From: Vandiemenella viatica
Taxonomy: Eukaryota > Arthropoda > Insecta > Orthoptera > Morabidae
DNA: 64,000 nt
NCBI GenBank assembly: GCA_031002005.1
Contig: JARYHS010008074.1
Location: forward strand, 178,956,494 to 179,020,493
Reading direction: 5' to 3'
The notes beneath the pieces are model-generated. The model was not told the DNA's origin. It saw only the letters and a program-made list of their open reading frames with translations, and searched no databases. This document shows, one piece after another, positions 1-64,000 of this stretch. Both the position numbers and the translations under genes were made by a program. Every line of letters starts with the position of its first letter. The first letter of the stretch is position 1.

Positions 1-2640
1 ATATCTTACTAACTTTTTCCCTCAGTTAATCTCGCGTAGACCAAGTATATACCCAATTTTTCCCAGTTAGCTTCTTTATTTTTCAAGCAACAACAAAACC
101 AAGTCAGTACACATGCTAATATTCATAAAAAATGCTAAAATATATTTATTTAAAATGTTTCATCCCTCCAAGCTACCTTCTTATCTCGAGAATTACTCGA
201 GCACTGTGAATGGTTTAAGCTTTCCGCGTATTTCAAGGTTTATGTTTAAAATAACGTGAACAAATAAATAACTAAAGTACTTGTAAATTAGCCAAACCAA
301 TACAAAGAGCGAATAGAATATCCGCTAATTCAAAATCTAACGTCAATAACAAAATCGTCAATGTGAAACTACACACTCTAAAATCATTTACGATTAAAAT
401 TATTTATTTCTCAGAGTTAAATGGTTGAGTCAAACACGTTTAATTGCCTTTTTATGTGGTACTAATATAACCTTTGAGTTCATTTTTCTTCTTTTTCGTT
501 GGCATGTTGTGTTCTCATTCCAGTAACTTAACCCGGCAATGCGGATAGTTACGGATGCATTCGGAGCTCCCTCTAGGTTCCAGTTCTGTGTATCATTTCA
601 CCCGGCTCTAAGAGGACCAGAAGCTCTCCTAAAGGTCTATAAAAACATCCTGATGAAGCTTCAGCTACCAATAAATCGAGATATTACACAATCAAAACAC
701 CAACGTTTTGATTCAAGGAAACCAATGTTTTGAATCAAGGAAACCACCTCTTTCAGCCTCAACAAGCTTTGTATAACTGAATGTGGCAGTCATCGGTAGC
801 CAATAAACATACAGTTCAGTGCGGTTAGAAGGATTCAGTCTCCCCCCAGATGGCAATGGAGAATCATTAATCGGATTCGAACAGGATAAGGCAGATACGG
901 TTACTCACTACACAAATGAGGCTGGGGCAGTTCTGCATATTGCGACTATGGAACCACCTTTACGTCAGTCCACCACATCGTTTCTGACTGTCTTCTTCGA
1001 GCTTACAAACGAACAATAATGGAAATACACTATGCATCGATCAGTACAATTGAATGGATCGAAACACCAGATGCAGAGATACAATATTATACGAGATTGT
1101 AATATGCACACTCGTCCACACCATTTGTATATCTTGTTGAAATCATATGATAAATAAATAAATTCCAGCATTAGTACACACTCTAAAGCCTCTGATTCAA
1201 ACGGTTAATTCACACGCTAATTGCCCTGAGAGAAGCCTACAACATACTGGTAGGTACGTTTAACGACGACATAGTACTAATACAGTCAATGATTTTATTA
1301 TGTTCGCATTACAAGCTAATACAGTCTTCCATTTCGTTTATTTTTTTGTTTAATTTGCTCGTCTCTCTTTTATCACATTTTAATTTCTTCTTATCTACGA
1401 AAGTATTAAGTCCGTCTTTAGATGCCTATTTGAATTCGTTAATATTTTGGTACTTTTTGATCACATAAATATTAATTCCTTCTCTTCGGAAAGTATAGGA
1501 TGTAGTATACGCGACCTTTAAATCTACCTTTCAATACCCTGCCTTTGTGTAAAGTTCTATGTACAGATGTTCAGCAGTTGGATTTGCTATAGAAAACAAA
1601 CAGAAATATTAGCTCTTTTAGAAGTATAAAGAAAAGTGTTTCAAAATTCACCATCAAGCAGTTAAACGACTGTCTGCCACAGTGTTGTACTATTCATAGC
1701 CACATAGAGAAAGGACGTGAGAAAGTAGCCTTTTGAATGTAAACTGAAACCAGTTGTCACAGAAATACTTCAGATTATAATCATCCAACCATATGACTGA
1801 AGGGTGTGAAAAAAATCCAAAATGATGTACCTAATAAGGACTTTCATCTAAAAATTGTTTTGGATGAAATACTTTTACAAGTTTAGGTTACATTATCACG
1901 TTATTCTGTTACTACAATCAGCTTCTTAATCCCGTAACCTTATCATAAGGTGTGAGATATCACAGGAAAATGTGTTTTATTGACCTCAAAACAGATCTCT
2001 ACAAAAATACCCCAAAAGATTTTTCGGCATGTCACTCCATACAAGCAACAAAAGCTTGAAAACATGTGGAACACTATGGCGAACGTAAAATTTTCTGATT
2101 TTTGTGAGTTGAGGTGTGACTTGATATTTAAATTGCCTCATAATGGTACTTTAAACGAGTAAATATTTTTCATGATTTATTGCTGCAAAAAATTTGATTT
2201 TGTAAAGAATGAGAACGGTAGCGCTTAAAGTTCTCAGAACTGCAGTACTGAGAACTGCTGTGTGTTCAATCAGATATGTAGCAGGCAAGATAGCTGGGAA
2301 TTGGAGTACGCTGCGAAGGTTGATCAAGCTGCAGTGCTCAACCATATTACCTGCAACTTCATTATTTTGGGATATGTCTATTTGAATATCAGTGAAACTA
2401 AGTGTACGTTGCTATAACCGGTTTATTTTTTCATGAAATTTAAATAAATTTTAAGTAATGTAAATACATAATTTCGTCTCTCGTTACATTAAAAAAAATT
2501 CAGGTTCAACCACAAGACCACGATATAAACTTCGCCTAGCGCTATCTGTTAACGGACCATTGGTACTAAAAACTATAAATAAAATTGAGATTTTATTCGT
2601 AAAATCTTAGTTGACTATCGTTTAAATCAATAACGGTTGC
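1..2640. other. AT-rich intergenic sequence, no gene recognised
   Basis: Short open frames here (for example 819-1019 on plus and 2151-2345 on minus) have no recognisable domain, no supporting splice context and no paralogue in the window. The sequence is mostly AT-rich with a slightly more balanced patch at about 530-1020. I see no repeat boundary, tRNA-like box or transposon protein. Confidence 0.6.
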
Positions 2641-3640
2641 NNNNNNNNNNNNNNNNNNNNNNNNNNNNNNNNNNNNNNNNNNNNNNNNNNNNNNNNNNNN
2701 NNNNNNNNNNNNNNNNNNNNNNNNNNNNNNNNNNNNNNNNNNNNNNNNNNNNNNNNNNNNNNNNNNNNNNNNNNNNNNNNNNNNNNNNNNNNNNNNNNNN
2801 NNNNNNNNNNNNNNNNNNNNNNNNNNNNNNNNNNNNNNNNNNNNNNNNNNNNNNNNNNNNNNNNNNNNNNNNNNNNNNNNNNNNNNNNNNNNNNNNNNNN
2901 NNNNNNNNNNNNNNNNNNNNNNNNNNNNNNNNNNNNNNNNNNNNNNNNNNNNNNNNNNNNNNNNNNNNNNNNNNNNNNNNNNNNNNNNNNNNNNNNNNNN
3001 NNNNNNNNNNNNNNNNNNNNNNNNNNNNNNNNNNNNNNNNNNNNNNNNNNNNNNNNNNNNNNNNNNNNNNNNNNNNNNNNNNNNNNNNNNNNNNNNNNNN
3101 NNNNNNNNNNNNNNNNNNNNNNNNNNNNNNNNNNNNNNNNNNNNNNNNNNNNNNNNNNNNNNNNNNNNNNNNNNNNNNNNNNNNNNNNNNNNNNNNNNNN
3201 NNNNNNNNNNNNNNNNNNNNNNNNNNNNNNNNNNNNNNNNNNNNNNNNNNNNNNNNNNNNNNNNNNNNNNNNNNNNNNNNNNNNNNNNNNNNNNNNNNNN
3301 NNNNNNNNNNNNNNNNNNNNNNNNNNNNNNNNNNNNNNNNNNNNNNNNNNNNNNNNNNNNNNNNNNNNNNNNNNNNNNNNNNNNNNNNNNNNNNNNNNNN
3401 NNNNNNNNNNNNNNNNNNNNNNNNNNNNNNNNNNNNNNNNNNNNNNNNNNNNNNNNNNNNNNNNNNNNNNNNNNNNNNNNNNNNNNNNNNNNNNNNNNNN
3501 NNNNNNNNNNNNNNNNNNNNNNNNNNNNNNNNNNNNNNNNNNNNNNNNNNNNNNNNNNNNNNNNNNNNNNNNNNNNNNNNNNNNNNNNNNNNNNNNNNNN
3601 NNNNNNNNNNNNNNNNNNNNNNNNNNNNNNNNNNNNNNNN
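2641..3640. other. assembly gap, 1,000 N
   Basis: Exactly 1,000 N. The window's other two gaps have the same length, so this is a fixed placeholder and not a measured size. Open frames that run through it are meaningless. Confidence 0.99.
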
Positions 3641-3890
3641 GCAGTCGAACCGACGCGATTCGAGAGTAGTGTCTGTGAGAGATTATCTTTGGACGGTGAG
3701 AGCCATGGAGGAAGGAATAATATGGAGACGACGCAAGAGACCTTTACCACGCATGGGAGTGAAGCAGGCCGGCGGAGGAGTGGGGGGGGCATGGCCGGAG
3801 TGGTGGGGGCTTGACCGCTTCCCAACAAACGGGGGGAATATGTACAAACACCTCAAGGGGACTCTAGGATAAACGTGACGCCGCAATCTG
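3641..3890. other. GC-rich segment beside the gap, unassigned
   Basis: A purine-rich, GC-rich block with G-runs (around 3776-3840) that ends abruptly where the AT-rich 150-bp tandem repeat begins. Both strands are open, but no domain is recognisable. It may be the end of a transposon whose remainder lies in the gap; I cannot assign it. Confidence 0.35.
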
Positions 3891-3895
3891 GTGTT

Positions 3896-4310
3896 GGATT
3901 ATTATGTAACTCGATGAGACAAATAAAAAATTAAGAATAAAATTTTTTGATATCCTGCTTAGTTTTCGAGATATTCTGTCTCAAATGTGAAATGGTTTTG
4001 GTTGAAATTCAGAATAAAAAATTATTCAAAGTCAAATTTTATGATGAATTTTTATTTAAAAAGACGAGACAAATAAAAAATAAAGAGTAAAATTTTTCGA
4101 TATTTCACCTAGTTCTCGAGATATACTGTCTCAAAAGTGAGGTGTCTTGAGTTGAAATGCAGAAGAAAAATTTCGCAAAAGTCAAATTTAATGATGGATT
4201 CTTATGTAACACGACGAAAAAACTCGATAATAAGGAATAAATGTTTTCGATATCTTGCTTAGTTTGGGGGATATACAACATCCAAATTGAGGGGTTTAGG
4301 TTTGGATGCA
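3896..4310. repeat. 150-bp tandem repeat, about 2.8 units
   Basis: Three head-to-tail units start at about 3896, 4046 and 4196, giving a period of exactly 150 bp for the first two. Each unit repeats, in order, a GAATT/GGATT start, a 'GACAAATAAAAAAT'-like stretch, 'CGAGATATNCTGTCTCAAA', a 'GTTGAAAT' block, and 'AAAGTCAAATTTNATGATG'. The units have diverged noticeably, the third most, and it breaks off near 4310. This could be a local minisatellite or an edge of a larger satellite family. Confidence 0.8.
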
Positions 4311-5335
4311 GGCTGGACCAAAAATTAATTCTGTCAAAGCCACAATGATTACATGGTTGACATGCAGAATGGATATTTCAGTTTTATTACTACCACTTGT
4401 GGTTAGTCTGAAATGTGTCCTAGACCAGAAAAAAAAGTAAGAGGACCCACTCTAGAGATGAGCAACCCAGACATTTTGTAGGTTGGTACCAGAAATAAAA
4501 TGTTTATTCAGTCACCTTAATGAACATTCTCTTGATCAAGATGTGTTGTCTAATTTCACAGCCCTACTTATTAGGACAATTGTAAAAAAATTATCTCTCA
4601 GTTAGATTTAAATACGGGGGGGGGGGGGGGAGAATGTTGTACAAAAAAAAGAGACTAAATTAGAAACACATTCCCCAAATTGATTTTGTTCAAAGGCCAA
4701 TAACTTCTTTATTTATGAAGCCCATTTTTATTTCTGCATGAACCTGTTTCGACATAAATAGATGAGAAAGATTTCAAAATCGGTAAAAATAGGTATAGAC
4801 GTATTTACAAACAGAAACAAGTCTTATATTAAGCTTTAAAAATAACCTAAGTCAATGGCCTGAAATAGCTATTTAAAAAATTAATAAAACTCACAGCTTC
4901 TCACATAACAGTTAATTTCATCATCCATTGTCAGTATAATCAGCAACATGACGAAAGAAATCGTAATAGTAAATTCACTGAATCGCGAAGTAAAACACGC
5001 CCCTTTAAATCTCATTTTAAACACTCGTTAAAAAATAATGCTAGTCTATTATGTGCAAAATAGCAAGTTTGCTGATTTTCTACACTACACCAAGAAAAAT
5101 TTGAGAACAAAGTCATCCCATTGAGAGCTATGACTAAATATTTATAGACGTGCTGCAAAGTTTGCGGTGTCTACCGCTCACTTCAACAACGATAATTACA
5201 ATTCAACTTACTTATGAAATGATATTCCAGGTTCTTTCCTGTCTGGCCTATTTGTGCAACCGTACGCAACACAAGTTGGCATTTTTAAACACTTATACAC
5301 AATACTAAATGAAATAATCACTGCATCTACCACAA
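4311..5335. other. intergenic, with a G15 homopolymer
   Basis: AT-rich sequence without recognised genes. A run of 15 G at 4616-4630 is the only notable feature. The segment ends where the proposed LTR of element A begins. Confidence 0.6.
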
Positions 5336-6053
5336 TGTGAACACCTTAATTGTTGGGAAGCGCCATATGGTCGCTGCCGGTGCTGCCACCATGCGGGAGA
5401 GTTTAGTGCTTGCTTCACCGATTTAACGTCACTTCTCCTACATATAATTCCTTCCTCCATGGTGAGAGCAAGATGGCAGAGGAGTAGAGTTTGCGGCGGG
5501 AACCGGTGAAGCGAATGTCGGAAGTGGTCGACTGTTAAGAAAGATGCCGCGGGGACGATTACTTAAAAAGTGCTTATAACTGTTTAACTATCTGGTACTG
5601 TGTTTTGAAGAAGCATTTGGAGTGTCAGTGGATTAGAACAAGAACAGTGTTCCTGAGAAACTATTGTGATAGTGGCACCTGCTCGGTTCGAATCCTGCAC
5701 GCTTTGGAAAAGAGGTTTCGATAGCACGAGTCATTGTAACTGGTGGTTACTTCGGCGACGTATTTCTTTTGCTTATCCAGACAATAAATGTGTGTTCTGA
5801 AGGTAAACTTTTGTGTGATTTATGTGTCGGCAATTCCTACTTATTTTGTTGGCAACCGCCACTGCTGACTGTTCTACGTGATTAATCTTGTGAGTGACGA
5901 TAAATTATTAGTATTAGTTGTGGAATCCCCACTGGCGACCGTAGGGTATCAAACCTGTAATCTTAAGAACATTTAATTAAGACTGAAATATACGCCGTGT
6001 TGAGTAGTACCACCAGGACATTAATTTACCACTAATCAACGAGTATCCTTACA
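5336..6053 (+). repeat. 5' LTR of element A
   Basis: The right edge is firm: it ends in TTACA immediately before a TGG-initiated primer site. The left edge at TGTGAA (5336) is inferred from the TG...CA rule and gives 718 bp, close to B's LTRs (703 and 695 bp). Short blocks match B's LTR, such as 'ACTGGCGACCG' (A about 5931; B about 8805) and an AATAAA near 5783, a likely polyadenylation signal. Confidence 0.6.
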
Positions 6054-6074
6054 TGGCTTTCCCGTGGACAGGAC
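6054..6074 (+). promoter_or_regulatory. primer binding site of element A
   Basis: TGGC... starts directly at the LTR edge and contains 'CGTGGACAGGAC', parallel to B's 'CGTGACAGGAC'. A TGG start matches the complement of a tRNA CCA end. I do not assign the primer tRNA. Confidence 0.6.
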
Positions 6075-6935
6075 AGTATAAGTGAAAACGGAGGTAGTAA
6101 ATGACATTTGTCAACACCGAAGTGGATTTTATGCTGTAAGAAAAACCGAGTAGGAAATGGGAGTAGTTTGAATAACAACAATCGGCGATAATGGACTTAT
6201 TTCAACGAGACGTGAGCATGACATTATAGTAACGACGGAACCCGAGCATACACGACGATAGCCGAGCTGCGCAGTACTCCGACAGACGCTGAACAAGCAA
6301 CGACAAGCAACTCGACACCGGGGCGGCGCAGTACTTCTTAGCGCGGCGGTAGCGGAACGACGCGGGCACGCAGCGGTCGGCAGAATAGCAGACGGCAGCT
6401 GTGATTCGACGAAAGGAAGTGCAAATTTTAATTTTTAATGTAAGGTTCACAAACTGACAGGAGTAGTTTTTAGTTTTCAAACGGAATTTGTTAATTTCAT
6501 GCGAACCGGTTGAATAAATTATTCAATTTTTAAATAGTTAAATGAGTGGGAAAATCCCCAAGCAATTTGTTTAAAATATAAACTTGTTAGTTTGAGCCAG
6601 TAGTTAGTTTTCGTGTTAACGGAAATTTGTTTATAATTTTCCCGTGGACTCACTGGAGTAATTTTTTTTTCGTTTCTTTCGACTTCTATTAAATTTTAAG
6701 GAATCATATGTGTGGAAAATTTAATTTTAATGAGACATGAATCAACTAATTATTTGTGTAATGCTTTGGTTATAAAGTGTCAGCTGATTCCCGAGTGTTT
6801 TTTAATTTTGAGTAAAGTAATTTCTGGAACTTTGATGCTAAAGCTAAGAGGGGAGTATTAGTGACTGAAGTATTTTGTGGTCCTAGTTTCTTTCAAGAAT
6901 AACTTGGTAAATTGTAGTTAATGTTGAGTTGTGCC
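6075..6935 (+). other. GC-rich untranslated leader of element A
   Basis: Non-coding on the plus strand. Its GC- and CpG-rich core (about 6175-6420) aligns with B's leader (about 9060-9330). Shared strings include 'ACAACAATCGGCGAT', 'CAACTCGACACCGGGGC' and 'ACGCGGGCACGCAG'. An open frame on the minus strand here is an artefact of this composition. Conservation between diverged subfamilies points to a cis-acting role such as packaging or translation, which is inference. Confidence 0.6.
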
Positions 6936-8257
6936 ATGGCGTCTGAGAGTGATGTGAATGATGGGGGGCTGGTGGGGCCGAACCGCGAGCCTTTGGATGA
7001 TACTTGTGATGGGCAAACCAATCAGTTGACATCCGCGTCTGTAGCACCAGAACTGTCACTAGATACTATGTTTGAATACTTAAAGTCCACGGGAGCAAAT
7101 ATTAATTCTTTGAAGTCAGATATGGATAGCTTGCGGTCTGATTTTCAAGGGGAGTTGCATACTATTAATAATTCTTTGCAATCAAATATTAATTCTTTGC
7201 AACAAATATGGATGCTATTAATAATTCTTTGCAATCAAGATGGATTCCAATGTTAATAACTTGCAAGGGGAGATGCGGGCGATTAACAATTCTTTGCAAT
7301 CAAATACTGATAACTTGCGATCGAATATTAATGACCTGCGGTCTGATTTTCATAACCAATTGTAGCTAAAGTTTGAAGAACTTAAGGTTGGGTTGGAGGA
7401 GAACAATCGAAATGTGAGAGACGGGCTTCGATTCTAACTGATGGGCTGGAAAAGCTAGAACAGAGTCTAGGGAAGGAGACGGTGTGTCTGCGTCGTGATG
7501 TCGGGGTGCTCGACAAAAGGGTGGATATGGTTGAGCAGATGGGGACGGGCAACGCGCAGAGGCTGGATGAGGTGGAACCTACTGAATAAGAAGATGCAGG
7601 TAGGAGAAGAGAAGGTAAGTGAATTGGCATCTGATGTCAAGTTGGTTTCCCAAGATGTCGAGAAATGTTCTGCGTTGATAGAGGAAGTAACGAAGGTGAA
7701 GGTTCCCGAAGTGGTCAGGGGGAGATGACTAAAGTGAGAAGTTAGCTTAATTCGGCATCGCCCGTGGTTGGGGTGTAGAGAAAGTCGACTGGGGGAAGTT
7801 TGATGACTATGGTATGACCGATGGAATTCATATCAAATTTTGAGAGTTTTGGTCCGTTTTGCTTGGCGAGTGAGAGGCAGAAAATAGAAATGGTCCGTAA
7901 ACATTTGACTGGGGAGCTAGACTATGGGCTAATTGGTTTGCAGAAAATTGCAGTACGTTTGAACAGTTCAAAAAGTCATTTCTTCAGAATTATTGGTCAG
8001 TGGATAGACAGGTGGCGGTACGCCGCGAACTGATGTCGGGGGAGCCTTATAGGGCCGATAGGGGGACACAAAAGGATTTTTCATGCAATGTGTGGATTCT
8101 TGCAAATATCTGGAGGGGGCTTATAGCGAAGGGGAGTTGGTACATACAGTTGCTTCTCGACTGCCACAGCAGACACAGCTAATTTTCGCTAGTCACAAGA
8201 TTTGCTCAGTTGCCGAAGCAATCGATATGTTGACTAGAATCGATATTCATGAGAAGG
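6936..8257 (+). pseudogene. gag remnant of element A, frameshifted and truncated
   Basis: Gag would form the retroelement particle. I prefer the start at 6936 (MASESD..., good GCCATGG context), because B's gag starts with MASEV. The N-terminal part carries a coiled-coil-like array of 'INSLQSN' and 'LRSD' units (about 7090-7360) and is broken by a frameshift near 7200 and a stop near 7363. Capsid-like sequence follows at 7821-8030, with 'FESFGPFCLASERQKIEM' matching B's 'FENFGPFCRAVERKKIEM'. Near 8180-8257 a frame reading 'FASHKICSVAEAIDMLTRI' matches B's 'FVSHNICTIDEAVKMLGRL'. The frame ends at the LTR of B. The copy is dead. Confidence 0.75.
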
Positions 8258-8960
8258 TGTAACGTAACCATGAACGTTACGGTTATATTTGGAGTGGATA
8301 GTGTAATCTGAGAGGTATGTAAGGTCTTTGGCGGTGGGCGAGCGCCGAGCGCGGTGAGTAGGGAGTCGGTGATTGTCAGTGGTAACGTACGGAACAGCCG
8401 GCGGGAGCGGAAGGTTTACGGCAGTGTGTTTATCCCGTGAATACATCGTACGGCCGCTTGGCGTGTGTTCCGTACTAAAGAACACTGTGGGATGTGTGCT
8501 AAAGTATATGTTGGACTATGAAGGTTCTTCCGAGAGACCTGATTCAATATAAACTGTGTTTAGTAAACTACTGCAGAATCGGACTATGGCGATTGTTTGT
8601 TAATTAGTTTCGAGAATTGTGCTCACTGCTTATTTAGTTGTTTTGACTGTACTTGAATCTGCTATCTTCGGTGACGAAGAAACATTAGTATTATTGTCTG
8701 GTGGCATGCTTGTGACTGTGTAGTCTCAGGGAATAAATTACGAAAACTAGTCGCATATGTGTTTTCCTTCTGTGACTTTAATTAACCAATTAGCATAGCC
8801 GAAAGACTGGCGACCGCACGGCAAAACGAACCTTTAATTAAAAGAGTAATTAGTGGTGGAAGAAAGCTTAAGAAAAATCGTGTTAGGAAGTGTAGCTGCT
8901 CAATTGCTTCAACGAACTTTTAACTATACAAACACGAATAGCGTGAGTAGCACCGTTACA
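8258..8960 (+). repeat. 5' LTR of element B
   Basis: 703 bp, starting TGTAACG and ending CGTTACA, followed at once by the primer site. The first 25 bp hold a 7-bp inverted repeat (GTAACGT and ACGTTAC, 8-nt loop). An AATAAA lies near 8732. Against the 3' LTR it differs by an extra 8 bp near 8360 and several 1-bp indels. Confidence 0.93.
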
Positions 8961-8981
8961 TGGCTCAACGTGACAGGACAA
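8961..8981 (+). promoter_or_regulatory. primer binding site of element B
   Basis: TGGCTCAACGTGACAGGAC follows directly after the CA end of the 5' LTR, the canonical place for the tRNA primer complement. The tRNA is not assigned. Confidence 0.75.
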
Positions 8982-10164
8982 GTTGCAGTTAAAATTGTTA
9001 AGGACGGACAGTGATTAATATAAAAAAAAAGTGCTGGAAATAATAAGCAGTGAGTAGAGCGGGAAGACAACAATCGGCGATGGTACGGCTACTTCGAGGC
9101 GGCGAGTGCACAACAATGTAATAAACGAGAGGACCCGAGCTTTCACGATCGGAACCGAACAACGCAGTCTGACGGGAAGCCTCACCAGAGCAACAACTCG
9201 ACACCGGGGCAACGCGGTACAGCGGAGAGACGCGACAGCGGAACAACGCGGGCACGCAGAAGCGGCGCGGCGTCATTGCGGTCGACGGCAGCGCGGTCAG
9301 CAACTGAGATTCTTCGAAAGGGAAGTGCGAACAATTTTTTTTTAATTAAAGAAAGACACAAACTGACATTAAAATAAAAATATACCGTTTCGATTGGAAT
9401 CACATTTCCGCGGTAGTAATTATTTCTTTTGCATTAATGAATCTTCAAATGAGCTACTGACTATGCGGATTGCAAATTTTATGCATGCAAGCTTAATGTT
9501 ATTCTGATTTGGGGCAAGTTATGTCAGTTTCTGTTAACGAATTAATTTGTAGATTTTTTTGTTGATTTTCCAAAGAAGTGCAAGATTTATTTTTCTTTCT
9601 TTGTAAAAGCACAAACCGGCACGAATAATTCGCGATTTTTTTTAAGAAAAAATTAATTATTATTATTTTTGCATATTGAGTAACAGAGGTTTTTTTTTAC
9701 CTTTTCTTTCGTTAACTTATTAAAGTTGAAATGCCGGAGAACTGTGGTAGATTTGGCTTAGCAAATTATTTTTCAAGAAAAAAAAAAAAAAAAAAATTAT
9801 TTTATTTTGCTGTTAATTGGAATCGGAAAAAAAGGATATTTAATGTGGAAGTAATAACAAACCAGATATACGCCAGCTGTAGTTGAACGGGTTTGCTTCA
9901 AGAGTTTGATTTCATAGATAGAGATTTCTGTAGAGTTTCCGTAATTTTTTTGGTCATTGATAGTAGTGTATGTATTCAATTGAAGTGTATTTTATGACAT
10001 GGTGTATATCTTGTTTGGTAGTTAAGAGATTTGGAAACAGAATTTTACCTTTTTTTGTGCTAATGTATACTGGTGTATTCTGTTTGCTGGATTGACGGCG
10101 TTGGTTACTTCTTGTCTTTTCTACAACGGAAGATTGAATTTATTGTGTGAAATAATTTCGTAAT
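8982..10164 (+). other. untranslated leader of element B
   Basis: About 1.2 kb without a usable plus-strand frame. The first 350 bp are GC/CpG-rich and homologous to the leader of element A; the rest is AT-rich with A and T homopolymers (for example an A-run at about 9779-9797). Minus-strand open frames here (8998-9303, 9182-9403) reflect composition. Confidence 0.65.
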
Positions 10165-11055
10165 ATGGCATCTGAGGTAGAGGGTGGTGTGAATGGAGAG
10201 ATGGTGCGGGGAGGTGAGTCCCTTGGTGACGCACCCAGTGTAGGCATTAATCATTCCTCCCTTACTGTGTCTAATCATTTACAGTCGATGACGAGTTTTG
10301 CTAGTGAATCAGAAGTTGACAAGTCAAGAGAAGTGGTTAGGGAAAGTAATGAGGCGTCCATGTCGGAAATGTTTTGTGCTTTCCAGGGACAATTTGTCAT
10401 GTCAATTCAGTCCTTTCTGGAAGCTAAATTCAATGAAAACAAGATTTCACTTGAATCCAAATTAAATGAAAATAGTATTTCACTTGAATCCAAATTAAAT
10501 GAAAATAGTATTTCACTTGAATCCAAATTAAATGAAAATAGTATTTCACTTGAATCCAAATTAAATGAAAATAGTATTTCACTTGAATCCAGATTAAATG
10601 AATCACTGGAATCCAAATTAAATGAAAATAGTATTTCACTTGAATCCAGATTAAATGAATCACTTGAATCCAAATTAAATGAAAATAGTATTTCACTTGA
10701 ATCCAAATTAAATGAATCACTTGCATCCAAATTAAATGAAAATAGTATTTTGCTTGAATCTAAATTAAATGAAAATAAGGAGAGTATCGAATGTCTTCGG
10801 GATGCTTTTGAATCGCGACTAGGGCAGTTTAGGGAAGAATTGACACAATATAGGGAACTTTGTGCACAACAAACTGCTGAAATATCTTGTAAATTGACTC
10901 AGTATCGTTCAGACTGCGAACAAGTAACTAGTGTTTTGCACCAAAATATGGAATCCCTAAAGAAAACAGTCGAGCTTATAGAAGATAACCATGATGAAAG
11001 ACTGTCGAAGGTGGAGACTTTAGGAGAAACCCTTACCGAAAAATACACGGAGTAA
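10165..11055 (+). CDS. gag: Gag N-terminal part of element B, repeat-rich coiled coil
   Basis: A 296-residue frame starting MASEVEGG, parallel to MASESD in element A. Residues about 85-206 are a tandem array of 11-residue units (LESKLNENSIS) and 8-residue units (LESRLNES). Beyond it are further amphipathic segments typical of a Gag coiled coil. The frame ends in a stop at 11053-11055, but homologous sequence continues in another frame ('KEEVDHLTVGVEKL' from 11052), so the stop is probably caused by an indel just upstream. Family assignment rests on position between leader and capsid. It is likely the N-terminal (matrix-like or assembly) part. Confidence 0.7.
   Translation: MASEVEGGVNGEMVRGGESLGDAPSVGINHSSLTVSNHLQSMTSFASESEVDKSREVVRESNEASMSEMFCAFQGQFVMSIQSFLEAKFNENKISLESKLNENSISLESKLNENSISLESKLNENSISLESKLNENSISLESRLNESLESKLNENSISLESRLNESLESKLNENSISLESKLNESLASKLNENSILLESKLNENKESIECLRDAFESRLGQFREELTQYRELCAQQTAEISCKLTQYRSDCEQVTSVLHQNMESLKKTVELIEDNHDERLSKVETLGETLTEKYTE
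10417..10782 (+). repeat. in-frame 33/24-bp tandem repeat in gag
   Basis: Units start at about 10417, 10450, 10483, 10516, 10549, 10582, 10606, 10639, 10663, 10696, 10720 and 10753. Most are 33 bp; those at 10582, 10639 and 10696 are 24 bp (the 33-bp unit minus 9 bp). Differences between units are very few, so expansion is recent. All lengths are multiples of 3, which preserves the frame. It produces long low-complexity open frames on the opposite strand that are not genes. Confidence 0.93.
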
Positions 11056-12055
11056 AAGAAGAAGTTGACCATTTAACAGTCGGCGTAGAGAAATTGTCGT
11101 GTCAGGTGGAAAAGGTTAAGGCTTCCACTGCAGTGTGGGTGAATGAAAAGTTACAGTTACAAGAGAAGCAAATTGAAAAAAGTCTAAGTTACGAGTTCCA
11201 CAAGTTGTGCGAGAAGAGGTTGTCAAATGTCAAATCTTGCCAAATGTGAATGCGCTCACTGCGTGCATGGTAGAAGAGAAAGTGGACTGGGAGGACTTTT
11301 GTGATAATGGGGGGATACACCCAGTTGATTTTGTGAAGAAGTTTGAAAATTTTGGGCCGTTCTGTAGGGCCGTAGAAAGAAAGAAGATAGAAATGTTCAG
11401 TAAACATATCAAGGGGAATGCCCGAATGTGGGGAGAACGGGCTGCAGATAATTGCGAGACGTTTGAGGAGTTTAAGTCAGCTTTTTTGGAACATTTCTGG
11501 TCCATCGACCGGCAAATTGCTGTTCGGCGGAATTTAATGATGGGAAAACCATACTCGCCGGGGGGGCACTCAGCAAAATTTTTTCTTGAAGTGTGTTAAT
11601 TCTTGTAAACATTTAAGTTCACCATTTAGTGAAGGGGAATATGTGCGGATGATTAGTGCGCGTTTGCCCGAGTCGACACAGCTTGTATTTGTCAGTCACA
11701 ATATATGTACCATTGACGAGGCGGTAAAGATGTTGGGTCGGCTGGACGAACAAGAGAAAAGTATAAGAGCAAAAGAATATGGGGTGAGGACACCCACACA
11801 TTACGCGGAGAAATCGCAATCGGAAGGGGACAGAAGTAATTCACATCAGCAGCAGGAGAGCTACAATCATTTTGATAACAGGAATCGAGGCGGCTACAAT
11901 AACCGCGGGCAGAGAGGAGGATTTGGACGTGGTCGTGGAACAGGGGGAGGAGGATTTAGAGGTGATATAATGGACCAACTGGAGACGATGGCCCCGAGAG
12001 AGTCAGTAAATCAGGTGCAGGTGGCCGTGGTGGAGAGTGCACCACAGGTAAACTA
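11056..12055 (+). pseudogene. gag: Gag capsid and RGG-type C-terminus of element B, frameshifted
   Basis: Three frames must be combined: about 11052-11200, 11207-11575, and 11586-12055. The middle part holds a retrotransposon Gag (Retrotrans_gag-type) core with 'FVKKFENFGPFCRAVERKK' and 'FKSAFLEHFWSIDRQIAVRR'. The last part continues with 'FVSHNICTIDEAVKMLGRL' and ends in an arginine-glycine-rich tail (about 11875-11970, RGGY, RGQRGGFGRGRG). No CCHC zinc knuckle is visible, so nucleic-acid binding would rest on the RGG tail. The breaks may be real decay or assembly indels, because the two LTRs also differ mainly by indels. It ends TAG at 12053-12055. Confidence 0.8.
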
Positions 12056-12888
12056 GTGCCTGTCACTGCTTCAGCCTCAGCGGGGACAGGAGACGATACG
12101 AGGCTATCAAAAGAAGAACCAGAAGACAATACGAGGGGGCGAGATGAAGATGAGATTTCTAATGAACCAATTACAAACGATCAAGGAGAGGAAAGAGTGA
12201 TCTGGACGAATGTCGGAGATTATGCTAAACTGTTCATCGCTAAAGCGCGCATTCATGAGGAGGAGAGTGATGACTCGTCAGAAGAGTGGTCAAGTTGGAA
12301 GGAGATAAGGTGGTTCGGACAAGAAAAGGCAAAGATAATTTCAGAACTAACTTATAGATCAAATGGAAGAGAAACTGTGAATAAAAATGATGTTTGTGAG
12401 CCAGATGAGCAGGAGAAGGCTTGTGTGACTGACGACAAAATTGTTAAGAAAGATACTGTAGTAAAAGAAGAAATAAGGTCAGTAGAAGAAGATGGAAGAC
12501 AGCGAGAAGCAGTCCTTGAGGTGAAAGAAACACTTCAGGAGACAGAAACAGTGAAGCCTGAAACTTTGCCGGAAGGGAATCTCGAAGTAAACATTGTATG
12601 ATGGTAAATGAGAACTATCCATTATGTAAAGACACAAAACAGAAGGTAATTAATGGGAAGAAAGAGACTAGGCAGAATAGAGGATACTATGTAAAGCCAG
12701 AAGAATGGTATTTGCTGAGAGAAGAAAGTTGGAAGAGGCACAGGAAGAAGTTACGGTTATATGATGAAGCAAAGAATGTAAATAAGAAGAAAGGAGGAGG
12801 AAGAGAAGAGAGTTGGAAGAAGCGTAAGAAGAAGCGGGGTTTAATGCTGTTTGGTGAAGGAAGGAATATTGTAAAGAAAAAGAAGTAG
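12056..12888 (+). CDS. charged open frames between gag and pol remnant, unassigned
   Basis: Two adjoining frames (12056-12601 and 12598-12888) overlap by 4 bp at an ATGATG. The first is acidic, rich in E, D and K, with 'EEESDDSSEEWSSW'. The second is extremely basic, with runs of K and R ('REESWKRHRKKLRL', 'EESWKKRKKKRG'). Neither has an aspartic protease motif or reverse transcriptase motif. They occupy the place of the gag-pol spacer and protease. They could be an accessory region or degenerate filler left after pol was lost; I do not assign a function. Confidence 0.45.
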
Positions 12889-12937
12889 GTACTTTAGGTA
12901 GAGGGGTGAGGTACAGTCTTCAGTTGCCTCACTACGC

Positions 12938-13324
12938 ATGATGGAAACATCCATGCATAAATGCCTTAGCGTTATGGTAGGTTTAGGTTTTCAGGTTGTT
13001 TGGTCATCACAATTATTTCTTCTATGGTATTGTACAGTTGTTGTATCAAATGTCTTTTGCGGTTGTGCGCAGATTAGCGACCCGCACCTCCTTGTTTTGG
13101 TGCAAACGCATTTTAAGTCGTCACGAGTAAAGAAGGAGATACGAAAGTTTAAAGTTTTGTACGAAGGTCCCTATAGGGTCAAAGCCTGTTTGAGGGATAA
13201 TGCTTACAAATTAGAATATGCCGATGGGAGAGAAGTTGCCGGGACTTTCAATGTCATTTCTCTGAAACCTTACAAATATTTTGGTGAGGAGGGGAGTGTC
13301 GGTGGGGTGTCAGGCACCGGATAG
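12938..13324 (+). pseudogene. pol: integrase C-terminal fragment of element B
   Basis: From about 13080 the frame reads 'LVLVQTHFKSS' followed by 'KFKVLYEGPYRVKACLRDNA' and ends near 'FNVISLKPYKYF'. This is the chromatin/DNA-binding C-terminal module of Ty3/gypsy integrases, which have the pattern LV-x-THPLSS ... YEGPYxV ... NAYxL ... LKPY. The upstream catalytic core (HHCC, DDE) and all of reverse transcriptase are missing. The first ~45 residues of the frame do not resemble integrase, so the deletion junction lies near 13060-13080. Confidence 0.78.
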
Positions 13325-14130
13325 AGGGGCCCACCTCACAGCACTGTCGCATCTACCGCACCTCCAAGCTTAAGTGTTGCCATGATTTAAGTAAGTTTTC
13401 AGTAGTTTCTTGTAACAATCAATCGCAGTCACAATTAGAATGTGTAAGAGGCTGTGTCAATAAGTTAGTGGGGTAAGGACTTTTGGTAGTTGGGTACAGA
13501 TTGGTGACCCACGTAGTATTAATACACAGTTGCGGAAGGCATTCTTGCTGGTTTGTGTTTCCCAGTAATTTTAGCCCCGAGGCTGGACAATGTACTTAGA
13601 AGTGCGGTTTTCCCTTTCATTAAAGTGTTAAGATGATTTAAGTGGGCGCAGCGTAATGTCAGTTTGCGTCTTTCCGCGTGTGGGTGATCAGTGTTGGTGT
13701 ACAACAGTCAGTGAATGAGGCACCTGCCTGAGCAGGGCACACTGTCAGTGCACTGTCGAAGTAAACAAGGCACGATTCAGTGCATGTGTCATACATCAAA
13801 AAAAGAGAGGAAAAATTGTTGTCAAAATATATTGTAACTCAATTTGTAATTTCTTGGTTATATGTCATGGATCTAAGCAAGGACATATGGACATTGAAAG
13901 GTTTGATGATTTGTTTCATGCAGTTTCAGACTGTGTGTGTTATTCTTAATGTGTATGTAATTATGTTAGTTTAAGGATAAGCAAGCAGCCACCCAGACTT
14001 CCCTTTATGTTTGGTAAACATTTAATCTTGTATTTTTTTGTAACATGTTTCTATGTATATGTGAACAAGTGTGGTTTGTGATGACAAAAGTCGGTGCTTT
14101 GTCAATGCCGACTTTTGCCACATTGTAACG
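13325..14130 (+). other. 3' untranslated part of element B
   Basis: About 0.8 kb between the integrase tail and polypurine tract. No env-like frame is present; the longest plus-strand frame (13780-13974) has no recognisable domain. Little can be said. Confidence 0.6.
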
Positions 14131-14137
14131 GTGGGGG
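14130..14137 (+). promoter_or_regulatory. polypurine tract of element B
   Basis: The purine run GGTGGGGG ends directly at the TG start of the 3' LTR, the expected plus-strand priming site. The T interruption makes it imperfect. Confidence 0.65.
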
Positions 14138-14832
14138 TGTAACGTAACCATGAACGTTACGGTTATATTTGGAGTGGATAGTGTAATCTGAGAGGTATGT
14201 AAGGTCTTTGGCGGTGGGCGAGCGCCGAGCGGGGGAGTCGGTGATTGTCAGTGGTAACGTACGGAACAGCCGGCGGGAGCGGAAGGTTTACGGCAGTGTG
14301 TTTATCCCGTGAATACATCGTACGGCCGCTTGGCGTGTGTTCCGTACTAAAGAACACTGTGGGATGTGTGCTAAAGTATATGTTGGACTATGAAGGTTCT
14401 TCCGAGAGACCTGATTCAATATAAACTGTGTTTAGTAAACTACTGCAGAATCGGACTATGGCGATTGTTTGTTAATTAGTTTCGAGAATTGTGCTCACTG
14501 CTTATTTAGTCTGTTTTGACTGTACTTGAATCTGCTATCTTCGGTGACGAAGAAACATTAGTATTATTGTCTGGTGGCATGCTTGGACTGTGTAGTCTCA
14601 GAGGAATAAATCTACGAAAACTAGTACGCATATGTGTTTCCTTCTGTGACTTTAATTAACCAATTAGCATAGCCGAAAGACTGGCGACCGCACGGCAAAA
14701 CGAACCTTTAATTAAAAGAGTAATTAGTGGTGGAAGAAAGCTTAAGAAAAATCGTGTTAGGAAGTGTAGCTGCTCAATTGCTTCAACGAACTTTAACTAT
14801 ACAAACACGAATATCGGCGAGTAGCCGTTACA
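14138..14832 (+). repeat. 3' LTR of element B
   Basis: 695 bp, TGTAACG...CGTTACA, near identical to 8258-8960. Most differences are 1-bp indels plus an 8-bp deletion near 14231 and a small change at the 3' end (ATATCGGCGAGTAGCC against ATAGCGTGAGTAGCACC). Confidence 0.93.
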
Positions 14833-16220
14833 ATTTGTTCTGCGAAGAAATTCTAAAACCATTGCATTGTTACGTTAGCTTTTCATGTGAAATTTTCTTG
14901 TAATGATGTCAGCTACGATTTCACGTGAACATTGTTTGTTCTTGTTTGTTATTAACATCCAATGGCCTGACTTGTAATACAAGCTGTTACTTTGTGACTA
15001 ATCTTTGATTATTTATGTAATCACGTTTTCATAAATACACCTAAGCTGTATGCCTCTTACATTAAATGAATAAATTGTCAGGTTATGACGTTTTTAGTGT
15101 TTAATGATATAATGCCATATCACACCCACTTCCTTCATAGATAAAATTAACAAAATATTAAATGATTTATAGAAACATCAATATATTATTTTTATAATCA
15201 TCAAAACCAGCAGGGACCCTTTAATTCATTACGTTATTTCAGTAGAAAAATGCCATATGTGGCGGAAAATGTTAAGTCTTCTTCGATGAACAGCGGGTAC
15301 CACTGCTTCTCTGGGCTGTATGTTTACTTGACAGAAGCCCATTAACATGTCTGGGATATGATCGGTTGGTAACTTCTTCATTCTGGTCTTCCTGCAACCA
15401 CATCCGATGCTTTGTGTGGGATCCTCCAAACCGCGTGTTATTGTGTTCCTCAGTGGCATATCCAGGCTCTCTTTGATGTCACGAAATGACGTCTAGAAGC
15501 TCTGACTACGGCACATGGTGGTTACACACCGCGTTGAATTCTTACTATCAAATTGCATGTACTACCGTGCTCATATGTATCAGAACGATTTGAATCACTC
15601 ATCGCTATATTTCGTCCCGAAACTTATTCAACCCTTCCTACACATCTGTTTATACAGTCCTATACCCTGCCGGTGGTATAGTCACGTGACTATCCAAAAT
15701 TAAAACTAACCCACCTCACAAAATACTTTTATGTTTTAACATATTCATTATACAATCAAAAAATATGGATTATATTTCGTTAATAATGGAGAGGTGCAAA
15801 CATTGATTGCACTTCATTTTAGTTTTTTAAAACATTTAAGAGAAATTAGTGTCCCTACAGAACATAATAAGCTACTGTTTTCAAACAAAACATTAATTTT
15901 GAACAAACGCTAGGATCAAAAGAAAGGAAGACGGTATACCGAGCATCTATCACTTAAAATAATTAGATATAAATCAATATTTGCGATGTATAACTACTAT
16001 GGATAATGATAGTTTTAAGTGAGAGCGTTGACAAATAAATGGGTATTTGACTACTTCTTGAAAATGGTTTTAAATTGTTTATTGGTACACCTTATTCACC
16101 GAGTGAAGAGATTTTTTGACGGCAGTGCATTATTTTGCTTAAAATTCAAATTTAAAATTTAAAGAATTTAAAAGCCCGCCAAAAAGCTCCTTCGCTGCCT
16201 GGCGCGTGTAACGACAGTCG
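14833..16220. other. intergenic, no gene recognised
   Basis: AT-rich except for a more balanced patch around 15270-15500, where short frames on both strands show no domain. I see no continuation of element A's gag that would prove a nested insertion. Confidence 0.55.
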
Positions 16221-17369
16221 TGACGTCACACGTCTGTAAACGCTGCCGCTGTGAAAAGAGCGTTTCCTATTACCCAACCTATCAACTATTTTTATTGTTT
16301 GTTGCTGGTTACTTCTTGTTATTAATGAAAGTTCGTTTTGAATATAAAATCGAAAACAGTTTGTAAAGCCTACACCGGAAAAACATTGAAAGTAGACGCC
16401 TTATTTGTGGGACTAGCTATAAAACAACCACTGAGTTTTATTCTGTGGAGCTTAAAAATGTAACAACTTCAATTTGATATTACGACAAAGTCACTTACTT
16501 TTTTCTTTGAAGCTCATTTACACCGCAATTTCGTAGAGTTAAATGAAATACGTTGTTTAAGGCGAGAATTATTAGGGTTAGGGTCCTAAGTTTCGATCCT
16601 AGCTTCGGAATATGTTCAATTTGTTTTCTTTTGTCATTTTCTTTCGACACTAGTTGCTGTTGGTTGCATCGCATAATCATTTCTTCCCGAAAATCCACCA
16701 AAACATCGTTTTAATTTTTCTTTTTTTTTTCTGAAGGCTTCGGAACTTTTTGGATAACAAGCGAATTACAACCGTTTTAAACAACCAAAGAAGATTTCAA
16801 AAAGTAAATTGGATGTTACTTGCACACTATAAACAGGTTTTTTTTAAAAAAATATTACTTGCACATTAAAAGTAAATACCGCCTAATAGACGCAGGAAGG
16901 TAACCTGCAGTTTTATCGTCAGGTAAAAATTCCAACGAAAAGGACAATGCGTTCCGGAACTGTTGCAAGATTAGCATGAAATTTCTATAAATGCTGTCAC
17001 TTCTAAAAAAATTCCATTATTCGCCGCCGTGCACCTGTATTTTTTGCATTATATTCCTCTCTGGTAAGTTTAAAAATTGAAAGTTTTCATGTATGGTAGC
17101 AATTTGTTTCAAACGTTTGTATGACGCTTAACAACTATTATGAATTCTTCGAATAAAAAACATAGTAGTGCAAAAAACAGCAAACAAAAACGGAAAAAAT
17201 GCACGCAAAAAATATTATTCCAACCAAGGTTTGAACGTAGGGCGTTCTGAATTCCATTACCACTCTTCAATCACACAGCGATCAGGACACTACTTCTTAA
17301 TTGCGTCTCTTTATGTAAATAGCAAACACTTCACAGTTTCCTCAGACTTCCACGGCCATCTTTGTTCAT

Positions 17370-17487
17370 GATTAATCGAGTTTCGGGTTTTGCCGCGTTG
17401 TTTATTTCCTTACCTAAGCTTTCGGCTGGTATCCGAAAGCTTAGGTAAGGAAATAAACAACGCGGCAAAACCCGAAACTCAATTAAT
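17370..17487. repeat. 55-bp hairpin (inverted repeat, 7-nt loop)
   Basis: About 17370-17425 and 17433-17487 are reverse complements with one mismatch around the loop CTGGTAT. The arms include 'CCTAAGCTTTCGG' next to the loop and 'GATTAATYGAGTTTCGGG' at the outer ends. A 13-bp direct repeat ACTTCACAGTTTC lies just outside on both sides (about 17328 and 17489). Confidence 0.9.
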
Positions 17488-17633
17488 CACTTCACAGTTT
17501 CTTCGTGTGAGATGAAGTGAAATGAGGTAGGTAAATGAATAAACAAACAAATTCAGTTTTATTGACAAAAAATATAATTTATCTATAAGCCTTAATCTGC
17601 AATTAAGAAAAATGGCATACAACATCCAGTTGT

Positions 17634-17695
17634 TCCGAGCGTGGTGAGTGAGCGGTTAACGCTCTGGCCACGCATCCAGGAGGACGCCGCACAGT
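17634..17695 (+). repeat. SINE head fragment
   Basis: CCGAGCGTGGTGAGTGAGCG followed by 'GTTAACGCTCTGGCCACGCAT' minus its last base matches the tRNA-like head of the SINE family seen complete at 39193 and 40354. The body is missing. Confidence 0.7.
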
Positions 17696-18575
17696 GTGAT
17701 ATTTTCTAAATATAGAGGGACAAAAGTCAGTTTTGATAATAGTGTACATAGGCAAAATAGTTATTTATATTCAAAGTTGATAAACCATATTATTCGGAAC
17801 AAAGGTTTATTTTCAACGAATTTACTCCTAACAATAGAAAAAATAGTTTGAACAATGGGCTTCCTGTGATCCACCGATGGAGCGCTCCAGTCGGCTGCGC
17901 CATTTGACTGAGCTTGGTCGATGATTACGCTGTGTTTTCTGTGTGTTAGTAGTGACTTGTGTGTTTCTGTTGCTTTTGGAGATGCTCAAGGTAAGTTTAC
18001 GCATGCTTTTTCCGTGATACATTAGCATCATTAAAACAAAGCGAGATTATTTTTAATTTTTAAAAAAAAACTACTGAGCCAATTTCATGTTGCATTTTAG
18101 TTCATTATACCACATATCGGTCTCTTGCTATATTTATTTGAAAGAGCTGCTTATTAGTTACAAGAAAATACCTTCATTTGTTTGCGCATATTTGCGACAC
18201 CATACAACTTTTCTTTATTTTTTTATTTTCACTGCACAAATTCGCGTACAGAATTTTTCAACGTATGGTTTGCTAACGCAAAACAATCAATCTCTAACTT
18301 TCAATTTAAATATGAGTCTCAAATTGAAGCTGTTACATTTTAAGCTCAGCAGAATAAAAGTCAGGGGTTTTCTCTATAGCCAGCGCCACAAATAAGACGT
18401 CTATTTTCTATATTTTCCGCTGTAGGCTTTTACAAATTGTTCTCGATTTTGTACTCAAAATGAAATTTCATTAATAACCAGAAATGACCAGCAACAAGCA
18501 ATAAAAATAGTTGAAAACTTGGATAATAGGAAACGCTCCTTTCCCAGCCACAGCGTTTACAGACGTGTGACGTCA

Positions 18576-20011
18576 CTCAAGCGTTTTCTGTCACGTGACC
18601 AGAGGTAAGAAAATTAATTTTTATTTCGCTTTTTTATTAAAAATAATCCACTTTCTTTTCAAAATTAGCTTCCTGAAGTATTAATCTACGAGAATGAGTT
18701 GAATTTATAATATTTTTAATACTGTCAAATAGCCTATTGATGATTTTTTAAGTTAGTTAATTTTGCGGAGTATATCCCTTCCAAACTATTACTCTTTCGG
18801 ACAGGTGCAATGCCCCCTCCGCCACACACATTTAGGAATCGCATAGTAATAATAATAATAAAGTCATGCTGTTCTTTTACTACCACATTTAAGCTTATTT
18901 TAGAAACAAACGGAAAAGTTTGTAACTAAATTACTGTTGTCGGTGACACGAAAAGTCGTCAACGCAGTCTGAGTTGACAGTATTTTAGCGTAAAAAAACT
19001 TATTCACCTACCATTAATATAGATAGCTGATTAAAGCGCACTCAATACTCCTTTTAAAACAAAAACTAAACACGATGAGGTTACAATAGACAAAGACACA
19101 GTTTTACACAGTCTTGTCACCTTTGTGGTTTTAGTGGTGTTTTGTGAGCAGGCAAAGAACAAAAAACTAATACGGCTTTTTCACGATAGCGGTAGTCTGT
19201 GGCTGCTGCTGTTAAAACTCAAACGAGAGGTGAAACGTTAGTTCACTGTACTTACCAAAAAAAAAAAAAATTATTTGTAAATACCCTAGGACGTCCATTC
19301 AAAACATTTGGTAACTATCAAACTGTTGCGTTTGCTAGCGGACACGTACGAAATAGTTGGTTTATTTCGCGATTTATACGTTATGCTACTTGAAATTATT
19401 ATTTTAAACTAATTTTTTACCCCAAACTGATGTTAATCCTAACGGTAAGCTCTTCCGACAATAGTCCCTAAAGAACTCGCACTGATTTAAGGTATTATTA
19501 TTATGTTAATCAAGTAGTTACATCATTAAAATACTTATTTTTTGTAAAACATTAATTCAGTAATAATATAAAAATCAATAATAATTTTAGAAATTACATT
19601 TCATTACGAGTTTACAAAAAATAATATTTATTAAATAAGCCATGAAATATATTTTCACTGAACATAAATTACAACAAGATTTTGGAGATCGGCAACGCTT
19701 CATCTTTTCTTCCGTTCACTCCCTCTCTTTGACGTGAACACATTCTTTACTAGTAAGCCTCCATCAATTTTCGCTTTTTTAGGTCATTAGTATGCCGTAA
19801 AGAAGTTTTACTTCGACATGAATTATCTGGTAATGATTGATGGCAGGAAGTTTCTAATAATATGCAGACATCCCTATTATTAGTTAGTTCTTTAATTCCA
19901 GCAGGATCACTAATTACTCACCTAGCCAATTGTGTAGATTCAACTTATTTACCAGGCAACAGATAGTGCTATAATATTATAAATAGTACAGGAGGAAACC
20001 GCCAGGTATGT
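18576..20011. other. intergenic, no gene recognised
   Basis: AT-rich, with a short TAA microsatellite near 18847-18862. No coding or transposon signature seen. Confidence 0.6.
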
Positions 20012-21011
20012 NNNNNNNNNNNNNNNNNNNNNNNNNNNNNNNNNNNNNNNNNNNNNNNNNNNNNNNNNNNNNNNNNNNNNNNNNNNNNNNNNNNNNNNNN
20101 NNNNNNNNNNNNNNNNNNNNNNNNNNNNNNNNNNNNNNNNNNNNNNNNNNNNNNNNNNNNNNNNNNNNNNNNNNNNNNNNNNNNNNNNNNNNNNNNNNNN
20201 NNNNNNNNNNNNNNNNNNNNNNNNNNNNNNNNNNNNNNNNNNNNNNNNNNNNNNNNNNNNNNNNNNNNNNNNNNNNNNNNNNNNNNNNNNNNNNNNNNNN
20301 NNNNNNNNNNNNNNNNNNNNNNNNNNNNNNNNNNNNNNNNNNNNNNNNNNNNNNNNNNNNNNNNNNNNNNNNNNNNNNNNNNNNNNNNNNNNNNNNNNNN
20401 NNNNNNNNNNNNNNNNNNNNNNNNNNNNNNNNNNNNNNNNNNNNNNNNNNNNNNNNNNNNNNNNNNNNNNNNNNNNNNNNNNNNNNNNNNNNNNNNNNNN
20501 NNNNNNNNNNNNNNNNNNNNNNNNNNNNNNNNNNNNNNNNNNNNNNNNNNNNNNNNNNNNNNNNNNNNNNNNNNNNNNNNNNNNNNNNNNNNNNNNNNNN
20601 NNNNNNNNNNNNNNNNNNNNNNNNNNNNNNNNNNNNNNNNNNNNNNNNNNNNNNNNNNNNNNNNNNNNNNNNNNNNNNNNNNNNNNNNNNNNNNNNNNNN
20701 NNNNNNNNNNNNNNNNNNNNNNNNNNNNNNNNNNNNNNNNNNNNNNNNNNNNNNNNNNNNNNNNNNNNNNNNNNNNNNNNNNNNNNNNNNNNNNNNNNNN
20801 NNNNNNNNNNNNNNNNNNNNNNNNNNNNNNNNNNNNNNNNNNNNNNNNNNNNNNNNNNNNNNNNNNNNNNNNNNNNNNNNNNNNNNNNNNNNNNNNNNNN
20901 NNNNNNNNNNNNNNNNNNNNNNNNNNNNNNNNNNNNNNNNNNNNNNNNNNNNNNNNNNNNNNNNNNNNNNNNNNNNNNNNNNNNNNNNNNNNNNNNNNNN
21001 NNNNNNNNNNN
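20012..21011. other. assembly gap, 1,000 N
   Basis: Exactly 1,000 N. The left arm of the large palindrome begins at the very next base. Confidence 0.99.
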
Positions 21012-24000
21012 TAATTGACCGCGAGCTCCCGCTATATTAATTAGAACGCTGGGCCGAGCGGATAATGGACGATCATTACGGCACCATAAAGCCGCGCGCT
21101 CATACTGACAGCCGCGAGTGAGTATCGGCTAGTGGGCTGTTGAGTAGGCAACCTCGCAACACACGGTAAAGGGTCTCCTTCGTGGGCAGGCAATCGTGCA
21201 TCACACGTAAGTTTCACTTCAGTACCAACGACTACCTGACAGTTCAGATCCAAACAGTGCAGAAATTTTCACAGGTTTGTAATCTCACTTCCACTTTCTA
21301 CGACTTTTGCATCGCGGAGGTGAAGAACCCCATAATAGATTTTACATTATACTTTGTACTTATTTTAGTCATGAATCAACATGAAAAGCTAAACCATATC
21401 AAAGTCTGAATGAGACGGTAAATTTAAAGACTGAACCAATTCATTGGAATTATTCAGTATTATTGATGTTGATTATGAATCAGCGTCCATGATAACTGAG
21501 TGTGTAAACTGTTTTGTGGAATTTATGATCAAGGTAGTAACAAACAGCGTGACAAGCGTGAACTTTACGGGAGTGCACATACGTCGATGTAAGGGATAAA
21601 CGAAGGGCTGTAAATGGTTTTCCAGGTTAGAGAAGTGATGCCTAAAGACTAGACCCAAAAACAGAATTGGCAACGCTTTTCGTGCAAGAAAGTCATAATA
21701 ATTTTCAATAGTTTTGTTCAAATTATGAGACATGAATATGGAAGAAATATGACATTTGTAAAATGATAAATGACAGTAAGAAACTTGCAGATCCCCTAAA
21801 GGAAGTTAGAATCTCTGCCTAGTGGAAAAAGTTACCTTCTTTAAAAACAGGCTGACGAAATTACAGATAAATTGCCTAGAAGTAAAAGTTTTCCAGTGGT
21901 AAAAAATTTAGGTGACGTATTTCTTTACGATATACAGACGATAAAAATTACGCTCTATAAATTGTGTGCTGCATCGTACACTGAAATTTGAAAAAAAAAA
22001 TCAAATTATGATTTAAGTTTCGTTTTTACAGAAGATACAGTGAAATGTAATCGTAGACACAAAAAAGAAATTTTCCTTTTACTGAAAGTCTCTTCCTGTA
22101 GTAAATGCCGCTTGTTGTAGATCTGAATATAGTATGATGGGTGTATCAGTTGTGGGCATAAGTGTTGTTTGCGGAAGGACAGCTCCTTATTCCCTCCCTA
22201 GGCATCAGCAGTTGAAAAGGGCGTGGTTCGATTAGTGCCACACACTGGCCATTTGTGGCCTCTTCTTCGCTCATGAATAATAAGTGATTTTGGGGTAGTA
22301 GAACCACTTTGAGATTTCAAATTCGACGGAAAGCCTTATGAATCCTCGGGTATTGAACCTGATAATAAAGTCAGCAATCAGTTGATATACAGCCGTTCCG
22401 ACACAAGGTTCGCACTGTCGAAATGTTATGAAAAGTCAGAAAAGTCCAAAATCAACTGTCTGCCAGCTTCATGTTAGGAACGTAACTTACTGCGACGGCA
22501 GTGAGTTATTTAATGAGGTTTTATATAAGGCTTTGAAATTTCTGAAAGCCGCAGGTTTATTTATTTACCTGGAAGGACTACACCAAAAATGAAGGCTTTG
22601 TTAATATTAACTGGTAGACGTGTGGACAATGGTATCTATTAATCATATTCATCGATTTTTTTTCTTAAAAAAAGAAAAAAAATATATTTCATCCTTTTCT
22701 TGGTAACGTCACTTTTATGTTCCCGTAAACCTATCTTCATCACTTTCTAACAAGTTAGGTTGTTTAGACACATTAAATTTTATTGCATTTGGCATAGAAA
22801 TTTAATCTTTCTATAGCACAACCAAGCGATATAAAAATCATTTGCATACTTTTTAAAGTGTTAATAAATATACTCCAAAGCAATTTCCTGCACTCAAAAC
22901 CAACGTTCGAAGTTCCGTGATTGATGCATCACAGCTTTCAACGAAATAAATTCAACTTCCTTCTGACAGGAATATATGTGTTTGTTAGTAAAATAGGGTA
23001 GCCTCTAAAGATGAGAAATGGAAGCATATTCTCGCAGCAAATCCGTTACACAAGGGCAGTCTAAAATCATCTTTGCCTGTACCGCAGGCTATGCTAGTAA
23101 AGAAACTGATGAGTACACGGAACTTGACTGAAACATTTTGCAGTGCCCTCAAAACAATTCCTTTGTTCTTTTATTTCCAGGATATCTCAAACGACCCACA
23201 TTAGAAGAAACTACTTCTCTAATAGAAGTAAATTATCAATATTGCTTTACGCAGTTCGTCTTTTGATGGATTTTGCATTGGGATGAAAATTTACGAAAAA
23301 TTGAAAGAGCAACTTTCTTGATGCTTGTTTGAATGTTCAGCAAAACTAATATCAAGAAATACGAAACACTACAATATGAAGGTTCATTCGCTTCATAACC
23401 TCGATTGTTTCACTGTAGGACACTAGAAGATAACATGGATTTTTTTAAAAAAATTTTGACTGAAAAAATTTTTGACACTGTCTTTTGAAGATTAAGTGAG
23501 ATGAAATTCCTTGCTTAATTTCAAGTTGCCGTTGCCGCATTGTGTTCTTTTTAATATCGAATCGTCATGGATTTCGTTTCCCAGTATAATAAAAATTAAT
23601 CTAATTTCGAAGTCAATTAAACAGAATGAATCATATCCAGAGATTTATTACACATCATTTTTAAAATTAATTATTGACCTGAGGGGTATTAAACATTGCT
23701 CATCATAATACTAGTTCATCGGGAAACTGAAGTATGTGGTCCGTACAGAATGGAACGGAAGATCAGAAACGATATATAAGAAATGGGTTCAAATAGAAAG
23801 GGGTAGGATTTAATTGCTATGATGATTTAATAGATATAGAATTTAAATGGCAAGCGCCAACATGTTGACGTAAATGATATAGCTAAGTTACGTGTAGTAA
23901 ACGCTTTCGTTTGACACTTCCTATCATATATCGTCACAATAAATATCAGCAGTATACTCTGGCTCAGTAAACGCGTTGAGCATTCTTTTGTGGGGGGAAA

Positions 24001-25715
24001 GTAGAACATGACGCGTTTCCTCTTTCTATCTTCCGCTCTCTCTTCATTGTTGCCAACTTTTCAACAGGGTAACTGTTGCTCGTTAAAAATAATGAATGAA
24101 TTAACCAGCAGCATCTGTAGTAATCCGAAACGTGTTCTAATTATTCACCATTAAAAGTCCAAACAAAGTGAGTTTGTCAGGAGACCAATATAACAAGTTA
24201 CAGTCGGGGTTTAATAACAAAAGAAATGATGCATGCTACAAACTCGTAAACTATAATGAGCTGAATATTGACGTCTGTCCTCACTTTCAAAGAGAAGATT
24301 AAAAACACGTAATCCTTTTAAAAAATATCACATCTCTTCTTTTATAATTTTTATACATTTAAAACCATTTTGGTGGCCGAGATTCACACAATTAATCTCA
24401 ATCAGCCATATTTATAGTTGTTTTTAATTGTGGCTGAAGGCGTAGACGAAGCAGCGATAGGAACATTAAGTGAAAAGTGAGAGCAGGTTTCGAAATTTCC
24501 GTTTCACAATAGGAGACCAGGTGTTCCTACAGCAAAGGAACCCAATTTTTTCTTATTCTAAACTAATCCTCAACATATTCATATTATAACTAACTAATAT
24601 CTGAATTAGTGAATTCTGTTTACATCCAGGTTATTTTAAATTAGTTTGTTTCCACATTTTCATATCATTTTGTATAAAATCAAAATTTCATGAAATCTCA
24701 TTAAAACTTGAATAACGCAGTAAATACAATACTAATAATAAATAGACAACATTGGACTAAATTCAAAACTACACATTTTATTGCGATCTATTAATTACTG
24801 AAACATTCTTTATAAATAAAGCAGTTACTTTGACTTCTGTGAGACGACTAATTTTCATTGATTTCATTGTTGAATTACTTTCCAATCTTACTGCTTTCGC
24901 AAAACAATACTCTTACAATGGCTTTAGGATCTCTAAAATTGGTGTTGTTCTTGTATGTACCACTGTTATAATTCACTAGAAGTGTGTTTCATTGCTTTTC
25001 CAACAGTTACTGGACAGCAGTGATTTAAAAATCTTTATACTACAGAAAAAATGTCACGCAATCTGAAATGCAGCTATCAATGAATTTGAACACAGTCCTC
25101 TAAACATTTAGTGATGATATAAAAAATTTATTTACCTAAATTCTTCAAGTGTTGTTAGAAAGTATTATACTGAATTCTATAAACTCTGTAAAGAATTTGC
25201 CAACTTCTTATGAAGACATATTTTTTGTTCTCTGCTGTATCGATTTACATACATCTCTGCCATGATTTTCGCTAATCTTACGGATCTATACGAAACGAAT
25301 AACATTTAAGACTATTAAATCTTTTCACATTGCACATTACTAAGTCAAATTTTACAAGTTGTTATAATTAAAAAATATTTCAAACAAAACAGAAAATTGG
25401 ATGTACCCATTTCTAGATTAATTTTTAAACTGTATACATTCTCTTAGATGTTTAACATTCCTATCTACTCAGTCAGTACGAAAAATAAACGTAATTAAAC
25501 GCACCATCACTATCATTTACGAAAGTGTTGTGATTGTATGTTAGCTAAATAGCTACTTCCCACTCTCAGAAAACGTGAAAAAAATTAAACATGCGTCTGT
25601 CAAACATCCGTAGAATATTCGTATCTCTACAGTGTAATGTGGATTAGTCACCAGGAAATCTGCTATATATTTCACTCAATTTCTGATTAACCGGAAGAAA
25701 GAATGGTTAAAATGA

Positions 25716-25932
25716 CGCCGAGCATGGTGGATGAGCGATAACGCTCTGGCCTCGCATTCCGGAGAACGTGCCAAGCAGATTTGGGTTTTCCGTGATTTCC
25801 TTAAGTTGCTCGAGAAGAATTCTGGGATGGTTCCTTAAATGGCCATGACTGAGTACCTTCACGTTCCTTGCCTCCATACCTTTCCAACCTCTCATGACCT
25901 CGACGTCGACGATGCGTAAAAACAGAAAAAAA
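25716..25932 (+). repeat. tRNA-derived SINE, left palindrome arm
   Basis: It begins 'GCCGAGCATGGTGGATGAGC' and continues through 'CGCTCTGGCCTCGCATTC', 'TTGGGTTTTCCGTG' and 'CTTTCCAACCTCTCATGACC' to an A-rich end. The B box is degraded, because the GGTTCGAAT segment found in other copies is replaced. The SINE inserted before the duplication, since the same copy is mirrored at 28993-29209. Confidence 0.8.
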
Positions 25933-27240
25933 TGACTAAAATAGCAGTAATAGCTCCATTATGTCTACTCGTAACTTCTTCTAAATAAAGTGTAACTTCA
26001 ACCTTGTTTTTCTAGAGAACACAATATAGCAGTTTCGTTCAGACAATAATGACGACACGGAAATGGCGTTGATGAGTCATGTCCGAAGTGATTTCACTTC
26101 GTGCCGCAGCGTGCGTGCCAGTTGTCCCGAACATGATGTTTGAGAGGTTTTGCGTAATCACCGAAACGTATAAATACCCCAATCTGCATTTTAAATATAT
26201 AAGTTTCGAACAAGAGTAGCAAAATACAAATTAGTTTAAGACTATTCTGTTGGTATACAGATTTCAGATTGGTTATTATGCATTTAATTGTCCTCACTTA
26301 GTTCAGACTATGGCAGGAGCTTAAATTACTAAAAATAAATACAGTTGTCACTAGACGTGTAATGGAACAGCCATCCTGCATCTGTCACTTTTTTAGTTAC
26401 AAGTGATTCGATGTCTTCTATATTAAACAACTCCTAATTCGGAATAGAAATTTACGTGAAGTATTCTATCGATGATTTGTTTATTGCCTAAGACTCTGAG
26501 ACCGTTCAGTCGAAATGGAAATTAAGGTCTGATAAAATATGGATTGGCAAATTTTACTCCGTGACTTTGATCTAGTCTAGAGAAGGATACCTATCCCAGT
26601 AAAAAAAACTTCCGTACATTGCTCGGCAATAAGAGTCGTTATAATTTACGTCGATTTGAAAAGCGAAGACTGAAACCATTTGGAAAATGTGTCAACCATT
26701 TATTTCAATCCATCTACCTGTAATTAGAACAAAAATGTGTATTTTTTAGTTACGTTTATTTAACAGTTAGTGAAAAGATTACTTCTGCGTGTTCTGTTAG
26801 TGAGCAAGGAAGACTATTTTGATCTAATGGAAGGTTGTTAATGAAGGCGATGCTTATGAAATTAGCTGCGTAAGTAAGATTGTGTATTGCTTGTAACATT
26901 GCAATTACAATTTTGCCATATAACATACAAAGAGCAATGGGAAATGTTATCACTTTTCTCCTATTCTATTTATCGTTGGATGTTTCTTAGCTTGAGAATT
27001 GTGAAAAATCTTTTAACACTATAATGTAATTGTTGATGTTCAGATACAGTGCGTCACATTTCACGATCGCATTTTAACTATTCAATTTAACTTCGGTTCC
27101 TAAAATGAGACGAATTTTGCACTAACCGATGAAAGAGGATAACGACGTTCATACTCGTAACATTAGAGATAACTCTTGTTACCTTTTTCTGAAAACTCTC
27201 GCAGTTCTTATAGATACGAAATAATTTCCATAAAATCTTA

Positions 27241-27453
27241 ATTTCGGAGCTGCGTCTAAAATATACATTCAGATGCAATGTAGTCTTCACGGGTGTGCAG
27301 GCGGATGGTGTTTTGAAAACACAACGTTTCGACAACCAGCTCGGCAGTCTTCATCAGGTGTCCGGTGTCTACAGGCTGACGAAAGCTGGCAGTCACCACG
27401 TAGACTGGCTTAGCCTCCCAGACAGACCTCCTAATATACCTGTCGGCGTGGCG
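27241..27453 (-). repeat. ribozyme-like repeat, left copy at palindrome centre
   Basis: Minus-strand copy of the short repeat described at 27475-27670. It carries CTGATGA (plus 27351-27357 reversed) and CGAAACGTTGTG at the same 30-nt spacing. A single T-for-A change relative to the right copy breaks one pair of the putative stem. Confidence 0.7.
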
Positions 27454-27474
27454 TGGCAATCAGAGCGGGTCTTC

Positions 27475-27670
27475 CGCCACGCCGACAGGTATATTATGTC
27501 TGTCTGGGAGGCTAAGCCAGTCTACGCGGTGACTGCCAGCTTTCGTCAGCCTGTAGACACCGGACACCTGATGAAGACAGCCGAGCTGGTTGTCGAAACG
27601 TTGTGTTTTCAAAACACCATCCGGCTGCACACCCGTGAAGACTACATTGCATCTGAATGTATATTTTAGA
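27475..27670 (+). repeat. ribozyme-like repeat, right copy at palindrome centre
   Basis: The segment holds CTGATGA (27568-27574), a 7-bp stem GACAGCC/GGTTGTC (27576-27582 and 27588-27594, loop GAGCT) and GAAA (27595-27598), the layout of a hammerhead core around stem II. A hairpin-forming GTGTTTTCAAAACAC follows. Similar segments occur at 45576, 52854 (minus) and 52941. It is also an open frame ('LMKTAELVVETLCFQNTIRL'), so conservation may be of protein or RNA. Known Penelope-like elements carry hammerhead motifs in their terminal repeats; affiliation here is inference. Confidence 0.55.
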
Positions 27671-28992
27671 CGCAGCTCCGAAATTAAGATTTTATGGAAA
27701 TTATTTCGTATCTATAAGAACTGCGAGAGTTTTCAGAAAAAGGTAACAAGAGTTATCTCTAATGTTACGAGTATGAACGTCGTTATCCTCTTTCATCGGT
27801 TAGTGCAAAATTCGTCTCATTTTAGGAACCGAAGTTAAATTGAATAGTTAAAATGCGATCGTGAAATGTGACGCACTGTATCTGAACATCAACAATTACA
27901 TTATAGTGTTAAAAGATTTTTCACAATTCTCAAGCTAAGAAACATCCAACGATAAATAGAATAGGAGAAAAGTGATAACATTTCCCATTGCTCTTTGTAT
28001 GTTATATGGCAAAATTGTAATTGCAATGTTACAAGCAATACACAATCTTACTTACGCAGCTAATTTCATAAGCATCGCCTTCATTAACAACCTTCCATTA
28101 GATCAAAATAGTCTTCCTTGCTCACTAACAGAACACGCAGAAGTAATCTTTTCACTAACTGTTAAATAAACGTAACTAAAAAATACACATTTTTGTTCTA
28201 ATTACAGGTAGATGGATTGAAATAAATGGTTGACACATTTTCCAAATGGTTTCAGTCTTCGCTTTTCAAATCGACGTAAATTATAACGACTCTTATTGCC
28301 GAGCAATGTACGGAAGTTTTTTTTACTGGGATAGGTATCCTTCTCTAGACTAGATCAAAGTCACGGAGTAAAATTTGCCAATCCATATTTTATCAGACCT
28401 TAATTTCCATTTCGACTGAACGGTCTCAGAGTCTTAGGCAATAAACAAATCATCGATAGAATACTTCACGTAAATTTCTATTCCGAATTAGGAGTTGTTT
28501 AATATAGAAGACATCGAATCACTTGTAACTAAAAAAGTGACAGATGCAGGATGGCTGTTCCATTACACGTCTAGTGACAACTGTATTTATTTTTAGTAAT
28601 TTAAGCTCCTGCCATAGTCTGAACTAAGTGAGGACAATTAAATGCATAATAACCAATCTGAAATCTGTATACCAACAGAATAGTCTTAAACTAATTTGTA
28701 TTTTGCTACTCTTGTTCGAAACTTATATATTTAAAATGCAGATTGGGGTATTTATACGTTTCGGTGATTACGCAAAACCTCTCAAACATCATGTTCGGGA
28801 CAACTGGCACGCACGCTGCGGCACGAAGTGAAATCACTTCGGACATGACTCATCAACGCCATTTCCGTGTCGTCATTATTGTCTGAACGAAACTGCTATA
28901 TTGTGTTCTCTAGAAAAACAAGGTTGAAGTTACACTTTATTTAGAAGAAGTTACGAGTAGACATAATGGGAGCTATTACTGCTATTTTAGTC

Positions 28993-29209
28993 ATTTTTTC
29001 TGTTTTTACGCATCGTCGACGTCGAGGTCATGAGAGGTTGGAAAGGTATGGAGGCAAGGAACGTGAAGGTACTCAGTCATGGCCATTTAAGGAACCATCC
29101 CAGAATTCTTCTCGAGCAACTTAAGGAAATCACGGAAAACCCAAATCTGCTTGGCACGTTCTCCGGAATGCGAGGCCAGAGCGTTATCGCTCATCCACCA
29201 TGCTCGGCG
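28993..29209 (-). repeat. tRNA-derived SINE, right palindrome arm
   Basis: Mirror of 25716-25932, near identical to it. See that entry for structure. Confidence 0.8.
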
Positions 29210-32200
29210 TCATTTTAACCATTCTTTCTTCCGGTTAATCAGAAATTGAGTGAAATATATAGCAGATTTCCTGGTGACTAATCCACATTACACTGTAGAG
29301 ATACGAATATTCTACGGATGTTTGACAGACGCATGTTTAATTTTTTTTCACGTTTTCTGAGAGTGGGAAGTAGCTATTTAGCTAACATACAATCACAACA
29401 CTTTCGTAAATGATAGTGATGGTGCGTTTAATTACGTTTATTTTTCGTACTGACTGAGTAGATAGGAATGTTAAACATCTAAGAGTATGTATAGAGTTTA
29501 AAATTAATCTAGAAATGGGTACATCCAATTTTCTGTTTTGTTTGAAATAGTTTTAATTATAACAACTTGTAAAATTTGACTAGTAATGTGCAATGTGAAA
29601 TGATTTAATAGTCTTAAATGTTATTCGTTTCGTATAGATCCGTAAGATTAGCGAAAATCATGGCAGAGATGTATGTAAACGATACAGCAGAGAACAAAAA
29701 ATATGCTCTTCATAAGAAGTTGGCAAATTCTTTACAGAGTTTATAGAATTCAGTATAATACTTTCTAACAACACTTGAAGGATTTAGGTAAATAAAATTT
29801 TTAGTGTCATCACTAAACGTTTTAGAAGACTGTTTTCAAATTCATTGATAGCTGCATTTCAGATTGCGTGACATTTATTCTGTAGTATAAAGATTTTTAA
29901 TTCACTGATGTCCAGTCACTGTTGGAAAAGCAATGAAACACACTTCTAGTGAATTATAACAATGGTACATACAAGAAACAACACCAATTTTAGAGATCCT
30001 AAAGCCAATGTAAGAGTATTGTTTTGCGAAAGCAGTAAGATTGGAAAGTAATTCAACAATGAAATCAATGAAAATTGGTCGTCTCACAGAAGTCAAAGTA
30101 ACTGCTTTATGTATAAAGAATGTTTCAGTAATTAACAGAACGTACTAAAATTTGTAGTTTTGAATTTAGTCCAATGTTGTCTATTTATTATTAGTATTGT
30201 ATTTACTGCGTTATTCAAGTTTTAATGAGATTTCATGAAATTTTGATTTTATACAAAATGATATGAAAATGTGGAAACAAACTAATTTAAAATAACCTGG
30301 ATGTAAACAGAATCCACTAATTCAGATTTTTTCAGATATTAGTTAGTTATATTATGAATATGTTGAGGATTAGTTTAGAATAAGAAAAATTTGGGTTCCT
30401 TTGCTGTAGGAACACCTGGCCGCCTATTGTGAAACGGAAATTTCGAAACTGCTCTCACTTTTCACTTAATGTTCCTATCGCTACTTCGTCTACGTTCTCA
30501 GCCACAATTAAAAACAACTATAAATATGCTGATGAGATTAAGTGTGTGAATCTCGGCCACCAAAATGGTTTAAATGTATAAAAATTATAAAAAGAAGAGA
30601 TGTGATATTTTTTAAAAGGATTACGTGTTTTTAATCTTCTCTTTGAAAGTGAGGACAGACGTCAATATTCAGCTCATTATAGTTTACGAATTTGTAGCAC
30701 GCATCAGTCTTTTGTTATTAAACCCCGACTGTAACTTTGTTATATTGGTCTCCTGACAAACTCACTTTGTTTGGACTTTTAATGGTGAATAATTAGAACA
30801 CGTTTCGGATTACTACAGATGCTGCTGGTTAATTCATTCATTATTTTTAACGAGCAACAGTTACCTGTTGAAAAGTTGGCAACAATGAAGAGAGAGCGGA
30901 AGAGAGAAAGAGGAAACGCGTCATGTTCTACTTTCCCCCCCACAAAAGAATGCTCAACGCGTTTACTGAGCCAGAGTATACTGCTGATATTTATGTGACG
31001 ATATATGATAGGAAGTGTCAAACGAAAGCGTTTACTACACGTAACTTAGCTATATCATTTACGTCAACTGTTGGCGCTTGCCATTTAAATTTTATATCTA
31101 TTAAATCATCATAGCTATTAAATCCTACCCCTTTCTATTTGAACCCATTTCTTATATATCGTTTCTGATCTTCCGTTGCATTCTGTACGGACCACATACT
31201 TCTGTTTACCGATGAACTAGTATTAAGATGAACAATGTTTAATACCCCTCAGGTCAATAATTAATTTTAAAAATGATGTGTGATAAATCTCTGGATATGA
31301 TTCATTCTGTTTACTTGACCTTAGAAATTAGATTAATTTTATTATACTGGGAAACGAAATCCATGACGATTCGATTTTAAAAAGGAACACGATGCGGCAA
31401 CGGCAACTTGAAATAAGCAAGGAATTTCATCTCACTTAAATCTTCAAAAGACAGTGTCAAAAATTTTTTCAGTCAAAATTTTTTTAAAAAAAAAATCCAT
31501 GTTATCTTCTAGTGTCCTACAGTGAAACAATCGAGGTTATGAAGCGAATGAACCTTCATATTGTAGTGTTTCGTATTTCTTGATATTAGTTTTGCTGAAC
31601 ATTCAAACAAGCATAAGAAAGTTGCTCTTTCAATTTTTCGTAAATTTTCATCCCAATGCAAAATCCATCAAAAGACGAACTGCGTAAAGCAATATTGATA
31701 ATTTACTTCTATTAGAGAAGTAGTTTCTTCTAATGTGGGTCGTTTGAGATATCCTGGAAATAAAAGAACAAAGGAATTGTTTTGAGGGCACTGCAAAATG
31801 TTTCAGTCAAGTTCCGTGTACTCATCAGTTTCTTTACTAGCATAGCCTGCGGTACAGGCAAAGATGATTTTAGACTGCCCTTGTGTAACGGATTTGCTGC
31901 GAGAATATGCTTCCATTTCTCATCTTTAGAGGCTACCCTATTTTACTAACAAACACATATATTCCTGTCAGAAGGAAGTTGAATTTATTTCGTTGAAAGC
32001 TGTGATGCATCAATCACGGAACTTGTAACGTTGGTTTTGAGTGCAGGAAATTGCTTTGGAGTATATTTATTAACACTTTAAAAAGTATGCAAATGATTTT
32101 TATATCGCTTGGTTGTGCTATAGAAAGATTAAATTTCTATGCCAAATGCAATAAAATTTAATGTGTCTAAACAACCTAACTTGTTAGAAAGTGATGAAGA

Positions 32201-33923
32201 TAGGTTTACGGGAACATAAAAGTGACGTTACCAAGAAAAGGATGAAATATATTTTTTTCTTTTTTTTTAAGAAAAAAAATCGATGAATATGATTAATAGA
32301 TACCATTGTCCACACGTCTACCAGTTAATATTAACAAAGCCTTCATTTTTGGTGTAGTCCTTCCAGGTAAATAAATAAACCTGCGGCTTTCAGAAATTTC
32401 AAAGCCTTATATAAAACCTCATTAAATAACTCACTGCCGTCGCAGTAAGTTACGTTCCTAACATGAAGCTGGCAGACAGTTGATTTTGGACTTTTCTGAC
32501 TTTTCATAACATTTCGACAGTGCGAACCTTGTGTCGGAACGGCTGTATATCAACTGATTGCTGACTTTATTATCAGGTTCAATACCCGAGGATTCATAAG
32601 GCTTTCCGTCGAATTTGAAATCTCAAAGTGGTTCTACTACCCCAAAATCACTTATTATTCATGAGCGAAGAAGAGGCCACAAATGGCCAGTGTGTGGCAC
32701 TAATCGAACCACGCCCTTTTCAACTGCTGATGCCTAGGGAGGGAATAAGGAGCTGTCCTTCCGCAAACAACACTTATGCCCACAACTGATACACCCATCA
32801 TACTATATTCAGATCTACAACAAGCGGCATTTACTACAGGAAGAGACTTTCAGTAAAAGGAAAATTTCTTTTTTGTGTCTACGATTACATTTCACTGTAT
32901 CTTCTGTAAAAACGAAACTTAAATCATAATTTGATTTTTTTTTTCAAATTTCAGTGTACGATGCAGCACACAATTTATAGAGCGTAATTTTTATCGTCTG
33001 TATATCGTAAAGAAATACGTCACCTAAATTTTTTACCACTGGAAAACTTTTACTTCTAGGCAATTTATCTGTAATTTCGTCAGCCTGTTTTTAAAGAAGG
33101 TAACTTTTTCCACTAGGCAGAGATTCTAACTTCCTTTAGGGGATCTGCAAGTTTCTTACTGTCATTTATCATTTTACAAATGTCATATTTCTTCCATATT
33201 CATGTCTCATAATTTGAACAAAACTATTGAAAATTATTATGACTTTCTTGCACGAAAAGCGTTGCCAATTCTGTTTTTGGGTCTAGTCTTTAGGCATCAC
33301 TTCTCTAACCTGGAAAACCATTTACAGCCCTTCGTTTATCCCTTACATCGACGTATGTGCACTCCCGTAAAGTTCACGCTTGTCACGCTGTTTGTTACTA
33401 CCTTGATCATAAATTCCACAAAACAGTTTACACACTCAGTTATCATGGACGCTGATTCATAATCAACATCAATAATACTGAATAATTCCAATGAATTGGT
33501 TCAGTCTTTAAATTTACCGTCTCATTCAGACTTTGAGATGGTTTAGCTTTTCATGTTGATTCATGACTAAAATAAGTACAAAGTATAATGTAAAATCTAT
33601 TATGGGGTTCTTCACCTCCGCGATGCAAAAGTCGTAGAAAGTGGAAGTGAGATTACAAACCTGTGAAAATTTCTGCACTGTTTGGATCTGAACTGTCAGG
33701 TAGTCGTTGGTACTGAAGTGAAACTTACGTGTGATGCACGATTGCCTGCCCACGAAGGAGACCCTTTACCGTGTGTTGCGAGGTTGCCTACTCAACAGCC
33801 CACTAGCCGATACTCACTCGCGGCTGTCAGTATGAGCGCGCGGCTTTATGGTGCCGTAATGATCGTCCATTATCCGCTCGGCCCAGCGTTCTAATTAATA
33901 TAGCGGGAGCTCGCGGTCAATTA

Positions 33924-36267
33924 CAACACATTAGCATTAGCAGGCAAAGAGTCACGCACTCGCTAGCACTAGGTGATGAGGACACTTCTAATCACCGATT
34001 CTATTGAGTCTTCCATAACGTTTTTACTCACTGACTTTTACCTTTAGAATCTCTTCACAGAACATACAGCTAATTATTAACTGAAATTTTGCTTCAGTCT
34101 ACACAACGCCTCCTCACCCACTGCCCATGCTCACATTTATGAATTTCGTATTAAGTCCTACCTTTCGAATATTGTTTATCAACCTGAATTCCTTTCGAAT
34201 AAAAAAAGTTATGGATCACAGATTTAAATAAATAACTAATACTGTATTTAAAAGAAGTAATTCAGACCTTACTCCAACATTATTGACGTAATCTTCGCAA
34301 TTGCTTGAATCGAGTAAAGTAAAATAGAATAGATTACGATTTATATAGTTGGATGAATGAAAGATATTATTTTTTATGTAGGTGTTACGTAGGAGATTGT
34401 AGGAATTGTGAAGGATTTTTTTATTTTTTTATAAAAAAACCCGTGAGACATTTTGTAATTTGGCTAGGATATTACCCCAAAATAACTTCAGAATGCATGA
34501 AAGAATCGAATTAACGAAATAAGAAACAAAAGTCAGAGGTTTTTACCATCGGAACAAAATAATATGAAAAAAGCTTTGTACATATACTTCCACAACATTT
34601 TTACGAGTGAAAGAATTAGAAATTTAGTATAGCAAGTTAATAATTTAACCGAAATTAACGATACAATTAGCTACCGTTTAATTTTTTTAACTTCTAAAAT
34701 TCTGATAGTTCAAACATACGAATTCAAGCAGAACAAAATGATAAATATAATCATAAATAGTTCTGATAGATTAAGAAAATAATTTTCCTCTAATATTCCT
34801 ACAACTTGTTCAACCTACTAGGGTACAAAAAAGCAAAAACTAAAGTTTAAGTATATTTTCTACCTTTTCACTATAACGTAATACAAATATGAGTTGAATT
34901 ATTAATTTAACCGTTATGAGAAAATCCATGTTTAAATTGAAGTTTCCAGCCATGGGGTCTTTTATTAGAATACTCCTTTCAATGTTAAACACCAACAATG
35001 AAGGCTTAAAACATAGGATGATTAGTATCATACTAAGAATAGTTCACCCATTTATTGATCCACTTGTTACCTAGTTATCAAAGATATCTGCGTAACTAAA
35101 GTACAATTTTCGTTTCATAGTTTTAACATCCTACCAATAAATTATATTCCAGTAAAAACAACTAATTGAACTAGAATCTACGAAGTCCTAGATACCTTAG
35201 TCTAACACTCAGAGTTTTTTTTATTAAGGCTTAACTATTGTCGTCATTTAGGCAATTACATTGAGACTCGACTGAGAGGAAGAAACGGGAAAAAAGGCAA
35301 ATTGAACCATACCGCTATTTACTTTTGGCTGGTTTGAAGAAATGATGGAAAATCTAAATTCGATCTGGCCATAACGGAAATAGAACAATTTTGCTCCGGA
35401 ATGCGAGGATGGGACTATACAGCTATCCAACAGTCTCTGTCTACAGTCCGAGCTTAAGCAGTGTGCAGTAAGTTATTTAATAACACATCAAAAATGATAC
35501 ATTTTGAACATTTCACGACATTTTTTATTTGGTTTACAGTCAACTTGCATTACAATCTCCAGAAAATACATTCACAGGTAAACCTTCTATCTACGTATCA
35601 TCATTAGCTAGTTTAGAGAGAACATTAAAATTTACTATTTATCATTTAACATACTGCGTGTAACATTTCTTAGAGATTAAAATTAGTAATTTATCAAGGG
35701 ACGGATTTAGTTTCGGCAAGAAATGGTTCGTAGTCATCCTACGCATGGTCTACATAGAGTGCGATTCCTAGACAAATAGAGTTTGGTTATAAGATGTAGT
35801 TATTTGTCTGTACATACTTCAATCACAGATCATACGAGAGTACTGGTATTTAATGCTATATTCACAAATAACCTAACATTTCAACAACTGTCTTCATGGT
35901 TTATTAGATTTGTGCTTTACAGGATAGAAATCATTACTGTATGTGGTTACATTTCAAAAGACTAAGTTTTACAAGAATATATTTGAAGATGATATTTACG
36001 ACGCTTATACGGAAAAATAAAATAATTTGAATATTTTCGTGTTGATGGATCAGTTCCTATTAACGCAAAAATGAATTGAGATGTGGAACGTGCTTACTTA
36101 ATATTCATGGAAATATAGTATCCACTGCAGAAATACTGTCAACTAGTCTGCTGTTTGAGACCGGCCACGGATATGGTGTTTTACTTACGTATTTCGTCAT
36201 TATATGATGTCCGTACAATATTGGCGCTAACTCTTGACACATCAGATGCAGGTAGCTATAAAAATAC
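33924..36267. other. intergenic, no gene recognised
   Basis: AT-rich sequence beyond the right palindrome arm. Only short, featureless frames. Confidence 0.6.
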
Positions 36268-36625
36268 GAAGAGTAATTGGCAATTCTTAGAACAGCCCAC
36301 CAGAAAACTAGACTTGACCACATAAAGAATGATGAGATTAGATTTAACCTAAAGCTAAGGGAATCCATGGAAGAGAGACTTAGGTCATCAAAACTTCGGT
36401 GGTTTGGGCATGTCAAGAGAATGACTAGTATAAGACTACCAAAAACTTATTTGGAACAAAAGGATAGTGGGCAAAAGACCAGTGGAAAGACCAAGAAGAA
36501 AATGGACAGATCAACTGAAGGAGGACGTAGAGAGAAGAGGCTGGAATTGTGAATATATCATGGACAGAGAACTTTTCTGGATAGGAGGCAGTGGAAAACG
36601 ATCGTCTATAACAGCCAAGGCACGT
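36268..36625 (+). pseudogene. 3' end of a LINE reverse transcriptase ORF, frameshifted
   Basis: The frame from about 36277 reads 'KTRLDHIKNDEIR', 'SMEERLRSSKLRWFGHVKRM' and then shifts near 36463 into a second frame with 'GKRPVERPRRKWTDQLKEDV' and 'RRGWNCEYIMDRELFW'. This SKLRWFGHVxRM ... RPRxxWxDxLKED pattern is the familiar C-terminus of insect non-LTR retrotransposon polyproteins. Upstream reverse transcriptase is absent, as expected from 5' truncation. It is a different lineage from the LINE at 39966-42315. Confidence 0.8.
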
Positions 36626-39192
36626 AAATCATACCCGGGAAACTGGAGATGGTCCCCGTCGACAAATGAATTTGCAATCCTAGCATTCAGTTACACCAAG
36701 TTGATATTAATTCCTATGTTTCGTTTTGGTACTGCACAATGTTATTAAACTGAACAGTTCCCCGTCATGTTTGGCAGCCTACTGTAAAAGGCTTTGACTG
36801 GCATTGCTAGACAATGATTAACACCTGACAAACATTGTATTGCATAAATGCAAACGTAAGAAACCATGGAAGGTACATTTGATTTCTTTCATTTTTTGAC
36901 GTGGAGGGGGTGCTGAAAATAGTTTTACTGTATTGAAATACAAACCATATTATGGAAAGAAAATCATTGGCATGTATTTGTGAAGCTTGTATCATAGTAA
37001 CATTTGTAGATTCACTTCGTTTGGAGAATAAGCAGTTATTTAAGAAAAGTTGAAGAATATACACAAAAGTAATAGCTATACATAATTGAACGCAGGCTTG
37101 GCTGGCAGGCATTCTTGACTTGTGTTCCACGATTGGTACAGGAGCGATGCTTGCCGTTAGTAGGAATGTGCCAGAGATGGTTACTTCTATTAATCTAATC
37201 TCGTTTAAAAATCATTTTGGTGTCAAATTTTCCTGCGCTGTTGGTGAGGGACTTTTAGTGTGCGAGTACAGACCTACTCGTATATCACAATACACTGCCG
37301 AGATCTATACAGTCTCGTCGCTACATTCGTTCCTCCCTTATTGCATTGACGCTGAAAGTGAAATTCCATGCCTTTTACTCTCATTTTTACTAAAAAATGT
37401 TTTCATAGTCTCTGTTAACAGAATAAAAGAAAAATCCATAAGGTAATAATCACTTCATAATCTAAAAAAATATCTAAAATTATCGGGCAATACTGAGCAT
37501 GGTTTTCTATGTCACAATTTTATACACAATTTTACATAATAAATGCAAACCAACTGTAATATCATCAGCGCTGCAGTCACCTCGGTTACCTTTAACCACA
37601 TTTGATACGGATAGCAAAATCTACTATCGGAAAATGAATGAGAACACTTGTTAAACTACAATTCTTTAGATTGATTCATAGTATTCTGTTGCTAACGCGT
37701 TTCAGTTGTCTGAACTAAATGAAATTATTATCCACTCTCTCAGAAATTTCAAATAAAATTTGCTAATCCTTTTTAATAACTTGAGGAATTACTCGTCGAA
37801 TTGTGGAAATTCATAGTGCTACAGAAGAATTTTTAACAGACCAATAAACAACAAAATCCAATAAGATGAGGAGTATTGAGAAAACAGTGTTAAATGTTAC
37901 GTCATAATAAGGTTCAAGCAGAAAATTGTTATAGATACCTCAGATGTTTCTAATCTCGCAAATATGAATAGAAATCTGTTTTATAATGCTCTATGCTATA
38001 TTATTGCACAAAAAAGTCATTCCCATATCTGTCTTCTGTTTCTGAAATCATGTTGTGGCATCTACTTTTTTTGAGTCTTATCGATTTAGGGTGATGGAGA
38101 AGTAAATGTTTACAGTAACTGAGGATTGTGTGGCGACAAAGCAGTTTCATGATGTTTATTTTTACATGTATATTCCGCCAACACGGACGTGAAAGGTGCA
38201 TCAAAACTTTGTGAGTTCAGTTTGTTACCGTCATTGTGGCTTTTGCTGCTATTCGAAGTGAAATTCCGCGGTGGCACAACTTTGACATTACTCGTTCGTG
38301 AAGTGCTTTTATATTTGTAAAATAAACAAGCTTTCCTACGAAGAGCGAAACTCTTCAGTCGAAAGAGGGCTTTAGCGTTCCTCCCACGTAGGATAGGTGA
38401 CGAAAAAATGTTTTGCAGCCTCATGCACTTACCTATGCTTCCAAGAATATTGGTTTTCAGTGGCAGGTTAGAAACATTATAGTCACCCAGAAATGAGAGT
38501 GATAAAATGTTTGTAGCCATCTGGTTTAGCGAATGTGGAGTCATCGAGGATAAGAAATTATTATATACATTATTTATAAGTAATATACTACTACGTATTT
38601 TCTCCAAGTTCTATCTATTAACACATCTAAGACGTTGTACTTTTGCATTTATTTATATTTATTTAATTTTGATAAGACGCTGTTTCATGCATTTACATAA
38701 ATTTCTACACTTATAGGCCTAAATACAAATTCAACGATTCTTCGCCAGTTACTTAATAGGATTTCACTTAATTCCTTTCTTATTTCTATTAGCCTCGTAA
38801 ATGAAAATAAATAAAAAAATAAAAATAAAAAAACTATGAGAATCACTGGTGGCAAAAGACGAACACTATGCTGTAAGCCCACAACAATAAAATTAGCATG
38901 ATTAATAAAAAAGTGAAACAGCATGTTTCACATGATATTAAAATGCATTTCCTCTAATACGGTACCAAGATATTATCTTTCTAGTGTTGCCGGAGCGGAA
39001 ATAGAATTTTTGGGATAAATAAGATGCAGTTAAAATATGTTTACAGTAATATTTAATAGGGCATCAAATGGATGAAAATAAAAATCTTGTTTTTGCTGAT
39101 ATTCCATGAAACTTCGAGATATTTATGGGAATTACCAGATTTAGTTAATCATAAATGGAAATTATCTAAAATACAAAAATCAATAGTATAGC
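36626..39192. other. intergenic; unassigned 165-codon frame at 38110-38607 (minus)
   Basis: Mostly AT-rich. The minus-strand frame 38110-38607 is the longest uninterrupted frame outside repeats, but it shows no domain, no codon bias I can judge and no neighbour that supports it. A frame at 37120-37446 is equally featureless. Confidence 0.5.
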
Positions 39193-39437
39193 TTTTTTTT
39201 TTTACTTATGCCTTCACACCTCGTCGACTTCGAGGTCATTAGAGGCGGGAAAGGACTGGGGACAAGGAACGCGAAGGAATTCTGCCATGCCCTTTTGAAG
39301 GAAGTATCCTGGCATTCGCCTGGAGTGATTTGGGAAAGCCATGGAAAACCCATATCTGGATGCCCGGACGGGGATTCGAACCGCCGTTCTCACGAATGGG
39401 AGGCCAGAGCGTTAACCCCTCACCCAACACGCTCGGT
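39193..39437 (-). repeat. full-length tRNA-derived SINE
   Basis: Read on the minus strand it starts 'ACCGAGCGTGTTGGGTGAGG', has an RNA polymerase III B box GGTTCGAATCC (near 39371-39381), a body with 'GGTTTTCCATGG' and 'AATCACTCCAGGCGAATGCC', and ends in a poly(A) (T-run 39193-39203 on plus). Imperfect target duplication AATAGTATAGC / AATGGTATAGC flanks it. It uses LINE machinery in trans. Confidence 0.88.
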
Positions 39438-39965
39438 AAAATGGTATAGCGAATATGGTAGCAAAGTTTCCAAAAATATTCTTCCATACCGTTATATTTT
39501 TGCTAAGAGAGTTATTGGTAAAAGTACCTATAGAATTCAATATTGCACTGTTGGTGAAGAAAAAGAAACTAAAATGATTTACAAACAGCTTACTTTTGAA
39601 AAAATATTTACCCCCTATATAATCACAATGAGAATCTTGTAGTAAAACTAGAAACTCTATAGATAGCCTCGCACTGACCGTGGTGATTATAATCATGAGA
39701 TCAAGCACTAGAATTGTTTTAGACGGGTTTCAGTGGCCATTTAACACTCACTATTTGAGCTGATAATTACTACTTCTCTCCCGTCAAACCAACTACGTAG
39801 AAGGACTGCGTTATGGACTGGATTTCCGCTTGCTACATAAGTTTATGACATTTTGATAGAAGCATATATTACTTAGTGTTCTACAAGTCATCAGAGAAAA
39901 AAAATCGGTATCACCGAAGCAAATGTTAAACAGTGATTGATTTTCGAGTTGAACCCTCAATAGTA
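39438..39965. other. intergenic, no gene recognised
   Basis: AT-rich spacer between a SINE and the 3' end of the LINE. Nothing recognised. Confidence 0.55.
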
Positions 39966-42315
39966 ATTTGAAGAATTTTTTATGTTCTTCTTCTTAATCT
40001 ACGATAGTCAATCTCGGGATTGGTCTGCGGCGGTCTCCCATTCAGCTATACTCTCTGCCCTCTTCTTCATATCTACATATCTCATGTAGCCAACATCTTC
40101 CATTATCTGCTGGATGTATTTTAAACGTGGTATTCCTCGATATCTCTTTCCTTCTACCATTCCCTCCCTTATTGTTTTTAGTAAGCTCTCATGTCTTAAG
40201 ATAAGTCCAATTAATATTGTCTTCCGCGTTTTTATACTCTTCCATATTGAGTTATACTCTCCTGCCTTCTCAAAAATTCCCTCATTAGTAACCATGTCCC
40301 TCCAGCTAATCTTTAACATCCTTCTGTAGTACCACTGCTCAAACGAAATTAACTTTTTTTTTATCTATTTAACGTCTCTCAAACAGCGAGGTCTTTAGAG
40401 ACGGGAAAGGATAGGAGACAAGGAATGGGAAGGAATTCGGCCATGGCCTTTTGAAGGAAGCATCCCGGCATTTGCCTGGAGTGATTTGGGAAACCATGGA
40501 AAACCCAAATCTGGATGCCCGGACGGGGATTCGAACCATCGTCCTCCCGAATGCGAGGCCAGAACGCTAGCCGTTACACACCACGCTCGGTACGAAATTA
40601 ACCTTCTTTTCTCTTCTGTACAAACTGTCCAGGTATAACATCCATACAGGAAAATACTCCAGACATAAACTTTTAATAGCCTTTTCCTCGTTGTCCAGCT
40701 GATGTTATTTGTTGTAAAAATTCGTCGTTGAACGCTATTTTTGCTTGTGCAATCCTGCATTTCATATCATTCTTGCTTCTTCCATCTTTTGTGATTTTGC
40801 TTCCTAGGTAGCAGCATTCTTGTATCTCCTCCAGCGTTTCTCAATTAATTTTAATTTTTTATTTTAACTTTACCACATACCATGACTTTCGTCTTCGCTT
40901 TATTAATTTTCATATTGTACTTATTACCCATTGTTTCCTCCATTCTTTCCAAAATTTTCTTAAGATCCTCTTCACTTTCTGTTACTATCACAATGTCATC
41001 TGCGAATCGAACCATATTGACTAGTTTTCTCTGTATCTTTATCCCATCATCGATTTCGTTTCTGATCTTTTCCAGTGAGTCTTGAATATAGGCATTGGAA
41101 ATTAAGGCAGACTGGGAACAGTCTTGTCTGACTCCGTTGCGTATTGCTGCTTCCTCTTCTTCATTTACAATTTTCGTTTTTGTAAAGATACCATATTAGC
41201 CCCCTCTATATTGTATACCTATTTTTCTGAGGACCTTGAACATCTTCTCCCATTTAACATTATCAAATGCTTTTTCAATATCTACGGAACCTTAATTCGT
41301 ATTTTGGCCTTTCTCTATCCTCTTTTCTAATATTAGCCTCAGTGCAAGAATTGCTTCCCTTGTACCTCTCCTCTTCCTGAAACCGAAATGATCTTCTGTT
41401 AGAAATTCTTCTACTTGTTTTTCCATACGCTGTACCACTACATTGATGATAATTTTTTATGCATGAGCTACTAAGCTTATTGTTCGTACTGCACACATTT
41501 TTTAGCATCTAGCTTATTTAGTAAGGGAATAATTACATTTTTTCTCAAAGTCTGAGGCTATTTTTCCTTCCTTAACAATCTTTCTTTCATTACAGTACCA
41601 CATTTTTTCAAGAGTTCCGCTTTCAGATTATCGATACCCATGCCTTATTATTCTTTAATCTCCCTAGCGCCATATAAAATTCCTCTCTTAATATAGTGTA
41701 TACTTTATTTTCTTCTTCAACTTCATTCCACTCTTTCTAAAATCATATTTTCATCTAATTTTGTATCCTTGTACAGGTTTTCTTTGTGTTGCTTCCACCT
41801 TTTCACAATTTCACTATGATCGCTAAGGATGTTACCACTTGCATCGTTTATTGCATTACCTTTGCTACATCGCTTACCAAAGAAAGTTTAGCAATTTTAT
41901 ATGCAGATTCAATATTGCCATTCCGTATTTTTTCTTCTATTTTGGAGTAAATACTGTTATAGTAATTTTCTCTTGCAACTCTTGCTCCTTTGTTAATACC
42001 ATTTGTCAATGATCTATATTTCTTCTTATGCATTTCATCTCTTGATCCCTTTAGCAGTCTTCTCTCTCTCCATATATTAAATATTTCCTTGGTAATCCAT
42101 TCCTTTCTTAGTGCAATTTCTTTTTTTACTAAAATTCCATCAGCAGCCTCCGTCAAGTCCTGCTTAATGCGAGTCTCTCTGTTGGTATAGCTTAACAGTA
42201 TTTTCATCCTTAAAATTTTCTATTTGCCACTTGCTGGTAATAGTACTTTCAACAGCTTCTTGAACTTTAGTATTTACTAAAAATCTTGTGCTAGCCTTGT
42301 TAAGGAACTCAAATC
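39966..42315 (-). pseudogene. 5'-truncated LINE reverse transcriptase pseudogene
   Basis: On the minus strand, reading from 42315 downward: pre-RT region ('EIALRKEWITKEIFNIWRER' near 42110), RT fingers/palm ('HFGFRKRRGT' near 41380; 'DIEKAFDNVKWEKMFK' near 41270), the catalytic 'VRFADDIVIVTESEEDLKK' box (near 41000), 'YLGSKITKDGRSKN' (near 40790), and a C-terminal part 'RRMLKISWRDMVTNEGIFEK' to 'RGIPRLKYIQQIMEDVG' (40320-40090). Several frameshifts and stops separate the pieces. The endonuclease domain is missing. The motif set fits the RTE/jockey-like non-LTR elements of arthropods; I do not fix the clade. A SINE interrupts it at 40354-40591. Confidence 0.88.
40354..40591 (-). repeat. tRNA-derived SINE inserted in the LINE, 11-bp target duplication
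   Basis: Same family as 39193-39437: head 'ACCGAGCGTGGTGTGTAACG', B box GGTTCGAATCC, body, short poly(A) (T-run at 40354 on plus). Perfect target duplication ACGAAATTAAC at 40343-40353 and 40592-40602. Removing the SINE and one duplicate restores contiguous LINE coding sequence, so the insertion is younger than the LINE. Confidence 0.93.
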
Positions 42316-45310
<2,995 letters not shown>

Positions 45311-45545
45311 CCAATGGAATGCAGGTATCGCTCCCACTTCGTATTCGGAAAGACGGGGTTCAATCCCCATCGGCCATTCCGACTACGGTTTTCCTTGGTT
45401 TTCCCTAATAACTCCAGTAGTATGCTGGGATGGTTCCTTTTCAGAGGTCATGGAGAATTCCTTCCCGTTCCCATCCCTTAGGTTAGGTTGGCGAGAAAGG
45501 TCCCTGATATTTTAATCCAGCCCGCCTAGGCTTCACCAGGGTGGA
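45311..45545 (+). repeat. diverged tRNA-derived SINE
   Basis: It contains a B-box-like GGGTTCAATCCCC (45356-45368) followed by a body recognisably like the main SINE family: 'GGTTTTCCTTGGTTTTCCC', 'AACTCCAG', 'ATGCTGGGATGGTTCCTT', 'GAATTCCTTCCCGTTCCCAT'. The tail differs (AGGTTAGGTTGGCGAG...). It is a separate subfamily. Confidence 0.7.
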
Positions 45546-45570
45546 ATGAAATCTGTAAAAGAAAATGCTA

Positions 45571-45625
45571 CATCAATGATGAAGACGATGAAGGAAGGTG
45601 TTGAAACGTTGTGAAAAGTAGCAGT
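45571..45625 (+). repeat. ribozyme-like motif, diverged copy
   Basis: ATGATGA (45576-45582), then GAAACGTTGTG with GAAA at 45603-45606. The distance from TGATGA to GAAA is identical to the palindrome copy. C is replaced by A at the first core position and stem II pairing is poor, so this copy is probably inactive. Confidence 0.45.
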
Positions 45626-48501
45626 TATCCTTCTTAACTCCCATGAAAATTTGTAGAAGCAGAATGCAGGGAAAGACTCAATTTCAACATCAAGACTCGT
45701 TTTTTGAACCCGTAGGTAGTTTCATTCGTCATTTTCGGTTGAATTCTGACTGTCCGTCTTTCATGGCTCGAATATGGACTTTTCTGTCGATGAGCTCTCT
45801 TGTCGACCTGTGATTGTAGTCGGTGGTCAGCTCGTGAGCACGTACGACACATTATGCTCCGCATCCTCCTGACACGTCCGCCACTACGTGACCAGCGTGT
45901 ACGATAACGCTGGCGCAGTTGTTGGCGGAAGACTAGTCCCGGGGATACGACATGTCTGGGCACTATGAGGGACAAAACAGGAAGCTAAACATGTACCTTG
46001 GTGTGCGAAGCATTCACGATTGAAACTTATTGTTATGATTAACTTGGTATTATAACAATGCGGTAACCTATACCTCTAAAACGTCATATTTCTGATTTTC
46101 TAAATGCTAAAGTAACTGTGTCAGTCTATTTGTTACATTTTCGCGAAAAACGGCTAAACTGATTTTTGATGAAATTTGACAAGGAAATAGTGTGTATCAT
46201 TAATAAGGACACAGGATATATTTTTCTGGATAAATAACATATTTTATCATGAAATTTCGAAAACTAACCTAATGGTGACAAACAGACGGGTAGCACGTGT
46301 AAAATTCTGTAATGCTAAATCGTTCACTCAGGCTTTGTTTCTCTCTCAGGCAGTTTGTCGGAAACCTTTTACTACAGCTTTAGATATCTAATTCTAACAA
46401 TAAAATTCTAAGTCCACGTGTACAAAATGGTGGGTAACAACTAGTTGGATTTATACTAACAACAAACAGCTTACACTATCGTAAGAAAAAAATATTCGTC
46501 GGATATCGTTATTTCTATTACAAATTTCATATTAAAATTTTATAAATTAGTAGACGCAGTAATCGATACCATAAACAGCTGTTGCTTTCATTGTTTCTTA
46601 TTAGCAATCTTGCCACTCAACCATTTCTGTGACACAAAACCGTCACCTCTCTTTAAACAATATTGGTCAACTCAGTTTAAAACGTCATTAAAATTTAGTG
46701 ATTATTATTAAAACTAAAACGTACTCAGTTGATGTTACCCTTATGTGACAGTAGCATTAATAAAAAATTGATAACATTAATTATATAAAGTCACAAACAC
46801 GTTTTCACGTTTATCGGAGCTGCAAGTTTGGTGACAAATTGTAATGTATCACTTTTGAGAGCAAAATTGTAATTTTCCTGATGGGTTTAGTCATAAATAA
46901 TAAATTGCTAAAAAGAGTAGTTTTTGTTAAATAACATTAATGAAATGTTAATGTGACTTTACTTTATTGGCACGAGAATCTTTATTATCCTTTAATAACT
47001 CATAATATGAATTGGAAATAAATATTTAAACTGTAATTATCTTAATGGACTGGTATTATCGGCTTACAGGCACAGTCGCAAGTAATTCTTTTTTCAGATT
47101 CGTTACAAGACAAATTCATTAGTTCATAATGTGCGGGGAACACTAAAGCGTATTCATTCAGACCGACAAAAGTTCATGTAACCATCAAGGCGTGTTGTTT
47201 GCGGAACTGCAACAGCTGTAGACGAAGACGGTAGGTCGGGGCATGGGCCACAGTTTGTCAGTGACGCAACAAGGATTGACAGCTTGGAGCAGTACATTGC
47301 TGTCTGGGTAGAACTTTCCCATAGCCTATTACAGCAGACCAGATGGAACGCTGATGTTATCAGTCTCAAACAGTCCTGCCACTCAGAAGACAGGAGGACG
47401 GTGAAGAGAGTGCTGGGAGTGTACAAGGCATAAGTTGGTGATGGGGCTTGAAAGGATATTGGTCGATGAATTAGGAATGATGCATGGAAGGGAAGACGTG
47501 ACCGTGACCACAGGGAGGCACTCGATTTCATGCATAAGGGAGTGGGAATATTTTCTTTTGTGGATTAGGATGTCAGGAGTTGGAATAAATTACCAAGTGA
47601 AGTAATGAATGATTTGCCAAAAACGATGAAGGAATTCAGGATTAAAATTCATAAGTCCCGTATGTAGATGGGGGAAGGGGGAGGGAGAGGGTGTTGAATT
47701 TAACACTCAAAGTATATAAAATAATATAAAAAATAATAAAGACAGGTTAATTAGATGACTAGAGGAATTGCCAAAGCAGCATTTGCTCCATTACAATAAT
47801 AATAATAATAAATACGATAGATCCACAGCTCCAAGCACTCTCCACGTTTCTTGCATTTTAGAATTAATTTTTCTGCTCGCGCTGAGGCAGGCCCATTCTC
47901 TCAAACCAATCCGAACGTCTTAAATTCACAGCGACTTTTGAATGTCGTGAAACGATCTGTCTTGCGCGCTTTTTTTCTACAACTTGAACCGTTATTCGTA
48001 TGACTCTGAAAGAATGTGTCTTGTGAGGAATGGCTAACGTGTTTGTCATTCTCTCAGTCCCCCTGGCACCAACCCGGTGGAAATCCGATGTACAGAAGCA
48101 GAATGAAACGATACAGGAGATTATTTTGGATACGATACTTGTTGAATGGAATCGCTCACCAAACCGATTTGTTTGCTTGGCCCCTTGGTAAACTCCTGAA
48201 AATGTACATATGCACCACATTCCATACCGCGCCATGGAATTACAGTGACACTACTATTGCCATAAAATGTATCATTGTTTACGTCAACTGGTCAGCGTTA
48301 ATGCCAACTATTAAACGTATTTTCATAATTCAAGTCAATTCGTTGAAGAAGTTTCACAAGGAAAAAGCGCAAAAAACAACCATTTTAACAGCTAAGAAAT
48401 TTTTTAATCCAATTATTAAATACCTAGATATTGTACAAGGAGAAAATAATCGGATACAACGGCATCATCAACGAGTAATTGTAGGAAAAGAGTCAAGTTT
48501 C
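45626..48501. other. intergenic, no gene assigned
   Basis: Short GC-richer blocks at 45780-45960, 47200-47480 and 47880-48240 carry open frames without known domains. A plus-strand stretch near 47565-47668 ('RSWNKLPSEVMNDLPKTMKE') vaguely resembles the WNxLP tail of LINE or CR1-type polyproteins. A TAA microsatellite lies near 47799-47813. Confidence 0.5.
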
Positions 48502-48504
48502 GCA

Positions 48505-49728
48505 TGCCGCATTTACACACTCGCCTCGTGTTTCGCGTCGCGCCTCGTGCACGAACGCTGACACGAACTGCCGTTTACACTCTCGCAAGAATTCAGTCAT
48601 GGATGAGTAGTGGGCGTGCCAGCTTTCGTGGTGGGCTGTGGAGGTTTGATCCAATAGTGAAACACTTTCGTTTTTTTAAAAAAATTAATTGACTTTTTAA
48701 GTTTAAAAAAAAATTGACGATTTTGATTTGCACCTTCAAGGAGCTAATAAAACTCTTATAGGTTACCAAAATTTTCTGTGTGCCATTATTTATTGAAAAC
48801 TTTAACTACTGCGTTACAATCTATTGAGAAGAAAATTTCAACAGTTTCCTGAATTATTATCTATAAACGATAACTCCAGAGGATATTGACAGATTCAGTA
48901 CCAACCTCAACAAGCTTTAGACATGGAATAACGATTTGAAGATATTTTGAAATTCGAGGTGTGTAACTGGATGAAAAATCCTTCTACCGCAAATATTGAA
49001 GAAGCTGTTACAACTTGACAGGAAGAAGGTTTATAAATCGTATATGACACAGAAAGTAAAAATAAAGTCGATAGTGATGGATATGAAAAACCCGTGGCAA
49101 AATAATAAAAAAACACCTGTCATATCAAAATGTATGACAACTGATATTCAGTTTAATTAAACCTTTTCTTTCATATCACACGTTATCAGGCATTTGTGCT
49201 GTTAATCATCTTATGGCCAAAGAAAGAAACCGAAAGGGGAGACCTTCGTTTGTTCCTTGCAAAATTGACCAAGATATCCAGTTTTTATTTTAGCATCATC
49301 TGCCTTAGGAATCTCATTAATAAATCAAATAATAAAATCTAATTTCACGAAACTTCGTGCTTTTATATGCGCAAAGTAGTATAAATAAAAATACAGATTT
49401 AACTACAGTGAGTGGATTTATAAAGACTTAGTAGCGAAAGTCATACAAAGTATTTGGCATATTATTATTATGGGTTTTAACTCGCTGTACGTCTGCTTCG
49501 TAAGTTACACATTGATACAAAAGTGGGCGGTAGGTAAAAAGGTTGACTACCTCTGCTGTAAATAATGTGCTCGCGCCTTTGACTGTCGCCAAAAAACCGC
49601 CACTGAGGCGAGCGGCACTCGCGAGCGACCACGCGAGACGAGACCACGCGAGTGCACCGTTTACACTCTCGCGTTCGAGCTGTCTCGCCTCGCCTCGTCT
49701 AAGCTCGCGCGAGAGTGTAAACGCGGCA
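48505..49728. mobile_element. 1,224-bp non-autonomous DNA transposon with TIRs and 3-bp target duplication
   Basis: Left end TGCCGCATTTACACACTCGC and right end (reverse complement) TGCCGCGTTTACACTCTCGC match with two mismatches. The 3-bp GCA flanks both ends (48502-48504 and 49729-49731). Extra copies of CCGTTTACACTCTCGC lie subterminally at about 48572 and 49656. The interior is AT-rich with no transposase. TIR length and 3-bp duplication are compatible with a PIF/Harbinger-type MITE, though its duplications are usually TWA, so the superfamily is open. Confidence 0.82.
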
Positions 49729-49731
49729 GCA

Positions 49732-50741
49732 CAATTAGGGCACCGTACTCTAATGACTATAATAGATATCTTGTATGTCGTAGGTCAAAAGGTGGTCGCT
49801 AGGCACAAAAACCAATGCTTGTACGTCTTTAAATCAGGGAATTGTGATAGAATATTTGTACCATATTGTATTTTTGCTCCGATTAAACGGTGAATTTGTA
49901 TGACGTGTCAGATATATCTGTAGTTGTGTAACAATCAAGGAGAAGCACATTTATCATGTAATGACTAAACATGTCAATGGGAAACGTTCGTTAATACGCC
50001 AACACAGTGAAATAATTTCGTATTTCCTATAAGACGCTTATTTGCGCGTTGCGAGAAATGTTTGGAAGTTGGGCAGTGTCGTTGGTCGCTATGATCAATG
50101 AGGACACCAAACACGACAGTGCCAATTTTAGCCAGGTAAATACCGAACAGAGAAAATGATAACAGAATTAACTTCGCAGCAGACGTGCGTGTCCGTGAAT
50201 AATTTGGACCGCTCTTAAACAAAATGTTTCTAGGGAAAGACTCAAGTTTATGGGAAAATAAACATGGGGTGGATGGCCAGTTAGCAAACTTGTCTGGAAG
50301 ACGCCAAAGTATGATTTCTTCTGAGCCAACTGCCGATATTTTGTAGGTATAAGAGCAGAAAAATTGAACGTATCTACTCAAGGACGGAAGGAAACTGAAG
50401 CAGTTCTAATGCTAGTTTTCTCATACATGTAAACTTCAATGCTGAGGGAAGAAATTGGTGCCATGGAGACACTTGGATTAAATATTAAATGCAACGGCGA
50501 GGGGGTGAGGCCAAGCCATGATGAAACTTGGATGGAAGTATGACCTGGTGTCTTGCAGCCGGCTTGAAGAGGAGAGAGGATATCAGCTATCATAGAGTAA
50601 TACTTGATAGCTGCCACCCAAGAGCTACATTTTGATTCTAAAGTCAGTTGGCGAGAACACCTAGTGCCAGATGAGTTAGGGCTGTTTAGTCATACCTGTT
50701 GTGGTGACACCAGGGACGCAATCAAAATAGACGGCTTATGT
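49732..50741. other. unassigned; open frames on minus strand
   Basis: Minus-strand frames 49974-50381 and 50378-50617 abut in different frames and together span about 210 codons, at near-balanced GC. No domain is recognisable and starts are weak. On plus, 'HFDSKVSWREHL' near 50628-50663 faintly recalls a LINE reverse transcriptase tail. I do not call a gene. Confidence 0.4.
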
Positions 50742-50971
50742 TCTTTTTTTTTTAGTAATGGCTTTATGTCCAGATCATTAGAGGCGGTAAAGGACTGGGG
50801 TCCACGAAGGAATTCAGCTATGGCCTTTTTGTATGAATCGTCCTGTCTTTCACCTGAAATGATTTGGGGAAGCTATTTAAAACTCACATCTGGATAGCCG
50901 GACGGAGCTTCAAACCCGTGTCCTACGTAATGCGAGGGCAGAGCGTTACCACTCAACCAACACGCTCCGTC
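50742..50971 (-). repeat. tRNA-derived SINE, older copy
   Basis: On minus: head 'ACGGAGCGTGTTGGTTGAGT', degraded B box GGTTTGAAGC (near 50911-50920), body 'AAATCATTTCAGGTGAAAG', ending at a T-run (50743-50752 on plus). It is more diverged than the 40354 copy and has no clear target duplication. Confidence 0.82.
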
Positions 50972-52790
50972 GAATCTGAAGCGCCCCACACGGAGCAATC
51001 CGTGACATTTTAACAAAACTTATTGCTTCGAGTATAATCAGTTTTATTTGAACGTGAGCCAACTGTGGAATTAACTTTCAAACCATTACGCGTAGTGCAG
51101 CCACATCTGCACTAGTAGTGGCTGTGTGAACATATGCAGAGCTCATAAACTAAACCTTTCTCAAACATACACTTATCACACACAGAGCATAGTTACAGTT
51201 TCGCAGACAGAATGCAGCACAACGTTCTTAAATGATCCGGATCTGACAAATGTGGTTCTATCACTTGTTGGACACATGTCCTGCCACCTTCATAATTACA
51301 CACCCGACACCTGTACACAGATGCCAGTCTCTCGTAGCCGTCCAGGACCGATAGGGAAAAAAGTTAGAATCAAATTTGAGCACCTGGGTACTAGCTTACC
51401 TAGGAACTAGCTTACCGTTTCAGAATGGACTCCACTCGACGACTTCGAGACCCGCACCAAGTTGCCACTCAAACGGGTAATGCAATCCTTCGGTTCTAAC
51501 CACTATATTACAGATATATTAACATGAAATTAACTCTCAATTAAGAGCGAGCGTTTTTCACTAACATAATTCTCATAAACAAAAAAATAGCCTTCGCTCA
51601 GAAATTAGAAACTTTATTAAACGTTACTACTCTTAGAATTTGGTTTAAATACAGGATATGATTAAAATGGGTCAGCAAATTTCATATTCCTTGGTGATGC
51701 CGCCGTTCTTAGGGTAGATCCAGACTAAAATCAATGATTTTGACGGCCGCTGACATTTATTTTGAAATTAAAAAAATTGAAAAATATTAGTTCTAGGCTC
51801 CACGGTCTCTATACAGTCACACTTCACGTGTAGGGATATAAAAAAATATTTTTTCGACCTCATTTTTTCTATGAAAACCTTCAGAATATAATTTTATAAA
51901 ATTTTAAATACGATATCTGGCTATAGATCAAAGAAAAACAAAAAATATGAAAATCTGAAATCTTCAACGTGTTCTGATTACGTGCTGGAGACGGATGGAC
52001 AGAGTGTACCTCGTCAGCAGTAGGGACACGATTTATAAAACCTATATGTCAAACTACAAATCATAAATATTAGTTTAAATATCTAAATTTATATTTTTGA
52101 TGATAGCTTATATTTCCATGCATTGTTGTGCATGTGAAAGGTACAAGTTGTTTTCTAATTCAATCTCTCCAAAATAAAAACTGTGAAAGGAATTCCATGT
52201 ATGTTTTTTGTAGCTCTGTTTCGCGACTAGCAAAATATACTACCGTCATCATTTTATCCACACATCGCTGTCAAAGAGTAACAGGCAAAATAACGTGAAC
52301 AAGTGTACATTTGTGTGTTGTGTACCTACAGCGAACAAGCGCTAACTAGCCACGAGCTGCAGTCCCTGTGAGGCGCGCTGTTAGTTCAACCTGTGGCTAA
52401 CAGCCGTGGCAGGCCCTAGCCGCGTCATTGACTCCAGCCGCTGCCACTGGCTGACTCTAGGGGTAGTCGTCAGCAGGGACAGCAAATCTGAACAGTGTCT
52501 TCTACACAGGGGTTGTTAGTAAATAAATGCACATATTAACAGGTATTTTCAATCATCTATGTGAGAACAAAAACCAATTCAGTGAGATGAAAGCTAAGTT
52601 TTTGTTTGTTAATTAGTTCTTTAAGCGCTCAGCTCTTTAATGCGTATTTTGAGAACTCCTGGGGAGTTATTAGCGGAATATCTATACGAATTTAGTAAAT
52701 TACACTTTTGCACGTAATTGCAATATTTTTGAAAAAGTTTCAAAAGTATTAACAGAGTCACACGTTCCAAATAAGAACGGAGACTTTCTC
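50972..52790. other. intergenic, GC-richer patch at 52320-52500
   Basis: Nothing recognised as a gene. 52320-52500 is GC-richer without domain. Near 51389-51417 a 12-bp ACTAGCTTACC-type motif is duplicated in tandem. Confidence 0.5.
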
Positions 52791-52890
52791 GGTGTATGGT
52801 TGCAATGAAGTCTTCGCCGGTGTACCACCGGATAGTGTTTTTAAAACACGATATTTCCACGACTACCTCAACTGTCTTCCTCAGGCTAGA
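52791..52890 (-). repeat. ribozyme-like repeat copy, minus strand
   Basis: On minus: CTGAGGA (plus 52878-52884), GAAA (plus 52854-52857) at the same 30-nt spacing as the palindrome copy, followed by the matching 'GTGTTTTTAAAACAC' hairpin and 'TATCCGG'. Stem II is imperfect. Confidence 0.55.
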
Positions 52891-52938
52891 AAAATCTGTA
52901 ATTTCTACTGAACTACAGATAATTACTGATGTTTTTGC

Positions 52939-53040
52939 ACCTGAAGAAGAAGGTGGAGTTAGTCGTTGAAATATTTTGTTGCATCACACAATCCGTTGAT
53001 ACAAGCGTCAAGATTTCGTTGCACGTCTTTCAATTTTGTT
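52939..53040 (+). repeat. ribozyme-like repeat copy, plus strand
   Basis: CTGAAGA (52941-52947) and GAAA (52968-52971), again at the fixed spacing, followed by 'TTGCATCACACAATCCG'. It lies opposite in orientation to the copy 52791-52890, 50 bp away, so the two form an imperfect inverted pair. Confidence 0.5.
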
Positions 53041-53501
53041 CAAAACATCTTTTAATTCACGATTTTTATGCAGTCACATTCCTCACAAATATAATGTAAT
53101 TTTTTTTCTTTGGATCATCTTTAAAACAGTACCAAAAACTTACCTCAGTGGTATTAACTTGGTATCCTAAATTGCTTGGTTGAGGAACATCTCCCAGTTT
53201 TTATTTTCACTTGTTTATTTTTCTACTTATAACTATGTCAAAATAATAAAATGAATGTGTAAATGATATAATTTGAGGTGTTCCGTACACGCTATATACA
53301 TGCAGCCGTCCCTGCTTGGTCGATCACACGACTAAAAAATAGTTACTGACTAACCGAGGAGCTGTTTTTACAATCGACTCAACTTCACTGGTATTTGGTT
53401 GCCGATTTTTCTTTATTTTTGAACAGTGTTTGCTTTTTAAATGGATATCTTTTTAAGTGGAGTGAAATGGGAAACATGCATTACTCTTACATATACAGGG
53501 G

Positions 53502-53695
53502 CAGTAATGATACCACCCCGTGTTTCGTAACTGCCAAAATGTAAATGGAAGAATATTCCAGGCGTTAAGAAGGCGATTTCGCGAAGGATTGCTGAGAGAT
53601 TTCGAAAATAAAAATCACCTACCTCTGACCATTGGTAGGCAGACTGAAGCCCAAGCTATTGAGCTTGAAATTAATCACAAGAAGCGAAGTGGGCG
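53502..53695 (+). repeat. diverged direct repeat, copy 1
   Basis: From CAGTAATGATACCRCC to 'AATCACAAGA', it matches 55125-55315 at roughly 75-80% by eye, including 'AAGGATTGCTGAGAGATTT', 'AAAATAAAAATCA' and 'CAAACTGAAGCCCAAG'-like blocks. In both copies one frame gives 'GLLRDxxNKNxxP' and 'RQTEAQxxEL', which suggests formerly coding sequence of unknown type. Confidence 0.75.
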
Positions 53696-53939
53696 ACTGC
53701 CTGGGACCTCGCGGTCCAAGAGGCTTAGCGCCTCGAAGGTTTAAGCAGCTTTAACTAACAAGTAAAATAGATCACGACAGTAAAAAACTGTGACAATGAC
53801 TAAAAAATATTCTACGACGACCCCACGGGCTAGCAAGCATCTGGTAATACTGGTAGTCTAGCAACGGTAGCTGGCGTTACAGTGACTGGCGTGGGGAATC
53901 CCCGACCACTCGTCTCTTTCCAATTCAATTTGTCTCTCG

Positions 53940-54870
53940 CAGAATCGAGGCATTGAAGGCCGAATTATTTAAATTTTATTATGTTGTTGAATGCACTGAA
54001 TACTTGAAAAATCTCACGGAATATTCAGATACTCTTAGTGATCGTGATTCGGTTTTGAACGAAATTATCAGCTCAGAATCTATCATATCATTACACTTAG
54101 GGTATGAGGTATTATTATGTATTAATCCTAAGCAAATTATGACAATTTCTAATTCATATTAAGCATTTCTCTTGAAAATTTGGGAAAATTTTGTGACTGT
54201 GTCAAAGGATATCGACAAACTGGATTCGGAACAATTATACGACGCTAGTCAGTTTATTGAATAAAGCCAAAATTTAAAAAGAAAAGGATATCCAAGAAGA
54301 AAAGGATGTTCGATTACGAAAGCAGCAGTAAACTAAACCTATACAGTCTCCCGAAAGCCAGTACTGAACAGGTTTCTATTTATTTTTTTAACACCATCAT
54401 TGATTCCATAGTGAGCAGTATGGATTCAACAGTTATGTCTTTAAATCTTCACTTGAAAAATTTGGTTTTATCAGTGATGTAAGCAAGTTAAAAATATTTC
54501 AAAAGGTCGTATACTAAAAAAAACTGCCAAAATTTACACACTGTCCTGCCAGTGGGTGATAGCAATGGTTTACAAACTTATGAATCAGACGAAGAATTAC
54601 GATCAGTGATTCGAAATTTACCTGATTTCATTCAAGATGTGAAACAGCTGCTTCAGTACATCACAGAGAATAACTTGAAAGAAATTTACCCAGATATTTA
54701 TATTATCATTCAAATATTGTTCACCGTACCAGTAAGTACATGCTCAGCTGAAAGAGTCTTTTCAATTTAAAATCAACAAAAAATTATTTACTAAATACAA
54801 TGGTTCAGCAAAGACTTTCAGCTTTGGCATTTTTATCAGTTGAACTGATATAGAATCAAAGAAGGATTTT
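53940..54870 (+). pseudogene. hAT-family transposase remnant
   Basis: The end of the frame near 54670-54860 reads 'NLKEIYPDIYIIIQILFTVP', then 'VSTCSAERVFS', and after a 1-bp shift 'LKSTKNYLLNTMVQQRLSAL'. This is the hAT C-terminal dimerisation domain (IYP...ILxxxPVSTxxxERxFSxLKxxKxxLRxxMxxxRLxxLA). An upstream frame (53941-54162, 'LKNLTEYSDTLSDRDSVLNE') and a frame at 54552-54770 belong to the same decayed gene. Zinc finger and catalytic DDE parts are not visible, so it is an internally deleted, dead copy. It lies between two diverged direct repeats. Confidence 0.82.
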
Positions 54871-55124
54871 ATTAAGGGCAAGAGCAGGAAATTTCCGTTT
54901 CTTTAATTCGGTACTGTACGGTTAGTTATTAATTCATAATATTTTTTTACAGTGAAGATGACTGCATTTTTATGAAGAAAAATTTGAAGGTTAAAAACAT
55001 TATTCTTTATAAATTCAGCCTTCTTGCGCCACCAGAGGGCCTCGCAAAACTTATCTTGCCCACATCAAATTTAGTTTTCACCCCGCCAGTGTTATAGATG
55101 AAGCGACGGCAATGTTAGAGATGC
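54871..55124. other. spacer between hAT relic and second direct repeat
   Basis: AT-rich, nothing recognised. Confidence 0.5.
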
Positions 55125-55315
55125 CAGTAATGATACCGCCACGGATTTCCAAACTGTCAAAACGTGAATGCAAAAATTTTCCAGGTCTTAAGTCGACAAT
55201 TTCACCAAGGATTGCTGAGAGATTTGCAAAATAAAAATCAGCAACCTGTAGCCACTGATAGGCAAACTGAAGCCCAAGTTCTTGAGCTGGTAGTAATCAC
55301 AAGAGGAATAATTGG
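55125..55315 (+). repeat. diverged direct repeat, copy 2
   Basis: Partner of 53502-53695, offset by about 1,623 bp. See that entry. Confidence 0.75.
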
Positions 55316-55744
55316 GCTTATGAGTAAAAGTTATTGGTCTGTGAGGAGGATATTAAACGAGGAAGCACAACATCTTTATTACTATCAATCCTACGAAATT
55401 GTTGAAATTAGAATTCATAGTTTTAATGATGCAGAACGTTAATTTTTTTTGGACAACTTAGTCATTTGGACCGAGGGAAACTATGTATAAAGCGAATCGC
55501 CTTGACGTTTCACAGCAACGCTTTCAAAAACTATTTGTGAATTAAAGACCTAAATCAGGCATTATTTTTTCGATGCAACGTTAAAACGTTTGAATTATTT
55601 GCATTTTTCCCTAAAATATCTGTTACATCTGTTCGAAGGCAGCTCTTCAAAGAATAGTTGGCAGTGTTTAGAAAAGTGAAAAACTGAAACTATGAATATC
55701 ATACGCGCAACGTACCTACAACTACTAAACAATAATAATTCCAT
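55316..55744. other. spacer, no gene recognised
   Basis: AT-rich; the open frame continues to 55442 without recognisable domain. Confidence 0.5.
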
Positions 55745-56025
55745 GTGGTTATAATGAACTGGTGACAGGGTTTCTAGTGGCTGAACATTGTGGCTGTCTT
55801 AGCCGCCTTAACCTAACCCTGTAGTCGTACCAGGTACAGAGGACCTACAGTTTGACGTGAGCCCGAACCACGGAGGCATTCTGGTGTACTTCACATTACA
55901 CAAAAGCTGTGCCAAAGGTGAAAGTCAGGGTAAGGACCTATAGAAATCCCCGTCGCGATAGGGACTCGAACCAGGAACCTTTTTATCACCAGTCCGAGAC
56001 CTTAACCACTGAGCCACCAGATCGC
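55745..56025 (-). repeat. tRNA-derived SINE of a second family
   Basis: On minus it starts GCGATCTGGTGGCTCAGTGG (A box), then has B box GGTTCGAGTCC (near 55964-55974), followed by an unrelated body down to about 55745. The acceptor ends pair poorly (GCGATCT against TATCGC), so it is a tRNA-like SINE head and not a functional tRNA gene. Confidence 0.7.
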
Positions 56026-56046
56026 TAAAGATATATTGATAACATG

Positions 56047-56720
56047 AGCATGTCGGTGACGTGAACTCATAAGATTTTTCCCATCCGAAAATCGCCCAAT
56101 GCACCTAAAGAAGTTTTCACTTAAAAACCCCGCGACAGGAGAGAGAAACTTTCGGGAGTAAGCGCCTTATCAGCTGAGCTACCAGACCCCCTTATTTTGC
56201 AGTCTACTTGTGCTAAGTACTATCAAAATGGATAAAAACTGTCGTTTTGTATGAACAGCGTTTACCGAAATTAAGTGAGGGAGAAAAGGAGGAGAGGGCT
56301 TAGGTTTTTGTAAATCAAACGTAAACAATATTTTTCTGTTTGTTTTAACGTATACGTATGCAAATTTCCATCAAAATCGGATAAAAACTGTGTGTTTAAT
56401 TGAAGAACACTGTAAAAAAAAAATAAACAAACATTCATTTTTATATATTAGCTATACTTTCATGGCTGTCCAAGCACAACACGCTTTACTTATAGCTATA
56501 CATATATCCTACTGTTGACATTAGCATGCTTGCGATACGAATTCAAATGATTTTACCCATCCATAAAGCGTCCAAAGCGCATATCATACGCGGAACACGT
56601 GACGATGACGACACGTCATAGCATGTCGGTGATGGGAAGTTGCGAAGTTATAGATTTACCTCGCCCAAACATTGATTTACGCGCCTATAGAAGTTTCTAC
56701 TTCAAAAATTGCCTCGATCC
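56047..56720. repeat. cluster of short diverged direct repeats
   Basis: GCATGTCGGTGA occurs at about 56048 and 56613, each followed about 65-80 bp later by an 'AGAAGTTTYNACTT-AAAAA' block (56108, 56689). Between them 'TCAAAATNGGATAAAAACTGT' appears at about 56222 and 56368. The units are too diverged to define a family. Confidence 0.5.
56125..56191 (-). repeat. tRNA-like fragment
   Basis: On minus: GGGGGTCTGGTAGCTCAGCT then 'GATAAGGCGCTTACTCCCG', resembling a tRNA D-arm and anticodon arm. The T-arm box is degraded. Probably another SINE head relic. Confidence 0.5.
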
Positions 56721-57259
56721 ACCATCATTTTACTCTCATGCCTACAGCACCACCACATTATCGGACACTCGTAATATCAAACCTATACAGAAGGGACGTA
56801 ATTTTTGAAGAGAAATGCGCTTAGCTACCACAAATGTGCCAGTGAGGAACCACACGAAGGGAGCTCTGCCATGACCTGGACGAAGGTCCCCAAGTCGTCG
56901 ATAATATAGCGCCATCTTAATGCACAATACTACGGAAGGACAAACAAACAGTGCTGTATCAACCATCTCCGGTCTTATGTTGGTCGGTCCACTAACAAAT
57001 ATCATTAGATGGATGTTCTGTTTGATTCATGGAGTCCTCATTCTGAAGGTCCAATCACGTTCCTGAACTTCCGTACGCCGTACTGGGTTGGACCCATGGC
57101 TATGTGCAAACTGGCAGCAAAGGAAACTACTGCCATGTAGACACCGATACCAAACTTTCCAATGAACCAGGAAAATTACAGGCGGCCGTAACGGGTACTG
57201 TCATACTACAGAGACGTTTTACTTCCTTGAGCTACCTCGATCTAACTTGATCCATTGTA
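56721..57259. other. spacer, no gene recognised
   Basis: Mixed composition; the open frames on both strands (56599-56808, 56742-57005) carry no domain. Confidence 0.45.
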
Positions 57260-58179
57260 AGGCCGAGGCTACACAGTACGAGTTGCTGACCTGACAGTGG
57301 ACAGCTGCTGCACCTGTGTACTCGCACGATAGTGGCTCGACTCGTCTCGCCCGGTCACACAAGTGCGACTTGCTGGCGTGAAAGTAGACAGCTACTGCAC
57401 GCGTGTAGTTACTCATAGGTCACGTGCAATGTCTCATGCAATGTGGTCGCAAAATACAGGACTGATCACAGTTCATACCGTAATAAAAGCAATTAAAAAA
57501 AAACTTTACGGAGAAATACTTCGACATGAAAGTGCTGTACAGAAAAAAAAGAACCATTTTGTTTTTATTTTAGATTAATTATTTTCAGAATGTAATCCAT
57601 ATCATAGAACCATTTGATGGATGGCTTATAGAACTCATCAGTCCCACATCCACTTTTTGCTTTTCTCAATTTTCAATAACTCCTGGTTATACCTAGAACG
57701 TAATTTTTTTATCTTTTTTGTTACTTCATTCGTGTCTTTACGCTGATCTCTGTTCTTATAATTAGGATCCAAAAAATTCGAGAAGTTGGTTTGGTCCTTG
57801 TAAAGCTCCACAAACTTTTTATTTTGTTCGGAAGTCCATCTATCCGCCATTTTTTTCTCTTTAACCACTACTGCAAACACAAAAACACATGCAGCAATGA
57901 ATATTGCACCTGGCGTGGTCCCGGGCTTACGAACTACTGTCATTTCATAAAAACCGTGTAAGGTGACGTCCGAGTCACATGCGAGCTGCTGCTTGTGGCG
58001 TGGTGGTGGAAGGCGAGTGGTGAGTAAAATCAAAAAATGTTGTAGTAACTCGCATGCGAGCTAGTGACCGACTCGCACGTGACAGTAACTCGTACGATGC
58101 GGTCACACGGTGCGAGTAGCTGCACTGCAGTAACTGACTAGGCTAGCTCGGAGCTAGCACTCCCTTTGTAACCAGGCCT
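57260..58179. mobile_element. ~0.9-kb PIF/Harbinger-like element, non-autonomous
   Basis: The ends share an AGGCC(GA/T)GGYTACA terminal inverted repeat (left from 57260, right ending 58179). They are flanked by TAA/TTA-type bases, which would fit the TWA target site of PIF/Harbinger but are not identical. Both subterminal regions are GC-rich with many copies of ACTCGCA/TGCGAGT-type motifs. The only frame is the MADF-like one on the minus strand; the DDE transposase is absent. Confidence 0.62.
57638..57850 (-). CDS. MADF/Myb-SANT-like DNA-binding frame, 70 aa
   Basis: The ATG at 57850 follows an A-rich stretch and starts MADRWTSEQNKKFVELYKDQ. Further on are 'YKNRDQRKD' and 'KKIKKLRSRYNQELLKIEKS'. 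This spacing of W/F-ELY ... Y-K-NRD-R ... VKKKIKxLRxxYxxEL is the MADF (Myb/SANT-like) domain used by the DNA-binding second protein of PIF/Harbinger elements and by insect transcription factors. It stops after 70 residues, just past the domain's third helix, so it is either a truncated relic or a minimal DNA-binding peptide. An upstream in-frame extension to 58033 is open but lies in subterminal repeat sequence, so I reject that start. Confidence 0.65.
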   Translation of the reverse strand: MADRWTSEQNKKFVELYKDQTNFSNFLDPNYKNRDQRKDTNEVTKKIKKLRSRYNQELLKIEKSKKWMWD

Positions 58180-59178
58180 TAACACTGATTACCACGGCAG
58201 TCGTCGCCGTTCTGGTGGATCCCACCACGTCCTTGAACTGCCATCAACCACACTTGGCCGGGAGTATGACACAGAGAGGTTTCCTGCAGCAGGTGGATGT
58301 GCAAGTGTCTACTGCTGAAAACGTGTTATAATTGAAGTAATTACTAACATCGGTTGAACGGAACAACAATATAAGACGGTTAAACATAATTAATTTATGA
58401 AATGGATGATATCGTCCTGAGCGCTTAGTTACGATTAGTTCCCCGTGTATGTATTTAACTGTAATTTCCTTCCATTAATATTAGATAGCAATACAAATTA
58501 AAAACTAGAGGGACACAACCAATAGAGTATAAGAAATTAATTATGTGTTGTTTCTTGTCTTTTCTAATCGGAGACTGTGAATAGGTTTAGTATACGGAAG
58601 CTAACACACAACAATGAACATTTAGAGATATATGTTACTACTGTAACACAGTAAAACTGAAATACAAACAGAATCACGTTGCAATCAAATCTTGAACGTT
58701 TCTGAAACACTGTAAGATAGAAATCAGGAATTATACAAACTGTTCCAATGATAGCCAGTTATACAATATTGCTGCACATCCCTAAAACTATTTTTATTTA
58801 TGTATGCGTTCTTAGCTAATAATAATTTTAATTTAGAGCACTAATAATAATAATAAAACAGAGACTTGAATGGTTCTAGGGGTTTTAATTTCAATATTTG
58901 TTAATATTGTGGAACAAACTGTAAATTAAAATCTATTAGTACTGAACCTCAACATTTCTTCAGCACAGTATGACACTGAAATGAATATTCACTTTATAGT
59001 TAATTTCATACTTAATACTGATTCTCTCCTTTGATTGTGAAATGTGGATTAATCAGTTAAATGTTCTATCTCTTTTCTTACTCCAGAATATCTTTTTTAT
59101 CTTCTTCAAATTTTCTTAATTCTATGGAAATTTTAACATTAAGAACCTAATTAATCACCTTTGTCTTTATCTCTCTGT
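58180..59178. other. intergenic, AT-rich
   Basis: No frames or repeats of note apart from a TAA run near 58843-58855. Confidence 0.6.
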
Positions 59179-60178
59179 NNNNNNNNNNNNNNNNNNNNNN
59201 NNNNNNNNNNNNNNNNNNNNNNNNNNNNNNNNNNNNNNNNNNNNNNNNNNNNNNNNNNNNNNNNNNNNNNNNNNNNNNNNNNNNNNNNNNNNNNNNNNNN
59301 NNNNNNNNNNNNNNNNNNNNNNNNNNNNNNNNNNNNNNNNNNNNNNNNNNNNNNNNNNNNNNNNNNNNNNNNNNNNNNNNNNNNNNNNNNNNNNNNNNNN
59401 NNNNNNNNNNNNNNNNNNNNNNNNNNNNNNNNNNNNNNNNNNNNNNNNNNNNNNNNNNNNNNNNNNNNNNNNNNNNNNNNNNNNNNNNNNNNNNNNNNNN
59501 NNNNNNNNNNNNNNNNNNNNNNNNNNNNNNNNNNNNNNNNNNNNNNNNNNNNNNNNNNNNNNNNNNNNNNNNNNNNNNNNNNNNNNNNNNNNNNNNNNNN
59601 NNNNNNNNNNNNNNNNNNNNNNNNNNNNNNNNNNNNNNNNNNNNNNNNNNNNNNNNNNNNNNNNNNNNNNNNNNNNNNNNNNNNNNNNNNNNNNNNNNNN
59701 NNNNNNNNNNNNNNNNNNNNNNNNNNNNNNNNNNNNNNNNNNNNNNNNNNNNNNNNNNNNNNNNNNNNNNNNNNNNNNNNNNNNNNNNNNNNNNNNNNNN
59801 NNNNNNNNNNNNNNNNNNNNNNNNNNNNNNNNNNNNNNNNNNNNNNNNNNNNNNNNNNNNNNNNNNNNNNNNNNNNNNNNNNNNNNNNNNNNNNNNNNNN
59901 NNNNNNNNNNNNNNNNNNNNNNNNNNNNNNNNNNNNNNNNNNNNNNNNNNNNNNNNNNNNNNNNNNNNNNNNNNNNNNNNNNNNNNNNNNNNNNNNNNNN
60001 NNNNNNNNNNNNNNNNNNNNNNNNNNNNNNNNNNNNNNNNNNNNNNNNNNNNNNNNNNNNNNNNNNNNNNNNNNNNNNNNNNNNNNNNNNNNNNNNNNNN
60101 NNNNNNNNNNNNNNNNNNNNNNNNNNNNNNNNNNNNNNNNNNNNNNNNNNNNNNNNNNNNNNNNNNNNNNNNNNNNNN
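59179..60178. other. assembly gap, 1,000 N
   Basis: Exactly 1,000 N. The long frames spanning it are artefacts. Confidence 0.99.
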
Positions 60179-61639
60179 TGGCACCTCTGATGACATCGAT
60201 ATTTGCGACTAGCAAAGCCCAAATTAAAAAAAGAATTAACATAGACTTTTTTTTCTTTTTTTTTTTTTTTTTTGTTTTTTTGAAAAAATACATTACTGGA
60301 AACTCTAATGCCGCACTGGTTTCATACTCAGGTAAAGAGAAAACTTCCATACTAGCAAAATAAAAAAAAATCTTTATTTCCGAATTTTTTTCATTTCTTA
60401 AAGTATTATTCCTTCACCTCGATATACCCGATTTATTTTATTTCAATACAGAGTATCTGAGCTTTAACACTTCTGCAGCTGTTCCTTCTTTGCATTAATC
60501 AGCTAACAACTTGAATATGCATCATAAGAATCTTATTGCTCATAACGTTTCACTGTTTTACACAACTTTGCAAGTTAAAATTTACTAGTTGATTAGTCAC
60601 TACTTTTACAGATATTGCGTTAGTAATGGTGCTCATGGATAGCTACTTTGAAATTCCCAAACAACTGGTTCAAATTCTTTAATATCACTCTTAAAATATT
60701 TCGGACAGCAATCCGAGTTCCTTCGTTTATAGTTCTAAAATTCCATTAGTCTACTAACTACCACATAGTTTGCCGACAAAAATGACGATTGTTTCATAAG
60801 AACATGCGTCACTACAGGAAGATACCTGTATTTACGCTAATGCTGGATGTTCCCATAAACTGAGTGCAACTTGTCACGGTTTCATATGAAGTTGCGTTGT
60901 TTCAACTTAATTAAGTCCTGTAATTATATTTCAAACCCATTTGCTGTGAACATCTTCATACTGGCCCGCTTTCATTAACTTTTCTAATTTTCGACAAATT
61001 TACATATATTTAGATAAATTTACTAACGTTCGGTAAGTTAACATGAATTTATCAGTAATACTGCATAGTAATCGTGACTGACAGCGTTTACTTTGTAAAC
61101 AAATTAAGAAAAAGTATTCATACGATTTTTGTTGTAATTTTTTTACTAATATGGTAACTCCAATTACAATCATTCAGTGTTTCTTGAAAAAACGTTTTTA
61201 GCACTTTTATCCCAAGTTCTCTAAAGCAGGCAAATTTTGAAACTATCAGTTTACTGCTACTAAATTACATTGCTCTAACCGTTTTCTCATAACTCAAGAT
61301 GTGCCGCTAATTACATGTCCAGGCAGAGAAATAACATTTACTGCACTTATGAGATTTACTTCGGAGGGTCTTGATTAATTAGGCTCATTTAATGTTGATA
61401 TGAGCCAATGTTTAATTGGCTTGTCGGTGTTAATTTTTCCACTTGCACTCCAAAAGATAATGTTATTGTTCCACTTTGCCACCGATGAAAATTATTGAAT
61501 CTTATCTTGTTAATAAAAAAAGTCATCTAATTAATTTTTTTAATGACATTTGGCTTTGTTAGCCATACAGCCAGCTCAATGTGTTTGTTTCTCTTAGAAA
61601 GTAAAGATTTCTTATAAGTGTAATTATTTTCTCTCTTGT
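60179..61639. other. intergenic, AT-rich
   Basis: Long T-run at about 60247-60281; no gene or transposon signature otherwise. Confidence 0.6.
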
Positions 61640-61766
61640 GTAAGGACGGCACAAGACGAACACAATACTCAATTAAAACCACCCATGCCCGAGGCCGGAC
61701 TCGAACCGGCGACCCCTGCAACGAGAAGCAAGCACGCTGCCCCTACGCTGCCGGGGTCGGCCGCTA
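61640..61766 (-). repeat. tRNA-like SINE head of a third family
   Basis: On minus from about 61763: GGCCGACCCCGGCAGCGTAG, then a perfect T-arm GCCGG-TTCGAGT-CCGGC containing the B box GGTTCGAGTCC (61692-61702 on plus, reversed). Acceptor pairing has mismatches, so it is not a working tRNA. 'ATTGAGTATTGTG' and 'CTTGTGCCGTCCTTA' follow as the presumed body. The 3' limit is uncertain. Confidence 0.65.
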
Positions 61767-62299
61767 GTCCTTCTTTGTATTACGAGATTACTTACTATTC
61801 TTACAATTTGTTTGTTGCTTGTCAATGTTCAACCGTACCCATAATGTTTTACATTATGTTAGGCACTTATGACAGATCCATCACATCATCATCCTAAGCA
61901 AGGTACAAAATGCACCTACTCATCTCCGACTTGGATTCCGTTAAGATTTCGGCGGAATGGTATCCTCACAATCTTCTCCAATATGATGTCTAAAAGGATT
62001 GGTAAGATACTACCGTCCTGCGTCGGTCGAGTTACTATTGAAGCACTCTGTAAGCTGAGAGGGGAAAAAAATATTAACTGCATAAACACAGATGTTCCTT
62101 GTATTGTGAGAGAAAAATTAAATTCTAACATATAAATTTTTGTGCAAGTGTTCGAATATTTTCCTTATTATATTCTTTAGCTGAATGTTGTGGTGTTACA
62201 TATGATCAAGACAATCAGAGTGGGTAGTGAATAATTCGGAAGAAATATCTGGGCGTTAGTCGCACTCATAGAAACCCCAACAGTGACACGTAGGTAGTA
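61767..62299. other. intergenic, no gene recognised
   Basis: Short frames on both strands at 61869-62135 without domain. Confidence 0.5.
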
Positions 62300-62326
62300 T
62301 GTTGTCTGGGAGACTCCCAGACAACA
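62300..62326. repeat. 13-bp perfect inverted repeat, 1-nt centre
   Basis: TGTTGTCTGGGAG, A, CTCCCAGACAACA. A near-continuous palindrome, too short-looped for a stable RNA hairpin at the centre but able to extrude or bind a dimeric protein. Confidence 0.85.
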
Positions 62327-62589
62327 GAACTCAGCAGTCCGAGAAGGATTAGCGAGGAACACCTATGCTGCTGAGCCTTTGACAACCTACGGAAGTTTTG
62401 TATTAAAGACAAGAGACACTAAATACAATTTATCGCCACTTCCTGGCGGTAGAACGGGAAAGTTACAAGTGACGTAAGACAGAATATGTTGGTAGGTAGC
62501 GAAAGAGTGCGCGTAATTTCTGAACGTGGGGAAGTGAGAATGGCATAGCGAATGCAACAGTATTGATGCAAAATACGCTTCAGTCTCCC

Positions 62590-62880
62590 TATCGGTTCCC
62601 GAGTTTGGTTGCAAGAGACAAGTGATTGGACGGCCCCGATCGAGAAGGTTGCACTTCATGCGGAGAAGCTGACGCCAGGAAGAGGCATTAAATCTTTGGG
62701 TTTTCGACTGGAATCTGCTGGCCAGTGTCTGCTTGCTGCCCGCCAAAGCCTGTTGACGTGTGCCTGGCTGCGGCCGCACAACACGACTTTCCAGGATGAC
62801 ACATACGGTCCCGGGCGGGCAGTTCGTCTGCTCCACTACACCCGCAGCAGCCATCCCTGTGCATAACCGAGATAACGCGA
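62590..62880. other. GC-rich block with open frames on both strands
   Basis: About 290 bp of markedly higher GC than its surroundings, including GCGGCCGC-like and GGTCCCGGGCGGGC segments. Frames 62387-62887 (minus, 166 codons), 62609-62866 (plus) and 62688-62972 (minus) overlap here. None has a recognisable domain. It could be a CpG-rich regulatory or first-exon region, or a repeat fragment; I cannot decide. Confidence 0.35.
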
Positions 62881-64000
62881 TGACCATTTGCTTTTGTACA
62901 ACGACAACACTTACTGTTTCTACCTATGAACGGTAACGGATCATAATTCGTGCCACAACTGTTTTTCATCATAACTCAGTTTTTTCTAAGGCCCAGTAAC
63001 ACATGAAAAGGTTCATACCCTCCGCTGAGCTAAACCGAACATGAATTGCTAATACCGTTTCCTTTAATTAATGTGTAATGTCAATCACGTGTGTCTTTTT
63101 TTTTTTTTTTTTGGTGAGGAAATTAAGTTCATTTTGCTTTCATTTGTTAAAAGGAAATAAAGATGTCAATATTTTTTGTAAATCGTGGGTTTTCCAATAT
63201 CTATAATGATAAAGTTAACCCCACTTTCCCCATTAAAATACGTTCAATGATACATTTCAGTGGAGATAAAACAATAATAATTTCGTGCTGTACGAAGGAA
63301 ATGTTGACAAAGTTTGCAACCTGTGCCTAATATACCTCTGTCTTAGACACTTGGCCTACTATTGAAAGCGGAGTGTTCTAGTCAGAGTTGATGGCAAGTT
63401 ACAAGCCAATAAAATTTCATCCATGACCGATATCCTTTGGAGCCAAAAGAAAACAAAAAGTTCCATATGGAAGTAAAGATAAATACAAACGATTTTCTTA
63501 CAACAGAAGCTATATGTTCTGTTATTATCTCCAGACTTTTGTTAATTTGTTATGTTGCAAGACAGGAGTTTCTATGCTTAGACACTTAACAGATTAAATT
63601 TCTCATCTACATAACTTTTAATTCTACAAGCCTTCGCTTCTTAAAGTTTTAAGGTCACCACCGCTCTCTTTACACTGATTTTTTTTTTTTTTTTAATATT
63701 ATATGCTGTCCAGAATCTATAGTGAAATAAGGAAATAACTCGATACCACGAATTATTAGCATCGCGTCATGTTTGGAATTTTAAATGAATTGCATGTTGA
63801 CGAGTACTGTCTCATCAAATTACGGGGGTAATTCGTGTTAGCTCGATCGCTTCATGACACCCATACATGTCAACAGCCGACCACCCGTCCTCTATCATCA
63901 ACACATACACATAACAGTTCTGCTGCTAACGAAGCTTGTTCAGAAACTGTTGTTTCATGTGGAATTACATGTAGAACACATGTCACAAGTGTCAGTTGAC
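62881..64000. other. intergenic, AT-rich
   Basis: T homopolymers near 63097 and 63679. No gene recognised. Confidence 0.6.

Follow-up and report, generated by a model that had tools for sequence, protein, structure and literature searches.

The window analyzed here, a stretch of 64,000 nucleotides from the Vandiemenella viatica assembly, includes a contig that spans positions 21012 to 59178 and is preceded by a scaffold gap of 1000 N (20012-21011). The contig opens with a giant palindrome (21012-33923), which confirms the main claim of a preliminary description of this DNA: in a self-BLAST, the region matches its own reverse complement with 98.318% identity over 12958 columns, with 126 mismatches and 73 gap openings, counts into which every difference enters twice. 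A match between arms of 6 kb far exceeds chance. The left arm (21012-27271, minus strand) is a reverse-complement copy of the right arm (27654-33923, plus strand); the contig begins with the left arm, and the gap directly abuts the outer end of this arm. The right arm is a flank that runs on into unmirrored sequence from 33924, and the remainder of the contig (33924-59178, plus strand) is without mirror. We judge the right arm to be the genuine copy.

With the central repeat left out, the two arms align over 6241 bases with 48 substitutions and 35 indels, 31 of which measure 1 bp and the longest 10 bp. These differences are distributed unevenly. A diverged patch at 23300-25960 (mirror counterpart at about 29.0-31.6 kb) holds 46 of the 48 substitutions and 32 of the 35 indels, while the outer and inner arm segments show almost no differences; both the patchy identity and the indels of up to about 10 bp had been described before and stand. 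Within the patch, 32 indels thus accompany 46 substitutions, which divide into 17 transitions and 29 transversions. A different spectrum was found at the contig start at 82609 (48 kb away), where about 1.1 kb is a near-copy of 78339-79400: the two copies of this comparison duplicate are separated by 3 indels versus 21 substitutions (13 transitions, 8 transversions). Judged by this spectrum, the differences between the arms resemble consensus error more than they do evolved divergence. Since the spectrum is error-like, unlike that of the duplicate at 82609, the chances of a fold-back of the same allele with a poor consensus are no lower than those of a join of two haplotypes, and we lean to the view that the extra arm represents the same allele, poorly called, rather than the other one. 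An LTR pair inside the window differs by 12 indels and no substitutions, suggesting that indel errors occur in this assembly.

The axis of the palindrome is a dispersed repeat of about 380 bp (approximately 27272-27653), composed of a head-to-head pair of inverted terminal repeats (pLTRs) of about 180 bp each from a Penelope-like element (PLE). The left pLTR (27272-27453, minus strand) reads outward. It is separated from the right pLTR (27475-27653, plus strand) by a non-palindromic element centre (27454-27474), which corresponds to the previously reported 21-bp spacer and has similar counterparts in other genomic copies. The right pLTR carries the frame MKTAELVVETLCFQNTIRLHTREDYIA from 27571, the start of which falls inside a CTGATGA...GAAAC motif from 27568 that resembles a hammerhead ribozyme core motif. 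Rfam gave no hammerhead match to the pLTR, even at an E-value of 10. The pLTR arms differ by four substitutions and one 3-bp indel, and lie beside 1.3 kb free of substitutions. On both edges of the element the mirror is exact and the mirrored flank starts right there, so that both ends lead into one identical flank (35/35 bases). No tail was found at this copy apart from a single chance-level match, far off, and the longest direct match that could represent a target-site duplication (TSD) is 4 bp. We also considered whether a PLE could have inserted in the middle of a pre-existing palindrome and ruled this out, given the exact mirror at both element edges and the missing TSD.

Other genomic copies are asymmetric and reveal what such an insertion normally looks like. 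Of 30 loci fetched, 29 carry a tail of about 31 bp next to a pLTR, 28 of them at the matched copy itself; the exceptions are one locus without a tail (L027) and one with the tail at a second copy (L029). An exact TSD of 8-14 bp flanks 18 of the 22 scored copies, compared with 2 of 462 control cross-pairings of flanks (at least 8 bp); of the remaining four, two have 6 bp, and two have 4 bp with a misplaced end call. A related copy, L026, combines the tail with a frame matching the GIY-YIG domain (PF01541, E-value 1.7e-4) at 22.2 bits, the curated cut-off of 22.6 lying just above. Among 104 homologues of this frame, some bear a GIY-YIG name given by their sources, and the nine for which an organism is given come from termites or cockroaches (eight) and a coral (one). 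Taken by its sequence features, the central repeat is a PLE, as indicated by the inverted pLTRs and by the tail, the TSD and the GIY-YIG match in the family. The pLTRs of PLEs are often inverted, and one of them may carry a tail of about 30-40 bp. With the PLEs treated in passages of PMC3846280 and PMC11167929 the present family shares its head-to-head pLTRs (about 180 bp), its tail (about 31 bp), its TSDs (8-14 bp) and the GIY-YIG match of a related copy, in contrast to which the window copy is without tail, TSD and one flank. At 13 of 20 other PLE loci retrieved with flanks of about 5 kb we found an inverted self-match at the element, but mirroring extended beyond the element at none of the 20. 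Flanks were likewise unmirrored at all 10 short loci, with 6-13 of 35 bases identical as against 35/35 in the window.

A copy without tail and TSD but with the same flank at both ends implies that one half of an ordinary insertion has been replaced by the mirror of the other half. The loop sequence does not reveal on which side the lost half lay, since truncations occur on both sides of the loop among other copies. The true locus would read, in order, a lost flank Y, the TSD, the tail, a pLTR, the inverted pLTR and flank X (27654-33923 onward). The two pLTRs form a near-perfect palindrome of about 380 bp, and a contig arriving from X would have entered a sequence that overlaps its own reverse complement. 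This self-overlap may have joined the contig not to Y but to X, read outward a second time; the contig would then have followed X in reverse for 6.26 kb and stopped, leaving a contig end and a gap.

We thus consider the palindrome to be most probably (roughly 85%) a contig-end fold-back that arose in the library, the read or the assembler rather than a true chromosome structure. Several observations argue for this reading: the left arm mirrors the right up to the first base after the 1000-N gap; at the axis, a dispersed PLE has its two pLTRs head to head but misses its tail, TSD and second flank; none of the 20 other PLE loci is mirrored, and the arms were not found elsewhere among the candidates scored; the contig start at 82609 also duplicates nearby sequence; and the spectrum between the arms is error-like, with the indels of the LTR pair suggesting assembly errors. 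We should note that the tail is optional according to parts of PMC11167929 and PMC3846280, so its absence alone proves little; the argument rests on the TSD and the mirrored flank. Some observations count against an artefact: the gap lies at the outer end and not, as in the false duplications described in parts of PMC9516828, between the copies; the pLTR mismatches have been kept beside 1.3 kb without substitutions; and a 10-bp length difference between the arms is atypical for consensus error. The preliminary description had offered two readings. Its assembly join is favored by the flush gap, by the missing tail, TSD and flank, and by the duplicate at 82609, whereas the two joined haplotypes it named are one version only of such a join.

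The same anatomy is expected of a fold-back at the PLE hairpin in vivo, and the technical rather than in-animal origin of the join is our inference. A real inverted duplication, 12.9 kb or longer, could have been nucleated in the living animal if a break or a stalled fork beside the pLTR palindrome let a strand fold back, prime itself and copy X in reverse; the tail, the TSD and the tail-side flank would be lost, and a second switch within the gap would restore the continuity of the chromosome. Fold-back priming would leave the PLE exactly at the axis without tail, TSD and one flank, and portions of PMC10622511 describe yeast mutants in which inverted duplications are driven by a break close to inverted repeats. 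These duplications likewise have their axis at a pre-existing inverted repeat and lose the distal side, but in the window the outer end is the contig end, where no second junction is visible. Moreover, the analyzed sae2-delta clones described in that portion had all corrected the inverted-repeat mismatches, whereas the pLTR mismatches remain in the window. The error-like rather than evolved differences between the arms (although a very recent event would also lack evolved divergence) and the unmirrored state of the 20 other PLE loci further make an event in the animal unlikely. If it had occurred, PLEs with inverted pLTRs would be natural seeds of giant palindromes.

Three assembly searches that cover the left arm (21012-27272), scoring 2 of 2 candidates in the first two and 40 of 3907 in the last, returned only both arms and, in the last, one dispersed repeat of about 225 bp. 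This bears on two further explanations. The preliminary description had suggested a real palindrome homogenized through gene conversion, such as the ampliconic palindromes known from sex chromosomes; near-identical outer and inner segments around a diverged middle would fit a stable structure of this kind. We found no support for it, however: the error-like spectrum of the arms is not that of natural divergence, a single arm pair was found among those candidates, and the axis is a retroelement with half its structure missing. Outside the element, the stop-to-stop frames of the arms reach at most 110 aa, and the longest has no Pfam match, although small exons could escape this. We consider such a palindrome very improbable. 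Even less credible is a large palindromic mobile element inserted at the locus. Long inverted arms do flank a transposon-like core, but among the same candidates no further arm copies were found; what recurs in the assembly are the central 380 bp or so, and the mirrored sequence begins exactly at the PLE edges.

Known artefacts offer closer parallels to the contig-end fold-back that we favor. Fold-back artefact reads and the palindromes of whole-genome amplification, in the sections of PMC12870357 and PMC6218980 that describe them, are likewise palindromic with almost no spacer. The same section of PMC12870357 gives a frequency of fold-backs of 0.55-0.6% in nanopore DNA and virtually none in PacBio HiFi, and states that such reads can tangle the assembly graph if they are not removed. 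In contrast to these reads, the axis in the window is a natural inverted-repeat element, so that a chimeric read and a mistaken overlap in the assembler are equally likely. A passage of PMC3846280 reports that tandem and inverted repeats of Pen3/Pen4 at first blocked whole assembly of all but one copy. If it is an artefact, the locus is a cautionary case in which the hairpin-shaped ends of a retroelement can fold a contig back onto itself, and a missing TSD and tail at a palindrome axis provide a sequence-only signature by which such joins can be flagged without reads.

False duplications (heterotype or homotype), as treated in parts of PMC9516828, share with the window a redundant copy of once-found sequence at a scaffold gap. 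The window arms differ in being inverted and contiguous, with the gap at the outer end; as the gap does not lie between the copies, we filed the structure as a fold-back rather than a side-by-side false duplication. A second full copy of 33900-38000 was not found among the 40 of 2702 candidates that were scored. Also counting against an artefact, self-BLAST detected no mirror at the five other gap-adjacent contig ends in the window, indicating that fold-back events are not usual. The duplicate at 82609, in turn, resembles the false duplications in those parts of PMC9516828, since a gap sits between its two copies.

The sequence between 21012 and 33923 is 98.3% identical to its reverse complement, which bears out the palindrome of about 12.9 kb claimed in the preliminary description. 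The assembly (3.72 Gb in 8965 contigs) has three 1000-N gaps in the window, at 2641-3640, 20012-21011 and 59179-60178. The left arm (21012-27271) starts at the first base after the second of these gaps and the mirror reaches exactly that base, while beyond 33923, the end of the right arm (27654-33923), the contig runs on without a mirror as far as 59178. The palindrome is therefore truncated by the contig end; the preliminary description had the palindrome itself right and overlooked that the contig end cuts it off. None of the five other gap-side contig ends in the window shows a mirror.

The central 380 bp or so (about 27272-27653) is a dispersed repeat with at least 52 matches in the assembly in one search (50 of the 52 listed match the repeat part only) and at least 94 in a second, with 40 candidates scored in either search. 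We fetched 30 loci, 20 with flanks of about 5 kb from the first search and 10 of the best places of the second with flanks of about 40 bp. Each unit consists of two inverted repeats of ~180 bp (pLTRs) that read outward and begin the frame MKTAELVVETLCFQNTIRLHTREDYIA. A tail of about 31 bp (GTGTGCGTGGAGACTTTCC...) lies next to a pLTR in 29 of the 30 loci, the exception being L027, and at the matched copy itself in 28, since that of L029 is found at a second copy. Among the 22 insertions with both ends called, 18 carry an exact target-site duplication (TSD) of 8-14 bp; the exceptions are L018 and L021 with 6 bp, and L023 and L024 with 4 bp. The last two are near-copies of one locus, and their right end had been placed within the element. 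When left flanks were paired with right flanks of other copies, matches of at least 8 bp arose in 2 of 462 cases. In the longer copy L026 the encoded frame matches GIY-YIG (PF01541, E 1.7e-4, 22.2 bits, the cut-off being 22.6), and some homologues of this frame carry the name GIY-YIG in their source records. Rfam lists no hammerhead match. With its tail and TSDs, the repeat fits the Penelope-like elements (PLEs) described in PMC3846280 and PMC11167929.

L023 (C7730:133578920-133588910) and L024 (C7730:133487300-133497290) stand in opposite orientation about 92 kb apart, with the same PLE insertion in each and an identity of about 96% over 7.1 kb and 90% over 1.1 kb more; the pair is a further inverted duplication, whether genuine or false.

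The window copy has no tail, apart from one chance-level match far off at 6549 (expected 0.33), and no TSD was found, the longest direct match being 4 bp. Both its ends run into the same flank, with the mirror exact from the element edge (35 of 35 bases). The missing tail alone is little proof, because both PLE papers treat the tail as optional. Taken together, however, the missing tail, the missing TSD and the mirrored flank show an ordinary insertion in which a mirror has taken the place of the other half. A PLE inserted midway in an older palindrome was rejected, as it would not leave the TSD and tail missing with the flank mirrored from the element edge. Mirrored flanks are not usual for these PLEs: a palindrome reaching past the element was found in none of the 20 loci with ~5-kb flanks, of which the 13 whose element matches itself in inverted orientation form the fair comparison, and the outer 35 bases were unmirrored in all 10 short loci (6-13 of 35 identical).

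The best supported explanation, to which we give a probability of roughly 0.85, is that the contig end folded back on itself at the hairpin of the PLE, as a product of library preparation, sequencing or assembly. The main rival, a fold-back at the same hairpin in vivo, has a parallel in yeast mutants, where fold-back near inverted repeats has been shown (PMC10622511), and is here rather unlikely. The sequence feature is confirmed, and its origin is probably technical. Fold-back reads left in the data can give tangles in the assembly graph (PMC12870357), and for two PLE families tandem or inverted repeats blocked the initial whole assembly of all but one copy (PMC3846280). Gaps between copies are given as one mark of false duplications in PMC9516828; the palindrome has its gap at the outer end instead and is for this reason not classed with them.

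Queries from 21012-23450 and 23450-25500 matched the two arms only (2 of 2 candidates scored in each case). The query 25480-27272 matched, outside the element, the two arms and a dispersed repeat of about 225 bp at 72-81% (best 40 of 3907 candidates), and no second full copy of 33900-38000 was found among the best 40 of 2702. Over 6241 aligned bases the arms differ by 48 substitutions (18 transitions) and 35 indels, 31 of them of 1 bp (balanced between the arms, 17 versus 14) and the longest of 10 bp. The uneven identity noted earlier around 23.5-25.5 kb, with indels up to about 10 bp, holds: the stretch of about 23.3-25.96 kb contains 46 of the substitutions (17 transitions) and 32 of the indels. 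As a local yardstick we took the non-TE part of another duplicate, a single locus of 660 bases with 21 substitutions (13 transitions) and 3 indels. Compared with it, the arms show a higher ratio of indels to substitutions (Fisher P 0.013) and, weakly, a smaller share of transitions (P 0.069), and their 17 transitions in 46 substitutions are indistinguishable from the one third expected for random changes (P 0.64). In the same window, the LTR pair of a retrotransposon (8256-8960 and 14136-14832) aligns with 0 substitutions and 12 indels, a pattern that suggests indel errors in the consensus of this assembly. The spectrum of arm differences argues for consensus error, short of proof because a single locus serves as yardstick; the 10-bp difference is less in keeping with error.

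With 20 kb read on each side of the window, the resulting 104 kb holds four gaps. After two of them the new contig begins with a duplicate of nearby sequence, inverted at 21012 and direct at 82609. After the gap at 81609-82608, outside the window, the contig starts with a direct near-copy of about 1.1 kb (82609-83703; L046:8609-9703), its counterpart at 78339-79400 (L046:4339-5400) being separated from it by 2.2 kb and the gap. The non-TE part of this pair shows allele-like differences. Full matches lie at these two places only among the best 40 of 5273 candidates, the first ~400 bases being a dispersed repeat. Between 21012 and 82609, the gap at 59179-60178 has no duplicating contig start.

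In L043, the stretch beyond the left window edge, an inverted pair of about 887 bp (-19999 to -19113 and -17275 to -16390 in window numbering) has 99.8% identity and extends up to the edge of the fetched stretch. Four contigs of the assembly, C4537 (which holds the window, at 178956494-179020493), C7, C8 and C7729, have nearly equal sizes (388,957,591 to 388,957,675 bases), which looks as though bigger chromosomes were split at a set length. Within the window, the open frame at 10156-11055 contains a tandem array of SLESKLNENSI-like units (repeats 10417-10777) upstream of a Ty3-type capsid match that is weak and falls short of its cut-off, and a reverse transcriptase frame fragment (RVT_1, E 2.7e-16) lies at 40851-41195 on the minus strand.
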